This document shows positions 1 through 64,000 of a stretch of DNA of 64,000 nucleotides, in pieces (the stretch's first letter is position 1; every line of letters starts with the position of its first letter). The DNA comes from Chitinophagaceae bacterium. GTDB lineage: Bacteria > Bacteroidota > Bacteroidia > Chitinophagales > Chitinophagaceae. A program made the position numbers and the translations under genes. Under the pieces are notes generated by a model that did not search any database, was not told the DNA's origin, and saw only the letters and a program-made list of their open reading frames with translations. The stretch covers positions 1 through 64,000 of the forward strand of contig JAHBTL010000006.1 in NCBI GenBank assembly GCA_019638615.1, written 5' to 3'.

Positions 1-141
1 ATATACCCGGCTTCCTGCAGTAACTGTGCCGGCAGGAAGCAAAATAAATAAAAAACAGGCAATAATTTGCAATTCCTCAACGGATGGAAGAAAATACCGG
101 CATCTCAATGAAAAAAGTACTGGCCATCAACCGGAACAAAT

Positions 142-612
142 CTACCGGTTCTTTGCTGTAGCCCAGAATTCGTCTTCATAATCGTCCTCTTTTACCTTTG
201 CGTGCAGTTCCTGCAATTGCCTGCCAATATTATCCAATTGCTCCGCAGACAAGGTTTCTTCTAAATAAGAGAACAGTATTCTTTCCTCGAACCGGATATG
301 ATCATCCAGTTGCTTTGCAAACTGAAGAAGTTTTTCCGGAGACGTATCTTTTTCCAGTGAACCGATCCGCTCCCTTAGTTCCCTGTGTTCCCTGACCGCC
401 TGTTCAATCCATTCGTTTTGGGCCAAAACGAACAACAGCGTTTCTTCTTCTTTAAAATGCCCTTCGAGGTGATGATGCCAGAAGTATTGAATATAAGTCA
501 GTATCCTCGACGGGACAATATTGTTCCTGATCCCCTGCCGTATTTTCCAGCAGCACAGCAAACCGGCGTGATGATCTCTGGAAAGGGGCGTTATGCTTTC
601 ATGTCGTTTCAT
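142..612 (-). CDS. Hemerythrin-like di-iron domain protein
   Basis: A 156-residue protein that is one four-helix hemerythrin domain. Candidate iron ligands are H14/H15 (SRDHH), H46-H48 and H52 with E55-E57 (WHHHLEGHFKEEE), H76/E78 (EHRE) and H105/E109 (DDHIRFEE). Such domains bind a di-iron-oxo centre and take part in O2/NO sensing or protection of iron enzymes. The start is the ATG at 612; the frame also runs up to a TTG at 633, but the extra residues (MFFILRH) are not domain-like. It is divergent from the nos cluster and shares a 104-bp intergenic region that contains a palindrome, which suggests co-regulation under nitrosative or low-oxygen conditions (inference). Confidence 0.85.
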   Translation of the reverse strand: MKRHESITPLSRDHHAGLLCCWKIRQGIRNNIVPSRILTYIQYFWHHHLEGHFKEEETLLFVLAQNEWIEQAVREHRELRERIGSLEKDTSPEKLLQFAKQLDDHIRFEERILFSYLEETLSAEQLDNIGRQLQELHAKVKEDDYEDEFWATAKNR

Positions 613-647
613 ATGCCTTAATATAAAAAACAATCAATTGTGCTTTA

Positions 648-663
648 TATGACTCCAGTCATA
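648..663. promoter_or_regulatory. FNR/Crp-type palindrome in the hemerythrin-nos intergenic region
   Basis: TATGACTCCAGTCATA is a perfect 7+7 inverted repeat with a 2-nt centre, of the form TGAC-N4-GTCA that many Crp/Fnr-family dimers recognise. Its centre (655.5) lies about 41 bp upstream of the start predicted from the -7 box at 686-693, the usual place for a class II activator. The identity of the bound regulator is inferred; two Crp/Fnr genes are in this window. Confidence 0.45.
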
Positions 664-685
664 ACGACATTATTTCACGCCCGAT

Positions 686-693
686 TACTTTTG
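686..693 (+). promoter_or_regulatory. Bacteroidota -7 box of the nos cluster promoter
   Basis: TACTTTTG matches the Bacteroidota sigma-A -7 consensus TAnnTTTG and lies 23 bp upstream of the cytochrome start codon. No TTTG -33 element sits at the expected 18-20 bp upstream, which fits a promoter that needs an activator bound at the palindrome 648-663. Confidence 0.45.
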
Positions 694-716
694 CCCTATA
701 CTAAATACGATATGCG

Positions 717-1208
717 ATGAAAATAAAAGTAGTAACTGCCCTGGTAATAGCTACAGCACTGTTTTACATTTCATGTGGCGGCGGCGATAGCACAAACGCA
801 TCATCCGGTGAATCATCCTCCCAACCTGCTGCAGCTGAAGATTCCAATCCTTCCTCCTACGATCCCAACCGCGGCGAAGGCAAGTTCGATGAAAAAAATG
901 TGGGTATCGGCCCTTTAGATGCAGCAATGGCAGCTAAAGGAAAATCCATTGCAGAAACAAAATGTTTTTCCTGCCACAAAACCAGCGAAGAGAAACTGGT
1001 GGGTCCGGGATGGAAAGGCGTTACAACAAGAAGGGCTCCTCACTGGATCATGAATTTCATAACAAATCCTGATCCGATGATAGATAAAGACCCGGAAGTA
1101 CAGGCGCAATTGGAATTATGCCTGGTGCGCATGCCCAATCAAAACCTAGCAGAACAGGAAGCAAGAGATATTGTAGAATTTATGCGTCAAAACGATGGCA
1201 CTCAATAA
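717..1208 (+). CDS. Monoheme c-type cytochrome lipoprotein of the nos cluster
   Basis: A 163-residue lipoprotein: a short hydrophobic signal ends in a lipobox (FYISC, Cys20), followed by a Ser/Gly/Asn-rich linker (about 21-60) and one cytochrome c domain. The heme site is CFSCH (residues 83-87) and M139 (VRMPNQ) is the probable axial ligand. It starts at the ATG at 717. In clade II nos clusters small c-type cytochromes like this commonly neighbour nosZ and are thought to deliver electrons to the CuA site; position immediately upstream of nosZ supports that role. Attached to a periplasm-facing membrane leaflet by its lipid anchor (inference from the lipobox). Confidence 0.88.
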   Translation: MKIKVVTALVIATALFYISCGGGDSTNASSGESSSQPAAAEDSNPSSYDPNRGEGKFDEKNVGIGPLDAAMAAKGKSIAETKCFSCHKTSEEKLVGPGWKGVTTRRAPHWIMNFITNPDPMIDKDPEVQAQLELCLVRMPNQNLAEQEARDIVEFMRQNDGTQ

Positions 1209-1248
1209 AATGATGTAAAGCAGCGCCCGGACATGAAAGTATACTGTG

Positions 1249-1274
1249 TGGCTAAGCGCAAAAGGCTTTAGCCA
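1249..1274 (+). other. Stem-loop between cytochrome c and nosZ
   Basis: TGGCTAA (1249-1255) and TTAGCCA (1268-1274) form a perfect 7-bp stem with a 12-nt loop in the 144-bp gap between the cytochrome gene and nosZ. There is no T-run after it, so it is not an obvious intrinsic terminator; it may act on mRNA stability or processing between the two genes. Confidence 0.3.
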
Positions 1275-1352
1275 TTCCACGAATCTCACATCATTACCAG
1301 GCCTCACTATAACCTGTTTAAATTTTCAACTTTAATTTGAAACTCTATATTT

Positions 1353-3326
1353 ATGTTCAATAAAAAAATGATCATTGGTTTATTTGCCGCAGCCGCACTG
1401 TATACAGGCGCATGTAAACCCAAAGGAGCCGGCAATGCAGTAAGCGGAGATGCTGCATCCAAAACGTATGTTGCCCCGGGTAAGTACGATGAGCTTTATA
1501 ATTTTGTATCAGGAGGGTTTAGCGGACAATTAAGTGTATATGGGCTGCCCAGCGGTCGTTTGCTTCGCGTAATTCCCGTGTTTTCTGTTGATCCCGAAAA
1601 AGGCTGGGGTTACAGTGAAGAAACCAAGCCAATGCTTAACACTTCACATGGTTTTGTACCCTGGGATGATTTACACCACGTGGAAATGTCAATGACCGAT
1701 GGCGTTGCAGACGGCAAATGGGTTTTTGTAAACGGTAACAATACTCCCCGCTTAGCCCGCATCGACCTAAAATCGTTCCGTACGGCAGAAATTATAGAAT
1801 TACCTAACAGTGGCGGAAACCACAGCTCTCCTTTCGGCACTGAAAATTCGGAATACATAGTAGCCGGCACCCGTTTCAGCGTACCGGAAGATGGCGCTGC
1901 CGGTGATGTGCCCATCGACACTTATAAAGAAAACTTCAAAGGCCATATCAGCTTTGTAAGCATCGATAAAGAAACCGGGGCAATGAACATCGCTTTCCAG
2001 CTAAAAACACCCGGGATCAATTTCGACCTAGCCCGCGCCGGTAAGGGAAAATCACACGGCTGGTTCTTCTTTAGCTGCTACAATTCCGAGCAGGCAAATA
2101 CTTTACTGGAAGTAAATGCTTCGCAAAGAGATAAAGACTTTATTATGGCGGTGAACTGGAAAAAAGCAGAAGAGTATATAAAAGCCGGTAAAGGAAAGAA
2201 ACAAGCTGTAAAGTATGCACACAATACATACGATGAGCATACACATACAGCTACCTCTGAAACCAGGAATGAAGTAACCGTTTTGGATGTAACTGAATTT
2301 CCTGATATTGTTTACTTCATTCCCTGTCCTAAATCACCACATGGCTGCGATGTAGACCCGACAGGTGAATACATTGTAGGCAGCGGTAAGCTGGCAGCTT
2401 TATTGCCTGTATTCAGCTACGATAAAATTCAAAAAGCAATAGCGGACCAGGCATTTGAGCAGGATAAATACGCAGGCATACCCGTTATTAAATACGAAGC
2501 GGCTTTATACGGAGAAGTACAAAAGCCCGGTTTAGGCCCTTTACATACAGAGTTTGACGCGAACGGAAACGCATATACTTCCTTCTTCGTTTCTTCGGAA
2601 GTAGTAAAATGGAACATTAAAGATCTTAAAGTTCTGGACAGGCAACCTACTTATTATTCAGTTGGGCACCTGATGGTTCCCGGTGGCAACACAAAAAAAC
2701 CATTGGGAAAATACTTAGTGGCTTATAACAAAATTACCAAAGACCGCTATCTGCCTACAGGTCCTGAATTATCTCAGAGTGCCCAGTTATATGATATCAG
2801 CGGCGAAAAAATGCAATTGATCCTGGACTTTCCGACCATTGGCGAACCCCATTATGCGCAGGCTGTTCCTGCAGACCTGATCAAAGAAAAACAGTTGAAA
2901 ATTTTTGACATCAATGCTAACAAACATCCCTATGCTGCTAAAGGAGAAGGAGAAGCGAAGGTAGTGCGGGAAGGCAACAAAATACATGTATACATTACCG
3001 CTATCCGTTCTCACTTTGCACCTGATAATATTGAGGGGGTTCAATTAGGCGATGAGGTATACTTTCATGTAACCAATCTTGAGCAGGATTGGGATGTGCC
3101 CCATGGCTTTGGTGTAAAAGGTGCTAACAATGCAGAGCTCCTGATCATGCCGGGTGAAACGCTCACATTAAAATGGATTCCGGACCGTACAGGTATTTTC
3201 CCGATATACTGTACCGATTTCTGCTCTGCCCTGCACCAGGAAATGTCAGGATACGTACGGGTGTCTCCTAAAGGAAGCAATGTGCCGCTTAAGTTTAGTC
3301 TGGGCGATAAACCTGCTGCTAAATAA
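1353..3326 (+). CDS. nosZ: Nitrous oxide reductase NosZ, clade II (Sec/lipoprotein type)
   Basis: A 657-residue multicopper enzyme that reduces N2O to N2 in the periplasm. The N-terminal seven-bladed propeller carries CuZ-type histidines, for example DLHHVEMS (H108/H109), NHSSPFG (H157), SPHGCDVDP and PLHTEFD. The C-terminal cupredoxin domain has the CuA signature: H584 (DVPHGF) and C620-x3-C624-x3-H628-x2-M631. The signal peptide lacks a twin-arginine motif and ends in LYTGAC (Cys21), a lipobox, so export is by Sec and the mature enzyme is probably lipid anchored. Absence of a Tat signal is the hallmark of clade II (atypical) NosZ. It is followed by the accessory genes and by a terminator. 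Confidence 0.97.
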   Translation: MFNKKMIIGLFAAAALYTGACKPKGAGNAVSGDAASKTYVAPGKYDELYNFVSGGFSGQLSVYGLPSGRLLRVIPVFSVDPEKGWGYSEETKPMLNTSHGFVPWDDLHHVEMSMTDGVADGKWVFVNGNNTPRLARIDLKSFRTAEIIELPNSGGNHSSPFGTENSEYIVAGTRFSVPEDGAAGDVPIDTYKENFKGHISFVSIDKETGAMNIAFQLKTPGINFDLARAGKGKSHGWFFFSCYNSEQANTLLEVNASQRDKDFIMAVNWKKAEEYIKAGKGKKQAVKYAHNTYDEHTHTATSETRNEVTVLDVTEFPDIVYFIPCPKSPHGCDVDPTGEYIVGSGKLAALLPVFSYDKIQKAIADQAFEQDKYAGIPVIKYEAALYGEVQKPGLGPLHTEFDANGNAYTSFFVSSEVVKWNIKDLKVLDRQPTYYSVGHLMVPGGNTKKPLGKYLVAYNKITKDRYLPTGPELSQSAQLYDISGEKMQLILDFPTIGEPHYAQAVPADLIKEKQLKIFDINANKHPYAAKGEGEAKVVREGNKIHVYITAIRSHFAPDNIEGVQLGDEVYFHVTNLEQDWDVPHGFGVKGANNAELLIMPGETLTLKWIPDRTGIFPIYCTDFCSALHQEMSGYVRVSPKGSNVPLKFSLGDKPAAK

Positions 3327-3369
3327 AGAATCACCTATACCTGATTTAAGTATATTCTGAATTTCTGAT

Positions 3370-3405
3370 AAAGGGCAGCATGTTTAATACATATTGCCCT
3401 TTTTA
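3370..3405 (+). terminator. Rho-independent terminator after nosZ
   Basis: AAAGGGCA (3370-3377) pairs with TGCCCTTT (3395-3402) and runs into a T-rich tail (TTTTTATTT). It lies 44 bp after the nosZ stop codon, so nosZ may be transcribed at a different level from the accessory genes behind it. Confidence 0.65.
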
Positions 3406-3494
3406 TTTACACTTTCATTGGAGCCGTAGCTAGCAAAAAACACCTGTCATAACTCTTTGCCTGCCTTTGAACCAGTGAGAGAAAATGAATTTTT

Positions 3495-4535
3495 ATGAGC
3501 AACAAAATATCTCCCTTTTCAAAAACGCTTATAATAGCGGCTGCCGTAGCATTGATCATTTCTCTTTTTGTTCCTATATGGAGCATTTACCTGGATGCCC
3601 CGCAATATCCCGAAGGATTAAGACTTCAAATATGGGCCAACGCCATAGCCGGCGATGTGGATATTATCAACGGGCTTAATCATTACATAGGAATGAAAAC
3701 GCTGCATACCAAAGACTTCCTGGAATTCACCATTTTACCTTACCTTATTTCGGGTTTTGCTTTGTTATTTCTTATTGCGGCCTTTGTGGGGAGAAAGAAA
3801 GGGCTATACATTGTATTCGGGGCATTTGTATTATTTGGTATCATTGCCATGGTTGATTTCTGGAAATGGGAATACGACTATGGTCACAATCTTGATCCCA
3901 ATGCCGCCATCAAAGTGCCGGGAATGGCCTACCAGCCGCCATTAATAGGTTTTAAACAATTGCTCAACTTTGGCGCTTATTCCATTCCCAGTACAGGTGG
4001 CTGGCTGTTTATAAGCGCAGGTGTTCTGCTACTCTTTGCCATTTTAAAAGAAGGGAAGTTTTTTCGTAAAAAACAAAAAGTGATAACCGCCGGTTTAGCA
4101 GCTTCTCTGTTCTTTGTCTCCTGCAACAGCGACCATCCCGAACCAATTAACTTATATAAAGACGCCTGCGAATCCTGCAAAATGTCTATTTCGGATGAGA
4201 GGTTTGCTTCGGAGCTCATCACAAAAAAAGGGAGGATATATAAGTTCGACGACCTGGGCTGTATGCTTGGTTATGTTGCAACACTGGGGGAAGCAAACAT
4301 AAAAAAATACTATGTAGCCGATTATACAAACAGCAACGTACTGCTGGACGCCGCTACGGCCTGGTATGTTCACAATGAAGCCCTGCACAGCCCGATGAAT
4401 GGCAATACGGCAGCATTCCCGTCAAAAGAAGCCGCAGTAATTGCGGGGGAGCCATATCAGGCCAAGCCTTTGGGCTGGAATGATTTGGGCAACCTTCTTC
4501 ACAACAAAGAAACCGGAGATGTTCATCCACAGTAA
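3495..4535 (+). CDS. nosL: Membrane-domain/NosL fusion, copper delivery to NosZ
   Basis: A 346-residue fusion. Residues 1-205 form an integral membrane module with about four transmembrane helices (roughly 10-31, 78-97, 103-121, 168-184) and a WSIYLDAPQYPEGL loop after the first helix. A further hydrophobic stretch with a lipobox-like end (SLFFVSC, C210) leads into a NosL domain with the copper-binding signature DACESCKM (C225, C228, M230). NosL is normally a stand-alone outer-membrane lipoprotein that hands Cu(I) to NosZ. The ATG at 3495 is used. The reading frame is continuous across the junction. The N-terminal module is not recognised by name; it may anchor or assist NosL. It overlaps nosD by 17 bp. 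Confidence 0.85.
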   Translation: MSNKISPFSKTLIIAAAVALIISLFVPIWSIYLDAPQYPEGLRLQIWANAIAGDVDIINGLNHYIGMKTLHTKDFLEFTILPYLISGFALLFLIAAFVGRKKGLYIVFGAFVLFGIIAMVDFWKWEYDYGHNLDPNAAIKVPGMAYQPPLIGFKQLLNFGAYSIPSTGGWLFISAGVLLLFAILKEGKFFRKKQKVITAGLAASLFFVSCNSDHPEPINLYKDACESCKMSISDERFASELITKKGRIYKFDDLGCMLGYVATLGEANIKKYYVADYTNSNVLLDAATAWYVHNEALHSPMNGNTAAFPSKEAAVIAGEPYQAKPLGWNDLGNLLHNKETGDVHPQ

Positions 4536-5778
4536 TATAACACGCCATCTGGTTTTCACCTCGTGCCTGGTTTGTTTTATTTTTCTGCAATCCTTTTCAA
4601 CTGTTTTATATGTAGGCGAAAAAGAACAGTTTTCCTCTATAAAAAAAGCCCTGGCCGCAAGTAAGGCAGGAGATACCATTATAATAACCAGGGGAACTTA
4701 CAAAGAAGGCAATATCATTATTGATAAGCCGGTATGCCTGCTTGGCAGGGATCTGCCTGTGCTTGACGGAGAATTGAAATATGAAATTTTATCCGTTAAA
4801 AGTGATTCGGTAGTCATTAAAGGATTACAGCTTCAGAACTCAGGCAGGGCTGCAATGAACGATCCGGGAGCAATTAAAATATACGATGCAAGCCATATAC
4901 GTATTGAAGACAACCGGCTTCAAAATAATTATTTCGGAATTTTCCTGCAATATGCCACTCATTGCATTATCAGGAACAATACGATAAAAGCCTCACAAAA
5001 AGAAGAACATCAGTCTGGCAACGGCATTCATTGCTGGAAAAGCGATAGCCTGCAGATCATCGGCAACCGCATATATGGTCATCGCGATGGTATTTATTTT
5101 GAATTCGTTACACATTCTGTTATCTGGCGCAATATTGCTCACTTTAACCTGCGGTATGGCTTACACTTCATGTTTTCGCACCAGAATGCCTACATTACAA
5201 ACTATTTTAAAGGCAATGGTGCCGGTGTAGCGGTAATGTTCACTAAAAAAGTAATAATGATCAATAATACCTTCGAGGAAAACTGGGGTGATGCAGCATA
5301 CGGGGTATTGTTTAAAGAATTGTCAGACTGTTATCTTTCGGGAAACAGGTTCTACCGAAACACTACAGGGATCTTTTTTGATGGATCAAACAGGATTACG
5401 GCTGAACACAATACGTTCCAGGCCAATGGCTGGGGCATGAGAATACAGGCCAACTGCATGGACAATAAAATTTCCCGTAACAATTTTATGGGAAATATTT
5501 TTGACGTAGCCACCAATGGTACGCTCACGCTCAACGAATTCAGTGAAAATTACTGGGATAAATATGAAGGCTATGATTTAAACAAAGATAAAACCGGTGA
5601 TGTGCCGTTTCATCCCTTAAGTTTATTTTCTGTTATAGTAGAACGAAATCCGCCTGCGATGCTGTTGTACCGGAGTTTCATGGTAAGCCTTATGGATAAA
5701 TCCGAAAAAATATTACCAAGCCTTACGCCGGAAACATTTGTGGACAAGAAGCCCCATATGGTTCCCTATGATATATGA
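4519..5778 (+). CDS. nosD: NosD, periplasmic right-handed beta-helix copper-insertion protein
   Basis: A 419-residue secreted protein: N-terminal signal (about residues 8-31) then carbohydrate-binding/sugar-hydrolase (CASH) style beta-helix repeats (RIEDNRLQNN, GIFLQYATHCIIRNNTI, SLQIIGNRIYGHRDGIYFE and so on). NosD works with the NosFY ABC transporter in maturation of the CuZ centre of NosZ. The ATG at 4519 is chosen: it sits inside the end of the upstream nosL gene and is followed by a good signal peptide; an upstream in-frame TTG at 4441 would add residues that only shadow nosL. The stop overlaps the nosF start (ATGA). Confidence 0.93.
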   Translation: MFIHSNITRHLVFTSCLVCFIFLQSFSTVLYVGEKEQFSSIKKALAASKAGDTIIITRGTYKEGNIIIDKPVCLLGRDLPVLDGELKYEILSVKSDSVVIKGLQLQNSGRAAMNDPGAIKIYDASHIRIEDNRLQNNYFGIFLQYATHCIIRNNTIKASQKEEHQSGNGIHCWKSDSLQIIGNRIYGHRDGIYFEFVTHSVIWRNIAHFNLRYGLHFMFSHQNAYITNYFKGNGAGVAVMFTKKVIMINNTFEENWGDAAYGVLFKELSDCYLSGNRFYRNTTGIFFDGSNRITAEHNTFQANGWGMRIQANCMDNKISRNNFMGNIFDVATNGTLTLNEFSENYWDKYEGYDLNKDKTGDVPFHPLSLFSVIVERNPPAMLLYRSFMVSLMDKSEKILPSLTPETFVDKKPHMVPYDI

Positions 5779-6485
5779 TTACGATAAAAAATATAAGCAA
5801 ACGTTTTGGTAAGCTGCTGGCATTGGACAATCTGAACCTGCAGCTCCACCAGGGCGAATGCATTGCGCTGATCGGCCCCAATGGCTGTGGCAAAACCACC
5901 CTTATAAAATCGATCCTGGGAATGGTGCTGCCAAACGAAGGAAGCATTCTTTTTAATGAAAAAGACATCAGGAACGACAACGAATACAGACGCAACATTG
6001 GCTATATGCCGCAGATTGGCCGCTACCCTGAGAACATGACGGTGGGCCAGGTAATAGATATGATAAAAGGCATCCGCAACAGCAACGAGCAGACAGACGA
6101 AGAATTATATACCCAGTTTGAGATTGGCAAAATGCTTCATAAAAAAATGCGAACGCTGAGCGGCGGCACCACTCAAAAGGTAAGCGCCATATTGGCCTTC
6201 ATGTTTTCTCCGCAGGTATTAATACTGGATGAACCTACAGCGGGGCTTGATCCTATCGCATCAGAAATTTTAAAAAATAAAATCATCAGGGCCAAAAGCA
6301 AAGGCTGCCTTATACTGATCACATCGCATTTATTAAGCGAGCTGGAAGGTATTGCCAGCCAGATAATTTATATGCAGGATGGTAAATTGATATTTCACCA
6401 GGACGTGAAAGCGTTAAAGACGGCTACCGGGCAGGATACGATCGCCAAGTCTATTGTACAACTGCTAAAAAGAGACAGGGCATGA
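5775..6485 (+). CDS. nosF: NosF, ABC transporter ATP-binding protein for NosZ maturation
   Basis: A 236-residue ABC ATPase with Walker A GPNGCGKT (34-41), signature LSGGT (128-132) and Walker B LILDEP (149-154). It pairs with NosY and serves NosD in supplying what is needed to build CuZ. The start overlaps the nosD stop and its end overlaps the nosY start (both ATGA overlaps), so nosDFY are translationally coupled and made as a unit. Confidence 0.94.
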   Translation: MITIKNISKRFGKLLALDNLNLQLHQGECIALIGPNGCGKTTLIKSILGMVLPNEGSILFNEKDIRNDNEYRRNIGYMPQIGRYPENMTVGQVIDMIKGIRNSNEQTDEELYTQFEIGKMLHKKMRTLSGGTTQKVSAILAFMFSPQVLILDEPTAGLDPIASEILKNKIIRAKSKGCLILITSHLLSELEGIASQIIYMQDGKLIFHQDVKALKTATGQDTIAKSIVQLLKRDRA

Positions 6486-7249
6486 GAAGGATATTAAAAT
6501 ATGTAATACTGGATATTATAAAAAATAAGACGGTCATAGCATATACGATCATGCTTTCATTGTTTTCCTGGGGCACTTTCGCCCTGGAAGACAATGCATC
6601 AAAGAGCCTGCTTAGCTTACTCAATATAGTATTGCTGATCGTACCGCTGATGTCGGTACTGTTCGCTACCATTTATGTATACAACAGCAGCGAGTTTATT
6701 GAGCTACTGGTAAGTCAGCCTGTTAAACGAAGTAAAATATGGAACGCATTATTTACAGGGTTATCCATTAGCCTGATCATCGCTTATGTTGCAGGCGTGG
6801 GCGTTCCATTATTACTGTTTTCCGATACAGGAACAGCGCTGATCATGATCGCTGCGGGATCTTTGCTGTCTGCCATTTTTGTAGCTATAGCATTTTTAAG
6901 CAGCATCCTTACAAGGGATAAGGCAAAGGGGATCGGTATCTCTATCATGCTGTGGCTGTATTTTTCATTGCTGTTTGACGGATTGGTTTTATTCCTGTTT
7001 TTTCAGTTTTCCGATTACCCTATTGAAAAAATCGTGGTAGTGCTGAGTGCCTTAAGCCCTGTAGATCTTTTTCGCATTTTGGTTTTACTGCAGCTCGATA
7101 TCTCTGATATGATGGGCTATGCGGGGGCTGTTTTTGAGAAATTCTTTGGTAACCAATGGGGACTCCTGATATCATTTTCACTGCTGGTATTGTGGATCAT
7201 AGTTCCATTTTACCTGTCGCTGAAAAAATTTAAAAAGCAAAACCTGTAA
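6482..7249 (+). CDS. nosY: NosY, ABC-2 type permease for NosZ maturation
   Basis: A 255-residue polytopic membrane protein with about six transmembrane helices (first at roughly 15-32, last at 230-247) and the ABC-2 permease layout: SSEFIELLVSQPVKRSKIW is the typical coupling loop after the second helix. It forms the membrane part of the NosFY transporter. Its ATG overlaps the nosF stop codon. Last gene of the core nos cluster. Confidence 0.92.
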   Translation: MRRILKYVILDIIKNKTVIAYTIMLSLFSWGTFALEDNASKSLLSLLNIVLLIVPLMSVLFATIYVYNSSEFIELLVSQPVKRSKIWNALFTGLSISLIIAYVAGVGVPLLLFSDTGTALIMIAAGSLLSAIFVAIAFLSSILTRDKAKGIGISIMLWLYFSLLFDGLVLFLFFQFSDYPIEKIVVVLSALSPVDLFRILVLLQLDISDMMGYAGAVFEKFFGNQWGLLISFSLLVLWIIVPFYLSLKKFKKQNL

Positions 7250-7295
7250 CAATCAATGAAATCATGAGTGATCTGTTAGAGTAAAATAAAAAATT

Positions 7296-7661
7296 ATGAA
7301 ACCGGACATTGCAAGCAGAGCAGACATAGAGAAAGTGGTTCATCTTTTTTACGATAAGGTTAAGACGGATGATACCATCGGTTTTTTCTTTACTAAAGTC
7401 GTTCCTATCGATTGGGACAAACACTTTTCAGTCATGTGTGCTTTCTGGGAAAATGTGCTCTTTTATACCGGGGAATACGAGGGGAATCCTTTAGTAACGC
7501 ACCGGAAAATAAATCAAAAGTATCCTACCAACACGCAACACTTTGCCCGGTGGATGGAACTGTTTAACGAGGCAGTTGATACGTTATTTGCCGGTCCCAA
7601 TGCCGACCAAATGAAACAACATGCCAAAGCCATTGCTGCGGTCATGCAACTGAAGCTGTAA
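7296..7661 (+). CDS. Group III truncated hemoglobin
   Basis: A 121-residue single-domain globin of the short 2-over-2 class. The N-terminal IEKVVHLFYDKV, the FWENVLFYTGEYEGNP stretch and the proximal histidine H82 in QHFARWMELF are characteristic of group III. Group III truncated globins bind O2 and NO; detoxification of NO is a common proposal, and position 46 bp behind nosY supports that. Only about a third identical by eye to the second globin at 10287-10682, so the two are old paralogues and not a recent copy. Confidence 0.88.
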   Translation: MKPDIASRADIEKVVHLFYDKVKTDDTIGFFFTKVVPIDWDKHFSVMCAFWENVLFYTGEYEGNPLVTHRKINQKYPTNTQHFARWMELFNEAVDTLFAGPNADQMKQHAKAIAAVMQLKL

Positions 7662-8304
7662 TCAACCCCATTGAATGATAACGATTTTAGTATTTGGGAT
7701 TGCTTTTTCATCGCAACGGATGCCAATACATATCATTCAGTTGCTGTTTACGAATAAATATGAACTGTGGGTTTGTTGCTCATAAAACTCGCTTTCTTTT
7801 CAACTATAAAGACTACGGCTAGTTTCTTTGTTACTTTTTTGCGGAAAAAAGTAACGCCCTGCCTGCCGGCATGGCAGGAAAAAGCCGCCCGAAATCCCCG
7901 CCTGCCGGACGGCTACCCTGTACACACAAGTATTTTCTTATTAATATGAAATAAGAAAAACTATTTCAATAGTAGTTTTTTACACATCTTTCATAGTATA
8001 AAAATCCCCTTTTATACTATTCATATTCTATCAAATATAGATATGTATACAGGGTAGCTGCCGGACGGGCAGGGACTACGCCCGATTTCGGTCCCGCAAA
8101 TACGGGATTGATTAAGCTTTTGTACTACTGTGGACTCGGCAACAGAACCCTGATGCGTTTCCTGAAAACTCAGCCGACTTAGGATGCTTACAAATTCGAA
8201 AGCTGCGACAAATACAACATTTTACAGCTCAATGATTGAGACCCCTAATTGTTGCCAATGACGACCTTTTTGGTTAGCCTCTGCCATACAAGTGCCGAAC
8301 GTAT
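7662..8304. repeat. 643-bp non-coding stretch with nested inverted repeats
   Basis: No credible gene. It holds several perfect inverted repeats: GTTACTTTTTT/AAAAAAGTAAC (7830-7840, 7845-7855), CCTGCC/GGCAGG (7862-7867, 7873-7878), TTTTCTTATT/AATAAGAAAA (7933-7942, 7950-7959), ATAGTATAAAA/TTTTATACTAT (7993-8003, 8010-8020), and an outer pair GCTACCCTGTA/TACAGGGTAGC (7912-7922, 8048-8058) that encloses the last two. At 8264-8281 there is an 18-bp stretch matching 16 of 18 bases of the IS end at 25780-25797. Best read as a decayed mobile element or interspersed repeat; a structured RNA cannot be excluded. Confidence 0.6.
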
Positions 8305-9522
8305 TTATACCGATACATTTTTCCTGCTGGATATAACCAGGGCTACTGCACTACCCAGTAACAATACTGCTGCGCCGAACAACATCTGGTTAATATATAA
8401 CACCGGCGTGTAGGTAAAGGCCGCTACACCCTGAATGCCTAAAAAGAGCTCATTCAGCACCACACCTGCCAGAAAAGACAACGCTGCAACCCGTGTATAT
8501 TTGGAAGGCAGCAGCCATTCCTTTGAAAATATAAACCCTATGATAAACAAACTGTACACACCCAGCAGCACCAGGTGCAGGTAAGCAATCACAATAGGGC
8601 GAATGCCAAATACCAGTTGGCTGAGGGATGGTATTACGGATATGGTTTGCAGCAAAAACTTAACGGTAACAGCAAATGCAGCCGCATAAAAGAAAATATT
8701 TATCCAGTGGGCAAATTTTCCCAGGTTCCGGTTCCTGAGAAAAGTATACACTTTTATTACCAGTACAATCCAAATTATTAACTGCAACACCGAAGCCGCT
8801 ACTGTAATAAAATACAACCAGGCAGGCAGCTTTGCCCAAAGAATGGATAAAAAGAACGTAGGAATAACCGTAGCGGCAAAAACATTAAAATATTTCTTTA
8901 ACGAAGGAAAATTTGCAGGAACATGCGCTGCCACGAGCGCCATTGCAGCAAAGAAAAACCAGCCGTTGTACTGAAAATGCAGGTAATAGTAAACCGATCC
9001 CAGGTAAAAATCGAGCTGTATATTTTTGCTCATCATCATATAGGCCAATGAAAATGGGCCGGCGGAAGAAAGTACATTCAGGCACAACGCTGCTATAGCC
9101 CAGGGCTTTGAACGATGATGAGCTGGTAAACGTTTTGCATCGGTTACAAAATACCATGTAAACAGGATGGCAATAACAATTGAAACCGTGGAAAAGGAAA
9201 TGGATACAGCTTTATACCCCTGCAGGGTAAACGCTATCAGCATGCCAAAAGCAGAAAATAGATTGAGGCTTATAAGAACATTGTATTTCTTTCGTTGCCG
9301 CTCAGATAAAAAAGGGAACAACAGCAATGCCAGCCCGGCGTACAATACATGGCTGATCCACCCGCTGAATGCAAAATGCGAATGCGCATGCAATAAATTC
9401 CGCTGATCAAAAAAAGGGAAATCAAATGCAATTTTGTAGCGCATCATGGTGCCATACAGCGCCACGATCACCAGGCTTATTAAAGCCCAACGAAACCATT
9501 GATTAAAATTTTCTGCCTTCAT
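8305..9522 (-). CDS. Heme-copper-oxidase-like polytopic membrane protein, unknown function
   Basis: A 405-residue protein of about 11-12 transmembrane helices. Conserved-looking histidines sit in helices: H45, H47, H49, H58 (LLHAHSHFAFSGWISH), YYYLHFQYNGWFFF, and YLHLVLLGVYSLFI near the end. This arrangement recalls the heme and active-site helices of NorB-type heme-copper oxidases, but the protein is shorter and the classical signatures are not intact, so I do not call it an NO reductase. It starts 5 bp behind a Crp/Fnr regulator and is surely co-transcribed with it. Neighbouring nos and globin genes point to nitric oxide or low-oxygen metabolism (inference). Confidence 0.6.
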   Translation of the reverse strand: MKAENFNQWFRWALISLVIVALYGTMMRYKIAFDFPFFDQRNLLHAHSHFAFSGWISHVLYAGLALLLFPFLSERQRKKYNVLISLNLFSAFGMLIAFTLQGYKAVSISFSTVSIVIAILFTWYFVTDAKRLPAHHRSKPWAIAALCLNVLSSAGPFSLAYMMMSKNIQLDFYLGSVYYYLHFQYNGWFFFAAMALVAAHVPANFPSLKKYFNVFAATVIPTFFLSILWAKLPAWLYFITVAASVLQLIIWIVLVIKVYTFLRNRNLGKFAHWINIFFYAAAFAVTVKFLLQTISVIPSLSQLVFGIRPIVIAYLHLVLLGVYSLFIIGFIFSKEWLLPSKYTRVAALSFLAGVVLNELFLGIQGVAAFTYTPVLYINQMLFGAAVLLLGSAVALVISSRKNVSV

Positions 9523-9527
9523 CCGTG

Positions 9528-10118
9528 TTAGTAATATAGTTTGTGGTCAACAATTTTTACTATACCCTGGTCCTTCATCCGCATCAATGTACGGATAACC
9601 GTTTCAACACGAAGTCCTGTAAAATCGGCTATTTGCTGCCGGGTATAAGAAACCGGCTGCATCCGGCTATCTGTGCATGCTGGTTTATTTTTTCTCAAAA
9701 ACTGTGTGATTTTATTTTCAGGCGTTTGCTGCACCCATATTTGGGCTGAAACTGCTTTATTGTATATGCGTTCGGCAAACGTATTAAGCAGTTTGTTAAC
9801 CAATTCGGGGTAATCATTCAGTATTTCCTGAAAATTCTGCCTCCTGATCTTTACGATAGTGCTCTCCGTATTTGTTTGCGCAGTGCTTGGGTACGCCCTG
9901 TTCAGCAACAACGGAGGTTCGCCAAAACTTTGTCCTGTTTTAAAGATGCCCTGCAATAATTCCTTCCCCTCGTCATTTGAAGAAAACAATTTTACCTCGC
10001 CGGATATTACCTGGTAATAATAAAGCGGCATCGTACCCTCATGGAATATGACAGCGCTCTTTTCGAACCTCCGGGCGATTCCGCCATAAGTTATCAGTAT
10101 ATCGTAATCTATGAGCAT
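9528..10118 (-). CDS. Crp/Fnr family transcriptional regulator
   Basis: A cyclic-nucleotide-binding-type beta-barrel (ARRFEKSAVIFHEGTMP...SGEVKLFSSNDEGKELL) followed by a long dimerisation helix and a C-terminal winged helix (TRQQIADFTGLRVETVIRTL). There is no N-terminal Fe-S cysteine cluster as in Fnr. I use the ATG at 10118 (196 aa), which puts the barrel at the N-terminus as in relatives; another ATG at 10193 would add 25 residues without domain character and would lie in an inverted repeat. It leads the operon with the heme-copper-like membrane protein. Likely senses NO or redox state for this locus, by analogy with NnrR/DNR (inference). Confidence 0.85.
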   Translation of the reverse strand: MLIDYDILITYGGIARRFEKSAVIFHEGTMPLYYYQVISGEVKLFSSNDEGKELLQGIFKTGQSFGEPPLLLNRAYPSTAQTNTESTIVKIRRQNFQEILNDYPELVNKLLNTFAERIYNKAVSAQIWVQQTPENKITQFLRKNKPACTDSRMQPVSYTRQQIADFTGLRVETVIRTLMRMKDQGIVKIVDHKLYY

Positions 10119-10171
10119 GCAGTATTGGTAATGATTATGGCTGTTTATTGAGAAGGAGCTTATATGCGAAA

Positions 10172-10220
10172 CACAATCCATTCTCCATAACATTCAGGAA
10201 TAACCGAACAATGGATTGTG
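10172..10220 (-). promoter_or_regulatory. 11-bp inverted repeat upstream of the Crp/Fnr gene
   Basis: CACAATCCATT (10172-10182) and AATGGATTGTG (10210-10220) are exact reverse complements with a 27-nt spacer. They flank the upstream ATG at 10193 and lie 54-102 bp before the preferred start. This may be a pair of half-sites for autoregulation or a leader hairpin. Confidence 0.4.
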
Positions 10221-10286
10221 CCGATGATAACAAGTTAAAAACAATTTTCAATATTTTATAATAACAGCCATCATTCTTTCTCCCGT

Positions 10287-10682
10287 TTACAACAAGGGAG
10301 TCGATGAGTTGTTCCTGTAATACTCAATTTTAGAAAGAAACATAGCGGCCATCTTATCTCCGCGCCATTTGGCTTCATCGGCTTTTGGCCCCTCAAAGAA
10401 TCGATCCACCGTTTCATGCCAAAGCCCCAGCCATGTATCAAAATGTTTCTGCTCCACGGGCAGCCGCGCATGAGGAGGAAAAGGGCTGCCATAATAAGTA
10501 TGTTCTTCCAGCAATACCGTTTGCCAAAAACGATACATCTTTTCCAGGTGCTGCGGCCAACGGTCTTTAATCACTCCATCAAAGATGGGTCCCAGTAATA
10601 AATCTGCCCTCACTTTCTCATAAAAGGTGTTTACAAGCAATTGTATATCCTCTATATGCTTCACATCAGTTTTACCATTCAT
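10287..10682 (-). CDS. Group III truncated hemoglobin, second copy
   Basis: A 131-residue globin with the same group III landmarks as the copy at 7296: IQLLVNTFYEKVRAD, FWQTVLLEEHTYYGSPF and the proximal histidine H80 in KHFDTWLGLW. It starts at an ATG at 10682. Probably binds O2/NO; likely supports NO tolerance next to N2O reduction. It is transcribed towards the Crp/Fnr operon but about 100 bp separate them, so it may have its own promoter. Confidence 0.88.
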   Translation of the reverse strand: MNGKTDVKHIEDIQLLVNTFYEKVRADLLLGPIFDGVIKDRWPQHLEKMYRFWQTVLLEEHTYYGSPFPPHARLPVEQKHFDTWLGLWHETVDRFFEGPKADEAKWRGDKMAAMFLSKIEYYRNNSSTPLL

Positions 10683-10899
10683 AAACCAATACCTTATTTT
10701 TCAAAAAAAACCTTCTCCCAAGCCGGGAAAGCCCGGTAGCGGTGTCGCTTTTTATTGAAATACGAAGGTATGAATATAATCATAAATAAAAGACGAAACA
10801 GTCCTTTATTTTACGCCGACAAAGCCAGGTTACCCGACAGTTGTTCCCATTCAATAAAGCCGCTCCTTCATTGTTTGAAACCTTTCATATGATCCTGAT

Positions 10900-12102
10900 T
10901 TACGCCAAAGGGAATGGATCTTTAAAATAAATGCCTTTCTCCATTTCAATACACTCTTCCCCTGTGCAGAGGCAGGCTTCGAGTTCATTGTAGATTATCT
11001 TTTTATTGAGGTGCTGCCCGATAATTACAATTTCATTGTAACGGTCCCCAAATCTTTTGTCCCATTTTTTCTCGATTAAATCCCTGTTATCTATAAATGC
11101 CTGGTAGCGGATACGCTCTTTAAAAGGCATACTGCACCACCACACTCCTGCTTTTTCGGCGCGCAGGCTGCCGCCAGCCTGGCTCCAGTTTACAGCCTCA
11201 TCCGGCCGGGATGCCAACCAGAACAAGCCTTTGCTCCTGATGATATTGGAGTGCCATTTTGTATGGAGGTAATTCCAGAAACGCTCCGGGTGAAACGGAC
11301 GCCTGCTGCGAAAAACAAAACTGCTGATACCATATTGTTCGGTTTCAGGGGTATGCACAGGTTTGTTCAGTTCCTGTATCCAGCCTGCGCTTTCACTGGT
11401 TTTCTCAAAATCAAACAAGCCGGTATTAAGAATATCACCCGGAGCTACTGTTCCAAAATTGCATTCAACAATGCGGGCGCCGGCATTCAGCTTTCGGATA
11501 ATGGCCTTTAGCATTGACAGCTCCTCTTTACTGACCAGGTCAGTTTTATTGACCACGATCACGTTGGCAAATTCAACCTGGTCATTCATCAGGTTTACAA
11601 GGGTGCGGTTATCTCCATCCATATTGGTTATCTGCCTGCTTTGCAGCGTATCATCGCTGCCATAATCTTTCAGAAAATTGAATGCATCCACTACGGTAAC
11701 AAGCGTATCCAGCCTGGAAAATCTTGTAAGATCAATCCCGAGCTGCTCGTCTGCATATGAAAATGTTTGCGCTACCGGTAACGGTTCACTAATGCCGGTG
11801 CTTTCTACCAGCAGGTAATCAAACCTGTTCTCCCGCGCCAGCTTTTCCACTTCCAGCAACAAATCTTCCCGCAGTGTGCAGCAGATACAACCATTGCTCA
11901 TTTCTACCAGCTTCTCCTCTGTACGGCTAAGTGTTTGTTCATTTTCCACAAGACGTGCGTCAATATTGACTTCGCTCATATCATTAACAATGACGGCCAC
12001 CCGAAGATTTTCCTTATTATGCAATATATGATTGAGCAAAGTTGTTTTACCTGCCCCTAAAAAACCGCTTAAAACCGTAACAGGCAAAAGATTCCTGGTC
12101 AT
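10900..12102 (-). CDS. COG0523 (CobW-type) GTPase, probable zinc metallochaperone
   Basis: A 400-residue G3E-family GTPase: Walker A GFLGAGKT (13-20), the metal-binding CICC motif (72-75), a NKTD base-recognition motif, and a C-terminal CobW_C domain ([20 protein letters not shown]). Extra cysteines close to the C-terminus ([10 protein letters not shown]) may also bind metal. Relatives (YciC/ZigA/ZagA type) hand zinc to client enzymes when zinc is scarce and are typically Zur-controlled. The start is the ATG at 12102, directly before the Walker A domain; an upstream GTG/other start would overlap the neighbour. Last gene of an operon headed by a palindromic operator at 12980-13010. Confidence 0.88.
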
Positions 12103-12160
12103 AGCTGTAATACTATTTATTGATTGAAAAATAAGTTTGCTTATAAATAAGTAAGGGTGA

Positions 12161-12298
12161 TCAGCGTATAATGCCAAACTTAACAGCGCCCGGGGTAAAC
12201 TGCTTTACGATGGCATCATGATTTTTATGACAACCGCAACTGCCCAACCCCGAAACAGCCACAAAAGCTAAAAATGCCAGGAAGATCTTTTTATTCAT
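12161..12298 (-). CDS. Small lipoprotein, 45 aa, with Cys/His cluster
   Basis: A tiny open frame, ATG at 12298, stop TGA at 12161. It encodes a lysine-start signal peptide ([12 protein letters not shown]...), a lipobox (GLGSC, Cys20) and immediately after it CGCHKNHD, a dense Cys/His metal-ligand cluster, then a short tail. The start overlaps the end of the upstream 77-aa gene by 8 bp (ATGAATAA), so translation is probably coupled. It lies between that gene and the COG0523 GTPase. The family is not known to me. A periplasmic metal-binding lipopeptide is the natural reading (inference). Confidence 0.6.
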
Positions 12299-12524
12299 CA
12301 TAATTAGAATTGTTAACTGCATGCTTTTCCTGAAGAGCGCAGGTAAACCAACCTATCACCTGCTGCCGGTACTGCTCTCCATAGCATTTTACAAATTCAA
12401 TAGTGTGCCTGTTTGTATCGTCAGACAAGCTGCGGATCCTCTCCGCGATAAATGTTGATGAAAGGTGTAAACCGCAACGCCTGGTAATACAATCCTTCCA
12501 GTCTGGAAAATTTTCCGGTACCAT
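12291..12524 (-). CDS. Hypothetical protein, 77 aa, four cysteines
   Basis: A short, soluble, mostly helical protein without signal peptide. Cysteines at 12, 17, 47 and 62 (DCITRRC, KCYGE, FTCALQ) and two or three histidines could bind a metal. I do not recognise the family. Its ATG overlaps the merC-like stop by one base and its end overlaps the small lipoprotein start by eight, so it is an integral part of the operon and is likely real despite its size. Function in metal handling is inferred from the neighbours only. Confidence 0.6.
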   Translation of the reverse strand: MVPENFPDWKDCITRRCGLHLSSTFIAERIRSLSDDTNRHTIEFVKCYGEQYRQQVIGWFTCALQEKHAVNNSNYDE

Positions 12525-12955
12525 TACAATGATTTTAAATCGTGGGAATGATCACTGTCATGAGTGCAACATCTCCTCCTGTACACCCAGTTAGCCGTAT
12601 GCGCTGTCAGGATGCAAACTATTCCGGCCGTTTTACATATAGCTTCAGAAGCAATCCGGTTAAAGCCCGCTATATTTCCGGCGATCATGGCAATCATGCC
12701 TGCCACAAATACTCCCATTGGCCACAACCTGCGATGATGGCTTTTGTACCCGCCTGTATACAGCGCGGCAATACCGGCTAACATTGATATGATCAATGTA
12801 GCAGTTTCGATAGCCGGGTTTTCCAGCATCTCCATCCCAAGCAATGGAAGCGTTGTAACGAGTAAAGGAAGCAATAAACAATGCACCGCACAAAACAGTG
12901 ACGCCCCCACTCCTATCATATCCCATTTTGTACTGTACGAAATTTTATCCTGCAT
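12524..12955 (-). CDS. MerC domain membrane protein
   Basis: A 143-residue protein with four predicted membrane helices. The MerC motif CAVHCLLLP (C22, H25, C26) lies in the first helix, and the cytoplasmic tail ends in CCTHDSDHSHD, another metal-binding cluster. MerC proteins transport mercury in mer operons, but in Bacteroidota MerC-domain proteins are common beside COG0523 chaperones, where zinc or another divalent metal is more plausible. The ATG at 12955 is used; an in-frame TTG at 12976 would start within the predicted -7 box. First gene of the operon. Confidence 0.8.
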   Translation of the reverse strand: MQDKISYSTKWDMIGVGASLFCAVHCLLLPLLVTTLPLLGMEMLENPAIETATLIISMLAGIAALYTGGYKSHHRRLWPMGVFVAGMIAMIAGNIAGFNRIASEAICKTAGIVCILTAHTANWVYRRRCCTHDSDHSHDLKSL

Positions 12956-12973
12956 ATAAAAACTTAATTTCAA

Positions 12974-13010
12974 CAAAGTTAATTATTTGCAACAATGTTG
13001 CAAATAATTA
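12974..13010 (-). promoter_or_regulatory. merC-operon promoter with embedded Zur-like operator
   Basis: On the minus strand a -33 TTTG (13001-13004) and a -7 TAACTTTG (12974-12981) are 19 bp apart, a good Bacteroidota promoter. The spacer is filled by a perfect palindrome with 15-bp arms and a one-base centre (12980-12994, 12996-13010); its core is TTGCAAC-AAT-GTTGCAA (12987-13003). A repressor bound here would block polymerase. Fur-family palindromes of this kind control zinc genes, and the downstream genes fit Zur. No Zur gene lies in the window, so the regulator is inferred. Confidence 0.7.
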
Positions 13011-13133
13011 TTTACATTTTAATTCAATTTTTCTGAGTCCTCCGGGTATCGCATGCTTGTTATAAACTTCCCGCCTCTTTGCCGGGAAACTGAGTCTGGA
13101 AGTACCGGCGCAACAAAATATTATCTCCCGGTC

Positions 13134-13580
13134 TTACCGGCCAATTTCTTCTGCATTTTCCAGCACATAGTAAAACTCCCTGATATCGGTAGCGTTGAGC
13201 CTGAGCGTTCCCCTGAATTTCCTGAACTGATCAATGCGGTATTTTTTGTTGGGTGTTTTAAGCCTGACTGTCATTACTGATGCCGGCCCTGCATTTCCGC
13301 AAAAGAAGCAGGATGCATACGGATTGGCTGAAAGCGCAATGAATTTTCCTTCTTTATCTACCGGTACTATGTATCCTTTTACTTCAACGGTTGTTTTGTT
13401 CAATGCCTGCAACACAGGAGGAAATTTTGGAAACAGGATATTTCCCTGCACTTCCGGGAGATATTTTTTTTCAAAATCTATATTCTCCAGATCCCGCCAG
13501 TCTATATACGTGCTGTTCTGTTGCGCCTCGCAAAACAGGCACATACAAAACAGTATACAGCACAGTATTTTTTTACGCAT
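13134..13580 (-). CDS. DUF3299-like secreted protein
   Basis: A 148-residue protein with a signal peptide (MRKKILCCILFCMCLFCEAQ). The segment VEVKGYIVPVDKEGKFIAL...ASCFFCGNAGPASVMTVRL matches the layout of DUF3299 proteins (a GY/F-V-V-P-L strand, then a cysteine-containing turn, then a V-x-V strand). DUF3299 proteins accompany FtsX/LolD-type ABC systems in proteobacterial zinc loci such as Vibrio zrg. The start overlaps the end of the FtsX-like permease by 8 bp. CxxC (FFC) residues could bind zinc. Last gene of the nine-gene operon. Confidence 0.7.
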   Translation of the reverse strand: MRKKILCCILFCMCLFCEAQQNSTYIDWRDLENIDFEKKYLPEVQGNILFPKFPPVLQALNKTTVEVKGYIVPVDKEGKFIALSANPYASCFFCGNAGPASVMTVRLKTPNKKYRIDQFRKFRGTLRLNATDIREFYYVLENAEEIGR

Positions 13581-14802
13581 TGGCTAAAGTTTTAGAAATG
13601 TTCAATCGATATGCTTTTACAGAAGGAATAAGAGCCGCGGTTATACCAATTAAAATTGTTCCTGTCAGCAACAGGAACTGGTCTTTATTCCACAGGTTAT
13701 TTGTGATCAGCGTAAAGCTGTATTCATCCGCAGCTTTTTCATTTAACCAGTACATACCGGTAATGCCAAGCAGCATGCCGCCGGCAAAGCCTGCCAGGCA
13801 CAACAATATTGCTTCTGATACTACCAAAGTAAATAATTTCATCCTGCTGCAACCCAGGCTGCGGATAAGCGCCAGTTCGTATTTTTTTTCTGACAGCCGG
13901 CTGTAAAGAGCAATAAATATGCTTAGTCCTGCCACCAGCAATAAGGTAGCTGCCACAGCTTTTACAGAATCCATCCCTATACCCAGCAGGCCTAAAAGCC
14001 TGTTTATTTCAAGGGTTGGAGAGGCTGATTGCATATTTGTGCTTTCATTAATGAACCGGGGTAAGCTGAACATTGCCTGCGGAGACCTGAACGTAAGGAG
14101 CAAAGCAGTTATTTGTTTACCTGTGGTCTTATCTTCATCATGCCCTTCTTCGTGTTGCTCATGCTCTGCATGTTCATGACGTTCACTATGCACCCTTTCT
14201 ACGGATTCAACCGGGGTAAGAATAAGATTATCCAGCACACTGCCTGTAGGGTTCAGTATACCTTTCACTACATACTTAAAATGTTCATGATCATCATCTG
14301 AATCTTTACTTAAACCATGCGTGCCTGTAAATGAACTGCCGATCTTTAACTCCTTCTTCTTTGCTACATTACTTCCTGCAACCACTTCCATGGGATTTGA
14401 AAACATGCTTCCCCGGGAAAAGCTGCTGTTATACTTCAGCAAATAGGTTGAATCGGTTCCCACGATCCGGAAGCCATCATAATTGTCTCCGTAAGCAAGC
14501 GGTGTTACCTGCTCTATCATCGGGTTAGTTAATAGTTTCTCCGCTTCTTCTTTGCTGATGTTCCCCGTGGGCGCATCCAGGTGATAAACCGCAGACAATA
14601 CCAGTTGCAACGGGCTGCCTTTTGCTCCTACCACCAGGTCAATATTTTTAAGATCCCTGTTGAATTTATCTTCTACCTGCTTGTTAACCGCGAGCAAAAG
14701 TGATATGATGCCTACACCGGTGCTCAGCAAAATCATACTTAGCAGGGTAGATCCCCAATGGTGCAAAAGATTCCGAAGAATGAGTTTAGCCAACATAAAC
14801 AT
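13573..14802 (-). CDS. FtsX/MacB-like ABC permease with histidine-rich periplasmic loop
   Basis: A 409-residue type VII ABC permease: one N-terminal helix (about 17-38), a large periplasmic MacB-PCD-like domain, and three C-terminal helices ending at about 395. The periplasmic part contains an exceptional histidine cluster (residues 205, 209, 211, 214, 217 and 221, within HSERHEHAEHEQHEEGHDED) plus DDHEH at 171-174. Such loops bind Zn2+ and are found in zinc transporters. With the adjacent LolD-like ATPase this resembles ZrgB/ZrgC of Vibrio. The stop overlaps the DUF3299 gene start. Either ATG at 14802 or at 14796 could be the start. Confidence 0.82.
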   Translation of the reverse strand: MFMLAKLILRNLLHHWGSTLLSMILLSTGVGIISLLLAVNKQVEDKFNRDLKNIDLVVGAKGSPLQLVLSAVYHLDAPTGNISKEEAEKLLTNPMIEQVTPLAYGDNYDGFRIVGTDSTYLLKYNSSFSRGSMFSNPMEVVAGSNVAKKKELKIGSSFTGTHGLSKDSDDDHEHFKYVVKGILNPTGSVLDNLILTPVESVERVHSERHEHAEHEQHEEGHDEDKTTGKQITALLLTFRSPQAMFSLPRFINESTNMQSASPTLEINRLLGLLGIGMDSVKAVAATLLLVAGLSIFIALYSRLSEKKYELALIRSLGCSRMKLFTLVVSEAILLCLAGFAGGMLLGITGMYWLNEKAADEYSFTLITNNLWNKDQFLLLTGTILIGITAALIPSVKAYRLNISKTLANA

Positions 14803-15421
14803 GTTCCTTATATTCTAAAAAATCTTTCACCCGCTGATCATGCGTAACGATCACCAGTGCTACTCCGTTTTGCCGGGAGTGGGTCATCAGTAATTCCGTT
14901 ACCGTCCGGGCATTATTATCGTCAAGACTGCTGGTAGGTTCATCAGCCAGCAGCAATGCAGGTTTACTGATCAGCGCCCTTGCGATAGACACCCTTTGTT
15001 TTTCGCCCGCGCTTAACGAAGATGGCAACCGGTACAACTGATCGTTAATACCTAATTCAACAGCCAGTTTCTCTATTTCACTCTGAGGGATATGATCGCC
15101 GCTGAAATAAGGAGCAAGTGCAATATTGTCCCTTATATTTAAAGCGCTCATAAAATGAGGATGCTGGTACACCACCGAAATATACTGTCCCCTGAATTTA
15201 TCCAACACCGGCCCCGACAGCGAAGTCATGTACTGTCCGTTTATCTTTATCAGGCCCTGATCCGGTTTTAACAGACCTGCCAACAGGTGCAGCAAGGTTG
15301 TTTTGCCACTGCCCGATTGTCCCGTGATCAACAAAGGTTTTTCTACGGAACAAAACAGCGGCGGATATTTAAACGTTTTACCGTTCTTATAACTAAATGT
15401 TAGTGCAGATGTATGCAGCAT
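14786..15421 (-). CDS. LolD/MacB-like ABC transporter ATP-binding protein
   Basis: A 211-residue ATPase with Walker A GQSGSGKTT (34-42), signature LSAGEKQR and Walker B LLLADEPTSSLDD, typical of the LolD/MacB/ZrgC class. It overlaps the FtsX-like permease gene by 17 bp and starts 3 bp after the alkaline phosphatase stop, so it is in the same transcript. It powers the His-rich permease; this class drives periplasmic conformational work or extraction more than classical uptake. Confidence 0.88.
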   Translation of the reverse strand: MLHTSALTFSYKNGKTFKYPPLFCSVEKPLLITGQSGSGKTTLLHLLAGLLKPDQGLIKINGQYMTSLSGPVLDKFRGQYISVVYQHPHFMSALNIRDNIALAPYFSGDHIPQSEIEKLAVELGINDQLYRLPSSLSAGEKQRVSIARALISKPALLLADEPTSSLDDNNARTVTELLMTHSRQNGVALVIVTHDQRVKDFLEYKEHVYVG

Positions 15422-15424
15422 GAT

Positions 15425-16831
15425 CTATATTTTATTTTCTACCTCTGCTGCCTGCAACATCAGGTAATGCAGATCCGTATTTTTTACAAATGGTTTCAGC
15501 AATTCACTTCCCGGGCCGAACATGCACAACTCTACATAATCGCCGGAATGATCCATGCTTATCCAGCCCACTGAATTATGTTTTTTCTGTATTTCCGAAT
15601 AATGCTTAAACGGCAGCTTTTTATAATTGTACAGTCCTTCTTCTTTTTCAAGTCCCTTATAAAAATTCAAAAGGTATCTGGCGTCTTCATCCGCAAGGCT
15701 GATGCCATTGATATCGTATACCTGGTCTTTAAGCTGCTGCAGGTTAAACCCGGAATGAATGCTGTTCAACAGGTATTCATTGGTAAACCTGTATGCGGCG
15801 ATGCTGTTAAATTTCTTTTCAGCGTCTACGCCGTAAATAGTGCCGGGGTTGGCATTGCCGTGGTCGGTGGTAATGATCACTAAGGTATTCCCGTCCTTTT
15901 CCGCAAAATCCATTGCCACTTTTATGGCTTCGTCAAAAGCCAACTGGTCGTGTATCAGCGCTGCCACGTCATTGGCATGCGCCGACCAGTCTACTTTGCC
16001 TCCTTCTATCTGCAGCGCGAATCCGTTTGCATGATCTTTCATCTGGTCAATAGCCCCACGCGCCATTTCCGCGAGGGTAGGCGTTTGTTGCAACTGCGGG
16101 GTATTTGCTCTGTCTATTGAATAAGGCAATGCGCCCGTGTTGAAAACGCCCAGTACAGGTTTGTTCTTTTCTATCTGCGGCAATCCAGTACGATCTTTTA
16201 TCACCTGGTAGCCTTTTTGCTTATATAAATCGTATACATCTTTTTTATCTTTTCTTTTCCCGGGATTAAAGAATTCATCACCGCCGCCCATCATTACATC
16301 AAAGCCAATATGTGCATACATTTCCGCAATTTCCGGTTGGGCATTCCTGCTGTCTGAATTCACACAAAAGCCGGCAGGTGTGGCATGGGTGATGGTAACG
16401 GAAGTAACACAGCCTGTTTTTTTACCGGCATTTTTAAATTTTTGCCAGATAGGCAAGTACTTTTCACCGTTTGCACCTACGTTTAATACCCCGTTTTTTA
16501 CCCTTACACCGCCGCCGAATGAGGAGCTTGCCGCTGCTGAATCAGTAACAATAGAGCTGGCGGAAGCTGTATCCATCAAAGCCCGCGACACTTTGTTTTC
16601 GAGGTAATAATTCATCCAGTTGCTGGTTTTGCCGAGTATGTTGCGGGAGTACAGGTCTGCCATAGCCAGTGTGCCTGTGCTCATGCCATCGCTTACCATG
16701 AAGATGATATTGCGGGCTTTTCTTTTTAATCCTTTTGCAGGAATAGCTGATGCCTGCAGCGGAGTTTGGCGCAAAAAAGCGCTTCCTAAAAAAGCAAGTG
16801 AGCCGTTGCGGAAAAAATCTCTTCTTTGCAT
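15425..16831 (-). CDS. Alkaline phosphatase (PhoA-like), Tat-exported
   Basis: A 468-residue member of the alkaline phosphatase family. Signal peptide begins MQRRDFFRNG, a twin-arginine type. Active-site features: metal ligand D48 (MVSDGM), nucleophile S98 in TDSAAASS, THATPA, GGKVDWSAHAND (ligands to the first zinc), TTDHGN and a final DHSGD histidine. It cleaves phosphomonoesters in the periplasm and is itself a zinc enzyme. Unusual context: it sits between the DUF3526-linked ATPase and the LolD-like ATPase in an operon that appears zinc-regulated; one idea is release of zinc from phosphate-rich ligands such as phytate (inference). Confidence 0.92.
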   Translation of the reverse strand: MQRRDFFRNGSLAFLGSAFLRQTPLQASAIPAKGLKRKARNIIFMVSDGMSTGTLAMADLYSRNILGKTSNWMNYYLENKVSRALMDTASASSIVTDSAAASSSFGGGVRVKNGVLNVGANGEKYLPIWQKFKNAGKKTGCVTSVTITHATPAGFCVNSDSRNAQPEIAEMYAHIGFDVMMGGGDEFFNPGKRKDKKDVYDLYKQKGYQVIKDRTGLPQIEKNKPVLGVFNTGALPYSIDRANTPQLQQTPTLAEMARGAIDQMKDHANGFALQIEGGKVDWSAHANDVAALIHDQLAFDEAIKVAMDFAEKDGNTLVIITTDHGNANPGTIYGVDAEKKFNSIAAYRFTNEYLLNSIHSGFNLQQLKDQVYDINGISLADEDARYLLNFYKGLEKEEGLYNYKKLPFKHYSEIQKKHNSVGWISMDHSGDYVELCMFGPGSELLKPFVKNTDLHYLMLQAAEVENKI

Positions 16832-16841
16832 ATTGTTTGTT

Positions 16842-17543
16842 TTATATGGTCTCCAGGTATAATTGCTGCAATTCGCCTGCAGTAATATCGGTAGTACGGA
16901 TCGTATGTACCAGCACGCCTTGTTTCATAATGCCGATCCTTGTTCCCACATTCACGGCATTGAATATGTCGTGTGTAGCCATAAAGATGGTCTTACCTTC
17001 TGCGGCCAGCCCTTTGCATATCTCCGTAAATTCCGCTGTAGCTTTAGGATCAAGCCCGCTCGTGGGCTCATCCATCAGGATCACGTCTGCATTTTTTGCC
17101 AGCGCGATAGCAATCCCTACTTTTTGCCGCATGCCTTTTGAATAAGTAGACAGCCGTTTGTGATGCGCTTCTTGTTGTAATCCCGCCCTGGATAAATAAC
17201 CGCACAGCATTTCCTGCGAATATTTGAAACCAGCAAGGCGGCTAAAGAAATCAAGATTTTCAATACCGTTCAGGTTCCCATATAATTGCACCACTTCCGG
17301 TATATAGGCGATAAATTTCTTCGTATCGGATTTACCCGGTAATACTTCCACCCCGTTAATAAGCGATTTACCGGAGCTGGCTTCCGTAAAGCCTAAAAAG
17401 AGATTAATAGTGGTTGTTTTACCTGCGCCGTTCTGCCCTAAAAGACAAAATATTTCCCCTTTCTCGAGTTGCAGATTTAACTTGTTTACGGCTGTAGTGC
17501 CGTTATACTGTTTGCTGAGATTAACTGCCTGTAAAGTATTCAT
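16842..17543 (-). CDS. ABC transporter ATP-binding protein, partner of the DUF3526 permeases
   Basis: A 233-residue ATPase of the DrrA/CcmA type: Walker A GQNGAGKTT, signature YSKGMRQKV and Walker B VILMDEPTSGLDP. It lies 10 bp downstream of one DUF3526 permease and 10 bp upstream of the phosphatase, and with the two permeases (17554-20378) forms a complete ABC-2 exporter-type module. The substrate cannot be read from sequence. Confidence 0.88.
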   Translation of the reverse strand: MNTLQAVNLSKQYNGTTAVNKLNLQLEKGEIFCLLGQNGAGKTTTINLFLGFTEASSGKSLINGVEVLPGKSDTKKFIAYIPEVVQLYGNLNGIENLDFFSRLAGFKYSQEMLCGYLSRAGLQQEAHHKRLSTYSKGMRQKVGIAIALAKNADVILMDEPTSGLDPKATAEFTEICKGLAAEGKTIFMATHDIFNAVNVGTRIGIMKQGVLVHTIRTTDITAGELQQLYLETI

Positions 17544-17553
17544 GTTGTATGTT

Positions 17554-18960
17554 TTAAAGTGAATGATGTTGCTTTGATTTTAACAATACTATTACCAAAC
17601 TCAGTATGGACCAGAGCGCCAACGGTGCTAAGTATTTTGCAGGAGATTGGCTGATTACGACAGGAAAAACTTTCGGCATTCCTTCAAAATCGCTCTTTGT
17701 AAAATGCGGTTTTGTTAAATAGTTCTCGTATAAATATCTAGCCTTACGCTCTCTCACATTAATAATGGCTTCTTCAAATGCCTGCTGATTTGCCAGTGTA
17801 CTTTGGCTAATGGTAGTAAAAGACCGCATCACACCTCCAACAGGATTGATCCAAAAATTATTTATTTCAGCCTGTAACAACAGCTCACTGTTTTTCATGG
17901 AAGCATGATGTATTTGCTTCTCTTTTGATAAAGCCTGCAGGGTATTGCTAAAGGATTTGAAGTAGTTTGTATCGTGCAACTGAATACTGTTCTTCCATTG
18001 CGGGTATTGTGCGAAAACCATTTTTTCATGCTCAGCAAATGGTATGTCGTAGCCTTTAAAATCAATATCCCGGTAATCCGAAAATACTGTTTTATCAACA
18101 GGAGGATATTTATAGCTGAACCATGCATTGGACAATCCCGGGATGGCTATCAAAAGCAATACCCAAAGCCCTGCCAATATTATTGCATTAATAAGAGAGC
18201 TGAATTGAAACCGTTGTATGACCGCTATTATTAATAACCAAAACATTGTATACAATAATCCTATAGTCCACCACTGCAAAAAGCTTACTGCTGAAAAACC
18301 GGGCAATGCCGAAAGAACAATGTAAGAAAGCAGGCATACAACCAGTAACGGGAGCAATGCAACCAGCCATCTGAAAAGCAAACGCATATTTGTTATGGCA
18401 GTAAGAGAAGTTGTTGCCTGCACTTTTAGCAAAGGCGTTACAGCGTTTTCCTTTTCAGCCGATTGAATATCGTAAGTGAATGACAGTAGTAATAATGGGA
18501 GAATAAACAAAATGAAAAATGAGCTGTCTAAATTACCTGCAAACAATTCTTCCGGGTTTTTAAACTCTGCGTATTGATTGTTAAAATATGGATCATTGAA
18601 ATGAGCGCTTAACAATGGCGTATATATGTCATTTTGTCCAGTGCTTAATACGGCTAACGGGGAAATATTTTTAGCTTGCACCGCCTTTAAGTTCCATTCC
18701 AGTACGTATGGAGCGCCAATATCACTATCTGTTCTTTTTCCTTTGTTTTGTAACGTGTCAAAAATTGACTTTACACGGCTTTCGTTTTTTGCAGCGCTCT
18801 GTAATGTTTTTTCAATTGACGTTTGCTGAAAGTCATAAACAGATTTTCCCTGCAGCAATGCGAAAATTCCAATAGCAGAAAAAATGAACACTGTTGCTAT
18901 CATTCCTTTGCTTCGTAAAAGTTGCTTTATTTCGTATTTAAAAATTGTTATCAGCATCAT
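17554..18960 (-). CDS. DUF3526 ABC-2 type permease (first of pair by position)
   Basis: A 468-residue membrane protein with one N-terminal helix (about 21-40), a large extracytoplasmic domain (about 45-150), a bundle of five helices in the middle (about 150-290), another soluble segment, and a C-terminal helix. This layout and the GAPYVLEWNLKAVQAKNISPLAVLSTGQND segment of the first external domain fit DUF3526 ABC-2 permeases. The start overlaps the stop of the neighbouring paralogue by one base, so the two are made together and probably heterodimerise. Confidence 0.82.
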   Translation of the reverse strand: MMLITIFKYEIKQLLRSKGMIATVFIFSAIGIFALLQGKSVYDFQQTSIEKTLQSAAKNESRVKSIFDTLQNKGKRTDSDIGAPYVLEWNLKAVQAKNISPLAVLSTGQNDIYTPLLSAHFNDPYFNNQYAEFKNPEELFAGNLDSSFFILFILPLLLLSFTYDIQSAEKENAVTPLLKVQATTSLTAITNMRLLFRWLVALLPLLVVCLLSYIVLSALPGFSAVSFLQWWTIGLLYTMFWLLIIAVIQRFQFSSLINAIILAGLWVLLLIAIPGLSNAWFSYKYPPVDKTVFSDYRDIDFKGYDIPFAEHEKMVFAQYPQWKNSIQLHDTNYFKSFSNTLQALSKEKQIHHASMKNSELLLQAEINNFWINPVGGVMRSFTTISQSTLANQQAFEEAIINVRERKARYLYENYLTKPHFTKSDFEGMPKVFPVVISQSPAKYLAPLALWSILSLVIVLLKSKQHHSL

Positions 18961-20378
18961 TACAGTACAGTTATTTTTTTTGATGTTATTACAACGGCAG
19001 TTGCCATTAATAGCAACATGGTTATAAGCGCCGTTATTTCAACAGCAGTGTTTTCAAGCTTTCCTTTTATACTCATTTGAGAATAGCTGATATCCTTCAC
19101 GGTTGCCCAGTAATCAGGCGTTACTTTCCAATCCCAGTCATTTGTTTTACTTCCATCGTATGCCAATGAAAAATTTAGTTTTTTTATTAAGTATCTCCTG
19201 TACTTTTCCGCATCAGCTAAAAAATTAAGCTGGCTGTTAAAATCACTTTCACAGACGCTCATAGATATGTTTCGCAAAGACAAATAGGGGTTTACAAATG
19301 ATGCCCACCTGCTGATGCTGTTCTGCCTGGCTATATTGTTCCTTACCCGCTTAAAGTGTTTATCATACACCAGGTTGGCATAATCCTCATCCGCCTGCAT
19401 CAGCAAACCATCTGCATTAATGGGCAGATCGGCAAGGGATTTTACCCCGTAATGCTTTAATAAAGAATCTTCAAATATCCTGCTTCGTTCATCACTTGGG
19501 TCATGTCCGTTAATTCCTTTCTTCCGGTCTTCTCCTGATGCTTTTTTGAAATCGAACTTATGCTCCATCGGGTATATTTTGCCTCCGGCATTTGCCGTTA
19601 TTTTGGGCATTACGATCATAAGTAATACCCAGGCAGATACTTGAACAACCAGGGAAGTTTTTCCATGCCTCACCCATGCGCTTACCAACACGCTGAAGCC
19701 CGTAATAATAAGAAGGTATATGGCATATAGAAGGAACCAAACGAGAATGGTCCTGAAAGGGATGTGCGTATCAGCGGCTGTCACGGTTTTGTAAGCAGTA
19801 AGTTGTATTAACAGGCCGGCAACAGCTAATATCATTACCAAACTATAGTTCGATAAAACTTTGCCCCATACATACGATTGCAGTTTCAGGCTTTGTACAG
19901 CAATCAGTTTCAGGTTCTGATTTTCTTTGTCGGCGCTTATTGAATTAAAACAGAGTATAATAATAAACAACGGCAACAGCACCTGTAACATCCAGGCAAA
20001 GCTTAATTCGCCAAACCTGCTTAGCTCAGACCTGCCTTCTGCCGGGCTGAATGCGGCTTCGTTTTGCGCATGCGCTTCCAGTCGCAATACAGCGCCGGTA
20101 AAAGGACGTATTCCATTGTCTAAAAACTGCATAGCGCTTATGGGCTGAAAAGCAAAGTGGCCATAATGCGCACTATTGTGCGGGTTTTGCGGGCCCTGGT
20201 TAAGCCATGCAGTTCGTACAGTTTCTCTGGCTTTTTCAAAGCTTTGTAACCTGGCTTTATACGCTATCACGCTATTAAAAGCTATCAGGATAAATAAGAG
20301 CAATAATATAACAGACAGCACTTGCAGGTATTTTGTGCGTACAGCCTGCTTAAAAGTATTATTGAATACAGTTTTCAT
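18960..20378 (-). CDS. DUF3526 ABC-2 type permease (second of pair)
   Basis: A 472-residue paralogue of the previous permease with the same topology. The first external domain has the family pattern WLNQGPQNPHNSAHYGHFAF followed by AMQFLDNGI. Helices at about 18-38, 130-150, 178-270 and 440-465. The DUF3526 pair next to a TonB receptor is a recurrent Bacteroidota arrangement whose substrate has not, to my knowledge, been settled; the Zur-like operator ahead of this operon points to zinc or a zinc chelate. Starts 12 bp after the TonB receptor stop. Confidence 0.85.
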   Translation of the reverse strand: MKTVFNNTFKQAVRTKYLQVLSVILLLLFILIAFNSVIAYKARLQSFEKARETVRTAWLNQGPQNPHNSAHYGHFAFQPISAMQFLDNGIRPFTGAVLRLEAHAQNEAAFSPAEGRSELSRFGELSFAWMLQVLLPLFIIILCFNSISADKENQNLKLIAVQSLKLQSYVWGKVLSNYSLVMILAVAGLLIQLTAYKTVTAADTHIPFRTILVWFLLYAIYLLIITGFSVLVSAWVRHGKTSLVVQVSAWVLLMIVMPKITANAGGKIYPMEHKFDFKKASGEDRKKGINGHDPSDERSRIFEDSLLKHYGVKSLADLPINADGLLMQADEDYANLVYDKHFKRVRNNIARQNSISRWASFVNPYLSLRNISMSVCESDFNSQLNFLADAEKYRRYLIKKLNFSLAYDGSKTNDWDWKVTPDYWATVKDISYSQMSIKGKLENTAVEITALITMLLLMATAVVITSKKITVL

Positions 20379-20390
20379 TTAACTTTTACA

Positions 20391-22760
20391 TTATTTTACA
20401 AAACGATAAGCAATGGTCGCTACAAAATCCCTTGGCGTACCAATGAAAACCGACCGGGAAGAATAGCTTCCCTGTACGTATTTTTTATTTAGCATATTGT
20501 TGGCATTTACATAAAGGCTGATTCTTTTAATATCATACTGAATCATTGCATCTACCACGCTATATGATGGTAAAACAACTCTGTTAATGTCAGAAGTTTT
20601 AACGTCTCTGATAAAGCGACTACTGGTATATCGGTATCCTGCCCCGATTTTTAGCCCCTGCCCGTTCTTTATAAAACTGTATGTTGTCCAGATGCTGGTA
20701 ATATGCTTCGGTGCGTTACTGAATATCATTCCTATTTCGTCCGGCTCATTGCTTTTTGTAATGCGTGTTTCATTGAAAGCATAGTTTGCAATTACATTCC
20801 AGTTTTTAATAACAGTGCCGGTAAGCGTTGCTTCAAATCCTTTACTGCGTACCTGGCCCACCGGCCTCATTAAATTACCTGTAGGATCATTTAAGTCAGG
20901 CGTAAGTACATTGTTTTTATTGATGTGATAAAAAGCAACAGTGGGCACCAGTTGTCCTTGTAAAAATTCTCCTTTGGCGCCTGCTTCAAACTGGTTGGCT
21001 GTTTCCGGCTTAAATGGCCCACCGGATAATTTGTTATTAGAGAACTGCGGTTGAAAGCCGGAATTATAATCTGCATACAATGAAACCTGTTTTGTTGGCT
21101 GAAATACTATTCCGAAACGCGGAATAAACGCAGTGGTTTTAAGAGGTCTTTCTTCATAAGTTCCAAAATCTTCGTAATTAACAGAATCAGCTCTGTAAAA
21201 ATTTCCATAATGATTGTATCGTAACCCAATGATGCCTTTCCATTTTTCCCCGATAGAAAACTGATCCTGGATATAAGCTCCCATTGTTTTGAGCTGGAAT
21301 ATTTCATAGCTGCTGTACAAATAATCTGCAGCCAGTGGGCCGGGTTCAGGTATAAACGGAGAATGGTCCGGATGGGTAACACTAATGCTGTCGGCAGAAT
21401 AAATCCGGTAACCGGCAGGATAAATCCAGTTTTCCTTATGAAGATCAACACCGGCAGTGAAGCTGTTTTTAATTATACCGATATTAAATATCCCGGTGGT
21501 GTAAGCATTTAACGTTGGCGTAGTGATCCTTGTTTTTGAATATGTTTTGATTCGTTCTACCTTGTTATCATTAGTGGGGTCTGTGTAATCTCCGATGCTG
21601 TAATAAATAGCATCAGCGTTAGACTGGGATAATCCAGTTAACAGGTGCAGTCCCCAATTATTATTTATTTTGTGATGTAGCTGACCCTGCAGTTGAAAAG
21701 AATTCCCTTTAAATTTTGCATCATTACCATGAAAATTAAAATCTGTCGGGGAAGAAAAAACATCTTCTTTTATAAAGGGCAATGTAATTTCATAATTACT
21801 TGTGCTGTTATCATAATTATAATTAGCATTTAATTGCAGGGATGTTTTGTCGTTTGCTTCCCATTTAACAGCGGTAAAAATGAGCGCATTTTGATTTTTC
21901 CAGTCTTTTGTTACCTTCCCGCCATTTTCTGTGCCAAAACCGGCAACGTAATACAGGCTTTTATTTTTATTTATGCTTCCCGTCACATCTGCCTGCATAC
22001 GAAACAAACCAAAGCTGCCGGCACTGACAGCGCTATTCGTTGTCAGGCTTTTTTTAGGTTGTTTGGTGACGAAATTTATGTTGCCTCCCATGGCATTTTC
22101 GCCATACAGTATAGCTGCCGGTCCCCGAAGCACTTCAATGCTTTCTATATTGGCCAATGAGTTGGATACTCCCTCCGGGAACATGCTTCCTTTTATTCCG
22201 TTGGTAAGAAAACCTGCGGCTGTAGTATTGAAACCACGAAAGTTGTAAGAGCCGTAATTGGAAGACACATTCACGCCTGCAACGTCTTTCATTGCATCGC
22301 TTACCGTATAAATTTGTTGCTCATTAAGCGTGCTTCGGCTTACGCTCTGTATGCTTTGCGGCAGATCTTTTGCCGCTGTATTGGTACGGGTAAGCGAAGC
22401 GGTATTGGTAATAGCCAATCGTTTCTTCGCTGTGACAGTTACTTCTTCCAAAGTGTTGAGTACTGTATTGAGCTGAAGATTGAGCGTTACTTTTTCTCCC
22501 CCGGTAATTATAATTGTTTTGCTTTTTGCCGCATAACCAACGCCTGTTGCCAAAAGCGTATAACTGCCGGCTTGTATACTGGCAATAAAAAAATGCCCGT
22601 CAATATCGGTAGCGGTTATGTGCCTGCTACTTTCAATCTGAATAGTGATTCCCTGCAAAGCCACCTGGTTTTCATCATAGATATTGCCTTCTATTGTTGC
22701 TTTCTGTGCAAGGCCTGCAACTGATAACATGACCAAAATGGCTGTAAATATTTTTTTCAT
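20391..22760 (-). CDS. TonB-dependent outer-membrane receptor
   Basis: A 789-residue receptor: signal peptide (cleaved near GLAQ), a carboxypeptidase-regulatory-like beta sandwich (about 22-105), a plug domain (about 120-230, with SIESIEVLRGPAAILYGENAMGGNINF) and a 22-stranded barrel ending in FVATIAYRFVK. The plug and barrel are of the siderophore type (FhuA/FhuE-like), without SusC features. No striking His cluster is seen in the barrel, unlike ZnuD. In this operon it may import a zinc-chelate (zincophore) or another metal complex (inference). Confidence 0.93.
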   Translation of the reverse strand: MKKIFTAILVMLSVAGLAQKATIEGNIYDENQVALQGITIQIESSRHITATDIDGHFFIASIQAGSYTLLATGVGYAAKSKTIIITGGEKVTLNLQLNTVLNTLEEVTVTAKKRLAITNTASLTRTNTAAKDLPQSIQSVSRSTLNEQQIYTVSDAMKDVAGVNVSSNYGSYNFRGFNTTAAGFLTNGIKGSMFPEGVSNSLANIESIEVLRGPAAILYGENAMGGNINFVTKQPKKSLTTNSAVSAGSFGLFRMQADVTGSINKNKSLYYVAGFGTENGGKVTKDWKNQNALIFTAVKWEANDKTSLQLNANYNYDNSTSNYEITLPFIKEDVFSSPTDFNFHGNDAKFKGNSFQLQGQLHHKINNNWGLHLLTGLSQSNADAIYYSIGDYTDPTNDNKVERIKTYSKTRITTPTLNAYTTGIFNIGIIKNSFTAGVDLHKENWIYPAGYRIYSADSISVTHPDHSPFIPEPGPLAADYLYSSYEIFQLKTMGAYIQDQFSIGEKWKGIIGLRYNHYGNFYRADSVNYEDFGTYEERPLKTTAFIPRFGIVFQPTKQVSLYADYNSGFQPQFSNNKLSGGPFKPETANQFEAGAKGEFLQGQLVPTVAFYHINKNNVLTPDLNDPTGNLMRPVGQVRSKGFEATLTGTVIKNWNVIANYAFNETRITKSNEPDEIGMIFSNAPKHITSIWTTYSFIKNGQGLKIGAGYRYTSSRFIRDVKTSDINRVVLPSYSVVDAMIQYDIKRISLYVNANNMLNKKYVQGSYSSRSVFIGTPRDFVATIAYRFVK

Positions 22761-22942
22761 TTTATTGTTTTATTAAATTGTTTCCATAGCCAGTTCTTTG
22801 TAGCATTGTATGTATTGTATCGTAATCCGATGACAACGATGACGAATGTTAATTACATCCGTGATATCTGCATCAACGGTACCAATCAGGTTGTTGTTAA
22901 ATGGACCGGTCTACAATACCCGTAGTATTCAGGCGCCGGTTT

Positions 22943-23308
22943 TTAGCAATTAAGGAATAGCTGAATGTTAGAAAATACAGGCGGTCCTTTATTCTGCGAT
23001 GGGAGAGCAATGAAATGGACAAGCACAGGCGTATAATGTCCGTTCTGAAATGAAAATTCAGTAACGGCAGCAATTACCGGGACAATAATATCATCATTAT
23101 ATACAGAATACTGGTGATGGCAGATGAGGCAATTTGCCTCGGACACCGTATCTGCAATTTTAGATACAAAAGAAGTTTTAATACCGGCATCGGTAATAGG
23201 CTTTTCTGCATCATGATGGTGCCATAACTGAACAGGCGTTGCAATAAACGCATACACAACCAGCAGTAAAATAGCCGTGAGTTGGCGATATCTTTTAGTT
23301 AAATGCAT
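22943..23308 (-). CDS. Small membrane-anchored protein with HHHD and CLICHHQ motifs
   Basis: A 121-residue protein: one N-terminal hydrophobic segment (about 10-27), then LWHHHDAEKP and SEANCLICHHQYSVYNDD, both likely metal-ligand clusters, and a second, weak hydrophobic stretch. I do not have a family name; its size and layout recall DUF2946-like proteins found with copper and zinc genes. It is the first gene behind the second Zur-like operator and its start codon is only about 7 bp from the operator core. A 182-bp gap separates it from the TonB receptor. Confidence 0.7.
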   Translation of the reverse strand: MHLTKRYRQLTAILLLVVYAFIATPVQLWHHHDAEKPITDAGIKTSFVSKIADTVSEANCLICHHQYSVYNDDIIVPVIAAVTEFSFQNGHYTPVLVHFIALPSQNKGPPVFSNIQLFLNC

Positions 23309-23314
23309 ATACTA

Positions 23315-23358
23315 TTGCAACCTTGTTGCAAATATAGTGAAAAGTATTATAAAGCAAA
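23315..23358 (-). promoter_or_regulatory. Promoter of the nine-gene operon with second Zur-like operator
   Basis: The core TTGCAAC-CTT-GTTGCAA (23315-23331) has the same 7-3-7 architecture and arm sequence as the operator of the merC operon. On the minus strand it overlaps a -7 box TATATTTG (23329-23336) with a -33 TTTG 18 bp upstream (23355-23358). The IS end begins 14 bp beyond the -33 box. Repeated occurrence at two promoters of metal genes makes a shared repressor very likely. Confidence 0.68.
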
Positions 23359-23523
23359 CTGACTTTAAACTGGGGCTGACCAAAAAGGTCCTTGCGAGTA
23401 CCCAACCTGTGGCAGGTAAAATATATAGATGATATTAAAATGCATTACTGTAAAAAAAGCAGACTTATGGGCTATACCACTTGGTCAATCGCCTGAACGC
23501 TATTTTGTTGTTATGCAAGGGTA

Positions 23524-23754
23524 GCCCCATACGGGGCAAATAAAGCCACCGGCATTTTTACTACAAACGGGGAACCGCTACGCGGCAGCATGCCGGTTGC
23601 AGCTTATAAGTTCCCGGCTTACAGGTTACAACATTCATTATTCACTGTTGCCTGTTCACTCATTCTCCAGGCTTCGTTGCTTTCTTTTCTGTGCCATCGG
23701 CACAACCCGTTTGTAAACAAAGCGGTTAATGTTTCAATTATGCGCCATCGGCGC
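23524..23754. repeat. Cluster of REP-like short palindromes
   Basis: Five compact hairpins in 230 bp: GCCCC-ATAC-GGGGC (23524-23537), ACCGGCAT/ATGCCGGT (23548-23555, 23590-23597) enclosing CCGC-TAC-GCGG (23575-23585), GTGCC-ATC-GGCAC (23691-23703) and GCGCC-ATC-GGCGC (23742-23754), separated by TTTGTA/TACAAA stretches. This resembles the REP/RAYT-type palindromes scattered in Bacteroidota genomes. No RAYT transposase is seen here. Confidence 0.5.
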
Positions 23755-24060
23755 TACCCTTGTCATACAAAAGAAGGCTGGTAAAAAAACTTGATTTTCA
23801 ATTCATCCGTAATAATGTCATTACAATCTGCCGCGGCCATTCATCTGGCTGTTTAATTAACCTGCCAATCTCACTTTTTCAACCATAATTTCAGATGCAA
23901 GGCAAAACGCTGAGACGTTTTTTGTCCGTAAAAACAATTTTTATTTTTACTCTTTCAAGGGCGCATTTCAAATTTTCGGGGGCTGCCCAAAAAGATCAGC
24001 CCTATTCTTTTGGAAGCAACAGGGCTGAGGTGTAATTTTAGATACCACTCAAAAAATTAC

Positions 24061-25638
24061 ATGGCAAAAATAAAGTCCCCGGTTGTATTTAAGCAGTATA
24101 ATCAGCAACAAAGTTTATTATTACCGCCATCACTCACAGAACTGATCGGCGAAAAGCACCTGGTACGAGTAGTTAATGAGGTAGTGGAGAGGATGGATAT
24201 CAGCGATTTAATTAATCTTTATGAAGGAGGTGGTACCAGCGCCTACCATCCCCGGATGCTGTTAAAAGTACTGTTATATGCATATAGCGTTAAAATCTAC
24301 ACGGGTCGTAAAATAGCCCGGGCACTGGGTCAGGATATTCATTTTATGTGGCTTAGCGGGATGAGCCGTCCGGACTTCCGCACCATCAATAATTTTCGCA
24401 GCAGCAAAGCCAAAGCGGTAATAGAAGTATTGTTTAAGGAACTATTGGAGTTCCTGCTGGAGCACAGCTATATTAAAATGGAAAATTACTTCTGTGATGG
24501 CAGCACCTTTCGGGCCGATGCCAACGGGCACAAAATGATCTGGAAAAAAAATGCAGAACGTTATAAAGGGAATACCGAAGAAAAATGCAGGCAATTATTT
24601 AAACAAATAGATGAACTGAACACTCAGGAGGATAGCCGGTATGGCAATAGCAACCTGGAGGAAAATGGAGAGGCGTCCACCGTTACAAAAGAGGCGATCA
24701 ATGAACAGGTATCCCGGCTCAATGAAAAGCTTAAAACAACAACAGATAAAAGAACCCAACGAAAAGCAGCAACGATAAAAAAGCAGCTTGAGGAAGCAGA
24801 AAGCAAAATAGATAAATACGATGCTCAGATCAGCCAGGCTGGAAAACGCAGTGGTTATAACAAAACAGATGTTGATGCCAGTGCCATGATGATGAAAAAC
24901 AAAGTAGAGATCCTTCCGGCTTATAATGTGCTGGCTGGCAGTGAAGAGCAGTTTATTACCGGTGTGAGCGTGCATCAAAACACCAATGACGGGGTATGCT
25001 TCAAAGACCATATGGAACAGGCTGCCGTGCAACAACCCATTGCTCCTGACAGGGTGATAGCCGATAGTATCTTTGGAACAGAGCAAAACTATGAACTGCT
25101 CGCAGCCAAACAGATAGAAAACTACCTGAAATTCCCTATTTATCATGCAGAACAAACAAAACGCTATAAAAGCAATCCCTTTCTCAAAGACAACTTCCCT
25201 TATGACCCTTTAACGGACAGCTATGAGTGCCCCAATGGCTTGCGGCTCGTTTTTAAAGGCAAACATCAACAAACACATAAGCGTACAGCTTACCAATCGG
25301 TTATCAAAGCATATGAATGTACCGATTGTAGGGGTTGTTCTTTTTACCAGCAATGTTGCAAATCTACCAGGGGTGAAAATCGCCTGATACAAATAAATGA
25401 AAAACTGGAAGATTATAAACAACAAGCCCGCCAGAATCTGGGAACAGAAAAAGGCATCCGGTTAAAAAAACAGCGCAGTATTGAGATCGAAAGTTGTTTT
25501 GGCGATATCAAACATAATATGGGCTTTAGGCGCTTCCATTTACGTGGATTAAAGAAGGTGAAAACAGAAATGATCCTGGTAGCCATGGCACATAACCTCA
25601 GGAAAGTTCACCTCAAAGGGCTTCAAAAGGCAGCTTAA
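24061..25638 (+). CDS. IS1182-family transposase
   Basis: A 525-residue DDE transposase. The N-terminal DUF772 region (LLPPSLTELIGEKHLVRVV...YHPRMLLKVLLYAYSVKIYTGRKIARAL) is followed by a charged insert with coiled-coil character (about 170-260) and the DDE core: FCDGSTFRADANG, VIADSIFGTEQN and the final glutamate in IEIESCFGDIKHNMGF. A zinc-ribbon-like CTDCRGCSFYQQCC precedes the last acidic residue. The ATG at 24061 starts directly at the conserved MAKIKSP; the frame extends up to a TTG at 24010 without conserved features. It appears intact and may be active. Confidence 0.93.
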   Translation: MAKIKSPVVFKQYNQQQSLLLPPSLTELIGEKHLVRVVNEVVERMDISDLINLYEGGGTSAYHPRMLLKVLLYAYSVKIYTGRKIARALGQDIHFMWLSGMSRPDFRTINNFRSSKAKAVIEVLFKELLEFLLEHSYIKMENYFCDGSTFRADANGHKMIWKKNAERYKGNTEEKCRQLFKQIDELNTQEDSRYGNSNLEENGEASTVTKEAINEQVSRLNEKLKTTTDKRTQRKAATIKKQLEEAESKIDKYDAQISQAGKRSGYNKTDVDASAMMMKNKVEILPAYNVLAGSEEQFITGVSVHQNTNDGVCFKDHMEQAAVQQPIAPDRVIADSIFGTEQNYELLAAKQIENYLKFPIYHAEQTKRYKSNPFLKDNFPYDPLTDSYECPNGLRLVFKGKHQQTHKRTAYQSVIKAYECTDCRGCSFYQQCCKSTRGENRLIQINEKLEDYKQQARQNLGTEKGIRLKKQRSIEIESCFGDIKHNMGFRRFHLRGLKKVKTEMILVAMAHNLRKVHLKGLQKAA

Positions 25639-25723
25639 AACGAAAATAGCCCTTAAAATTTAACTTCTCTATACTATAGCATCTCCTGCAGTTGGTATCC
25701 GCTTAAAATTATCATGCTCCTTT

Positions 25724-25761
25724 AAAAATATATAGCCCGCCAGAGCGAGCCATATATTTTT
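25724..25761 (+). terminator. Hairpin downstream of the transposase gene
   Basis: AAAAATATAT (25724-25733) pairs with ATATATTTTT (25752-25761), followed by CATTTTTTG. AT-rich but U-tailed; it may end transposase transcription or insulate the element from outside. Confidence 0.4.
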
Positions 25762-25814
25762 CATTTTTTGAGGTTCCCAACCTTTTTGGTCAGCCCCCCC
25801 GGCCAACTCAGCAG

Positions 25815-27266
25815 CTATTGCCATCCGCCGCCCAGCGAGCGGTAAAGGTCCAGCAGCGACAGTTGTAAATCTTTTTGTGAAATGGTTCTTTTAAGCTCTG
25901 CTTCCAGCACGCCTTTTTGGGCCGTGATCACTTCCAGGTACGAGGCATACCCGCTTATATATAAAGTGTTGGAAGTGCTTACCGCGTCTGCTAGTGTTTG
26001 TACCTCCTGCTGGTTTACCTCAACTATTTTTTTATACTGTTCCACAGATTTTAAACCGCTTACTACTTCCTGGTAGGCCTGCAAAATGGTTTTTTGATAA
26101 TGATTGAAGGCTATGTTTTGCTCCGCGTTGGAAACATTGAAATTGCTCTTTAGCTGATGCCGGTTAAAAATGGGTTGTGTAAGTCCGCCCAAAGCGCCAT
26201 AGGTGAATGAGCCACCGGCAAGCAAAAGAGGCAGCTTAAACGCGTTAAAAGCCATATAGGGTGTTAATACAAACGAGGGTAAAAAAGCTTTCCTGGCAGC
26301 AGCAGTGTTCGCTTTCGATGCCTGGAGCAATAATTCTGCCTCCTGTATATCGGGCCTCCTCAATAAAAGATCCGATGGAAGCCCTGCATCCACTTCTGCC
26401 GGTACATACTGCTGCCGGATGGAACTTCCGCGGGGAATGCCCCCCGGGAACCTGCCCAGTAATACATTCAGGTCGCTTTCAAGCTTAACAATGCTCAGCT
26501 CCGTTTGCAGCTCCAGTCCTTTGGTTTGCAGCAGTTGGGCGGTAAACTGCTGAACGGCCAGCGAATTAGCTCTTCCGCCTTCCTTTTGCGCCTCTACTAT
26601 TTCAACGCCCCGTTCCTGCAGTTCAATATTCCGGCGTATGATCTCAAGTTCATTGTCAAGTGCCAGCAGCTCGTAGTAATAGCGCGCCACCTCGCTTACC
26701 AGTTGCGTTATAACCCACTGCCTGCCCTTTTCCGTAGCCAGCAGCCGGTGAGCGGCCTCGGTTTTTCTTGCTTTTAATTTTCCCCAGATATCAATTTCCC
26801 ATGAACTTTTCAGCCCTAAAAAATAATCCTGTGTGGGGCTGGTTGTTACTTTCTGGTCTTCATTGATGTTTTGTGAAAGGTTGGTATCGAAATTACCTAC
26901 GCCGGTCATGGTATACTTACCGTATTTATCGGCTGCGCCGGAAACAAAACCATCCAGCGCCGGAAGCATCATTCCTTTTGCATTCAGCAGGTTGGCTCTG
27001 GCAATGGTAATACGGTGCAATGTGTTCTGCAGATCAAGATTGTTGTGGAGGGCGGTATCAATCAACCCGACCAATACATCATCCTTAAAAAAATCTTTCC
27101 ACGACAGTACAGCGATATTGGATTTGCCTGTATCGCCGCTATATGTGGCAGGCAATTCCAGCAGATCGCTGCTAACTGACGGTTTATTGGTTACACAGCC
27201 CTGCAGCGCAACCAGGCCGCAGATCAGAACAATACTATATAAAACGAAATGAGCTATTTTTTTCAT
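25815..27266 (-). CDS. Outer membrane efflux protein (TolC/OprM family)
   Basis: A 483-residue outer-membrane factor lipoprotein. The signal peptide ends in LQGC (Cys24) and the body shows two OEP repeats with the typical DLLLRRPDIQEAELLLQASKANTAAARKAFLP in the second repeat. It forms the trimeric exit duct for the RND pump encoded just upstream. The gene ends 15 bp before the IS element, so the insertion just missed it. Third gene of the efflux operon, 62 bp after the pump gene. Confidence 0.93.
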   Translation of the reverse strand: MKKIAHFVLYSIVLICGLVALQGCVTNKPSVSSDLLELPATYSGDTGKSNIAVLSWKDFFKDDVLVGLIDTALHNNLDLQNTLHRITIARANLLNAKGMMLPALDGFVSGAADKYGKYTMTGVGNFDTNLSQNINEDQKVTTSPTQDYFLGLKSSWEIDIWGKLKARKTEAAHRLLATEKGRQWVITQLVSEVARYYYELLALDNELEIIRRNIELQERGVEIVEAQKEGGRANSLAVQQFTAQLLQTKGLELQTELSIVKLESDLNVLLGRFPGGIPRGSSIRQQYVPAEVDAGLPSDLLLRRPDIQEAELLLQASKANTAAARKAFLPSFVLTPYMAFNAFKLPLLLAGGSFTYGALGGLTQPIFNRHQLKSNFNVSNAEQNIAFNHYQKTILQAYQEVVSGLKSVEQYKKIVEVNQQEVQTLADAVSTSNTLYISGYASYLEVITAQKGVLEAELKRTISQKDLQLSLLDLYRSLGGGWQ

Positions 27267-27328
27267 GATCGTAAATGAGAATAAAATATATTTTCAAACA
27301 ATGTAATGGTTGTGAAGAACAAAGCGGA

Positions 27329-30300
27329 TCACACATCTTCTTTGGTTACTTTATGCTTCATACTGCGAACCTTTAATTTCATCTTTTTCCTCAGGCCCAT
27401 TCGTTCTTCAATACCGGCAAATAATACATACAAACCGGGGATAAGTATGATACCGAATACGGTACCTATAAGCATTCCTCCCGCTGCGGCTGTACCAATG
27501 GAACGATTGCCCAGCGCGCCGGCGCCGGTAGCTATACACAATGGTATCAAGCCGGCAATGAATGCAAACGAGGTCATGAGGATAGGGCGCAACCTGGAAG
27601 CTGCTCCTTCAATGGCAGCCTTTAATATGGTAACGCCCATCTTTTTACGTTGTATGGCAAATTCAACAATCAGGATAGCATTTTTACCCAGTAATCCTAT
27701 CAGCATTACCAATGCAACCTGCGCGTAGATATTGTTCTCCAATCCTGCCAGCTTTAATGCCAGGAAAGAGCCGAAAATACCTGTTGGCAGAGAAAGGATC
27801 ACCGGTAACGGCAGCAAAAAGCTTTCGTATTGTCCGGCCAGGATGAGGTATACGAATACAAGACAAATGATAAAAATGTAAACAGCCTGGTTACCGGACA
27901 ATATCTGCTCTCTCGTCATCCCCGACCATTCGTAGTCGAAGCCACGGGGCAATACCTCTTTCGCGGCCGCCTCCGCCGTTTTGATGGCCTCGCCGCTACT
28001 TTTGCCGGGAGCGGCCTCGCCATTGATCAATGCGGCGGTATACATATTATACCGTGTGAGCTGTTCGGGTCCAAACACCCTTTCCATTCGAATAAAAGTG
28101 TTGAAAGGAACCATTTCGTTTTTATCGTTTTTCACGTACAGCCTCAGCACATCTTCGGGATTGCTCCTGTATTGCGGATATGCCTGCACCATTACTTTAT
28201 ACATTTGGCCGAACCGTATAAAATTGGTAGCATAATAACTGCCCAGCAGGGTTTGGAGCGTGCTCATGGCATTATCAATGGTAACCCCCTTTTTGGCAGC
28301 CATATCCTGGTCTACATGGATCATATACTGCGGAAAATTGGGGTTGAAGCTGGTAAACGCGTTTCCTATCACTCCCGTTTTCGTCATGGCGGCCATTAGA
28401 TCTTTGGCTACTTTTTCGGTTTGTGTCAGGTTTTCACTACCGGTTTTATCAAGCAGACGGAACTCGAAACCACTTGAGTTGCCGAACCCCGGTACCGTTG
28501 GCGGCGGAAGGAATTCAATATTCGCGTCTTTAATGTGCTTGGTCTTTTCCTGGAGTATACTGATCAGGTCGTTTACCGACTCCTTTCGTTCATCCCAGGC
28601 TTTCATATTGATCATGCCCATACCATACGAAGCGCCGGATACTTCCGTTATCAGGCTATATCCTGCCAGGGTGGAAATATTATCAACAGCATCGAACTGT
28701 TCCGCAATGCGTTGTATTTCATCCAGCACATCACCGGTACGTTCCACCGTTGAGCCGGGCGGTGTGGTTACGTTCGCATAAATAATGCCCTGGTCTTCTG
28801 TGGGAATAAACCCGGAAGGGAGCACAGCGCTTACGCCCCAGGTAGCTACAAAAAAAACAGCCAGCAATCCCAGTGTCACCACTCTTCTGCCCGCGATCCT
28901 TCTTACCAGCCCCTGGTATTTATTTTGTGTTTTATCGTACACGCGGTTAAATCCACCAAAAAATCTTTGCAGCAGGTTTTTCTTTTTCCCGGGTTCGGAG
29001 TGATGAAGCATGAGGGCGCACAGGGCAGGCGTGAGCGTCAGCGCGTTTACACCGGATATGACAATGGAAATAGCCAGCGTTAATGAAAACTGGCGGTAGA
29101 AAACGCCTACCGGGCCCGACAGGAAAGCAACAGGTACAAACACTGCCGACATCACCAGTGTAATGGCCACGATGGCCGAGCTGATCTCCTTCATAGCGGC
29201 AATGGTGGCATCCATTGCTCCCATATGCTCTTCCGTCATTTTAACGTGCACCGCTTCTACCACTACAATCGCGTTATCTACCACTATACCTATTGCCAGC
29301 ACCAGGGCAAACAAAGTCAGCAGGTTGATAGAAAATCCAAGCATCAGCATAAAAGCCAGTGTTCCCACCAGCGCCACAGGCACGGCAAGGGCTGGAATTA
29401 AAGTAGAGCGAAAGTCCTGCAGGAACAGGAAAACCACTATAAATACCAGGATGAACGCTTCTACCAGCGTACGCAATACTTCTTTAATAGACGCATCGAG
29501 GAACCTCGAAACATCGTAAGCAAAATTATAATCCATTCCCGGCACAAACGACGACTCCTTTAGCTCAGCCATCCTGTCTTTAATATTGGCTATTACCTCG
29601 CGGGCATTTGATCCCGGGCGCTGCTTGATCATGATGGAGGCCGATGGTCTGCCATCTGTTTTGGATTCCATGCTGTAAGTCAACGCTCCAAATTCAATAT
29701 CGGCAATGTCATTCAGCCTTAATATCGAACCGTCTGGTTCGGCACGCAGCACAATGTTTTTATACTCCTGGGGCTCGGAGAACTTCCCGGTATATCGCAA
29801 TACATATTCCACCGCGTTGGTTGTTTTGCCGGAGCTCTCGCCGGTTTTACCGGGGGCGGCTTCTACATTCTGGTTGCGAAGCGCCGTTATCACCTCCTCA
29901 GCCGATACATTATAGGCAAGCATCCTGTCTGGCCGCAGCCATACGCGCATGGCGTAATCCTTGGCACCCATGATCTCTGCAAAGCCCACGCCTTCAATAC
30001 GTTTTAATTCTTTCAGCACATTGATGTCGGTAAAGTTGAAGATGAACTGCTCGTCCATCGTGCTGTCTTTACTCACAATGTTGAGGTACAGCAGCATACT
30101 GTTCACCTCCTTTTCGGTAACCACGCCTGCTTTAATCACTTCTTCGGGCAATTCATCCAGCACAGTGGTTACACGGTTCTGCACGTTTACCGCCGCTTGG
30201 TCGGGGTCGGTACCTACTTTAAAAGAAATGGAGATAAGTGTAACACCGTTGTTGCTGGTTACCGTGTTCATGTAAGTCATGCCCGGCACGCCGTTAATGG

Positions 30301-30502
30301 CCCTTTCCAGGGGTGTTGCTACCGCATCGGCACATACCTGCGCATTGGCGCCGGTGTATCTTGCCGTTACCGTAACGGATGGCGGCACAATATCGGGAAA
30401 CTGGGTAATAGGCAATGTAAATAAGGCCAGTACTCCCAGCAATGTTATAATCAGGGAAATTACAAGAGACAGGACAGGTCTCCTGATAAAAGTTTCAATC
30501 AT
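27329..30502 (-). CDS. RND multidrug efflux transporter (HAE1, AcrB/MexF-like)
   Basis: A 1057-residue inner-membrane pump with 12 helices, two large periplasmic loops and the proton-relay motif GIVVDNAIVVVEAV in helix 4. N-terminus MIETFIRRPVLSLVISLIITLLG and the PPSVTVTARYTGANAQVCADAVATPLERAINGVPGM stretch are typical of the hydrophobe/amphiphile (HAE1) class, not of heavy-metal CzcA pumps. Length is normal. It takes drugs or lipophilic compounds from membrane and periplasm to the outer-membrane factor. Confidence 0.96.
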   Translation of the reverse strand: MIETFIRRPVLSLVISLIITLLGVLALFTLPITQFPDIVPPSVTVTARYTGANAQVCADAVATPLERAINGVPGMTYMNTVTSNNGVTLISISFKVGTDPDQAAVNVQNRVTTVLDELPEEVIKAGVVTEKEVNSMLLYLNIVSKDSTMDEQFIFNFTDINVLKELKRIEGVGFAEIMGAKDYAMRVWLRPDRMLAYNVSAEEVITALRNQNVEAAPGKTGESSGKTTNAVEYVLRYTGKFSEPQEYKNIVLRAEPDGSILRLNDIADIEFGALTYSMESKTDGRPSASIMIKQRPGSNAREVIANIKDRMAELKESSFVPGMDYNFAYDVSRFLDASIKEVLRTLVEAFILVFIVVFLFLQDFRSTLIPALAVPVALVGTLAFMLMLGFSINLLTLFALVLAIGIVVDNAIVVVEAVHVKMTEEHMGAMDATIAAMKEISSAIVAITLVMSAVFVPVAFLSGPVGVFYRQFSLTLAISIVISGVNALTLTPALCALMLHHSEPGKKKNLLQRFFGGFNRVYDKTQNKYQGLVRRIAGRRVVTLGLLAVFFVATWGVSAVLPSGFIPTEDQGIIYANVTTPPGSTVERTGDVLDEIQRIAEQFDAVDNISTLAGYSLITEVSGASYGMGMINMKAWDERKESVNDLISILQEKTKHIKDANIEFLPPPTVPGFGNSSGFEFRLLDKTGSENLTQTEKVAKDLMAAMTKTGVIGNAFTSFNPNFPQYMIHVDQDMAAKKGVTIDNAMSTLQTLLGSYYATNFIRFGQMYKVMVQAYPQYRSNPEDVLRLYVKNDKNEMVPFNTFIRMERVFGPEQLTRYNMYTAALINGEAAPGKSSGEAIKTAEAAAKEVLPRGFDYEWSGMTREQILSGNQAVYIFIICLVFVYLILAGQYESFLLPLPVILSLPTGIFGSFLALKLAGLENNIYAQVALVMLIGLLGKNAILIVEFAIQRKKMGVTILKAAIEGAASRLRPILMTSFAFIAGLIPLCIATGAGALGNRSIGTAAAGGMLIGTVFGIILIPGLYVLFAGIEERMGLRKKMKLKVRSMKHKVTKEDV

Positions 30503-30583
30503 ACAATGTTGTTGTAAATAATTCCTTATGCCGCATGTTTACATGCAGTACTTTTTGCTTTAAAGGGCAATCATAGCGTTCTT

Positions 30584-31675
30584 CTATAATTCCCGGGTTA
30601 CAGTACGTGGCTGTATACGAACGCCTTCTTTAATATTCTGCACGCCTTCGTAAACGATCTTATCGCCGTTGCTTAACCCGTCTTTAATAATGTAGTAATT
30701 CGCCACCCTCGTTTCGGGCACTATGCTCTTCATCTTTACGATATTGCCGGAGTCTACAATAAACACGTAATTTTTATCCTGGATCTCAAAAACCGATTTT
30801 TGAGGAACGATAAGCGCGTCTTTTGCCGGCGCTGTAAGCCGTACTTTGCCGGTAGCTCCATGCCGCAGCAATTTATTGGGGTTGGGAAATTTGGCCCTGA
30901 ATGCGATGGACCCGGTGGTTTCATCAAACTCCCCGTCCACCGTTTCAATTTTTCCGGGATGTTTATAAGCGCTGCCATCAGCAAGCACCAGGTGTACGAT
31001 ATTGTCCCTGCTTTCAGCCGATTCTTTTTTATAATGGAGATAGTCGCTTTCGGATACCGTGAAATAAGCATACACGTCATGATTATCAGAAAGGGTGGTA
31101 AGCAGCGAGCCTTCATCTATAAGGCTGCCCACTTTCTGGGGGATCCTGTCTATTATGCCATCGAACGGGGCCCGGATGAATGTATAGGAAAGTTTGGTTT
31201 CCGCGTCTTTTTGCACAGAAACGGCTTCTTCTATTTTGGCTTTTGCAGCTTTAAGCTTAGCCTCTACCATATCCAGCTCTGTAGGAGAAATGATCTTCTT
31301 GGAAAGCAGGATCTTTACCCTTGTAAGCTCCACCTCCGCGGTTTTGGCCTCGGCCACCGCATTGCTTACACTGGCTTTGGCTTTGGCAACCTGTATGGCC
31401 CATTCATGATCATCTAACTGGAAAAGAGGCTGGCCTTTTTTTACTTCGGCGCCCTCATCTACAAAAATCTTATTCAAAAACCCCTGCACACGGGCACGGA
31501 TCTCAACATTCTTCACGGCTTCTATGCTGGTTACATAATCATGGTGAAGAATGGTATCCTTCGTGGTAACCTGCAATACAGGCAACTCGGGTAAATTTGG
31601 TTTTTCTTCTACGCTTCCTTTTGCTGTACAACCAACAGCCAATGCAACTATAATAATGTATAAATAATTTTTCAT
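30584..31675 (-). CDS. RND efflux periplasmic adaptor (membrane fusion protein)
   Basis: A 363-residue adaptor with a lipobox (AVGC, Cys16), a biotinyl-lipoyl-like barrel (NVEIRARVQGFLNKIFVDEGAEVKKGQPLFQLDD), an alpha-hairpin coiled coil (about 85-150) and membrane-proximal beta domains. It links the RND pump to the outer-membrane duct. First gene of the three-gene efflux operon, 81 bp before the pump gene. Confidence 0.95.
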   Translation of the reverse strand: MKNYLYIIIVALAVGCTAKGSVEEKPNLPELPVLQVTTKDTILHHDYVTSIEAVKNVEIRARVQGFLNKIFVDEGAEVKKGQPLFQLDDHEWAIQVAKAKASVSNAVAEAKTAEVELTRVKILLSKKIISPTELDMVEAKLKAAKAKIEEAVSVQKDAETKLSYTFIRAPFDGIIDRIPQKVGSLIDEGSLLTTLSDNHDVYAYFTVSESDYLHYKKESAESRDNIVHLVLADGSAYKHPGKIETVDGEFDETTGSIAFRAKFPNPNKLLRHGATGKVRLTAPAKDALIVPQKSVFEIQDKNYVFIVDSGNIVKMKSIVPETRVANYYIIKDGLSNGDKIVYEGVQNIKEGVRIQPRTVTREL

Positions 31676-31813
31676 TGTGTTTTTATTTGAACTAAATAAA
31701 ATAACAAACCTGCAAACCGTATAAGTCTACAAGCAATAACGTTAGTTTATTTTAATATGGGGTCAGTCACCGGATTGATTTTAGATAAGATTGCGTATCC
31801 GGTCAATGAAAAA

Positions 31814-32248
31814 TCAGAAAGGAGTTAACCTGAAGACAAAATTATGGTGCTGCAAACGTGGTAATCGCTCCTTACCGGTTGAAGCAAATGTATGTACGGC
31901 AAGCAGGGGTTGCCTGATCTCCGGCATGGGAGGCTCAGTGATCAGCTCCGAAAAAAATGAGCCGATACTTCTGAACTTTACGCTGAAATAATGATAGCTG
32001 AAATCCGGCTTTTCCGAATTGGGAAGACAGTCTTTTAAGCCCGCTATATTTTCCAGGATCAGCTCAATTACAGTAGAGCGGTTCATTTCCTCGTCTTCGC
32101 CTGTCCATGATCCGGCAAAATGAAGGGTTTCGACATTGTCCGTATCTGCAAGATAGCTGCCCGGCAGAAAAGTCATGACATTCAGGAAGCTGAAAAGCAG
32201 GAGGAATGCTACCCCCCTTTTACACTTTTGAGCTGCTTTGAGTATCAT
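31814..32248 (-). CDS. Hypothetical protein, 144 aa, single membrane anchor
   Basis: A predicted signal or anchor helix (about 12-30, GVAFLLLFSFLNVMTFLPG), an acidic middle part with a possible helix (EMNRSTVIELILENIAGLKDCLP), and a basic C-terminus ending RLQHHNFVFRLTPF. Start at ATG 32248. No family recognised. It is 138 bp upstream of the efflux adaptor gene in the same direction and may be the first gene of that transcription unit or a separate gene. Confidence 0.5.
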   Translation of the reverse strand: MILKAAQKCKRGVAFLLLFSFLNVMTFLPGSYLADTDNVETLHFAGSWTGEDEEMNRSTVIELILENIAGLKDCLPNSEKPDFSYHYFSVKFRSIGSFFSELITEPPMPEIRQPLLAVHTFASTGKERLPRLQHHNFVFRLTPF

Positions 32249-32580
32249 TACCGAACTGTTTAATTTAATATTTTCCTGCAGGAACGCTGCAGAGACGGAA
32301 TATTCAGCTGAAAATCAGCTGCGCAAATATACAAAACCGGGCTTAGAACAGAAATTCAAAAAAGGCTGATTATTGAATTTTTGCTAAAAAAATGACCTTG
32401 CCATTACAAGGTTATAGAAGGATGCAGGATAATTATTGCAAAATTTTAACAGGAAAGAATTTATGGTTTGTGGTTTGAGGTTTATGGTTTCGGGTTAACT
32501 TCAGACTATAAACAACAGACTATAAATCTCAAATCTCCAAATCAGAAATCAAGAAATCAGAGATCCTAAACCCTGTTGCT
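32249..32580. other. Intergenic stretch without a gene
   Basis: 332 bp between a hypothetical gene and a broken Uma2 gene. I see only low-complexity runs: GGTTTATGGTTTGTGGTTTGAGG-like repeats around 32461-32497 and CAAATCTCC/AAATCAGAAATCAAGAAATCAGAGATC runs around 32521-32570. They look like slipped-strand decay rather than a gene or a defined element. Confidence 0.4.
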
Positions 32581-33030
32581 CTACATTTCCAATTGCACCC
32601 CATCATAAATATCCGCTAAAGAAATACTTTCATTAATCGTTTGGATATAAAGCATTTCTTCCGATGTATTGTATTCCTCCAGTTCCCAGCGGTTTGATTC
32701 ATTCAGCCGGAATATTTCAATATGTATGCTTTCGGAATCCACCAGTATATACTCTTTCAGTGCGGGTATATCGCGGTAGAGCTTAAACTTTTCGCCGCTG
32801 TCATAGTTTCTGGTGGAGGGAGAAAGTACTTCAATGATCACCGCGGGGTTTAAAATATTCCAGTTATCATTGTTAAGCGTTTCCGGCTCACCGCAAATAA
32901 TGGAAATATTGGGGTAAGTAAAAAGCGTGTTGGTCGCTGCTAAATGGCCGGCATTTCTTACCTTTTAACTTATTTCCTAATTCAACAAGTATGTTTATTG
33001 AGATTGTATTATAATACAATCATTTATCAG
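32581..33030 (-). pseudogene. Uma2-family (DUF820) gene, frameshifted and truncated
   Basis: The C-terminal two thirds are in one frame ([20 protein letters not shown], then [39 protein letters not shown]), the standard Uma2 restriction-endonuclease-like core. The preceding N-terminal piece ([20 protein letters not shown]) is in another frame of the same strand, joined at about 32950 with the residues between lost. No in-frame ATG is available; the first in-frame start is a GTG at 32841 inside the core. A short deletion plus frameshift is the simplest explanation. The first 20-30 residues of the family are not found upstream. Confidence 0.72.
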
Positions 33031-33144
33031 GGTTTCCAATTCCGAAGGTTCGGAACCCTAAACCAAGACAGCAAAACCTTATAGGTTTATATGACTCCAC
33101 TTTCAAACTATAGACCTCAAATCCAACAATTAGTCTGCCGAAAC

Positions 33145-33190
33145 GGGACTCAATCTCAAATCTCAAATCTCAAATTTCAAATCAAAAATC
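33145..33190. repeat. Short tandem heptamer repeat
   Basis: About four copies of CTCAAAT (one drifting to TTCAAAT) in direct succession, between the pseudogene and the DUF420 gene. Similar CAAATTTTCAAATT runs occur at 37860-37905. A simple-sequence tract with no evident role. Confidence 0.4.
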
Positions 33191-33771
33191 TAATAGTACG
33201 GGCTGATCATCAGGTATACCAGCACGCCCGTAACCGACACATACAGCCATACCGGCCAGGTAATACGAGCTATTTTTTTATGCCGGGAAAACTCCGCGGT
33301 AAGTCCACGGTATGCTGTAAATAAAATAAAAGGCAGAATAATGCCGGCAAGGGGTATATGTGTACCGAGAATAATATAATAAAATGTACGCAACCCGCCG
33401 GCAGTTTCCTTTTCAAGGTCAGTTACAATCCCATCGTGATTGGTGTCGCCAAATCTTGTTTCGCCGGCGAACAGGTGATGACATATATAAGAAACGAGGA
33501 ATAAAACAGACAATAGGATCGCCGACAGCATGATTTTTTTATGCGCTACGAATCTTCCGCGTTTAACAGCCACCAGTCCTGTCACCAGCAATACGGAAAC
33601 GATTGAATTAATGATGGCGTTCAATAAGGCGAAAGTATGTACATCAAATCCAAGGGTCACATCCACCTTTACACGCCCCAGCACCACTACCGCCGCGAAT
33701 ACCACAAAAGAAACTATTGCTATCAGCCAGGTGGCTGCTTTGTCATTTTTTCGTATCTGTGCTTCAAGCAT
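33190..33771 (-). CDS. DUF420 family membrane protein
   Basis: A 193-residue protein with five or six transmembrane helices and the DUF420 landmarks LLNAIINSIVSVLLV, AHKKIMLSAILLSVLFLVSYICHHL, and TFYYIILGTHIPLAGIILPF. It contains a loop DTNHDGIVTDLEKE that resembles a calcium-binding EF hand. DUF420 genes regularly follow SCO1 at cytochrome oxidase loci, and here SCO1 is 59 bp upstream, so a role in respiratory oxidase assembly is likely; exact function unknown. Confidence 0.87.
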   Translation of the reverse strand: MLEAQIRKNDKAATWLIAIVSFVVFAAVVVLGRVKVDVTLGFDVHTFALLNAIINSIVSVLLVTGLVAVKRGRFVAHKKIMLSAILLSVLFLVSYICHHLFAGETRFGDTNHDGIVTDLEKETAGGLRTFYYIILGTHIPLAGIILPFILFTAYRGLTAEFSRHKKIARITWPVWLYVSVTGVLVYLMISPYY

Positions 33772-33830
33772 CTTTTAAATCCTGTTTATTACAATCTAAT
33801 AAATAACCGGACAGCACCGGACTTCTTTCT

Positions 33831-34529
33831 TTAATTGCCGAACAACCTGCGTTTCTTCTTTTTATCCTTTTCCAGCATCAGCAATACGGCGTCATCCGCC
33901 AGTTTATTCAGGTGAATGCTGTCCAGCCCATTGTACCAGCCTCTTACCACCCTGTCCTTATCCAGCATAAAAAAATATTGCGTATGTATAAAGTTGGTGT
34001 CTACCTGGGTGTCTGCAATATTGGCCTTGAACTCCGTTTTGGCTATATCATAAATTTCATCTTTGTTGCCGGTAAGCAGCCACCAGGTATCGCTGTTAAT
34101 ACCATATTTACTGGCATATTTATTCAGCCTGGGAACGGAGTCCCTGTCCGGATCCACGCTGAACGATAAAAACCGTACTACCGTATCAGTCTTATTGAAG
34201 GCGTCCTGCAATCGCTTCATATTGCGGGTCAGGGCAGGACAAATGCTGGGGCAGGACGTAAAAAAGAAATCAGCTATGATGATCTTACCATCCAGGTCGC
34301 TTAATGAAACCTGCCTGTTGAGCTGGTTGGTGAGGGTAAAATTCCGCACTTTGTGCCAGATCGTATCCTGCGTTGTTTTGCCATATTCGGTTTTTACCTG
34401 CACAGAATCAAAAAAATACCGCTTTGGCATTGCTATCGCTTCGGCGCTGAAATGCTTCAGTAAAAAATAACAGGTTAATGGTAACAGGGCTGCCATCGCT
34501 ATCGCTATAAACGACTTCTTGCTCATCAT
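33831..34529 (-). CDS. SCO1/SenC family copper chaperone
   Basis: A 232-residue thioredoxin-fold protein with an N-terminal anchor (about 5-24). The copper site CPSIC (in FFFTSCPSICPALT) plus the distal histidine in NFIHTQYFFMLD are intact. SCO proteins deliver Cu to the CuA centre of cytochrome oxidase; a CuA site is also present in NosZ in this window, so support of NosZ is a possibility. Start at the first of two ATGs (34529/34526). Operon with the DUF420 gene. Confidence 0.92.
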   Translation of the reverse strand: MMSKKSFIAIAMAALLPLTCYFLLKHFSAEAIAMPKRYFFDSVQVKTEYGKTTQDTIWHKVRNFTLTNQLNRQVSLSDLDGKIIIADFFFTSCPSICPALTRNMKRLQDAFNKTDTVVRFLSFSVDPDRDSVPRLNKYASKYGINSDTWWLLTGNKDEIYDIAKTEFKANIADTQVDTNFIHTQYFFMLDKDRVVRGWYNGLDSIHLNKLADDAVLLMLEKDKKKKRRLFGN

Positions 34530-34547
34530 GCCGCAAAGATAGCGGTT

Positions 34548-35189
34548 CTACTGTTTTACTATCCGCTTCGACTCATTGATTGTATTGCCACGAATGCTGA
34601 GGATGTATTCTCCCCTGGGCACACTATACATATCCAATATATACTGCATGTATGCTGCCGTTTTTTTGAGCTGGTAGCTACGGATATTTTTGCCGCTCAT
34701 ATCAAATAAAATGCAGGTAATATCGCCTACCTCTTCGTGATTGATGATAAGACAGGCATTATTGAAAACAGGATTGGGCATGATAGTGATCTCTGTTTTG
34801 GGCTTAACGGCAAACTGAACTTTCTGCACTCCGGAATAACCCTTGCTGCCGGTTATATCTATCCAGGCAAGCCTGTAAAAGCCGCTGTCGGTAAGTGGCA
34901 GGTTATCGGTAAACCGGAATTCTTTTTCACCGCTATGGGCGGTTATTTTGCTCAGGGACTGAAAGGCAACACCATCGCGGGAGCGTTCAATAAAAAAATC
35001 AAGGCTGTCTTCGCGCTCACTGTTAAGCATCCAGCTTAGCTGAACAGAGGCGTTACCGGAAATGCCGGCTTTAAAAGATGCAAGGATACCATCGTGGAGA
35101 GAATCCTGGGCAAACGCTCTGTTACCAGGTATACAAAACAGTAAAGCCGAAACAGCTATTACGCATGTATACAAACGTTTTAATCTCAT
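34548..35189 (-). CDS. Secreted protein with type IX sorting domain
   Basis: A 213-residue protein: signal peptide (MRLKRLYTCVIAVSALLF...AFAQ), a fibronectin III-like beta domain (VQLSWMLNSEREDSLDFFIERSRDGVAFQSL) and a C-terminal T9SS type A sorting domain (IMPNPVFNNACLII...LFDMSGKNIRSY...GEYILSIRG...KRIVK). It is exported over the outer membrane and anchored or released. The ATG at 35189 precedes the signal peptide; the frame also extends to a TTG at 35219. Confidence 0.82.
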   Translation of the reverse strand: MRLKRLYTCVIAVSALLFCIPGNRAFAQDSLHDGILASFKAGISGNASVQLSWMLNSEREDSLDFFIERSRDGVAFQSLSKITAHSGEKEFRFTDNLPLTDSGFYRLAWIDITGSKGYSGVQKVQFAVKPKTEITIMPNPVFNNACLIINHEEVGDITCILFDMSGKNIRSYQLKKTAAYMQYILDMYSVPRGEYILSIRGNTINESKRIVKQ

Positions 35190-35306
35190 ACAGAATCGCC
35201 TGCGCGTTTTTACATTCAATAAAGGGTAATAAAAATCGAAGGAGTGTGAAAAACGCTAAAATTGTGCCGGCAGTATCATGCAATTCATAAATATTTATTA
35301 AAACGG

Positions 35307-37592
35307 TTATGGCTTACCGTTACTAATAACACCCAGGTATCTTCCCATCCAGTAAGGCAATAGCCAGGTATCGCCTGCCCCCAGCTCAGCCCTGCCATTA
35401 TTTTGCTTGTCGGACGTAAACAGGTTGCGGTTGTGCTTTTGTTCCGGCCTTTCATCGGGAGGCAGTACTGATTCGGTCGTTTGTCCCCTGAAGTTTCCGG
35501 GAATGAAGTTAATATCCTTGCGAAAACTGTTGCTCATCGACCATTCCACCATATCCAGTGGCATCTCCTGCAAATGCCAGATGCTTTCCGCCAGGTCAAA
35601 GCTTTCCGCCCCGGTCATGGCATAACAAAAGTTCCAGAGGGCATCCTTTTCGGGCCGCTCGGCCTCCCAATGATCACGTACAGCTTCTCTATAAACCGCT
35701 TTTAAAGAATCATTCAATGCGTAGGGATACAGGCTCCAGTAAGCAAGAAAATACATTTCATCATCTGAATGGTTCCATTCTTCCGACATTGCCCTGCTCC
35801 AGTTGTCGGCGCTATCCGGAGCGCGACCTATATCCCGTACGGGGCGGGCAAGGTTTTGCAGGTATCCCTGACCATAAAGCAGGTATTCGGCTGTTTTTTT
35901 AAATTTTTCTTTGCCGGTAAAATAATAGGCAGCTTGTAAAAAGGCAATGATATTGGAGGAATACAGTTTTCTGTCTCCCACCATAACCGGGAAACGGTTT
36001 ACATATTCGGGATTCCAGATACCCCACAGCGTTGGTTTACCATCGGCATCTATCAGCTTCAGGTCATTGTCAACAATATGCGACATTAATCCATCGATGA
36101 GCTTCACCGCTCTTTGCTTCAGGTTCTCATCATCCATATACTGCGCTACCAGCGTAAGGGCAAATACCTGTCCCACGGCCTGGTCGCTGCTGCTGGCGCC
36201 GCGCCAGTCCCATTCAGGGCTGTCCGCCTGCCGCCAGCTTACCGAAGACTGGTAGCCGGGATACCAGTAATCTTTCAGGTAATCACGAAACTCTGTTTTA
36301 AACGGCATTGCACCGTGACGTTCAAACGATCTTCCAAAATAACCCGGAAATGTATGAATGGTATATAAACGTTCCAGTGCGTCGAAAGATTCCACTACAT
36401 TTTGCTTTGCTTCCGGATCGTGCGTTGCCAGGTAGCGGAACAACTGGCTACCCAGGTACATGGCTGTCCAAAGATTGTCACTATCATGCGGCGCCAGCTC
36501 CGAGGTAGATAAGTTCCCGTTTTTAACATTTACAATATCGCAGTATAACCCATAGCGGATATGCCTTTCCCTTACCTGTTTGTCGTAGAACGCTGCCTTC
36601 TGCGCCAGTGTCATTTGTTCGAAACAGATCCTGCCCAATCCCCTGTCTGTAAGGATCAGTACAGAACCTTCCGGACCTTTGGATATATGCTTTACCTGGT
36701 CCGACGGCAGCCACCGCTTCGATGCATAATAGCTGAATTTGCCATCTTCATTCAGCCGGAAGGCCCCACGCGCAGAGCCGAACCACAGCTTACCGTCTAT
36801 CTCGGTAACCGTTGTTATTTCTGTCCAGGGCAACCGGCGGCTGATCTCTCCTCTTTGCTGCCAGTTGCTTCCGTCTATTACTATATAGCCATCAGGTGTA
36901 CCCGCTACTACTTCTTTGCCTGCCTTGCTCAGCGTAAAACAGGTAAGGCTGTCGCCTTTAAAGCCCGCAGCCAGCTCTTTTGCGGCGGGGTTGAATACAC
37001 TGATGGATCGGGGAGATAATATTAAAAACCGCTGTTGCGCACTGTCGTAGGTTATATCCAGCACAGGTTCTTCAGCCTTTTTCTCCCACAGTATTTCTGA
37101 GTTTTTATTGAGATATTGAAGAGTAGTACCGTCAGAGACCAGGAAAGCGAAATCAGCTCCGCCTGCCAGCAGCTTTACGCCGGGCAGGCCATGTTTGGAA
37201 TAGAGGGTACCTGCCCAGGCATTGCTCAGAACTGCTTTATCATCTGCAAATACAAACTGGTTTTGATAGATACCGATACCGGCAAGCTTTTTTGCAGTCA
37301 TCGGGCGGTAGGTTCCGTCGGTTACAAGCTTTCCGGGGTAGAGCATTTCCCCCGCATAGGGTTGCAGCAGTCCTTTGGATGAGAGTATCTTCACCACCCC
37401 GTTGCGGTCGGCATACACCTGGTACAGAACCGCAGCGCTGTCCTGCACATCGTATTTTATGCTGTAGTCCTGTGTGTAAGGTACATCAGTATATACCGGT
37501 TGTTTCTTTGTCGCCTGTGCATTATATAGCTTCTTCTCGTTACAGGAAACGCACAATACGATCAATATTACAGACGAAAACCATCTCAGCAT
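35307..37592 (-). CDS. Lipoprotein with propeller-like N-terminus and alpha/alpha-toroid C-terminus (paralogue A)
   Basis: A 761-residue lipoprotein (VLCVSC lipobox, Cys16 from the ATG at 37592). Residues about 45-345 are a repetitive beta domain (DGTTLQYLNKNSEILWEKKAEE, DGYIVIDGSNWQQRGE, GKLWFGSARGAFRL) like a sensor-type propeller. The rest (about 350-740) is helical with repeated WTAMYLGSQLFRY and EEWNHSDDEMYFLAYWSLYPYA motifs, compatible with a six-hairpin glycosidase fold. Substrate and activity are unknown. The first 300 residues are encoded by DNA identical to that of paralogue B. Confidence 0.78.
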   Translation of the reverse strand: MLRWFSSVILIVLCVSCNEKKLYNAQATKKQPVYTDVPYTQDYSIKYDVQDSAAVLYQVYADRNGVVKILSSKGLLQPYAGEMLYPGKLVTDGTYRPMTAKKLAGIGIYQNQFVFADDKAVLSNAWAGTLYSKHGLPGVKLLAGGADFAFLVSDGTTLQYLNKNSEILWEKKAEEPVLDITYDSAQQRFLILSPRSISVFNPAAKELAAGFKGDSLTCFTLSKAGKEVVAGTPDGYIVIDGSNWQQRGEISRRLPWTEITTVTEIDGKLWFGSARGAFRLNEDGKFSYYASKRWLPSDQVKHISKGPEGSVLILTDRGLGRICFEQMTLAQKAAFYDKQVRERHIRYGLYCDIVNVKNGNLSTSELAPHDSDNLWTAMYLGSQLFRYLATHDPEAKQNVVESFDALERLYTIHTFPGYFGRSFERHGAMPFKTEFRDYLKDYWYPGYQSSVSWRQADSPEWDWRGASSSDQAVGQVFALTLVAQYMDDENLKQRAVKLIDGLMSHIVDNDLKLIDADGKPTLWGIWNPEYVNRFPVMVGDRKLYSSNIIAFLQAAYYFTGKEKFKKTAEYLLYGQGYLQNLARPVRDIGRAPDSADNWSRAMSEEWNHSDDEMYFLAYWSLYPYALNDSLKAVYREAVRDHWEAERPEKDALWNFCYAMTGAESFDLAESIWHLQEMPLDMVEWSMSNSFRKDINFIPGNFRGQTTESVLPPDERPEQKHNRNLFTSDKQNNGRAELGAGDTWLLPYWMGRYLGVISNGKP
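36558..37460. repeat. 903-bp exact direct repeat, copy 1
   Basis: Every base from 36558 to 37460 is the same as 39094-39996 (offset 2536). Identity stops sharply at both ends: the next bases differ and the flanking coding sequence is clearly diverged. It covers codons about 45-345 of paralogue A. Recent gene conversion or a duplication followed by recombination explains this. Confidence 0.95.
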
Positions 37593-37601
37593 ACAAAGCA
37601 A

Positions 37602-37902
37602 TTCATAGCCGAACCAACTTTATTTCAAAATTGTAAATCCTCCAAACCAGTAGCCTGCTTCATTTTCAAATTTCCAGCCTCACCCCTGCCTGAACGACGT
37701 TCAGTCGGGCAGGCTCTTATCCCTATCCTGTAGAGAGGGACGGTGCTGCAGAATTTATCCAAGCTATTTCGCTACCGCATCATCTTTTGAACTAATCCCA
37801 GCTTTATACTTCCACATTTACCTTCATTTTCACACTTTCACATCTCCACATTCTTCCCTGCATTCTCAAATTTTCAAATTATCACACTCCCACATTTTCA
37901 AA
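37602..37902. other. Intergenic spacer between the two paralogues
   Basis: About 300 bp without a gene. It contains a short imperfect hairpin around GCCTGAACGACGTTCAGTCGGGCAGGC (37688-37714, TGAACGACGTTCA is nearly palindromic) and, at 37800-37905, a pyrimidine-rich low-complexity tract with repeated CACATTT and CAAATTTTCAAATT words. Confidence 0.4.
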
Positions 37903-40110
37903 TTATTTCCCTATCACCCCCAGGTATCTTCCCATCCAGTAAGGCAGCAGCCATATATCCCCGGCGCTGTGTTCGTTCCGGCCGTTGTTGCCGCCATTTA
38001 AATCAAAACGGTTGGAGTTGTGCCTGCTGATATCAAGCTCGTCGGGCGGCAATACTTCTTTGGTAGTCTGTCTCCTGAAATTAGGCTCCAGCAGGTCAAT
38101 ATCCTTTCTTTCGCTGTTGCGGATGGTCCAGCCAACCAGGTCGAGCGGATATTCCTGCAGGTACCAGATCGCTTCCTTCAGATCAAATTCATTGGTTCCG
38201 GTAAGCGCTGTAAAAATATTCCAGGCGCCTTCCTTTTCAGGACGTTCAATTTCCCAGTGGTCTATGATAGCGTCTTTGAATTTTGCTTTTAAAGTATCGT
38301 TGAACGCGTAGCGGTATAATCCCCAGTACCCGAGGAAATACATTTCATCGTCCGAATGGTTCCATCCTTCCGATAACATTTTGCTCCAGTCGTCGGCATC
38401 CTCGGGCGCTTTTCCTATTTCCTTCATCGGGCGCATCAGGTTTTCGAGGTAACCATGATTATGCAGCAGTTCAAACGCCTTCTCCTTGTATATCTCCTTT
38501 TTAGTGAAGTGATAAGCGGTTTGCAGCATCGCGGTAATATTAGACGCGTTGATCTTGCGGTCGCCTACCATTTTAGGCCGCGCGTTCACATATTCAGGAT
38601 TCCATTTACCCCACAAAGTAGGCTTGTCGTCCCAGTCTACCAGGTAGAAATCATTATCTATTATATGCTGCATCAAAGAGTCTATCAGTCCAATGGCTTT
38701 TTGCTTAACGGCTTCATCTTCTACCAGCTCAGCTACCACGCCAAACGCAAAAATGTGCCCGATGGCTTCATCGCTGCTGGTGGTAGACTTCCAGTCCCAT
38801 TCGGGATCATTGGATCGGATCCACTTAGCAGTATCGTGCAACGCATAGCCCCTGCGTTCAAACGAACGGGCAGGGAAGCCTTTTACCGGGTTTACAGCAT
38901 ACAACCTTTCCATGGCATCGAGCGATTCGCGGCAGTTCTGCAGGGCTTCGGGCGATTTGGTAACAGCGTAGCGGAATGCCTCTCCTCCCAGGTACATAGC
39001 CGTCCACAGCCCGTCATTGTCTGAATCTTCCATGAACCCGGTGCCCAGGTTGCCGTCAGTCATTCGCGTAAGTGTCGCGTTAAATCCATTCCTGATATGC
39101 CTTTCCCTTACCTGTTTGTCGTAGAACGCTGCCTTCTGCGCCAGTGTCATTTGTTCGAAACAGATCCTGCCCAATCCCCTGTCTGTAAGGATCAGTACAG
39201 AACCTTCCGGACCTTTGGATATATGCTTTACCTGGTCCGACGGCAGCCACCGCTTCGATGCATAATAGCTGAATTTGCCATCTTCATTCAGCCGGAAGGC
39301 CCCACGCGCAGAGCCGAACCACAGCTTACCGTCTATCTCGGTAACCGTTGTTATTTCTGTCCAGGGCAACCGGCGGCTGATCTCTCCTCTTTGCTGCCAG
39401 TTGCTTCCGTCTATTACTATATAGCCATCAGGTGTACCCGCTACTACTTCTTTGCCTGCCTTGCTCAGCGTAAAACAGGTAAGGCTGTCGCCTTTAAAGC
39501 CCGCAGCCAGCTCTTTTGCGGCGGGGTTGAATACACTGATGGATCGGGGAGATAATATTAAAAACCGCTGTTGCGCACTGTCGTAGGTTATATCCAGCAC
39601 AGGTTCTTCAGCCTTTTTCTCCCACAGTATTTCTGAGTTTTTATTGAGATATTGAAGAGTAGTACCGTCAGAGACCAGGAAAGCGAAATCAGCTCCGCCT
39701 GCCAGCAGCTTTACGCCGGGCAGGCCATGTTTGGAATAGAGGGTACCTGCCCAGGCATTGCTCAGAACTGCTTTATCATCTGCAAATACAAACTGGTTTT
39801 GATAGATACCGATACCGGCAAGCTTTTTTGCAGTCATCGGGCGGTAGGTTCCGTCGGTTACAAGCTTTCCGGGGTAGAGCATTTCCCCCGCATAGGGTTG
39901 CAGCAGTCCTTTGGATGAGAGTATCTTCACCACCCCGTTGCGGTCGGCATACACCTGGTACAGAACCGCAGCGCTGTCCTGCACATCGTATTTTATACTA
40001 TAGTCCTGCGTAAAGGGGATATCGGTGTGTACGGTAGCGTTGGTTGTTTTTCTTTCATTGCACGATACAATCAATACAAGCAGTGTAAATAAAAAGAAAA
40101 TGGGTTTCAT
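37903..40110 (-). CDS. Lipoprotein with propeller-like N-terminus and alpha/alpha-toroid C-terminus (paralogue B)
   Basis: A 735-residue lipoprotein (LIVSC lipobox, Cys17) with the same two-part build as paralogue A. Residues about 39-339 are identical in DNA to paralogue A, whereas the signal peptide and the C-terminal helical domain are diverged by eye to roughly half identity (GLWTAMYLGGEAFRYAVTKSPEAL, EGWNHSDDEMYFLGYWGLYRYAFNDTL, GDIWLLPYWMGRYLGVIGK). It probably acts at the cell surface or periplasm on a polysaccharide or other polymer; unproven. Confidence 0.78.
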   Translation of the reverse strand: MKPIFFLFTLLVLIVSCNERKTTNATVHTDIPFTQDYSIKYDVQDSAAVLYQVYADRNGVVKILSSKGLLQPYAGEMLYPGKLVTDGTYRPMTAKKLAGIGIYQNQFVFADDKAVLSNAWAGTLYSKHGLPGVKLLAGGADFAFLVSDGTTLQYLNKNSEILWEKKAEEPVLDITYDSAQQRFLILSPRSISVFNPAAKELAAGFKGDSLTCFTLSKAGKEVVAGTPDGYIVIDGSNWQQRGEISRRLPWTEITTVTEIDGKLWFGSARGAFRLNEDGKFSYYASKRWLPSDQVKHISKGPEGSVLILTDRGLGRICFEQMTLAQKAAFYDKQVRERHIRNGFNATLTRMTDGNLGTGFMEDSDNDGLWTAMYLGGEAFRYAVTKSPEALQNCRESLDAMERLYAVNPVKGFPARSFERRGYALHDTAKWIRSNDPEWDWKSTTSSDEAIGHIFAFGVVAELVEDEAVKQKAIGLIDSLMQHIIDNDFYLVDWDDKPTLWGKWNPEYVNARPKMVGDRKINASNITAMLQTAYHFTKKEIYKEKAFELLHNHGYLENLMRPMKEIGKAPEDADDWSKMLSEGWNHSDDEMYFLGYWGLYRYAFNDTLKAKFKDAIIDHWEIERPEKEGAWNIFTALTGTNEFDLKEAIWYLQEYPLDLVGWTIRNSERKDIDLLEPNFRRQTTKEVLPPDELDISRHNSNRFDLNGGNNGRNEHSAGDIWLLPYWMGRYLGVIGK
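39094..39996. repeat. 903-bp exact direct repeat, copy 2
   Basis: Second copy of the segment at 36558-37460; identical over 903 bp. It lies within paralogue B in the same orientation and same reading frame. Confidence 0.95.
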
Positions 40111-40341
40111 TGTTGAATAGTAATATGAATGATTATTGAAAATGAAAATATTTTAAGACCGTGATGGATCCAATCAAAAAATGACAAGCAGATACCTGGT
40201 CATGAACAATCAATGGAGCAAAAAACAAGGCGGACATACTCACTTCCCGCATGTAAATAGCTTCTTATTGAAGATCAGCATATAGTTACATGCATTTTTA
40301 CCTTACCTTCCCTCCTGTATTTTATATTAAAACATCTGCTA

Positions 40342-43300
40342 ATGAAGACATTGCTCTGCGCGGGATTCTTTTTTCTGGCAGTTTCCGCGTCATTTGCTCA
40401 AAAAACTTTTCCGGTGAACGGTGTTGCCGATGAAAGAAGTGATACTTATTTATTTGTAAACGCTACCATTGTAAAAGACGCGAAAACAACTTTGAACAAC
40501 GCCTCCCTGCTGGTACAAAAGGGCAGGATAACAGCAATAGGTAATAACATTACGGCTCCTAAAAACACGGTAACCATTGATTGTAAGGAGAAGTATATTA
40601 CTCCTTCCTTTATTGATATATACAGCGATTATGGCATAACGCTTCCCCAACGCAGCGGTATACCATTTAGCTATAGCGCTCCTGCCCGGTTTAACTCCGA
40701 TACCAAAGGAGCTTTTGGCTGGAACCAGGCCATCAGATCAGAAACGGAAGGAGTAAAGCTCTTTAAAGCAGATAAAGAAAAAGCGGAATTATTCCGGGGA
40801 CTTGGCTTTGGTACAGCCCTTACACATCAAAAAGACGGGATAGCCCGGGGAACGGGAGTGGTGGTAACATTGGCCGATGCGCGGGAAAATCTGGTGATTG
40901 TAAAAGAACGGGCTTCCGCGCATTATTCATTCAGTAAAGGAACTTCCACCCAAAGCTATCCCGGCAGCCTGATGGGCAGCATTGCGCTGCTCCGCCAGAG
41001 TTATATAGATGCCGCTTGGTATAAAAATAACCCGGCCGCCGAAGGGGTTAACCTGAGCCTGAAAGCATGGAATGAAAATCAATCATTACCCCAAATATTC
41101 GAAGCAAACGATAAATGGGGTGATGTTCGTGCCGACAGGATAGGAGATGAATTTGGAGTACAGTATATTATTAAAGGAGGCGGCAATGAATACCAGCGTA
41201 TCAATGAAATAAAGGCCACAAAAGCAGCTTTTATTCTTCCCGTTAACTACCCACAGGCAATGGACGTAGAAGATCCGAATGATGCCAGGTATGTATCACT
41301 GAACGATCTGAAGCATTGGGAGATGGCGCCCACCAACCCTGCCGTTTTTGAAAAAGCCGGTATCCTATTTTGCCTTACGCCGGCCGATCTTACAGATCCC
41401 AAACAATTTTTGGTTAACATCCGCAAAGCCATTCAAAACGGCCTGAGTGAATCCAAAGCCCTGGAAGCGCTTACGCAAACGCCCGCCACCTTACTTTCGG
41501 TATACGACAAGGTAGGCAGCCTTGAGCCCGGTAAGCTGGCCAACTTTCTCATCAGCAGCGGCCCTGTGTTTAAAGAAAAGACAATCATTTATCAAAACTG
41601 GGTGCAGGGACAACAATATAACGTTACAAATGAAGAATGGAGCGAGATCAAAGGAATATATCAGCTAACTATCCGCGGCGCAGGTAATGCTTACCTCAGC
41701 TTTCCACTGGAAGTTCAGTCGGCTTCTTTTGCCCGTATAACAGATAAGGATACCCTCCAGGCAAAATTCAGCTTCAACGGTAAAACCATCAGCATCAGCT
41801 TCACGCCCGGCAACCATTCAAAATCAGTTATCAGGCTCAGCGGCATTGTAAGCGGCAACCAATGGACCGGTAATGGAGAGGATACAACAGGCGCTCCTGT
41901 AATATGGTCTGCTGCTTTTGTAAAAGCGCTTCCCTCCAAAACTGCAACGGATTCCGGTAATATCGTATTGCCTTCCGCAAAAATTACGTATCCCTTCGGC
42001 AGCTACGGGTGGGAGGCGCTTCCGCAGCCACAAACCCTGCTGTTTAAGAACGCTACGGTATGGACAAGCGAGGCGGCCGGTAAATTAGAAAATACGGATG
42101 TGTTGGTAAAGGACGGAAAGATAGCGCAGGTAGGAAAAAATCTGTCGGATGCAAAAGCCATTATTATTGATGTAACAGGCAAACATATTACCGCGGGCAT
42201 TATCGATGAGCACTCGCATATTGCTACCGCTTCCATTAACGAGGGAGCGCAATCTGTTACGTCGGAAGTGAGGATAGCGGATAATCTTAATCCCGATGAT
42301 ATCAACATCTACCGCCAGTTGAGCGGCGGCGTTACCTCATCGCATATATTGCATGGATCGGCAAATACCATTGGCGGACAAACACAACTGATCAAATTAA
42401 GATGGGGTGCTGATGATGAAGGGCTGAAGTTTAAGGGCAGCGATCCTTTCATCAAGTTCGCGCTGGGTGAAAATGTAAAACGTACGACCGCGACCGCCAA
42501 TAACCGCTTTCCCGATACGCGAATGGGCGTGGAAGAAGTGTTGATGGACGCTTTTCAGCGTGCTGCCGATTATGAAAAAGCGATCAAGAACGCTGAAGCA
42601 GGTTCCAAAGGCAAAAAAGGAGCTGCAGTGAATCCCTGGAACACTGTAAGGCGCGATCTTGAGCTGGACGCGCTGGTTGAGATCATGAACAAAAAACGTT
42701 TCATCACCTGTCACTCCTATGTTCAAAGTGAAATTACATATACGATGCGGGTCGCCGAAAAATTCGGGTTCCGTGTTAACACCTTTACGCATATTCTTGA
42801 GGGATACAAGGTAGCCGATAAAATGAAAGAACATGGCGCCAATGTGTCAACTTTTTCGGATTGGTTCGGCTACAAAATGGAAGTAGCGGATGCCATTGCC
42901 TATAACGCGGCCATTATGCAAAAAATGGGACTGAATGTTTGCATTAACTCCGACGACGCGGAAATGGCAAGAAGGCTGAACCAGGAAGCAGCCAAAGTAA
43001 TTAAATACGGCGGCGTAACCGAAGAACAGGCATTGAACATGGTTACCATTAACCCGGCCAAAGCATTGCACATTGACTACAGGACGGGAAGCATTAAAGT
43101 AGGTAAGGACGCGGACCTGGTATTGTGGAGCGATCACCCGCTCAGCATTTACGCGCAGGCAGAAAAAACAGTTGTAGAGGGCATTGTATACTTTGATAGG
43201 CAACGCGACCTGGAGTTAAGAAAAGCAATTGCCGCAGAGCGCAACCGGCTGATACAAAAAATGGTGGGCGAAAAAAAATCGGGCAAGGCCGTAGCACCGT

Positions 43301-43359
43301 TTAAAGCCAGTCACTATGAAGCATTGAGCTGTGATGAGCATGAAGAGAGCGGTAAGTGA
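40342..43359 (+). CDS. Secreted amidohydrolase, double-domain (1005 aa)
   Basis: A signal peptide (cleaved near SFAQ) and two amidohydrolase-superfamily units. The N-terminal unit (about 25-440) has lost the HxH metal motif: where it should be the sequence reads FIDIYSDYG. The C-terminal unit (about 565-985) is intact: H624-S-H626 (IIDEHSHIATA), THSY-like CHSYVQSE, THILEGYK and the aspartate in NSDDAEMA. It probably hydrolyses cyclic amides, imides or peptides in the periplasm; imidazolonepropionase-like families are closest. Adjacent to a second, degenerate homologue 41 bp downstream. Confidence 0.88.
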   Translation: MKTLLCAGFFFLAVSASFAQKTFPVNGVADERSDTYLFVNATIVKDAKTTLNNASLLVQKGRITAIGNNITAPKNTVTIDCKEKYITPSFIDIYSDYGITLPQRSGIPFSYSAPARFNSDTKGAFGWNQAIRSETEGVKLFKADKEKAELFRGLGFGTALTHQKDGIARGTGVVVTLADARENLVIVKERASAHYSFSKGTSTQSYPGSLMGSIALLRQSYIDAAWYKNNPAAEGVNLSLKAWNENQSLPQIFEANDKWGDVRADRIGDEFGVQYIIKGGGNEYQRINEIKATKAAFILPVNYPQAMDVEDPNDARYVSLNDLKHWEMAPTNPAVFEKAGILFCLTPADLTDPKQFLVNIRKAIQNGLSESKALEALTQTPATLLSVYDKVGSLEPGKLANFLISSGPVFKEKTIIYQNWVQGQQYNVTNEEWSEIKGIYQLTIRGAGNAYLSFPLEVQSASFARITDKDTLQAKFSFNGKTISISFTPGNHSKSVIRLSGIVSGNQWTGNGEDTTGAPVIWSAAFVKALPSKTATDSGNIVLPSAKITYPFGSYGWEALPQPQTLLFKNATVWTSEAAGKLENTDVLVKDGKIAQVGKNLSDAKAIIIDVTGKHITAGIIDEHSHIATASINEGAQSVTSEVRIADNLNPDDINIYRQLSGGVTSSHILHGSANTIGGQTQLIKLRWGADDEGLKFKGSDPFIKFALGENVKRTTATANNRFPDTRMGVEEVLMDAFQRAADYEKAIKNAEAGSKGKKGAAVNPWNTVRRDLELDALVEIMNKKRFITCHSYVQSEITYTMRVAEKFGFRVNTFTHILEGYKVADKMKEHGANVSTFSDWFGYKMEVADAIAYNAAIMQKMGLNVCINSDDAEMARRLNQEAAKVIKYGGVTEEQALNMVTINPAKALHIDYRTGSIKVGKDADLVLWSDHPLSIYAQAEKTVVEGIVYFDRQRDLELRKAIAAERNRLIQKMVGEKKSGKAVAPFKASHYEALSCDEHEESGK

Positions 43360-43400
43360 TAAGTATATTTTGGTTTGAGTTTTTACCGGACAATAAAACA

Positions 43401-44699
43401 ATGGATATGAGACGAATATTTTTATTCCTGTTGTTAAGCTGCATTGGCTATGTAGGGATGGCGCAGGATGATATATATCCTGCCAAAGAATATAAAGGAC
43501 TGCTCTTTATAACCAACGGAACAGTGCATGTTGGCAACGGGCAGGTATTGGAAAATACAACCATTGAAGTGAACAATGGAAAGATCGTACGGGTGGGGCA
43601 AAATATCCCTGTTCCGCAGGATGATGTAAAAGTTTTTAACGCTGAAGGCAAGCATATTTATCCAGGGTTAATATTGCCGCTATCGGATATCGGCTTAAAG
43701 GAAATCGGTTCGGGGGTAAGAGGCTCCAACGATTATCGTGAACTGGGCGACTTTAATCCCAATATTCGTTCGCTGGTTGCATATAATACCGCTTCTGCCA
43801 TGATCAATGTTTTAAAAGCCAATGGCATTTTACTGGTAAATACGGTGCCGCAGGGAGGTACCCTCAGCGGTTCATCGAGCGTAGTACAGCTCGATGCCTG
43901 GAACTGGGAAGATGCCGCTTACCTGGCAGACGGGGCTATCCATGTCAATATTCCCTCGTTCGTGCCTGCAAGATTTGCGCCACCCGCCGCTCAGCAGGAA
44001 GCAGCTAAAGCAGCGCTTGAAAAAACGGAAGAGATCAAAAGTTTTTTCAGGCAGGCCAAAGCTTACCTGGCAGCAGACGGTCACGATGAAGTGAACCTGA
44101 AATTTGAATCGGTAAAAGGCCTGTTTGAAAAAAGACAAAAGCTGTTCGCACATGCCGATCGTGTAAAGCAAATATTAATTGCTGTTGATATTGCAAAAGA
44201 GTTTGGCTTTGAACTGGTCGTTGCCGGCGGAAGTGAGAGCTGGCAGGTGGCTCCTCTTTTAAAGGAAAACAATGTAAGCGTTATACTAAACGCAGCACAC
44301 AGTCTTCCTGCTACAGAGGATGAAGACATAGATCAACCCTTTAAAACACCCGCGCTGTTACAGAAAGCCGGCGTTTTATTCGCGTTGAACGACGATGTAA
44401 GCAATTCCCGTTATCGCAACCTTCCTTTTAACGCGGGCACTGCCGCCTCGTATGGACTTAGCAGGGAAGAAGCATTAAGCGCCATTACACTCAATGCGGC
44501 AAAAATATTAGGCATTGCGGCTAAAACCGGTTCCATTGAGGCGGGTAAGGACGCCAATATCATTATCAGCGAAGGCGATATACTGGATATGAAAAGCAGC
44601 GTTGTAACACATGCGTTCATACAGGGCAGGCAGGTAAGCTTAGAAAACAAGCAGACCCAGCTGAATGAACGATACCTGCATAAATACGGGTTGAAGTGA
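43401..44699 (+). CDS. Secreted amidohydrolase-like protein, catalytic residues lost
   Basis: A 432-residue protein with signal peptide (MDMRRIFLFLLLSC...GMAQ) and amidohydrolase fold. It corresponds to the N-terminal unit of the preceding gene: ITNGTVHVGNGQVLENTTIEVNNGKIVRVGQ, then IYPGLILPLSDIGLKEIG, in which the HxH is replaced, and a final AASYGLSREEALSAITLNAAKILGIAAKTGSIEAGKDANIIISEGD. It is probably a non-catalytic partner of the 1005-aa enzyme. The ATG at 43401 starts the signal peptide; the frame is open up to a GTG at 43356. Confidence 0.82.
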   Translation: MDMRRIFLFLLLSCIGYVGMAQDDIYPAKEYKGLLFITNGTVHVGNGQVLENTTIEVNNGKIVRVGQNIPVPQDDVKVFNAEGKHIYPGLILPLSDIGLKEIGSGVRGSNDYRELGDFNPNIRSLVAYNTASAMINVLKANGILLVNTVPQGGTLSGSSSVVQLDAWNWEDAAYLADGAIHVNIPSFVPARFAPPAAQQEAAKAALEKTEEIKSFFRQAKAYLAADGHDEVNLKFESVKGLFEKRQKLFAHADRVKQILIAVDIAKEFGFELVVAGGSESWQVAPLLKENNVSVILNAAHSLPATEDEDIDQPFKTPALLQKAGVLFALNDDVSNSRYRNLPFNAGTAASYGLSREEALSAITLNAAKILGIAAKTGSIEAGKDANIIISEGDILDMKSSVVTHAFIQGRQVSLENKQTQLNERYLHKYGLK

Positions 44700-44748
44700 G
44701 ACAAAAAGCCATAACATTCATCCGTAAATATGGTTATATTTATGGACC

Positions 44749-45288
44749 TTGAAATTCTACAGCACCATACAGGAAGTTAACCTCGATGCTGCCATCATTG
44801 AACAGGCGCGGAAGTTTGCCAATGATGTAGTTACTACTATTGATTATAGCGATTCTAATCAAACATTTCTTGAAAAAATACGGTTGGATCATTTTGTAAG
44901 TAAGCTGGGAGAAGAGGCCGCAGCGTTCGTCCTGTCAAACTATACTTCGGTTATAGGACCCGATTATACCATATACGAAGCAAAGCAAAAAAACTGGGAG
45001 CATGATCTGCTGGTGAATGATACGGGTTTGGCTGTAAAAACACAGACCCGCAGCGCCGCCGTCAAATATACCCTGTCATGGACCTTCCAGTCCGGGGAAA
45101 AGAGAAAAGACATCATCTTACAGCAACCTGAAGCCTGGGTGGTATTTGTTGAATGCAATGATCTCTCCCATTACAGCTGCTATGTGTATCCGCCCTTTCA
45201 AATGAAAGAGCTTGTGCTGGGAGAACCCAAGCTTCCTTATTTAAAAAAACACAAAAAGGTAGTATATGCAGCTACTTTGCCGTTATAA
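44749..45288 (+). CDS. Hypothetical protein, possible PD-(D/E)XK nuclease fold
   Basis: A 179-residue protein that starts at a TTG (44749); no ATG is available in this frame between the upstream stop and the body of the protein. GEEAAAFVLSN, then WEHDLLVNDTGLAVKTQTRS, has the order E (helix), D, V/I-K-T-Q expected for a restriction-endonuclease-like core (PD-x12-15-ExK variant with VKTQ). C-terminal basic KKHKKV. No methyltransferase or partner is nearby. An orphan nuclease or a phage-derived gene are options; fold assignment is tentative. Confidence 0.6.
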   Translation: MKFYSTIQEVNLDAAIIEQARKFANDVVTTIDYSDSNQTFLEKIRLDHFVSKLGEEAAAFVLSNYTSVIGPDYTIYEAKQKNWEHDLLVNDTGLAVKTQTRSAAVKYTLSWTFQSGEKRKDIILQQPEAWVVFVECNDLSHYSCYVYPPFQMKELVLGEPKLPYLKKHKKVVYAATLPL

Positions 45289-45296
45289 AACCAAAA

Positions 45297-45314
45297 CCCC
45301 GTTAAACAACGGGG
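45297..45314. terminator. Bidirectional terminator between convergent genes
   Basis: CCCCGTT (45297-45303) and AACGGGG (45308-45314) with loop AAAC; on the minus strand the stem is followed by TTTTGGTTTTAT, a good U-tract for the MscS gene; on the plus strand by CTTTCC, weaker. Confidence 0.7.
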
Positions 45315-45344
45315 CTTTCCATATGTGTCAATGCTCAACTAGAT

Positions 45345-46187
45345 TTATTTTTGGATCAATACCCTGTGCGGAATGGGTGCTGCAATGCCATTGGCGTCGA
45401 ATGCGTTTTTTACCGATTCAAGCACACCAAAATATACATCCCAGTAATCTGCCTGCGTGGTATACGGGCGGATAGCAAGTGTAGTCATTCCATCGCCTAC
45501 TTTTAATACACTTACTTCCGGACCGGGGTCTTTCAATACCTTGGGATGCTGTAACATTGCCTGTATAGCAACGGTGCGGGCCTGTTCTACAGAAATATCG
45601 GGTGCAATAGCCATACTAAGATCCACCCTGAGATTACCATGTGTATTAAAGTTTGTAATAACGCCCGTTGACAGCGGCCCATTAGGCAGAATAACGGTTT
45701 TATTGTCGGGGGTCAGTAAAGTAGTATTGAATACTCCCTGGTCAATAACGGTGCCGGTCACCCCCTGCGCTTCAACAATATCGCCGATCTTAAAGGGTTT
45801 GAATATCAGCATCATTACGCCACCTGCAAAATTGCCTAACGTGCCATTCAATGCCGATCCGATCGCAATACCGGCGCCCACTATCAAAGCCGCGAACGAT
45901 GAAGTATCTACTCCTAATATGCCAAAAATGGTAATGACCAGCAATACAAGACAGGAGATCTTAAAAAATGATACCAGGAAAGACTGAAGAGAAGGATCGA
46001 ATTTCCTGGCAATAAGCGCTTTGCGTAACAGCAAGCCGATCTTACCAATGATCCAGCTACCAATAATATAGAAAACAATAGCTCCAATAATTTTCGGCGC
46101 GTATGCTATTGCCGAATCAATGAATCTAGAGAAGATGTGAGAACCTTTTGTTACAAGCTCATCGGCCTGGAGGAAATAAAATTTCAT
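45345..46187 (-). CDS. Small-conductance mechanosensitive channel (MscS family)
   Basis: A 280-residue MscS protein: three N-terminal helices, with the pore helix ASFAALIVGAGIAIGSALNGTLGNFAGGVMMLIFKPFKIGD in the classic form, then the beta domain and C-terminal cage. It opens on osmotic downshock. I use the ATG at 46187 (MKFYFLQAD); the frame continues 35 residues further to 46292 but these have no channel character. Followed by a terminator. Confidence 0.93.
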   Translation of the reverse strand: MKFYFLQADELVTKGSHIFSRFIDSAIAYAPKIIGAIVFYIIGSWIIGKIGLLLRKALIARKFDPSLQSFLVSFFKISCLVLLVITIFGILGVDTSSFAALIVGAGIAIGSALNGTLGNFAGGVMMLIFKPFKIGDIVEAQGVTGTVIDQGVFNTTLLTPDNKTVILPNGPLSTGVITNFNTHGNLRVDLSMAIAPDISVEQARTVAIQAMLQHPKVLKDPGPEVSVLKVGDGMTTLAIRPYTTQADYWDVYFGVLESVKNAFDANGIAAPIPHRVLIQK

Positions 46188-46323
46188 AACTGCTGTAGTT
46201 TTGGGTTTACAACAGAATGACAGACGACCGGATAGCGGGTAGGGTTGCACGAAACGCACAAAATAAAAATGCTGCATAATTACATGCAACATTCAGCAGA
46301 TCCATATACATGAACAGGCTGTG

Positions 46324-47079
46324 TTACATGTTTAACCCGCCGCAAACACTAATGGTTTGCCCGGTAATGTAACTGCTCCAGTCGCTGGCAAGGAACAATA
46401 CCACGTCGGCCACATTTTGGCCGGACCCAAAATGCCCCAAAGGAATCCCGCTTTTGTATTTTTCCGCGGCATCGCCTTCTTTTAGATAGCCGGTCATATC
46501 AGTTTCTATAAAACCGGGAGCTATGGCGTTGCACCGGATGTTGCGGCTGCCCATTTCTTTGGCGATGCTTTTTGTAAATCCGATGATGCCTGCTTTACTG
46601 GCTGCATAGCTGCTTTGCCCGGCATTCCCGTTAATGCCTATAATAGAGCTCATGTTAATAATGCTGCCGCTTCTGGCCTTCATCATGGGGCGGATCACCT
46701 GTTTGGTCATATTGAATACGCTTTTCAGGTTGGTGTTTACCACTTCATCCCACTGATCGGGCGACATACGAAGCAAAAGATTATCTTTTGAGATGCCCGC
46801 ATTGTTTACGCAGATATCCACTGTTCCGAATGCTTTCAGCACATCGTTTACCAGCGCTTCACTCTGCGTAAAATCGCCGGCATTACTCTGGTAAGCCTTT
46901 GCTTTCACCCCCAAAGCTTTTAACTTTTCTTCCAACGCGGCGGCTTTACCGGCACTGCTGTCGCTCACGTACGTAAAAGCAATATGTGCTCCCTGTTCTG
47001 CAAGCCTGATCGCAATAGCCTCTCCAATACCCCTGGCAGCGCCTGTTACAATGGCAACTTTGTTGTTCAATAATTTCAT
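46324..47079 (-). CDS. fabG: 3-oxoacyl-ACP reductase FabG
   Basis: A 251-residue short-chain dehydrogenase: NADP-binding TGAARGIGEAI (11-22), NNAG, catalytic Ser, Tyr and Lys (MSSIIG, SSYAASKAG) and a C-terminal TGQTISVCGGLNM that is typical of FabG. It reduces 3-oxoacyl-ACP in fatty acid elongation. Confidence 0.93.
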   Translation of the reverse strand: MKLLNNKVAIVTGAARGIGEAIAIRLAEQGAHIAFTYVSDSSAGKAAALEEKLKALGVKAKAYQSNAGDFTQSEALVNDVLKAFGTVDICVNNAGISKDNLLLRMSPDQWDEVVNTNLKSVFNMTKQVIRPMMKARSGSIINMSSIIGINGNAGQSSYAASKAGIIGFTKSIAKEMGSRNIRCNAIAPGFIETDMTGYLKEGDAAEKYKSGIPLGHFGSGQNVADVVLFLASDWSSYITGQTISVCGGLNM

Positions 47080-47204
47080 GTAGATCGTTGATTTAGGTAA
47101 TTCTGCTGTACAAGATAAATATAAGAAGGTTTATTTAATCGCTCTTTAATAAAGAAGGTCTTTCGGTAAGCTTAAACCGCTTTAATTTCTCCCGTCAAAG
47201 CATA

Positions 47205-48713
47205 TTATGATTTGAATTGAAGGATTTCCTCGATAAAATTTCGCTCATTGCTTAACCTGGGAACCTTATGCTGGCCGCCAAGTTTTCCTTTGCTTTTCAG
47301 CCATTCATTAAACATCCCCTTTGATAACGCATGCACTACCGGCTGGCGAAGGGCGATATTTTTATGCCGCTTGGCTTCGTAATCGCTGTTCACACTTTGC
47401 AGCCCTTTATCCAGCGCTACAATAAAGCCTTCAATATCCGACGGTTCTTTTTCAAATTCTATCAGCCATTCATGAGCGCCGTTTCCATTATCGCTGAAGT
47501 ATACAGGAGCGGCGGTATAGTCGTTTACGATTGCCCCGGTTTTTTCGCAGGCAATCGCAATGGCTTTATCGGTATTATCTACCATCACTTCCTCGCCAAA
47601 TGCGTTTATATAATGCTTGAGCCTGCCCGATATTTTAATGCGGAATGGATACAGGGTGGTAAATTGTATGGTATCGCCCAGCAGGTATCGCCATAGTCCG
47701 CCATTGGTGCTGATCACCAACGCGTAATTTTTTCCAGGCTCCACATCCATTAGTCCTATTGTCTGCGGGTTTTCCCTGCCATATTCCTCTACCGGCATAA
47801 ATTCCATAAAAACACCATGATCGAGAAACAGCAACATTCCTTCATCTCCCGGTTTATCCTGGGCGCCAAAAAAGCCTTCGCTGGCATTGTAGCTGTCAAT
47901 ATAAAAAATATCTTTCCCGATTATTTTACTGAACTGTTCACGGTAAGGAGTAAACGAAACTCCGCCGTGTATATACAGCTCCAGTGATGGCCAAACTTCA
48001 GATATAGTGTGTTTGCCCGTTATTTCCAGTATGCGCTTAAACAATACGAGCGTCCACGTAGGAACGCCCGATATGGAAGTTACATTTTCTTTGATGGTAC
48101 TCTCTGCCAGCCTTTCAATTTTTGTTTCCCATTCATCCATCAAGGCTATTGCCAGCTCCGGTGTGCGTATCCATTGCCCCCATACGGGAGAGTTTTGTAA
48201 CAATACAGCGCTCAGGTCTCCATAATTTACGGCTTCATTTACCTGGTTGATGGTATGGCTTCCGCCTATTACCAGCCCTTTGCCGGTAAGGAGCTCTGAT
48301 TCAGGATTAAAGTTGTAATAGAGGGTAAGCGTATCTTTCGCGCCTTTGTAGTGGCAATCTTTCAGGCTTTCCTCGCTTACGGGAATGAACTTGCTTTTAT
48401 CGCTGGTGGTACCGCTGCTTTTGGCAAACCACTGAACAGGAGTATTCCATAAAATATTTTCTTCCCCGTTCATCATACGTTGAATATATGGCTTCAGGTC
48501 ATCGTATTCATGAATGGGCACCGCCTTTTTAAATTCACGGGTAGAAAACAGCGAGGAGAAATTATACTTTCTGCCAAACTCGGTGTATTGCGCAGAAGTA
48601 ACCAGGTCCTGCAATACCTCGCGCTGCGAAGCCACCGGGTTCTGCACCCAGGCTTCAATACGCCACAAACGCATGCGCGCAAGCTGAGAAATGGTTGTGC
48701 TTAATATTCCCAT
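47205..48713 (-). CDS. GH3 auxin-responsive promoter family protein (acyl-adenylating)
   Basis: A 502-residue GH3 protein: FAKSSGTTSDKSKFIPVSEE is the P-loop-like ATP site, and SGVPTWTLVLFKRI, YNASEGFFG and RYLLGDTIQF are further family motifs. Plant GH3 enzymes join amino acids to acyl acids via adenylates; the substrate in Bacteroidota is unknown. The ATG at 48713 is used; the frame is open to a TTG at 48755. Often beside lptB in Bacteroidota, as here. Confidence 0.88.
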   Translation of the reverse strand: MGILSTTISQLARMRLWRIEAWVQNPVASQREVLQDLVTSAQYTEFGRKYNFSSLFSTREFKKAVPIHEYDDLKPYIQRMMNGEENILWNTPVQWFAKSSGTTSDKSKFIPVSEESLKDCHYKGAKDTLTLYYNFNPESELLTGKGLVIGGSHTINQVNEAVNYGDLSAVLLQNSPVWGQWIRTPELAIALMDEWETKIERLAESTIKENVTSISGVPTWTLVLFKRILEITGKHTISEVWPSLELYIHGGVSFTPYREQFSKIIGKDIFYIDSYNASEGFFGAQDKPGDEGMLLFLDHGVFMEFMPVEEYGRENPQTIGLMDVEPGKNYALVISTNGGLWRYLLGDTIQFTTLYPFRIKISGRLKHYINAFGEEVMVDNTDKAIAIACEKTGAIVNDYTAAPVYFSDNGNGAHEWLIEFEKEPSDIEGFIVALDKGLQSVNSDYEAKRHKNIALRQPVVHALSKGMFNEWLKSKGKLGGQHKVPRLSNERNFIEEILQFKS

Positions 48714-48782
48714 ACGAAACCGGCAAAATAAAGAATTTGTACTAAACGGACGCAAATAAAGGAAACAGGCAGGAAAACGGAT

Positions 48783-49580
48783 TTACAAACCTTGTCCGGC
48801 ATTGCTTACTTCGCTCATTCCTTTCATAGCTTCTTCGTGGAGATAATCTTTGCGCTTGAGCTCAAAGTTACGTCCCAGGTACAGCCGCTTTACCTGTTCA
48901 TCTGCAGCCAGTTCTTCCGCCGTGCCATGCTTGAATATTTTTCCATCTATCAAAAGGTAGGCCCGGTCGCAAATAGAAAGCGTTTCATTTACATTGTGGT
49001 CGGTAATAAGAATGCCTATGTTCTTATATTTCAGCCTGGCTACTACCGATTGTATATCTTCTACCGCAATGGGGTCCACGCCCGCAAAGGGTTCATCCAG
49101 CAAAATAAATTTGGGATCCACCGCCAGCGCCCTCGCTATTTCGGTACGGCGCCGTTCACCCCCGCTCAGCGAGTCGCCATTGTTTTTGCGCACATGATGC
49201 AGCCTGAATTCGTCCAGCAAAGACTCCAGCTTATTCTTTTGTTCCGCCCTGCTCAATTTGGTGATTTCCAGCACCGCGGCAATGTTATCTTCCACGCTCA
49301 GCTTGCGGAAAACCGAAGCCTCCTGCGGCAGGTAGCCGATACCCATCTGCGCCCTTTTATACATAGGGAGCCTGGTGATGTTCTTATCATCCAGGTATAC
49401 GTCGCCTTCATCGGGCTTTATCAGGCCTACCACCATATAAAAAGTGGTGGTTTTGCCGGCCCCGTTCGGGCCCAGCAGACCTACGATCTCACCCTGCTTT
49501 ACTTCAACCGACACCTGGTTGACCACGGTGCGGCTGCCATATTGTTTTACTAAATGGTTGGTATGTATAGTTAAATTCAA
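48783..49580 (-). CDS. lptB: LPS export ABC transporter ATP-binding protein LptB
   Basis: ABC ATPase with Walker [10 protein letters not shown], signature [15 protein letters not shown] and Walker [20 protein letters not shown], the last being diagnostic for LptB. It energises extraction of lipopolysaccharide by LptFG. The start is uncertain: a TTG at 49580 directly before [15 protein letters not shown] gives the family length (265 aa); ATGs at 49619 and 49670 exist in the frame but would add residues without homology and crowd the divergent metF promoter. Confidence 0.9.
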
Positions 49581-49674
49581 ACGAGCGTAATTTGAACAAA
49601 AATACAGGATACAGGGCATTTGCAGCGGGGACGCCTGTACTTTAACAGCTATTTTTAGTATGCCGTTCATATGT

Positions 49675-49682
49675 TAAGTTTG
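49675..49682 (+). promoter_or_regulatory. -7 box of the metF promoter
   Basis: TAAGTTTG matches the Bacteroidota -7 consensus TAnnTTTG 29 bp ahead of the metF ATG. A -33 TTTG is not obvious. Confidence 0.4.
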
Positions 49683-49710
49683 CAGCTTATTTGTAACAGC
49701 TATAGATACA

Positions 49711-50664
49711 ATGAAAGTAACAGATCACCTGAAGCAGGCTAAAGACACATTGATTTCATTTGAAATATTACCCCCTTTAAAAGGAAAAACCATCAACTCC
49801 ATCTACGATCATCTTGATCCTTTAATGGAGTTTAAGCCCTCTTTTATTAATGTTACCTATCACAGGGCCGAACATACTTTTAAGAAGAAGGCAGATGGAA
49901 ATTTTGAAAAAATAGAGATAAGAAAAAGACCCGGAACAGTAGGCATTTGCGCCGCTATTATGAATCATTATAAGGTAGACGCGGTACCCCATCTTATTTG
50001 CGGAGGATTTACCATTCGTGAAACAGAAGACGCGCTGATAGACCTTCATTTTCTTGGAATAGACAATGTGCTGGTGCTGCGGGGCGACGCATCTAAAAAC
50101 GAAACCTTTTTTGAACCGGAGCCTGAAGGGCATCGTTACGCAATAGACCTGCTGAAACAAACAGTGAATCTTAATAATGGTATTTACCTGGAAGACGATA
50201 TACGCAACGGCTTCCGTACCGATTTTTGCATAGGGGTGGCGGGCTATCCCGAAAAACATTTTGAATCGCCCAATCCTTCTACCGATATGTTATACCTGAA
50301 AGCGAAGGTAGAAGCAGGTGCGGAATACATTATTACCCAAATGTTTTTCGACAACCAGAAATACTTTGAGTTTGTAAAAAGCTGTCGTGATAATGGTATA
50401 GATATACCCATTATCCCGGGGTTGAAGCCCGTTTCCTCTGTAAAGCAATTAAGCGTTTTACCACGTACTTTTCATGTTGACATTCCTACCGACCTCAGCA
50501 CAGAAATACTGAAATGTAAGACAGACAAAGACGTTGAACTTGTTGGAGCAGAATGGCTGAAACAGCAATCTATCGAATTAAAAAAAGCCGGGGTCCCCGT
50601 ACTGCATTATTATACGCTGGGCAAGCCAAAGATCATTGAGAAGGTGGTGCGTGAAGTTTTTTAG
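49711..50664 (+). CDS. metF: 5,10-methylenetetrahydrofolate reductase
   Basis: A 317-residue flavoenzyme of the MetF/MTHFR TIM-barrel family. N-terminal ISFEILPPLKGK, then NVTYHRAEH, VPHLICGGFT, LRGDA and MFFDNQKYFEFV show the folate and FAD sites. It reduces methylene-THF to methyl-THF for methionine synthesis. Length is normal. Divergent from lptB. Confidence 0.95.
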   Translation: MKVTDHLKQAKDTLISFEILPPLKGKTINSIYDHLDPLMEFKPSFINVTYHRAEHTFKKKADGNFEKIEIRKRPGTVGICAAIMNHYKVDAVPHLICGGFTIRETEDALIDLHFLGIDNVLVLRGDASKNETFFEPEPEGHRYAIDLLKQTVNLNNGIYLEDDIRNGFRTDFCIGVAGYPEKHFESPNPSTDMLYLKAKVEAGAEYIITQMFFDNQKYFEFVKSCRDNGIDIPIIPGLKPVSSVKQLSVLPRTFHVDIPTDLSTEILKCKTDKDVELVGAEWLKQQSIELKKAGVPVLHYYTLGKPKIIEKVVREVF

Positions 50665-51314
50665 CACCTTACTGTTTTCCGAAATTTACCATTGCGGGCA
50701 ACTACCTGTACGTGCTTAAGGGCAGCGAACTGGACGCGTACAACATTGAAAATCCCGGCGAGCCGGCATTCCGGAGCTCAACCCATATTGACTGGGGTGT
50801 TGAAACCTTGTTTCCCTACGGTGATAAGCTTTTTATAGGTTCGCAGAATGGTATGTTCATCTACAGTCTTAATGACCCGGCTACGCCTGCTAAATTGGGC
50901 CAGGCCCAGCACCTGCGCAGTTGCGACCCGGTAGTAGCCAATGATTCCGTGGCATTTGTAACATTAAGAGGAAATGCCTGCGGACCCGCCGCCAACGGTT
51001 TGTATGTATACGATGTAAAAGATATTACCAAACCCAATCTTGTTAAAACGGTTGAAATACCCGCTCCTTCAGGGCTTGGGCTTAACGACAGCATCCTGTA
51101 TGTTTGCCAGCAGCAGTATGGGTTAAGCGTGTACAATATAGAGAACCCTGGCAGTCCGTTGCTACGCAAAGAAATTACCGATACTTATTTTGAAGACGTG
51201 ATCGTTTATTACAATATCCTGATTTGCTATGTAAAAAACGGGCTTCAGTTGTACGATATTTCTACCCTTCCGATCCGGTTTTACTTACCTCCCTGGAAAA
51301 CTAGCCGCATTTGA
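50665..51314 (+). pseudogene. LVIVD-repeat protein, 5'-truncated remnant
   Basis: The frame reads directly from the metF stop region (PKFTIAGNYLYVLKGSELDAYNIE) and is open with no ATG near its start; the first candidate is a GTG at 50712. It has LVIVD-type repeats (GDKLFIGSQNGMFIYSLNDPATP, CDPVVANDSVAFVTLRG, LYVYDVKDITKPNL, GLSVYNIENPGSP). Full relatives have a signal peptide and about 200 more N-terminal residues, all missing here; the C-terminus (PIRFYLPPWKTSRI) also departs from the usual ending. Probably a secreted repeat protein broken by deletion next to metF. Confidence 0.65.
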
Positions 51315-51334
51315 CCGGATTCATTGATTTCTTT

Positions 51335-51364
51335 CTTGCTATCCGCCTGTACCTATTATCTTTG
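51335..51364 (+). promoter_or_regulatory. Promoter of the aspartate kinase gene
   Basis: -7 box TATCTTTG (51357-51364) and a -33-like CTTG (51335-51338) 18 bp upstream, 26 bp before the ATG at 51391. Confidence 0.5.
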
Positions 51365-51390
51365 CACCGCAAAAATAAAAGAAAGCAGTC

Positions 51391-52713
51391 ATGAAAGTCA
51401 TGAAGTTTGGCGGTACCTCTGTAGGGAAGCCCGAAAGAATGCAGCAGGTAGCAAAACTGATCACAACCGGTAGCGAGCCCAAAATAGTAGTATTAAGTGC
51501 TTTGAGCGGCACCACCAACTCGCTGGTTGCTATAGGCGACGCCCTGGCAAAAGGCGATAAACAGGAAGCCAAACAGATTATTGAAACCCTGGAAGCCCAC
51601 TATCATGCTTTTGTAAAAGAACTGCTGAAAAAAGAAGCTACTTTTCAGAAAGGGGAAGCCATTATTGCCGGGCATTTTGATTTCCTGAACATCATTCTTA
51701 AAATATCGTTTAACGAGGCGCTGAATAAGGATATACTGGCGCAGGGCGAGTTGATGAGCACCAAGCTTTTCAGCGCCTATCTTGAAGAGCAGGGTATTGA
51801 TCACCATCTGTTGCCCGCGCTGGATTTTATGCAGATAGATGCCAATGACGAGCCATATTTTGATGCCATCCGCGTAAAGCTGAACCGCCTGCTTGATCAG
51901 CATAAGGGCACAAAACTTTTTGTTACGCAGGGGTATATATGCCGTAATTCAAAGGGGGAAGTAGACAACCTGAAACGGGGTGGCAGCGACTATACCGCAT
52001 CGCTGGTAGCCGCAGCGGTAAAGGGAACTGTTTGTGAAATATGGACGGATATCGACGGCATGCACAACAACGACCCGCGTATCGTTAAAAAAACAAGACC
52101 CATCGAGCAACTCAGCTTTGATGAAGCAGCGGAACTGGCTTATTTCGGCGCTAAGATCCTTCATCCTACCTGTATTTGGCCTGCACAGCAGGAAAAGGTT
52201 CCTGTAAAGCTGCTCAATACCATGCAGCCCGAAGCGGCAGGTACTACCATTACCCAGGAGGCCGGCTCAACAGGTGCGAAAGCGGTAGCTGCAAAAGACG
52301 GCATCATTGCCATAAAAATAAAAAGCAGCAGAATGTTGCTTGCGTATGGCTTTTTAAGGAAAATATTTGAAGTGTTTGAAAAATACAAAACACCTATTGA
52401 TATGGTTACCACTTCTGAGGTAGCTGTATCCGTTACCATAGATACAGAAGTACAGTTGCCAGGCATTTTAAAAGAACTTGAACCATTTGGCACTGTTGAA
52501 GTAGACAAAAACCAGGCAATTGTTTCCATTGTAGGCAACGAAATAGCCCAAACGCCTGACGTGCTGCAAAAATTATTTACGTCGCTCAGTAAAGTGCCTG
52601 TGCGTATGGTAAGCTATGGCGGCAGCAGGCACAATGTTTCTGTTCTGGTTCCCGCAGCCTATAAAACCGAAACATTGCAGTTGCTGAATAAAGGCGTTTT
52701 TGGATTGGAATAG
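51391..52713 (+). CDS. Aspartate kinase
   Basis: A 440-residue monofunctional aspartokinase. N-terminal KFGGTSVGKPERM, then GSDYTASLVAAA and TDIDGMHNNDPRI are the kinase motifs; residues about 300-435 form two ACT domains (IIAIKIKSSRMLL, AIVSIVGNEIAQ). It phosphorylates aspartate, the first step to lysine, threonine and methionine. Stand-alone unit here; the methionine branch also includes the neighbouring metF. Confidence 0.94.
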   Translation: MKVMKFGGTSVGKPERMQQVAKLITTGSEPKIVVLSALSGTTNSLVAIGDALAKGDKQEAKQIIETLEAHYHAFVKELLKKEATFQKGEAIIAGHFDFLNIILKISFNEALNKDILAQGELMSTKLFSAYLEEQGIDHHLLPALDFMQIDANDEPYFDAIRVKLNRLLDQHKGTKLFVTQGYICRNSKGEVDNLKRGGSDYTASLVAAAVKGTVCEIWTDIDGMHNNDPRIVKKTRPIEQLSFDEAAELAYFGAKILHPTCIWPAQQEKVPVKLLNTMQPEAAGTTITQEAGSTGAKAVAAKDGIIAIKIKSSRMLLAYGFLRKIFEVFEKYKTPIDMVTTSEVAVSVTIDTEVQLPGILKELEPFGTVEVDKNQAIVSIVGNEIAQTPDVLQKLFTSLSKVPVRMVSYGGSRHNVSVLVPAAYKTETLQLLNKGVFGLE

Positions 52714-52849
52714 GGACTGAAATCAGCCCCGATTTTTTCAAAAATTATTCCCGTACTTCAGGGATGGATTATTTCTGCACCTCCTTTTTCTCATTGAATA
52801 TGGCCGTCATACTCATTGTATTCCTGAAATTACCATTTGTTTTCGCTTA

Positions 52850-54004
52850 TTAAATCCTGAGCAGCAAAAAGCCGCCAATGCTGCCTGTTAATATGATGAC
52901 AACAGTACTTAGCCTTTTAACGAAAAGCATTAGCGCGAGGCAAATAGCCAGTACCACCGCACCCTGCCATTGCTGTACGGAGGAGGCGAACAGGTGAAAT
53001 CCCACCACTGCTATTATTGAAATAGAAGCGGCGCTTAATCCATCTAAAAAAATCCTTAGCTTTTGATTTTTACGGGCCGATGAAAGCAGTTTGTGGAGAA
53101 AAAAGGAAATAAAAAAGGAAGGCAGGAAAATACCCACAGTGGCTACCACGCCACCCGTTGTTCCACTGATAAGGTAGCCGGCGAACGTGGCGCTTGACAG
53201 GATCGGGCCCGGGGTAATCTGACCTACAGCAATAGCGTCTGTCAGTTGCTGGTGATTGAGCCAGTGGTTGTGTCGCACCAGCGATTCCTCCATGTAGGCA
53301 AACAGCACGTAGCCGCTGCCATACAAAACAGCCCCGATTTTAAGAAAGATCAAAAAGAGCTTCCCTTCTGAAAAACGTGTATTGATCTGCAGCAATACCG
53401 GAGAAAAAAATATGCCGGCGATAAGCGGCAACTTATCTTTTGTGTCATGAATGAAATAATTGACAGCGCCTGCAGCAATGATCAGCAGCACTTCGTTCAT
53501 GCCGTATAGCGAACCTGCAAAAACCAGGAGGCACAACACAATAAGCACTTTGTTGTTCCTTAATGTTTTACCGGTTAACCGGAAGACAGTGCCGATAACC
53601 AATGCTGTTGTTGCAGGACGGATCCCGAAAATAAAATCCTGGACATCCGGTAGCGCACTGTACTTCTGGTAAAGATAACCGAGCAGCAGGCAGATCAGCA
53701 TGGCGGGCAGTATGTAACAAACACCGGCAACTACTAATCCGGGGCGACCTCCGCGTTCTTTTCCGCAGTGCATGACCACTTCAACGGCATTCGGACCCGG
53801 AACAATGTAAGACGCGCTCAGCACATCCATGAAATGCTGGTGGTCAATCCATTTGCGCCGGATCACCATTTCATTTTCTATGGTGGCTACCATACCGGCA
53901 ATACCACCAAACCCGATAGTGCCCAGCTTTAAACAGGACAGCGCAATTTCTTTTAACTTCTTTGCTTCGCTTTCTGTGATATTTTCCCGGGTCTGTAATG
54001 ACAT
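52850..54004 (-). CDS. chrA: Chromate transporter (ChrA, long-chain)
   Basis: A 384-residue protein with two homologous CHR halves: GTIGFGGIAGMVATIENEMVIRRKWID...SYIVPGPNAVEV and AVLYGSGYVLFAYMEESLVRHNHWL...AIAVGQITPGPI. About 10-12 helices. Exports chromate, or acts on a related anion, by proton or sulfate exchange. ATG at 54004 used; three upstream residues reach a TTG. Confidence 0.92.
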   Translation of the reverse strand: MSLQTRENITESEAKKLKEIALSCLKLGTIGFGGIAGMVATIENEMVIRRKWIDHQHFMDVLSASYIVPGPNAVEVVMHCGKERGGRPGLVVAGVCYILPAMLICLLLGYLYQKYSALPDVQDFIFGIRPATTALVIGTVFRLTGKTLRNNKVLIVLCLLVFAGSLYGMNEVLLIIAAGAVNYFIHDTKDKLPLIAGIFFSPVLLQINTRFSEGKLFLIFLKIGAVLYGSGYVLFAYMEESLVRHNHWLNHQQLTDAIAVGQITPGPILSSATFAGYLISGTTGGVVATVGIFLPSFFISFFLHKLLSSARKNQKLRIFLDGLSAASISIIAVVGFHLFASSVQQWQGAVVLAICLALMLFVKRLSTVVIILTGSIGGFLLLRI

Positions 54005-54107
54005 GCAGATCAATCAAAGATAGAGCGCAAATAAATAAAATAAATTTCAAAGGCGGTATTTAAAATTATTCTTTGCGCTGCTACACATGAAAGGATAATG
54101 CTGTCAA

Positions 54108-54503
54108 TCATATTACGGCAATTGCTTCAATCTCTACAAGCATCTCAGGAATAAAAAGACCATTTACACCAATAAGGGTTAAGACCATATCCGGAAAGGC
54201 ATACTCATCTTTTACAGATTCCCTCGCTTCAAAAAGATGCTGCATCATGGAAGGTTTCCAGTTGACAACATAAATAGTTGATTTGACAACCCTGCTTATA
54301 TCAGTGCCGGCAGCTTTACAGGCAAGTCCTACATTGATGAGTGCATTCCGTATTTGCCCGGTAAGCCCGGTTGCCAGGGCCCCACTCCTGTCAGTTCCTA
54401 CCTGCCCGGAAATAAAAACGAGCTTACCTGCGTCCACTACAGTGGCATGTGAATAGCCTGCCGGCTTTTCAGCGTCTTTGATGTTACAATAACTGATTTT
54501 CAT
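54108..54503 (-). CDS. RidA family protein
   Basis: A 131-residue YjgF/YER057c/UK114 domain: AGYSHATVVDAGKLVFISGQVG, then LTGQIRNALINVGLACKAAG and a final EMLVEIEAIAV. The arginine of the enamine-deaminase type may be absent at the usual position, so a role in enamine/imine hydrolysis is plausible but not certain. It is in front of an AraC regulator gene in the same direction, with a 66-bp gap. Confidence 0.88.
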   Translation of the reverse strand: MKISYCNIKDAEKPAGYSHATVVDAGKLVFISGQVGTDRSGALATGLTGQIRNALINVGLACKAAGTDISRVVKSTIYVVNWKPSMMQHLFEARESVKDEYAFPDMVLTLIGVNGLFIPEMLVEIEAIAVI

Positions 54504-54569
54504 AATTGAGTATTTTTCATCAAAGCTCCATCGTATATCTTACTAAAAATTGTAAACAGGCGACATCTT

Positions 54570-55367
54570 TTACAGGAAGGCAGTATGTGCAAAGCAGCCT
54601 TTGCCGGTATTGATCTTTTTGGGAGTTACACCGGTAAAAAATTTTATCTCTTTTATGAAATGAGACTGATCGGTATATTCATATTCATAGCACAGTTCGG
54701 ATAACCTGGAGTGCCCGATATCTTTAACCGCATTGTGCATTCTTATTATTCGTGTAAATTGCGAAGGGCTCAACCCGATATTTTCCCGGAACTTCCTTTC
54801 CAACTGGCGCAGGCTGAGATGGGCACTGTAAGCAAGCTCATCCACTTTTAGAATGCCTTTTTTATGCAATACTAACCTGACGCAGTTGCTTATATTCTCA
54901 AAATCATATTGCCTGTTTAATCGCCGCAACAAAAATTTTTCTATCACTTTTATCCGCTCCTGAATGTCCTGCTTTTCGTTCATTTGTTCTTCAAGCAAAG
55001 CTATTTCCCCTCCCCAAATATCCGAACCAGTCGTTACATTGTCTGTAAACTGCTTCATGGATTCCCGCACGAACGGATAAAGACCGTTGGGCTTAAATTT
55101 TACGGTAATAAAACTGATATGATCCTTAGCAGATAGCTCAACCATCTGCTGTATTTGTCCCTGGAGCAGGCATCGTTGTGTTATGAGCTTAGTGCCGCCG
55201 CCATCGGATTGATAAAAAGGACTCCTGAAGTGAAATGTCAGTTCTATACTCCCGTCAGGTATTTTCCTGGTAGAAAATGACGTCCCTTCAAACACTTCAT
55301 CTATACTATAGTAGTATGAGATGTAGTCTTGCAGTTGTTTATCAGGATAAAAAATCTGTACAGGCAT
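54570..55367 (-). CDS. AraC-family transcriptional regulator
   Basis: A 265-residue regulator with an N-terminal DUF6597-like domain (about 1-130, IPDGSIELTFHFRSPF) and a C-terminal double helix-turn-helix (about 165-262; LRQLERKFRENIGLSPSQFTRIIRMHNAV). It probably controls the RidA gene or its own operon; ligand unknown. Confidence 0.88.
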   Translation of the reverse strand: MPVQIFYPDKQLQDYISYYYSIDEVFEGTSFSTRKIPDGSIELTFHFRSPFYQSDGGGTKLITQRCLLQGQIQQMVELSAKDHISFITVKFKPNGLYPFVRESMKQFTDNVTTGSDIWGGEIALLEEQMNEKQDIQERIKVIEKFLLRRLNRQYDFENISNCVRLVLHKKGILKVDELAYSAHLSLRQLERKFRENIGLSPSQFTRIIRMHNAVKDIGHSRLSELCYEYEYTDQSHFIKEIKFFTGVTPKKINTGKGCFAHTAFL

Positions 55368-55631
55368 GCTGATATTTTAAGATCAGACATGATATTCCTC
55401 ATTCATTTCTCATCCGTCTGACCTGTTTTATAGCAATGTACAAAAAGCGAGTGGAATTTTTGTGCGGGCAGGCGGAAAGTTGTACAAAAATGCGTTTCAA
55501 TCCGGGCTTGTTATCAAAAATAGTAGTACCTTTTAATTTTATTACTCTACCCAGCTATACTTATTGCGCTGCACATCCTAAAAACATCGTAGTGGCAGTT
55601 CGTAGACGTACCGCTAAATTGTTTGCACACT

Positions 55632-56699
55632 ATGATGAAGTCAGTGATTACAGGCACCGGGACATATATCCCCGAAGTGTTTTGCCCGAATGAGCATTTT
55701 GTGGATCATGTATTTTATGACAGCAGGGGGCTGCCGATACCCGGTACGTCAGCCTCTATTATTGAAAAGTTCCGGAAGATCACGGGCATAAGGGAAAGAC
55801 GGTATGCGCCTCCCGGTTCAAACACATCGGACATTGCCGCTTTTGCGGGAATGCATGCATTAAAGGATGCTGGCATTGATCCTGAAACATTAGACCAGAT
55901 CATTGTTGCACATAATTTCGGCGATGTGGATGATCAAAGCCTGCAATCCCAAATAGTTCCTTCTCTGGCAAGCAAGGTAAAGCACAGGCTGGGAATCCAC
56001 AATCCCGGGTGTATTGCTTATGATATTATTTTTGGTTGCCCGGGCTGGATACAGGCGCTGATCCAGTCGGAGGCATACTTTAAAGCCGGTATGGCTAAGA
56101 AAGTATTGCTGATCGGTGCGGAAACGCTGTCGCGTATTGTTGATCCGGGAGACAGGGACAGTATGATTTTTGCCGATGGCGCCGGCGCTTGTGTGCTTGA
56201 ATGTCTCGAAACAGGCAAAGAGGGTTCGGGTATACTTGGCACCTGCTCTCAGACATACAGCCTTGAGGAGGTGAATTATATCAATATGGGAAAATCATAC
56301 GGGCCTTGCGATAGCGGCAGATTGTTTATGAAAATGAAGGGCAGAAAAGTATACGAATATGCATTGGTGCATGTTCCTGCAGCCATCAGGCATTGTATTG
56401 AAGGGTGCGGAATACAGATCGGCCAGGTAAAGAAAATATTTATACACCAGGCCAATGAAAAAATGGATGAGGAAATTATAAAAAGATTGTTTGAATCATA
56501 CGGATTGTCCGCCCCTCCGTATATCATGCCTATGAACATCCAGTGGTTAGGGAACAGCTCGGTAGCTACCGTTCCTACATTGTACCATATGGTTCGTAAA
56601 GGAGATATTGCCGGACATGAAATATCCGGAGGAGATATTATTGTTTTTGCTTCCGTAGGAGCAGGCATGAACATCAATGCGGTTTGCTACCGTGTTTAA
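55632..56699 (+). CDS. 3-oxoacyl-ACP synthase III (FabH-like)
   Basis: A 355-residue KAS III. The Cys-His-Asn triad is present: IFGCPGW, FIHQANEK and WLGNSSVATVP. It condenses an acyl-CoA primer with malonyl-ACP. The ATG at 55632 or the next one at 55635 is the start; a TTG at 55623 is unlikely. KAS III proteins with such short neighbours are also used in secondary fatty acid/aryl polyene lipid pathways; a second, primary fabH may be elsewhere. Confidence 0.9.
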   Translation: MMKSVITGTGTYIPEVFCPNEHFVDHVFYDSRGLPIPGTSASIIEKFRKITGIRERRYAPPGSNTSDIAAFAGMHALKDAGIDPETLDQIIVAHNFGDVDDQSLQSQIVPSLASKVKHRLGIHNPGCIAYDIIFGCPGWIQALIQSEAYFKAGMAKKVLLIGAETLSRIVDPGDRDSMIFADGAGACVLECLETGKEGSGILGTCSQTYSLEEVNYINMGKSYGPCDSGRLFMKMKGRKVYEYALVHVPAAIRHCIEGCGIQIGQVKKIFIHQANEKMDEEIIKRLFESYGLSAPPYIMPMNIQWLGNSSVATVPTLYHMVRKGDIAGHEISGGDIIVFASVGAGMNINAVCYRV

Positions 56700-56711
56700 A
56701 GATACAGCGGT

Positions 56712-57014
56712 ATGGAAAGAGATATTGAAATCATTGTATCACAATTCAGAAACGAGGCGTCCAAGCTGTTCCTGGCCATTGTTGAAGATTTTGAGCGGCA
56801 TGCTAAAAAGCTGGACAGGCAATGGGATGAAAATGTTTTCCGGCACATGCAAGGACGGTTTGTGCAGGAATTAAAAAAGCAACTGACTTACATTGCAGAA
56901 AAAACGATCAGTCAATACCAGGGAGATATGGGCATTAATATATTAAGACGTGATTTGACCGCACAAATAGAATACTATATAGGAGAGCTTCTTTTAAAAA
57001 TCAGGTCAATGTAG
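56712..57014 (+). CDS. Small helical protein, 100 aa, downstream of KAS III
   Basis: An all-helical, charged protein (VSQFRNEASKLFLAIVEDFERHAKKLDRQWDEN, FVQELKKQLTYIAEKTISQYQ) without signal or membrane segments. It begins 12 bp after the KAS III stop, so the two are surely one transcript. No family is recognised; it may be a regulatory or scaffolding partner of the synthase. Confidence 0.7.
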   Translation: MERDIEIIVSQFRNEASKLFLAIVEDFERHAKKLDRQWDENVFRHMQGRFVQELKKQLTYIAEKTISQYQGDMGINILRRDLTAQIEYYIGELLLKIRSM

Positions 57015-57060
57015 GTTTTTGCAGGGCAGGCTGGTATAACAATGTCATATGCCGGTATTA

Positions 57061-57960
57061 TCAGACTGCAGCCTGCCTTGATTCTATCCATTGGGCCGCA
57101 TACTCCGGCTTGAATACATGCTTCCACCTGCGATGGCTCCAAAGCCAGTTTTCAGGCTGTTTACGAATCGTGTCTTCCAAAAAGCGTGCATACATCAGCG
57201 TCAGCTCTCCTGGTTCCAGTAAAGCTGGGTGCTCGCTTGCCATTACCAGTTCTGCATGATAATAACCCCTGCGTGTTTTGTATACTGAAGCAAACAGTAC
57301 CGGGATATTAAGATTACGCGCCGCTTTTTCAGGGCCGGGGATAAAGGCTGTAGGCTGATTAAGAAAGTTGAGCCAGAAAGCCTGCTGCGGTTTACCGGGG
57401 CTCTGGTCTGCAACCAGTCCTAACAGGTATTGTGTATCTGCATAACCGGCAATCGAGTTTTTCATATCTGAGGCAGGGATGAACCTGCTTCCAAATCTTG
57501 TGCGGATCTTCAGTAATAATTTTTCAAATGCTTTGTTTGAAAGAGGGCCGTATACAACCAGCACCTGATAAAGCGTGTTCATCTGCAGCACATGATGCCC
57601 CCATTCCCAGTTAAAAGTATGCCCCAAATGGAGTTGGCAACTCTTCCCGCCTTGTTGCAATTGCTCCAGCATTTCCCAATTGGCTGTTATCCTGCGCTGC
57701 AAAAAACCGGGCGATGCGCTGAGCAGCTTGAATGTTTCTATAAATGCATCGATCATATTCCTGAAAAATTGTTTCGCTATTACTTCGCGCTCCGCTTCAG
57801 TCTTTTCAGGGAATGCATTTTCAAGATTACCAAGAACCACTTTTCTACGGTATCCTATACAACGATATACTATCAAAAACATCACATCAGAAAAAAGGTA
57901 CAATACGCGCATCGGCAGCAACGATACCAGGTAGAAAAAGGCATACAGGATGTAATACAT
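57061..57960 (-). CDS. Lysophospholipid/lipid A acyltransferase (LpxL/HtrB family)
   Basis: A 299-residue membrane-associated acyltransferase with an N-terminal anchor helix and the catalytic-type motif QLHLGHTFNWEWG (a variation of the usual HxGNWE), and DQSPGKPQQAFWLNFLNQPTAFIPGPEKAA as the second block. It transfers a secondary acyl chain to lipid A, or acts in another acylation, as in this family in Bacteroidota. Convergent with the KAS III operon and adjacent to a desaturase gene. Confidence 0.88.
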   Translation of the reverse strand: MYYILYAFFYLVSLLPMRVLYLFSDVMFLIVYRCIGYRRKVVLGNLENAFPEKTEAEREVIAKQFFRNMIDAFIETFKLLSASPGFLQRRITANWEMLEQLQQGGKSCQLHLGHTFNWEWGHHVLQMNTLYQVLVVYGPLSNKAFEKLLLKIRTRFGSRFIPASDMKNSIAGYADTQYLLGLVADQSPGKPQQAFWLNFLNQPTAFIPGPEKAARNLNIPVLFASVYKTRRGYYHAELVMASEHPALLEPGELTLMYARFLEDTIRKQPENWLWSHRRWKHVFKPEYAAQWIESRQAAV

Positions 57961-58028
57961 CGGGGTAGTTTTAGGGTTGAAATTGATATAGCTCTGCTAC
58001 ACAGGTGCAAAACCTCAATAATATGAAC

Positions 58029-59099
58029 CTACGGTTTTTGCCCCATCAGTTTGATAAAACGAAAATGCGATGCTATTGCCGCGCTCATTGTAGGTATGCT
58101 GTTATACGGCAATTGAAAAGCATGACATTCCGCCTTTACAAACCTGCTGATTGCCGGATAATGAATATGGCTTATCCTGGGAAATAAGTGATGCTCTATC
58201 TGGTAGTTCAGTCCGCCGGCAAACCAGGAGATGATTTTATTTCCCGCAGAGAAATTGGCGGTTGTTTTTACCTGGTGCACCGCCCATTCGTTTTCTATCT
58301 GCTTGTCATTACCATCGGTAAACTCAAATGTTGTTTCCTCCACCACATGTGCCAGTTGAAATACAATAGATAAAGTGAGCCCCAAGCCCATATGCAGGCA
58401 TACGAAATACAACAGCCATAATTGCCATCCCATAATTGTCATGGGAATAACGAGGTACAATAAAATATACAATAGCTTACTGCTCCAGAACAGAACGTGA
58501 TCTGCAACTGTCATTTTCCTGAGCGGTGTATTACAGATCTTTCTTTTAAAATATTTTTCAAAGTCCTGGTATAATACCCATATCATTGAGCTGACAGCAT
58601 ATAGCAAAGGAGTATATAAATGTTGTACCCGGTGAGCCGCTACCCATCGCTGTGAGCTGCACATCCGGATAAACGGGCTTTTGGCAATATCATCATCCAC
58701 ACCATCAATATTGGTATATGTATGATGGATGATATTATGTTTCTGCTTCCAGATAAAGCTGTTACCGCCTAAAGCATTTAGCGTTAGCCCCATGGTTTTA
58801 TTCACCCATTTGCTGGATGAATAGCTGTCGTGGTTGGCATCGTGCATAACATTAAATCCTATGCACGCTAATACAAAACCAAGCAATATGCTTACAGCAA
58901 TACCTGCAGGTATGGGCATTTTAATAAATAACAGCGCAGTATACAACCCCAACGCTGTAAGAATAAAAACTACAGATTTGATATACAAATGAATATTGCC
59001 CGTTTTTTTATTCCCGGTTTGTTCAAAATACTTATCAACTGATTTTTTCAGTGAAGTAAAAAATACAGCATTCCTGTTGTTATAGGTAATTTTGCTCAT
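58029..59099 (-). CDS. Membrane fatty-acid desaturase
   Basis: A 356-residue di-iron desaturase with four to six helices and the three histidine boxes: HDANHDS, HNIIHHTYTN and QIEHHLFP (Q at the first site of box 3, the linoleoyl-CoA/delta-6 style). No cytochrome b5 domain is fused. It introduces a double bond in an acyl chain of membrane lipids, probably in response to cold. Start is the ATG at 59099. Confidence 0.93.
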   Translation of the reverse strand: MSKITYNNRNAVFFTSLKKSVDKYFEQTGNKKTGNIHLYIKSVVFILTALGLYTALLFIKMPIPAGIAVSILLGFVLACIGFNVMHDANHDSYSSSKWVNKTMGLTLNALGGNSFIWKQKHNIIHHTYTNIDGVDDDIAKSPFIRMCSSQRWVAAHRVQHLYTPLLYAVSSMIWVLYQDFEKYFKRKICNTPLRKMTVADHVLFWSSKLLYILLYLVIPMTIMGWQLWLLYFVCLHMGLGLTLSIVFQLAHVVEETTFEFTDGNDKQIENEWAVHQVKTTANFSAGNKIISWFAGGLNYQIEHHLFPRISHIHYPAISRFVKAECHAFQLPYNSIPTMSAAIASHFRFIKLMGQKP

Positions 59100-59149
59100 T
59101 GGGGGGTAATTCTTCCGGGTTGATGTAGTTCGTACTTTATGATTGAAGG

Positions 59150-59416
59150 CTACGTATTTGCAAGCCAGTTACAAACAGATTTCTCACTCATCAAACCCGA
59201 AGGAAGTTTATCAGAAAGTAATGTCTCTAATTTAGCAATGTCCGCTTTTTCAGATCCGGGGTATTCAGTAATATACCAATTGGCAATCCATAGAATATGG
59301 GCGCCGTTGTTCCTGTCAAAAGTATTTCGGGTTGGGCTCATATCCTGCCTGGTACCGGCAGTACCATCGTACCATGTGTAATGGTTGAATACAAGGTCTT
59401 CTTTTTTTATTTCCAT
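59150..59416 (-). CDS. Conserved-looking hypothetical protein, 88 aa
   Basis: A soluble protein without signal or membrane segment: FNHYTWYDGTAGTRQDMSPTRNTFDRNNGAHILWIANWYI then a charged helix. The combination of a defined start, compact size and a location between the desaturase and the cold-shock gene, all in one direction, suggests a real gene. Function unknown. Confidence 0.6.
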   Translation of the reverse strand: MEIKKEDLVFNHYTWYDGTAGTRQDMSPTRNTFDRNNGAHILWIANWYITEYPGSEKADIAKLETLLSDKLPSGLMSEKSVCNWLANT

Positions 59417-59469
59417 TACAAGTATATTATGTTGTAAATAAAATGTACGGGAAGCAGGAAGCCTTAATG

Positions 59470-59916
59470 CTAGCCTTTCAAAATATTCACTGCAACATAC
59501 CCCTTTGGGCCTTTTTCTATTTCGAATGTCACTTTCAGTCCTTCCTGCAAAGCAAGGTTTGCGGAAGACTGATGCACGAACACGCGTTGCCCATTTTCAC
59601 TGTCTTCTATAAAGCCAAATCCTTTTGAGGCATTAAAATAGGTAATGGTTCCTTTACGCACTAATTCCTCGGGGCTCAGCTCTTTTTGCCTGGGAACGCC
59701 AATTTCTATGTCTTCTGCCTTTATCTCCGCTTTCTTCCTGTTCGCATCAGGGGGTACCGAAGTAAGATTGCCGTTTTCATCCAGGTAAGCCATCATTTCG
59801 TTCAGGCTTTTTCCTTTGCCGGCATTTTCTTTACGCTCCTGCTTTTTCTCTTCTTTTTTTCTGCGTTCTTCTTTTTTTTTGTTTTCTCTTTCTTTTTTAT
59901 TCCAGCTTGTTGCCAT
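59470..59916 (-). CDS. Cold-shock domain protein with Lys/Glu-rich N-terminus
   Basis: A 148-residue protein. Residues 8-38 are an extremely charged KKEERRKKEEKKQERKE stretch, probably a long helix. The cold-shock domain (about 85-146) has RNP1 KGFGFIED and RNP2 VFVHQS. It binds single-stranded nucleic acid as an RNA chaperone. ATG at 59916; a TTG two codons upstream is not needed. It belongs to a cluster with an RRM protein. Confidence 0.92.
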   Translation of the reverse strand: MATSWNKKERENKKKEERRKKEEKKQERKENAGKGKSLNEMMAYLDENGNLTSVPPDANRKKAEIKAEDIEIGVPRQKELSPEELVRKGTITYFNASKGFGFIEDSENGQRVFVHQSSANLALQEGLKVTFEIEKGPKGYVAVNILKG

Positions 59917-59923
59917 AATCAAC

Positions 59924-60181
59924 TTAAAGTTTCGAATCTGATAGCGATGTGAAGGAAGCTCCGTTAAATATCCTCGCTACATTAATATCATTGGTTTCTG
60001 ACCATTTTTGCAATTGAGATAAATGTACCACGCGCCAGAAATTTTTTGATTTAAGCTCATCATAATCATCTCCACGAATAAAAAGGCCGGTCACAGGCGA
60101 CCGGCCCTTGAAACGAATATCAATAGTTGTATTGTTACGAATGCTGGGTTTTATATAATGCTCAATTCTTTCTATATCCAT
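59924..60181 (-). CDS. Hypothetical protein, 85 aa
   Basis: From ATG 60181: MDIERIEHYIKPSIRNNTTIDIRFKGRSPVTGLFIRGDDYDELKSKNFWRVV. Soluble, with a compact beta-rich centre. It ends 7 bp before the cold-shock start codon and is preceded by the RRM gene; the three make a small RNA-binding or stress operon. No family identified. The frame also runs up to 60220 but the earlier residues look hydrophobic and unstructured. Confidence 0.65.
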   Translation of the reverse strand: MDIERIEHYIKPSIRNNTTIDIRFKGRSPVTGLFIRGDDYDELKSKNFWRVVHLSQLQKWSETNDINVARIFNGASFTSLSDSKL

Positions 60182-60236
60182 GTATAATGTATAAAATAGT
60201 ATTATGATTAAATTCACCAACTCTGCAACACATCAA

Positions 60237-60524
60237 CTACCAGCGCTTGGTATAATTGTTATTGCTGCGACTGCGGTTTTCTTCTCTTGGCCTGGCTTCC
60301 GATACTTTTACGGAGCGTCCTTCAATCATTTTACCGTCGAGTTCCCGGATTGCTGTTTCAGCAGCCTGGTTGTCACTCATTTCAACAAAGCCGAAGCCCC
60401 TGCTTCTGCTCGTAAATTTGTCGGTAATTACTTTTGCCGAGGAAACGTTGCCATATTCCCCGAAAAGTTTGCTTAAATCCTCATCCTGGAAACTGTAGCC
60501 CAGGTTCGATACATAAATGTTCAT
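60237..60524 (-). CDS. RNA-recognition-motif (RRM) protein
   Basis: A 95-residue single RRM: RNP2 IYVSNLGY at the N-terminus and RNP1 RGFGFVEM, followed by a short basic, Asn-rich tail (PREENRSRSNNNYTKRW). Bacterial RRM proteins of this kind bind RNA and respond to stress or cold. ATG at 60524 directly precedes the domain; the in-frame extension upstream is hydrophobic and not part of it. Confidence 0.93.
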   Translation of the reverse strand: MNIYVSNLGYSFQDEDLSKLFGEYGNVSSAKVITDKFTSRSRGFGFVEMSDNQAAETAIRELDGKMIEGRSVKVSEARPREENRSRSNNNYTKRW

Positions 60525-60769
60525 AATGATGCGATAATTCAATAAAAAATATTTGAGAAAAATGGCAGATGTAAAAAGTGAGGTGAGAATGTTTACAAGA
60601 GCGATAGAACTCAAACTGTCTTTACGAAGATAAGCTATTAAATTGACAATCGAAGCTTATTTTTAACTTTAACAAACATAAGAACAGCCTTGCACCGTAG
60701 CAAAGCAGGAAGAATTATTTGGCGAAATCAATAACAAGAATGCTGAAAAAGACTGATCAGGGAACCAAA

Positions 60770-61348
60770 ATGCAGGAGGAACACTTTTTAAAAAAAATAT
60801 TCTCACCGGCCGATTTTAAAGAAGGTGAGCTTGCATTGATATTACCTAAGTTCAAAGAGGTAACGTTTTCCAAAAACGATTTTCTGCTGAAAGAAGGAAA
60901 AACCGAAAATGATTATTGGTTTTTAGAAAGCGGGTTTGCCCGTTCGTATGTCAATGATACTCACGGGAATGACATTACCACTAACTTTTATGCTAAAGGA
61001 GATATCGCGATTGATTGGTCTTCGTTCTTCCTGAGAAACCCGTCCCGGGAAAATATCCAGGCTTTGACAGACTGTGTATGCTGGCAACTGGACTTCGATA
61101 GTTTTCAGCAACTGTTCCACGGCATCGAAACCTTCAGGGAACATGGGCGGAGAAGGCTGGTAAGCTCTTATTTCGCCCTGAAAAGCCACAGTGTTTCTAT
61201 CATTGCAGACCAGGCAAAGGAAAGGTATATCCATCTGCTGAAAGACAAGCCTCATGTTATTCAAAATGTATCGCTGCAACACATTGCTACTTATTTGGGC
61301 ATTACCAAATATTCCCTCAGCAGGATACGGAAAGAAATTTCCCTGTAA
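60770..61348 (+). CDS. Crp/Fnr family transcriptional regulator
   Basis: A 192-residue cAMP-binding-like protein with a short beta-roll (about 25-115) and a C-terminal DNA-binding helix-turn-helix (LQHIATYLGITKYSLSRIRKEI) at the very end. The start is the ATG at 60770; two alternatives upstream (60740 ATG and 60719 TTG) would add unconserved residues. Same class as many Bacteroidota Crp-like regulators without a known ligand. It is 76 bp ahead of a DUF1569 gene and may control it. Confidence 0.85.
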   Translation: MQEEHFLKKIFSPADFKEGELALILPKFKEVTFSKNDFLLKEGKTENDYWFLESGFARSYVNDTHGNDITTNFYAKGDIAIDWSSFFLRNPSRENIQALTDCVCWQLDFDSFQQLFHGIETFREHGRRRLVSSYFALKSHSVSIIADQAKERYIHLLKDKPHVIQNVSLQHIATYLGITKYSLSRIRKEISL

Positions 61349-61424
61349 AAATCACTTTTTGCCATAGGGCAACTTTTTAACGATGCCGGGCGGGTACTTT
61401 TGTTCATAATCAAAAAATAAAATT

Positions 61425-61877
61425 ATGGGCACACATAAAACGGTTTTTGGTGAAACAACCGTCAAAGAGCTAATTGAAAGGATTCATTTGTTACAGGCCG
61501 GAGACCCGGCGCAATGGGGCAAAATGAATGCCGGGCAAATGCTGAAGCATTGCACGCTCAGCGAAGAAATGTTCCTTGGTAAAAAGCAGTACAAGCGTTT
61601 GTTTATCGGAAAACTGTTTGGCCGGATGGCACTAAACGGTATTCTTAAAAATGAAGATCCGTTAAAGAAAAGCCAACCTACGCACCCGGATTTGAAAATA
61701 ACGGCACCGGGCGATTTTGAAGCGGAACGTGTCAAATGGATCGGGCTGCTAAAAGCCTATTCAACATTTTCTAACCCGGATTTTGTACACCCCTTTTTCG
61801 GGAAAATGACAAAAGACGAAATCTGGAAATACGTATATAAGCATACGGACCATCACCTGCGCCAGTTTGGAAAATAA
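61425..61877 (+). CDS. DUF1569 (DinB-like) family protein
   Basis: A 150-residue four-helix bundle protein. Features: GKMNAGQMLKHCTLSEEMFLG, then HPFFGKMTKDEIWKYVYKHTDHHLRQF; H42, H143 and H144-like positions of the DinB metal site are present. The family probably binds a metal and small thiols. Typically downstream of a Crp/AraC-type regulator gene, as here. Followed 8 bp later by a membrane protein gene. Confidence 0.85.
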   Translation: MGTHKTVFGETTVKELIERIHLLQAGDPAQWGKMNAGQMLKHCTLSEEMFLGKKQYKRLFIGKLFGRMALNGILKNEDPLKKSQPTHPDLKITAPGDFEAERVKWIGLLKAYSTFSNPDFVHPFFGKMTKDEIWKYVYKHTDHHLRQFGK

Positions 61878-61885
61878 AACCTGTA

Positions 61886-62533
61886 ATGACCGCATTTGTT
61901 TTCATTATCATTACGCTGCTGTCTTTGCTTTTTCTCTATTGGGGAACCGGCAAGGACAAGCGGCTCGTTTTTATTTTTACGATCTGGCAACTGCTAACCG
62001 GAAGTTTCGCCTTTGCGGAAATATTTAAAAAGAAACCGAACCTGTTCCCGGTTGCGATATTGGGAACGGTTTTACTGGTGTTGGTAAACCTGAAAATAAT
62101 TGACAGAAAGAAGCTGAATGTAAAATTTTTACTGGCCATTCACGTATTGAGAATACCGGTAGAGCTGATTTTATACCAGCTCTATCTACAAAATAAAATA
62201 CCGCGCTTAATGACATTCACAGGCTGGAATTTCGATATTTTGATAGGTATTTCAGCGTTGATATTGTTGATTTACTTTGTTTTGGCGAAAGGAAGATTAA
62301 ACAGGCAATTCTTCATCAGTTGGAACATAGCAGGGATCCTGTTTCTGCTGTTTATTGTATCATCAGCCATATTGTCTTCACCTTTACCCATCCAACAATT
62401 TGCATTTGAACAGCCGAACCGGGCTGTACTGGAGTTTCCTTATTGCTTTCTGCCCGCCTGTGTTGTTCCGGTTGTTTTGCTGTCGCACATCCTGCTGATC
62501 AGCAACCAGAAGAAGCACTGCCCTGCTCTTTAA
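61886..62533 (+). CDS. Hypothetical polytopic membrane protein, 215 aa
   Basis: Six or seven predicted transmembrane helices (about 3-17, 25-42, 50-66, 78-95, 110-128, 140-160, 175-205). No motif recognised. It starts 8 bp after the DUF1569 stop and so is in an operon with it. The ATG at 61886 is the first in frame. Confidence 0.7.
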   Translation: MTAFVFIIITLLSLLFLYWGTGKDKRLVFIFTIWQLLTGSFAFAEIFKKKPNLFPVAILGTVLLVLVNLKIIDRKKLNVKFLLAIHVLRIPVELILYQLYLQNKIPRLMTFTGWNFDILIGISALILLIYFVLAKGRLNRQFFISWNIAGILFLLFIVSSAILSSPLPIQQFAFEQPNRAVLEFPYCFLPACVVPVVLLSHILLISNQKKHCPAL

Positions 62534-62742
62534 ACAGTTGGAGGAATAAATACAACAAGGATGCATTAAGATGAATAGAGCCGCTCTGATGAGATGCTTT
62601 CAGGGTAAAGGGTTGATATTTTTGCATTATCCTTATGCTTCGGATTACAATTCACGCACATCCTTATATCGCCGGCGGCAAATTTTTTTAATAGTAACTC
62701 CTGTAACTCTCATATCTTAGGCATACAATAAATACGCTAATC

Positions 62743-63417
62743 ATGAATTGCTTAAAGGCGCTGCTGATCTTCACCCTTTCATTCACCACGTTGATAGCAT
62801 TGGCACAGGATGACTCCATTGTGCTAAAAAACAAAACGGTTTATCCGCCGCCGGTCGGGCCTATCTCTATCCGCCAGATGAATTACGACCGTTCACGGGT
62901 GGTGCCGGCCAATACCCTGCTCATCGGTAACCAGTTCATGAACGCTCCCAACTACCGGTATGTTTATTTTTCGATGGCCGGCGGCGCTACCGTGATGGTT
63001 GGAGACCCGCGAAAGCTTTCAACGGCGGATAAATCGTTTTATATGAAATGGAACCGGTGGTTTAAAAGCATGGATAAGAAATACCAGTTCACCCGCTTCC
63101 GGCAGACATATGACATATTCGACAGGGCTACCAATGAAAACTGGGATGGATGTTTTCGTTTCAATCCTGAAAAAGAGGGAGGGGTGCTGTTTTTTTACAG
63201 GAATAATTCCGGCGATAATACACGGGTCTTCAAAGTAGCCTGCGTGCACGCTTCAGTGAGCTACAGGATATATGACCCGGAAAACAACCGTACTATTGCG
63301 CGGCTTACAGGATCGCAGCTGTTGTTAAAAGGGCTGCCTGTTACAATACCCACAATCTATTCAGCCAAAGTATTGGGGATTGAAAAGGATACATCAGGGA
63401 CAAGTACAGGTAAATAG
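62743..63417 (+). CDS. Secreted protein resembling the C-terminal part of a glycosidase
   Basis: A 224-residue protein with a signal peptide (cleaved near ALAQ). Residues about 125-218 (YDIFDRATNENWDGCFRFNPEKEGGVLFFYRNNS then YRIYDPENNRTIARLTGSQLLLKGLPVTIP) read like the C-terminal beta-sandwich of alpha-galactosidase-like enzymes. The catalytic barrel is absent; the segment from 45 to 125 shows only a short stretch (NAPNYRYVYFSMAGGATVMVGDPRKL) that could be its end. It may be an internally deleted enzyme gene or a stand-alone domain. Confidence 0.6.
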   Translation: MNCLKALLIFTLSFTTLIALAQDDSIVLKNKTVYPPPVGPISIRQMNYDRSRVVPANTLLIGNQFMNAPNYRYVYFSMAGGATVMVGDPRKLSTADKSFYMKWNRWFKSMDKKYQFTRFRQTYDIFDRATNENWDGCFRFNPEKEGGVLFFYRNNSGDNTRVFKVACVHASVSYRIYDPENNRTIARLTGSQLLLKGLPVTIPTIYSAKVLGIEKDTSGTSTGK

Positions 63418-63647
63418 GAGAAGACCATATAATGGTTCCTGCTAAAATTTAAACTTTTCTTACTGAGATAAATAGCGGTGTGTTTCTAAAACGAAACAGA
63501 TAATCAGGCAGTTGCTGGATTTTTATCCAGATCTGCCTGATGCAGGTCCGGACTGCCGGAATAATATCCTGAGAATAATCATATTTTTATTATACATTTA
63601 AAGTATAACTGTTTATGAAATTCCCCCTGAAGGGAAGTATTTTTATT

Positions 63648-64000
63648 ATGTTGAAGCTTAGTGATAAAGAACTGTTTTTGCTGATAAAGAATGATGACTA
63701 TTCGGCATTTGACGAATTATACAACAGGTATTGGTTACCATTGTTTAATAAAGCGTATAAACGCTTACGCGATAAGGAAGCATGCAGTGATATACTACAG
63801 GATATTTTTACAGACCTGTGGAATAAAAGGGCTGTGAGGGAAATAGAAAATGTATCTGCCTATTTAAGCGCTGCTGTTAAAAATAAGATATATACGCGCT
63901 TAGCCGAGGGAAAAGCGGGCTATTATTTTGTACAGCCTTTTGAAAATATGATAAGTACCGCTACCGCAGACAGCAGCTTTAACCAAAAAGAGATCAACAA
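63648..64000 (+). CDS. ECF-type RNA polymerase sigma factor (partial, runs off the window)
   Basis: The first 117 residues are present: MLKLSDKELFLLIKNDDYSAFDELYNRYW, then KRLRDKEACSDILQDIFTDLWNKR, the sigma-2 region typical for extracytoplasmic-function factors of Bacteroidota. An in-frame ATG at 63615 is an alternative start. Such factors often work with an anti-sigma factor and a SusCD-like receptor pair, which would lie to the right of the window. Confidence 0.85.
   Translation, partial: MLKLSDKELFLLIKNDDYSAFDELYNRYWLPLFNKAYKRLRDKEACSDILQDIFTDLWNKRAVREIENVSAYLSAAVKNKIYTRLAEGKAGYYFVQPFENMISTATADSSFNQKEIN

Follow-up and report, generated by a model that had tools for sequence, protein, structure and literature searches.

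What purpose is served by nine genes of a Chitinophagaceae contig that encode, among others, a TonB receptor, two ABC units and an alkaline phosphatase? All nine open reading frames described in the initial annotation are present at 13134..23308 of the window (the whole stretch of 64,000 nucleotides that was analysed), tightly packed on the minus strand. The best explanation is that they constitute a zinc-starvation operon, a reading we regard as fairly probable.

Architecture of the operon

The first gene (22943..23308, minus strand, as are all genes below) encodes a small protein, sHC, in which a hydrophobic start, HHH and CxxCHH were recognized by reading. It occupies the slot of the DUF2946 or hypothetical gene that precedes TonB receptors at other DUF3526 loci. 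A gap of 182 bp separates it from the TonB-dependent receptor (20391..22760; PF00593, 6e-56; PF07715), which scores 301 bits against the siderophore-receptor subfamily TIGR01783 (cut-off 223.5); from the receptor through the last gene, intergenic gaps are 12 bp or shorter. Two ABC-2/DUF3526 permeases follow, A (18960..20378; PF12040, 2.6e-25; PF12679, 6.4e-16) and B (17554..18960; PF12040, 1.3e-6), overlapping by 1 bp, and then their ABC ATPase (16842..17543; PF00005); at all 7 plasmid loci that were read, an ATPase lies next to such a pair. The PhoA-type alkaline phosphatase (15425..16831; PF00245, Alk_phosphatase, 1.3e-68) has a twin-arginine-like start. It is followed by a ZrgC-like (LolD/MacB-type) ABC ATPase (14786..15421; PF00005), a ZrgB-like FtsX/MacB-type permease (13573..14802; Pfam FtsX and MacB_PCD) and a ZrgE-like (DUF3299) protein (13134..13580), with overlaps of 17 bp between ATPase and permease and 8 bp between permease and DUF3299 protein. 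The Pfam search of the operon proteins bore out the receptor, both DUF3526 permeases, both ATPases, the phosphatase and the FtsX-like permease, and gave no match over the cut-off for the first and last genes. A scan for promoters and terminators was uninformative (20 promoter-like sites against a shuffle mean of 27.6; 20 terminator-like sites against 11.4).

The receptor and ABC-2 module resemble znuK-znuGHI of Caulobacter

The first five genes match in content a system of Caulobacter crescentus, in which znuK and znuGHI encode a receptor, an ABC-2 ATPase and two ABC-2 permeases and are repressed by Zur (PMC4176598). A TonB receptor, an ABC-2 ATPase and two ABC-2 permeases are likewise present here by Pfam, behind an operator that is putatively of the zinc type; the likeness to CC1518-CC1520 is one of gene content, as distinct from sequence comparison. 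The two systems differ in gene order and in box, and only here is the module joined to ZrgCBE and PhoA. Among 14 control genomes Caulobacter is the sole carrier of DUF3526 and, like the source genome, it gave no true match in the control search for ABC-3 importers. The same receptor/ABC-2 set was found on plasmids of Blastomonas, Hymenobacter, Aureibacter, Spirosoma, Eleftheria and Comamonas. The source genome has six DUF3526 domains, and every one of them lies at two box-headed loci, so the view that such genes are scattered over the genome was rejected; the second pair, on contig C14, lies ∼15 kb from the box that heads its locus. The literature search returned no paper on DUF3526, alone or with zinc.

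A diverged ZrgC-ZrgB-ZrgE core

The last three genes had been likened to Vibrio ZrgBC and its neighbours, and the permease, ZrgE profile and fold comparisons agree with that assignment. In Vibrio, the names ZrgC, ZrgB and ZrgE stand for the ATPase, the permease and the DUF3299 protein, respectively (PMC9817125). The three genes are a diverged ZrgC-ZrgB-ZrgE (PA4064-66) core without ZrgA. The permease aligned over 404 columns with a profile of three ZrgA-linked permeases and a Catenovulum permease (hhalign E 4.5e-58) and matched the P. aeruginosa locus at E 2e-21 (tblastn), while the ZrgC-like assignment is drawn from Pfam and linkage only. The proposed DUF3299-like protein falls below the Pfam cut-off (E 0.1) but is upheld by profile comparison (hhalign probability 95.8, E 8e-9) and by fold: 4hsp, which is PA4066, was the sole PDB match at E <0.001 and the top row in a further fold comparison. 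The six-histidine cluster reported for the permease loop is present (H205, 209, 211, 214, 217 and 221), partly inside residues 212-227, where predicted pLDDT is <50.

The operon shares with ZrgABCDE of Vibrio and PA4063-PA4066 the ATPase, the separate FtsX/MacB-type permease, the DUF3299 protein and the order C-B-E. In contrast to them it has no ZrgA (DUF2796), its histidine-rich stretch sits in the permease, the ZrgE-like protein carries CxxC in place of ACxH, and PhoA, the receptor and the DUF3526 module are added. The V. cholerae system cannot do without ZrgA (PMC9820375). None of the operon proteins matched DUF2796 in Pfam; a family search found ZrgA in 0 of 58 genomes, including this one, but the control genomes were also silent, and genome-wide absence is not established by it.

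The closest solved fold of the permease is MacB (5gko, E 3e-17), a likeness that extends to MacAB-TolC and LolCDE. MacB-type and ABC-2 permeases are mainly known as exporters or mechanotransmitters. Unlike in MacB, the ATPase is a separate gene, and nothing at the locus favours lipoprotein release as by LolCDE. The published Zrg work is itself in dispute, the Vibrio studies describing import and the Pseudomonas study export.

These features bear on the initial proposal of a complete outer-to-inner membrane uptake system and leave it conjectural: Pfam identified no solute-binding protein among the nine genes, the ABC units are of the ABC-2/DUF3526 and MacB-like types, and for PA4064-65, the P. 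aeruginosa homologue of the latter, export of pyochelin-cobalt with unchanged cell zinc has been argued (PMC11481552). A metallophore cycle could be envisaged instead, in which a complex of metallophore and metal enters through the receptor and ABC-2 module, and the metallophore or excess complex is pumped out by the MacB-like ZrgCB. Such a cycle was proposed in the same source for PA2911-14 and PA4063-66, tying a Zur-regulated receptor/ABC importer to PA4064-65, and would here be contained in one operon; the receptor score above the curated siderophore-receptor cut-off and the MacB fold are in keeping with it. However, Pfam revealed neither a MacA/TolC partner nor a metallophore synthesis gene among the nine, DUF3526 is rarely found within 5 kb of the permease (DUF3526a at 2 and DUF3526b at 1 of 78 tallied named loci), and PhoA and the neighbouring MerC and COG0523 genes are left unexplained. 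We hold this cycle to be unlikely.

PhoA is a recurrent partner of the Zrg-type unit

The phosphatase is not a stray gene. It aligns with 7kwd over almost its whole length, and 14 D/H/S/T/E/R positions are invariant across 17 sequences; mapped to E. coli numbering, these are presumably the metal and catalytic positions, which are kept here. In a Deinococcota/Alphaproteobacteria branch, all 13 of the annotated plasmid loci that were opened have PhoA beside ZrgE-ZrgC-ZrgB; the query that retrieved these loci was in most cases a PhoA-linked permease (the unannotated Aeromonas locus L137 was left out; in L162, also unannotated, PhoA was found by tblastn). Among the 13 Chitinophagaceae genomes with the permease, 8 have PhoA at the locus. 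This association, across the Deinococcota/Alphaproteobacteria branch and in Chitinophagaceae, is new, and no name for the operons of the former groups was met in the literature searched. Those operons share PhoA, a CxxC ZrgE-like protein, the ATPase and the FtsX permease with the present one. They differ in that their PhoA belongs to other branches, with no twin-arginine-like start in ten checked, their permease falls in another branch of the tree, the stretches read contain no receptor or DUF3526, and some show Pho-box-like repeats.

The recurrence suggests another reading, that ZrgE-ZrgC-ZrgB loads zinc onto periplasmic zinc proteins or strips it from them, and serves neither import into the cytoplasm nor export of a metallophore. 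Its clients would be PhoA in Deinococcota, some Alphaproteobacteria and Chitinophagaceae, and ZrgA in Vibrio and Pseudomonas. In addition to the adjacency, this is favoured by the PhoA and permease trees, both of which set the Chitinophagaceae group apart from the others, and by Pho-box-like repeats at 4 of 10 alphaproteobacterial loci, where the ABC unit may consequently be made in phosphate starvation. Against it, no good Pho box was seen at 6 of the 10 alphaproteobacterial and 4 of 4 Deinococcota loci, the plasmid sample was mostly drawn by the PhoA-linked query, and at the 78 tallied named loci PhoA came within 5 kb of the permease just once. As an account of this operon we judge it rather doubtful, and the wider notion of a general periplasmic machine that uses ATP hydrolysis to transfer zinc to or from dedicated zinc proteins is put forward just as tentatively. 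If true, PhoA would be either a client or a zinc source as control switches between a Pho box (phosphate) and a Zur-like box (zinc), and the disputed import and export views would be reconciled. The repeated pairing of PhoA with a Zrg-type ABC unit, under a phosphate-type or zinc-type upstream site according to lineage, offers a handle on the unit's function, and a partnership in two distant bacterial groups may help to tell what the disputed transporter does.

Operator-like palindromes and a probable link with zinc

The zinc-starvation reading draws on the flanks of the operon. A perfect palindrome, TTGCAAC-CTT-GTTGCAA (23315..23331), precedes the nine genes, and a second, TTGCAAC-AAT-GTTGCAA (12987..13003), is the central part of an inverted repeat of 31 bp ahead of the next gene. 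These are the two perfect matches to TTGCAAC-N3-GTTGCAA in the 7.18 Mb draft genome, where 0.03 would be expected. The second heads a unit that starts with a MerC-family membrane protein (12524..12976; PF03203, 4e-20), continues with a 77-residue ORF (12291..12524) whose relatives lie near COG0523 or MerC in L040, L165 and L168, and includes a COG0523/CobW GTPase, a putative zinc metallochaperone (10900..12177; PF02492, 1.9e-56; PF07683; start likely internal, near 12090).

The box WTGCAAYNNNRTTGCAW, which was derived from regions beside the linked genes themselves, occurs upstream of such genes in 35 of the 123 regions (14 of 17 for MerC) and is absent from 88, against a background of 60 matches across 1.70 Mb of the same loci; it is also present at 7 of 10 relatives' loci left out of its derivation. 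It immediately precedes PhoA-ZrgC-ZrgB-ZrgE in L166 and TBDR-DUF3526-DUF3526-ATPase in Spirosoma (L149), whereas the ZrgA-bearing loci L139 and L143 show, by eye, GTTAT-type palindromes upstream. The permease has MerC no more than 5 kb away at 21 of the 78 named loci, and Fur, MerC or COG0523 at 33; at the other 45 none of the three lies in that range. One of the 41 Fur labels belongs to an ORF of L038 that does not pass as FUR in Pfam at 0.001. The genome yielded only two Fur-family proteins; the boxes are likely operators, and the repressor at the palindrome is probably the Fur protein on contig C28.

No ABC-3 (ZnuB-type) importer was found in the genome, the one weak match being a FecCD protein beside heme genes, and no ZIP importer was matched; these absences are provisional since the draft comprises 87 contigs. 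The zinc role initially suggested is well supported by the boxes, the Fur/COG0523/MerC linkage, the homology to two Zur-regulated systems and the importer searches, and zinc control appears, on genomic grounds, well supported.

From these data we infer a zinc response, a substrate, a direction for both ABC units and a role for PhoA. When cytoplasmic zinc is low, a Zur-like Fur-family repressor would leave the palindrome at 23315-23331 and allow the nine genes to be made, the twin site at 12987-13003 simultaneously releasing MerC and COG0523. The TonB receptor would import a zinc chelate, and the ABC-2/DUF3526 pair with its ATPase might act like znuGHI of Caulobacter, the presumed route without ZnuABC. 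The MacB-like ZrgC-ZrgB machine, presumably of two ATPases and two permeases, may act with ZrgE in the periplasm on zinc-bearing partners, namely PhoA and the histidine-rich loop, so that zinc would be mobilised from chelates, phosphate esters or zinc proteins. PhoA is itself a zinc enzyme, and its production during zinc starvation is paradoxical.

The palindrome could also be a Fur/iron box and the operon serve iron or cobalt, as the siderophore-type receptor and the presence of two Fur-family proteins, either of which may read the box, would allow. We consider this improbable, because the box is accompanied by COG0523, MerC and relatives of two systems under Zur control, and because the nine genes include, by Pfam, no permease, reductase or synthesis gene for iron.

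Conservation and composition

A DDE transposase 0.7 kb upstream and a 1.2-kb tract of recent exchange with a congener might suggest a chance assembly of unrelated genes, but this is very improbable, as eight of the nine genes are collinear in the congener G008 (L040) and in other genera the same parts have come together repeatedly behind this box. The gene order is therefore not unique to this genome, although the G008 receptor is only 37% identical.

The set is a composite of a znuK and znuGHI-like module and a ZrgCBE core, with PhoA between them. The combination had been called new; this genome is indeed the only one in which the full set of nine was seen, but both halves can be recognized as known modules. 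Among the matches listed for Bacteroidota Zur regulon and phosphatase-Zur-MacB (titles and abstract openings), none described the operon, the box or any link between PhoA and Zrg, and the main text of PMC2770081 does not mention 'Bacteroid', TonB, FtsX, LolD or permease. No paper was met on zinc uptake in Bacteroidota without ZnuABC and ZIP, for which the locus offers a candidate set of genes, a box that is conserved and a group of organisms for testing.

A scan of the genome_contigs collection with the permease as a single sequence found no relative. The alignment-based query yielded 80 loci, of which 78 were tallied because L127 has no permease ORF and one locus was lost to the length filter. 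The permease is patchy in Chitinophagaceae (12 of 294 genomes). Across the phylum, a search at E 0.001 was non-discriminating (394 of 395 genomes) because generic FtsX permeases match; the true family, counted by eye at best E <= 1e-30, is present in 64 of the 395.

Composition of the nine-gene operon

The initial annotation placed nine genes on the minus strand at 13134–23308, and all nine are present. Pfam and NCBIfam upheld the proposed TonB receptor, two DUF3526 permeases, ATPase, phosphatase, LolD-type ATPase and FtsX permease. The receptor belongs to the siderophore-receptor subfamily, the permease pair with its adjoining ATPase to the ABC-2/DUF3526 class, and the phosphatase to the PhoA-type alkaline phosphatases, while the second ABC unit joins a LolD/MacB-type ATPase (ZrgC-like) to an FtsX/MacB-type permease (ZrgB-like). 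The predicted six-histidine cluster of this permease is real and overlaps its single stretch with pLDDT below 50 in the AlphaFold model (residues 212–227). From the receptor through the last gene, ZrgE-like, neighbours overlap or are separated by at most 12 bp; the first gene, encoding a small His/Cys protein (sHC), lies 182 bp upstream of the others. The operon is a real, conserved composite assembled from known modules and is very probably zinc-regulated. Of its features, the repeated pairing with PhoA most deserves further study. A DDE transposase gene (PF13751, PF05598) occupies 24010–25638, 0.7 kb upstream of the operon on the opposite strand.

Conservation of the gene order

The permease is encoded in 4 of 12 genomes of the genus and 12 of 294 of the family, taken to be Chitinophagaceae, the window genome counted. 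The congener G008 (locus L040) shares eight of the nine genes in the same order, so the order is not unique to this genome, although the full set of nine was seen here only. In three other loci (L038, L041, L043), the receptor is swapped or DUF3526 is absent. A 1.2-kb tract at 16364–17567, covering the ATPase and the start of PhoA, shares 83% DNA identity with G008, against at most 68% for longer flanking pieces, and the ABC-2-pair ATPase proteins are 96% identical; these values point to a recent exchange within the genus.

Among the 80 best-scoring named permease loci, out of 582 confirmed, 78 were counted: the ATPase (74/78) and ZrgE (72/78) nearly always lay within 5 kb of the permease, with Fur in 27, COG0523 in 22, MerC in 21, any of these three in 33 and PhoA in one. 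At least 5 kb away, Fur, MerC and COG0523 occurred 2, 2 and 1 times in 79 loci from the same best 80. A common arrangement in Pedobacter is MerC-ZrgC-ZrgB-ZrgE-Fur with a divergent COG0523 gene. The matches listed also included Bacteroidota-like Zrg loci in metagenome-assembled genomes labelled Akkermansiaceae (L112) and Euryarchaeota (L129), possibly on mis-binned contigs.

Recurrent association with an alkaline phosphatase

Within the family, 13 genomes with the permease were compared (G000, the window genome, and G002, G007, G008, G013, G026, G453, G514, G534, G560, G638, G641 and G700). PhoA accompanies the permease in eight and is absent from the locus in G026, G514, G638, G641 and G700, where the contig spans just 6.8 kb. 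The G560 PhoA gene lies on the opposite strand, inside a DUF3526 unit with its own operator-like palindrome (the box described below); in locus L166, a perfect box separates a Fur gene from divergent PhoA-ZrgC-ZrgB-ZrgE. The window PhoA retains its metal and catalytic positions. By pattern, a twin-arginine-like start is found in all six PhoA checked of the window kind (window, L038, L040, L041, L043, L057); the other eleven checked lack it.

The order alkaline phosphatase, small CxxC protein, ATPase, FtsX permease recurred in 13 of 13 opened annotated Deinococcota and alphaproteobacterial plasmid loci (L140, L142, L144, L152–L161), three taken from the permease match list that includes the P. 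aeruginosa locus and ten from a 38-record list; the query for the latter was itself a PhoA-linked permease, and 15 of its records are from D. radiodurans. They come from Deinococcus radiodurans, D. wulumuqiensis, Thermus, Allomeiothermus, Rhizobium, Shinella, Qingshengfaniella, Azospirillum and five Paracoccus. All 13 phosphatases match PF00245 and all 13 small proteins carry CPFC; eight of the latter, aligned, are ZrgE-like (hhalign probability 98.2, E 5.5e-14). No phosphatase was found within about 4 kb in three opened ZrgA-bearing loci (L139, L141, L143), and the Catenovulum locus (L138) has PhoD, of a different family, on the other strand.

Upstream regions of 14 loci were scanned with the Pho-box consensus. 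A similar repeat lies 70–76 bp before PhoA in four of ten alphaproteobacterial loci (two Rhizobium, Shinella, Azospirillum), with 1–3 mismatches; for each of the four, no more than 1% of 200 shuffled sequences did as well. None was convincing in the six others (five Paracoccus, Qingshengfaniella), the best of P. aminovorans having 4 mismatches (p 0.04), and none was found in the four Deinococcota loci.

In the permease tree, the window-family proteins fall inside Bacteroidota; in the PhoA tree, they form their own clade, apart from the other PhoA-linked branch. Both trees are midpoint-rooted with long branches, which makes deeper joins unsafe. Since the window group is thus separated, the PhoA-Zrg link either arose more than once or was often kept and lost. 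In both cases it is no accident of the window genome.

The receptor and DUF3526 module

The first five genes form a second module. A relative of DUF3526a was found in twelve plasmid records, and in all seven examined an ATPase adjoins two permeases, the second of which is annotated merely as a permease subunit in Methylocystis. Six also have a TonB receptor, Methylocystis being the exception. The Eleftheria plasmid locus begins with a small DUF2946 protein, in the position of sHC in the window.

A Caulobacter study describes a Zur regulon with a receptor (znuK), an ATPase (znuG) and two ABC-2 permeases (znuH, znuI), their zinc control proven by EMSA and reporter assays (PMC4176598). This gene content is the same as that of the window module. 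Among 14 control genomes, Caulobacter was the only one with DUF3526 and the only one without ABC-3 matches, a hint that CC1519/1520 may belong to the DUF3526 family.

Two contigs, C56 (which contains the window) and C14, account for all six DUF3526 domains of the window genome, at loci that each have a box (perfect in C56, one mismatch in C14) and an sHC gene at their head. The C14 locus (C14:37765–54500; L049, L050) contains an sHC paralogue, several TonB receptors, a DUF4374 protein and two DUF3526 pairs, one about 15 kb from the head box; no ATPase of the ABC-2-pair kind was seen beside these pairs.

The box and zinc control

The perfect box, TTGCAAC-N3-GTTGCAA, occurs twice in the genome (a 7.18-Mb draft in 87 contigs), against 0.03 expected. 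One site (12987–13003) directly precedes MerC, followed by a 77-residue ORF and COG0523; the other (23315–23331) precedes the operon. Allowing up to two mismatches gives 36 sites, versus 13 for the reversed pattern. The second site overlaps TTTG-N18-TATATTTG on the coding strand, a sequence close to the Bacteroidota promoter consensus; this is the expected position for a repressor site.

Linked genes from up to 91 sources gave 123 upstream regions. When these were searched for any inverted repeat, with the box not supplied, the most frequent arms at spacing 3 were ATGCAAC/TTGCAAC. A degenerate box was present in 35 of the 123 regions and 23 of the 91 sources, versus 60 matches in 1.70 Mb of those loci; by gene, it preceded MerC in 14/17, Fur in 6/10, COG0523 in 6/15 and ZrgC in 7/62. 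Because box and regions are not independent here, weight was put on loci outside the discovery set. Seven of ten such loci have the box, at nine sites in total, beside MerC, Fur/PhoA, ZrgE, receptor or DUF3526 units; L164, from a congener of the L043 source, is not a wholly independent test. No box was found in L147, L169 or L170.

A Fur-family gene on contig C28 (C28:9495–11195; L051), near an SCO-like gene (by reading) and a second MerC behind a one-mismatch box, likely encodes Zur; relatives of this Fur-family gene are found next to ZrgE in loci of Pedobacter and Chitinophaga deserti. Another one-mismatch box, at C6:108617, is next to a TonB receptor unit and to a gene that reads as MntR/DtxR-like.

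Working model and direction of transport

Zinc loss would derepress the operon and the MerC/COG0523 unit; the receptor would take up a chelate, the ABC-2 module would provide a znuGHI-like inner-membrane step, and ZrgC-ZrgB-ZrgE with PhoA would mobilise zinc in the periplasm. Neither an ABC-3 nor a ZIP importer was found in the window genome, the one weak ABC-3 match being FecCD beside heme genes, which makes it plausible that the cell needs a route of this kind.

In V. cholerae, loss of zrgA added to loss of znuA cuts zinc-free survival about 100-fold (PMC9820375). For the P. aeruginosa homologues, a MacB-based model was built and a role in pyochelin-cobalt export argued; cell zinc did not change, although mutation of the permease impaired low-zinc growth of a znuA zrmB mutant (PMC11481552). 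Fold comparison of the window permease agrees with MacB, which is more in keeping with export or mechanotransmission than with import. A third possibility, suggested by the phosphatase link, is that ZrgC-ZrgB-ZrgE may serve periplasmic zinc proteins as a zinc-transfer machine.

Other genes in the window

Reading of the ORFs suggests a nitrous-oxide-reductase-like cluster at 717–7249 (a cytochrome with NosZ-, NosL-, NosD-, NosF- and NosY-like genes) and globin-like ORFs at 7296 and 10287.
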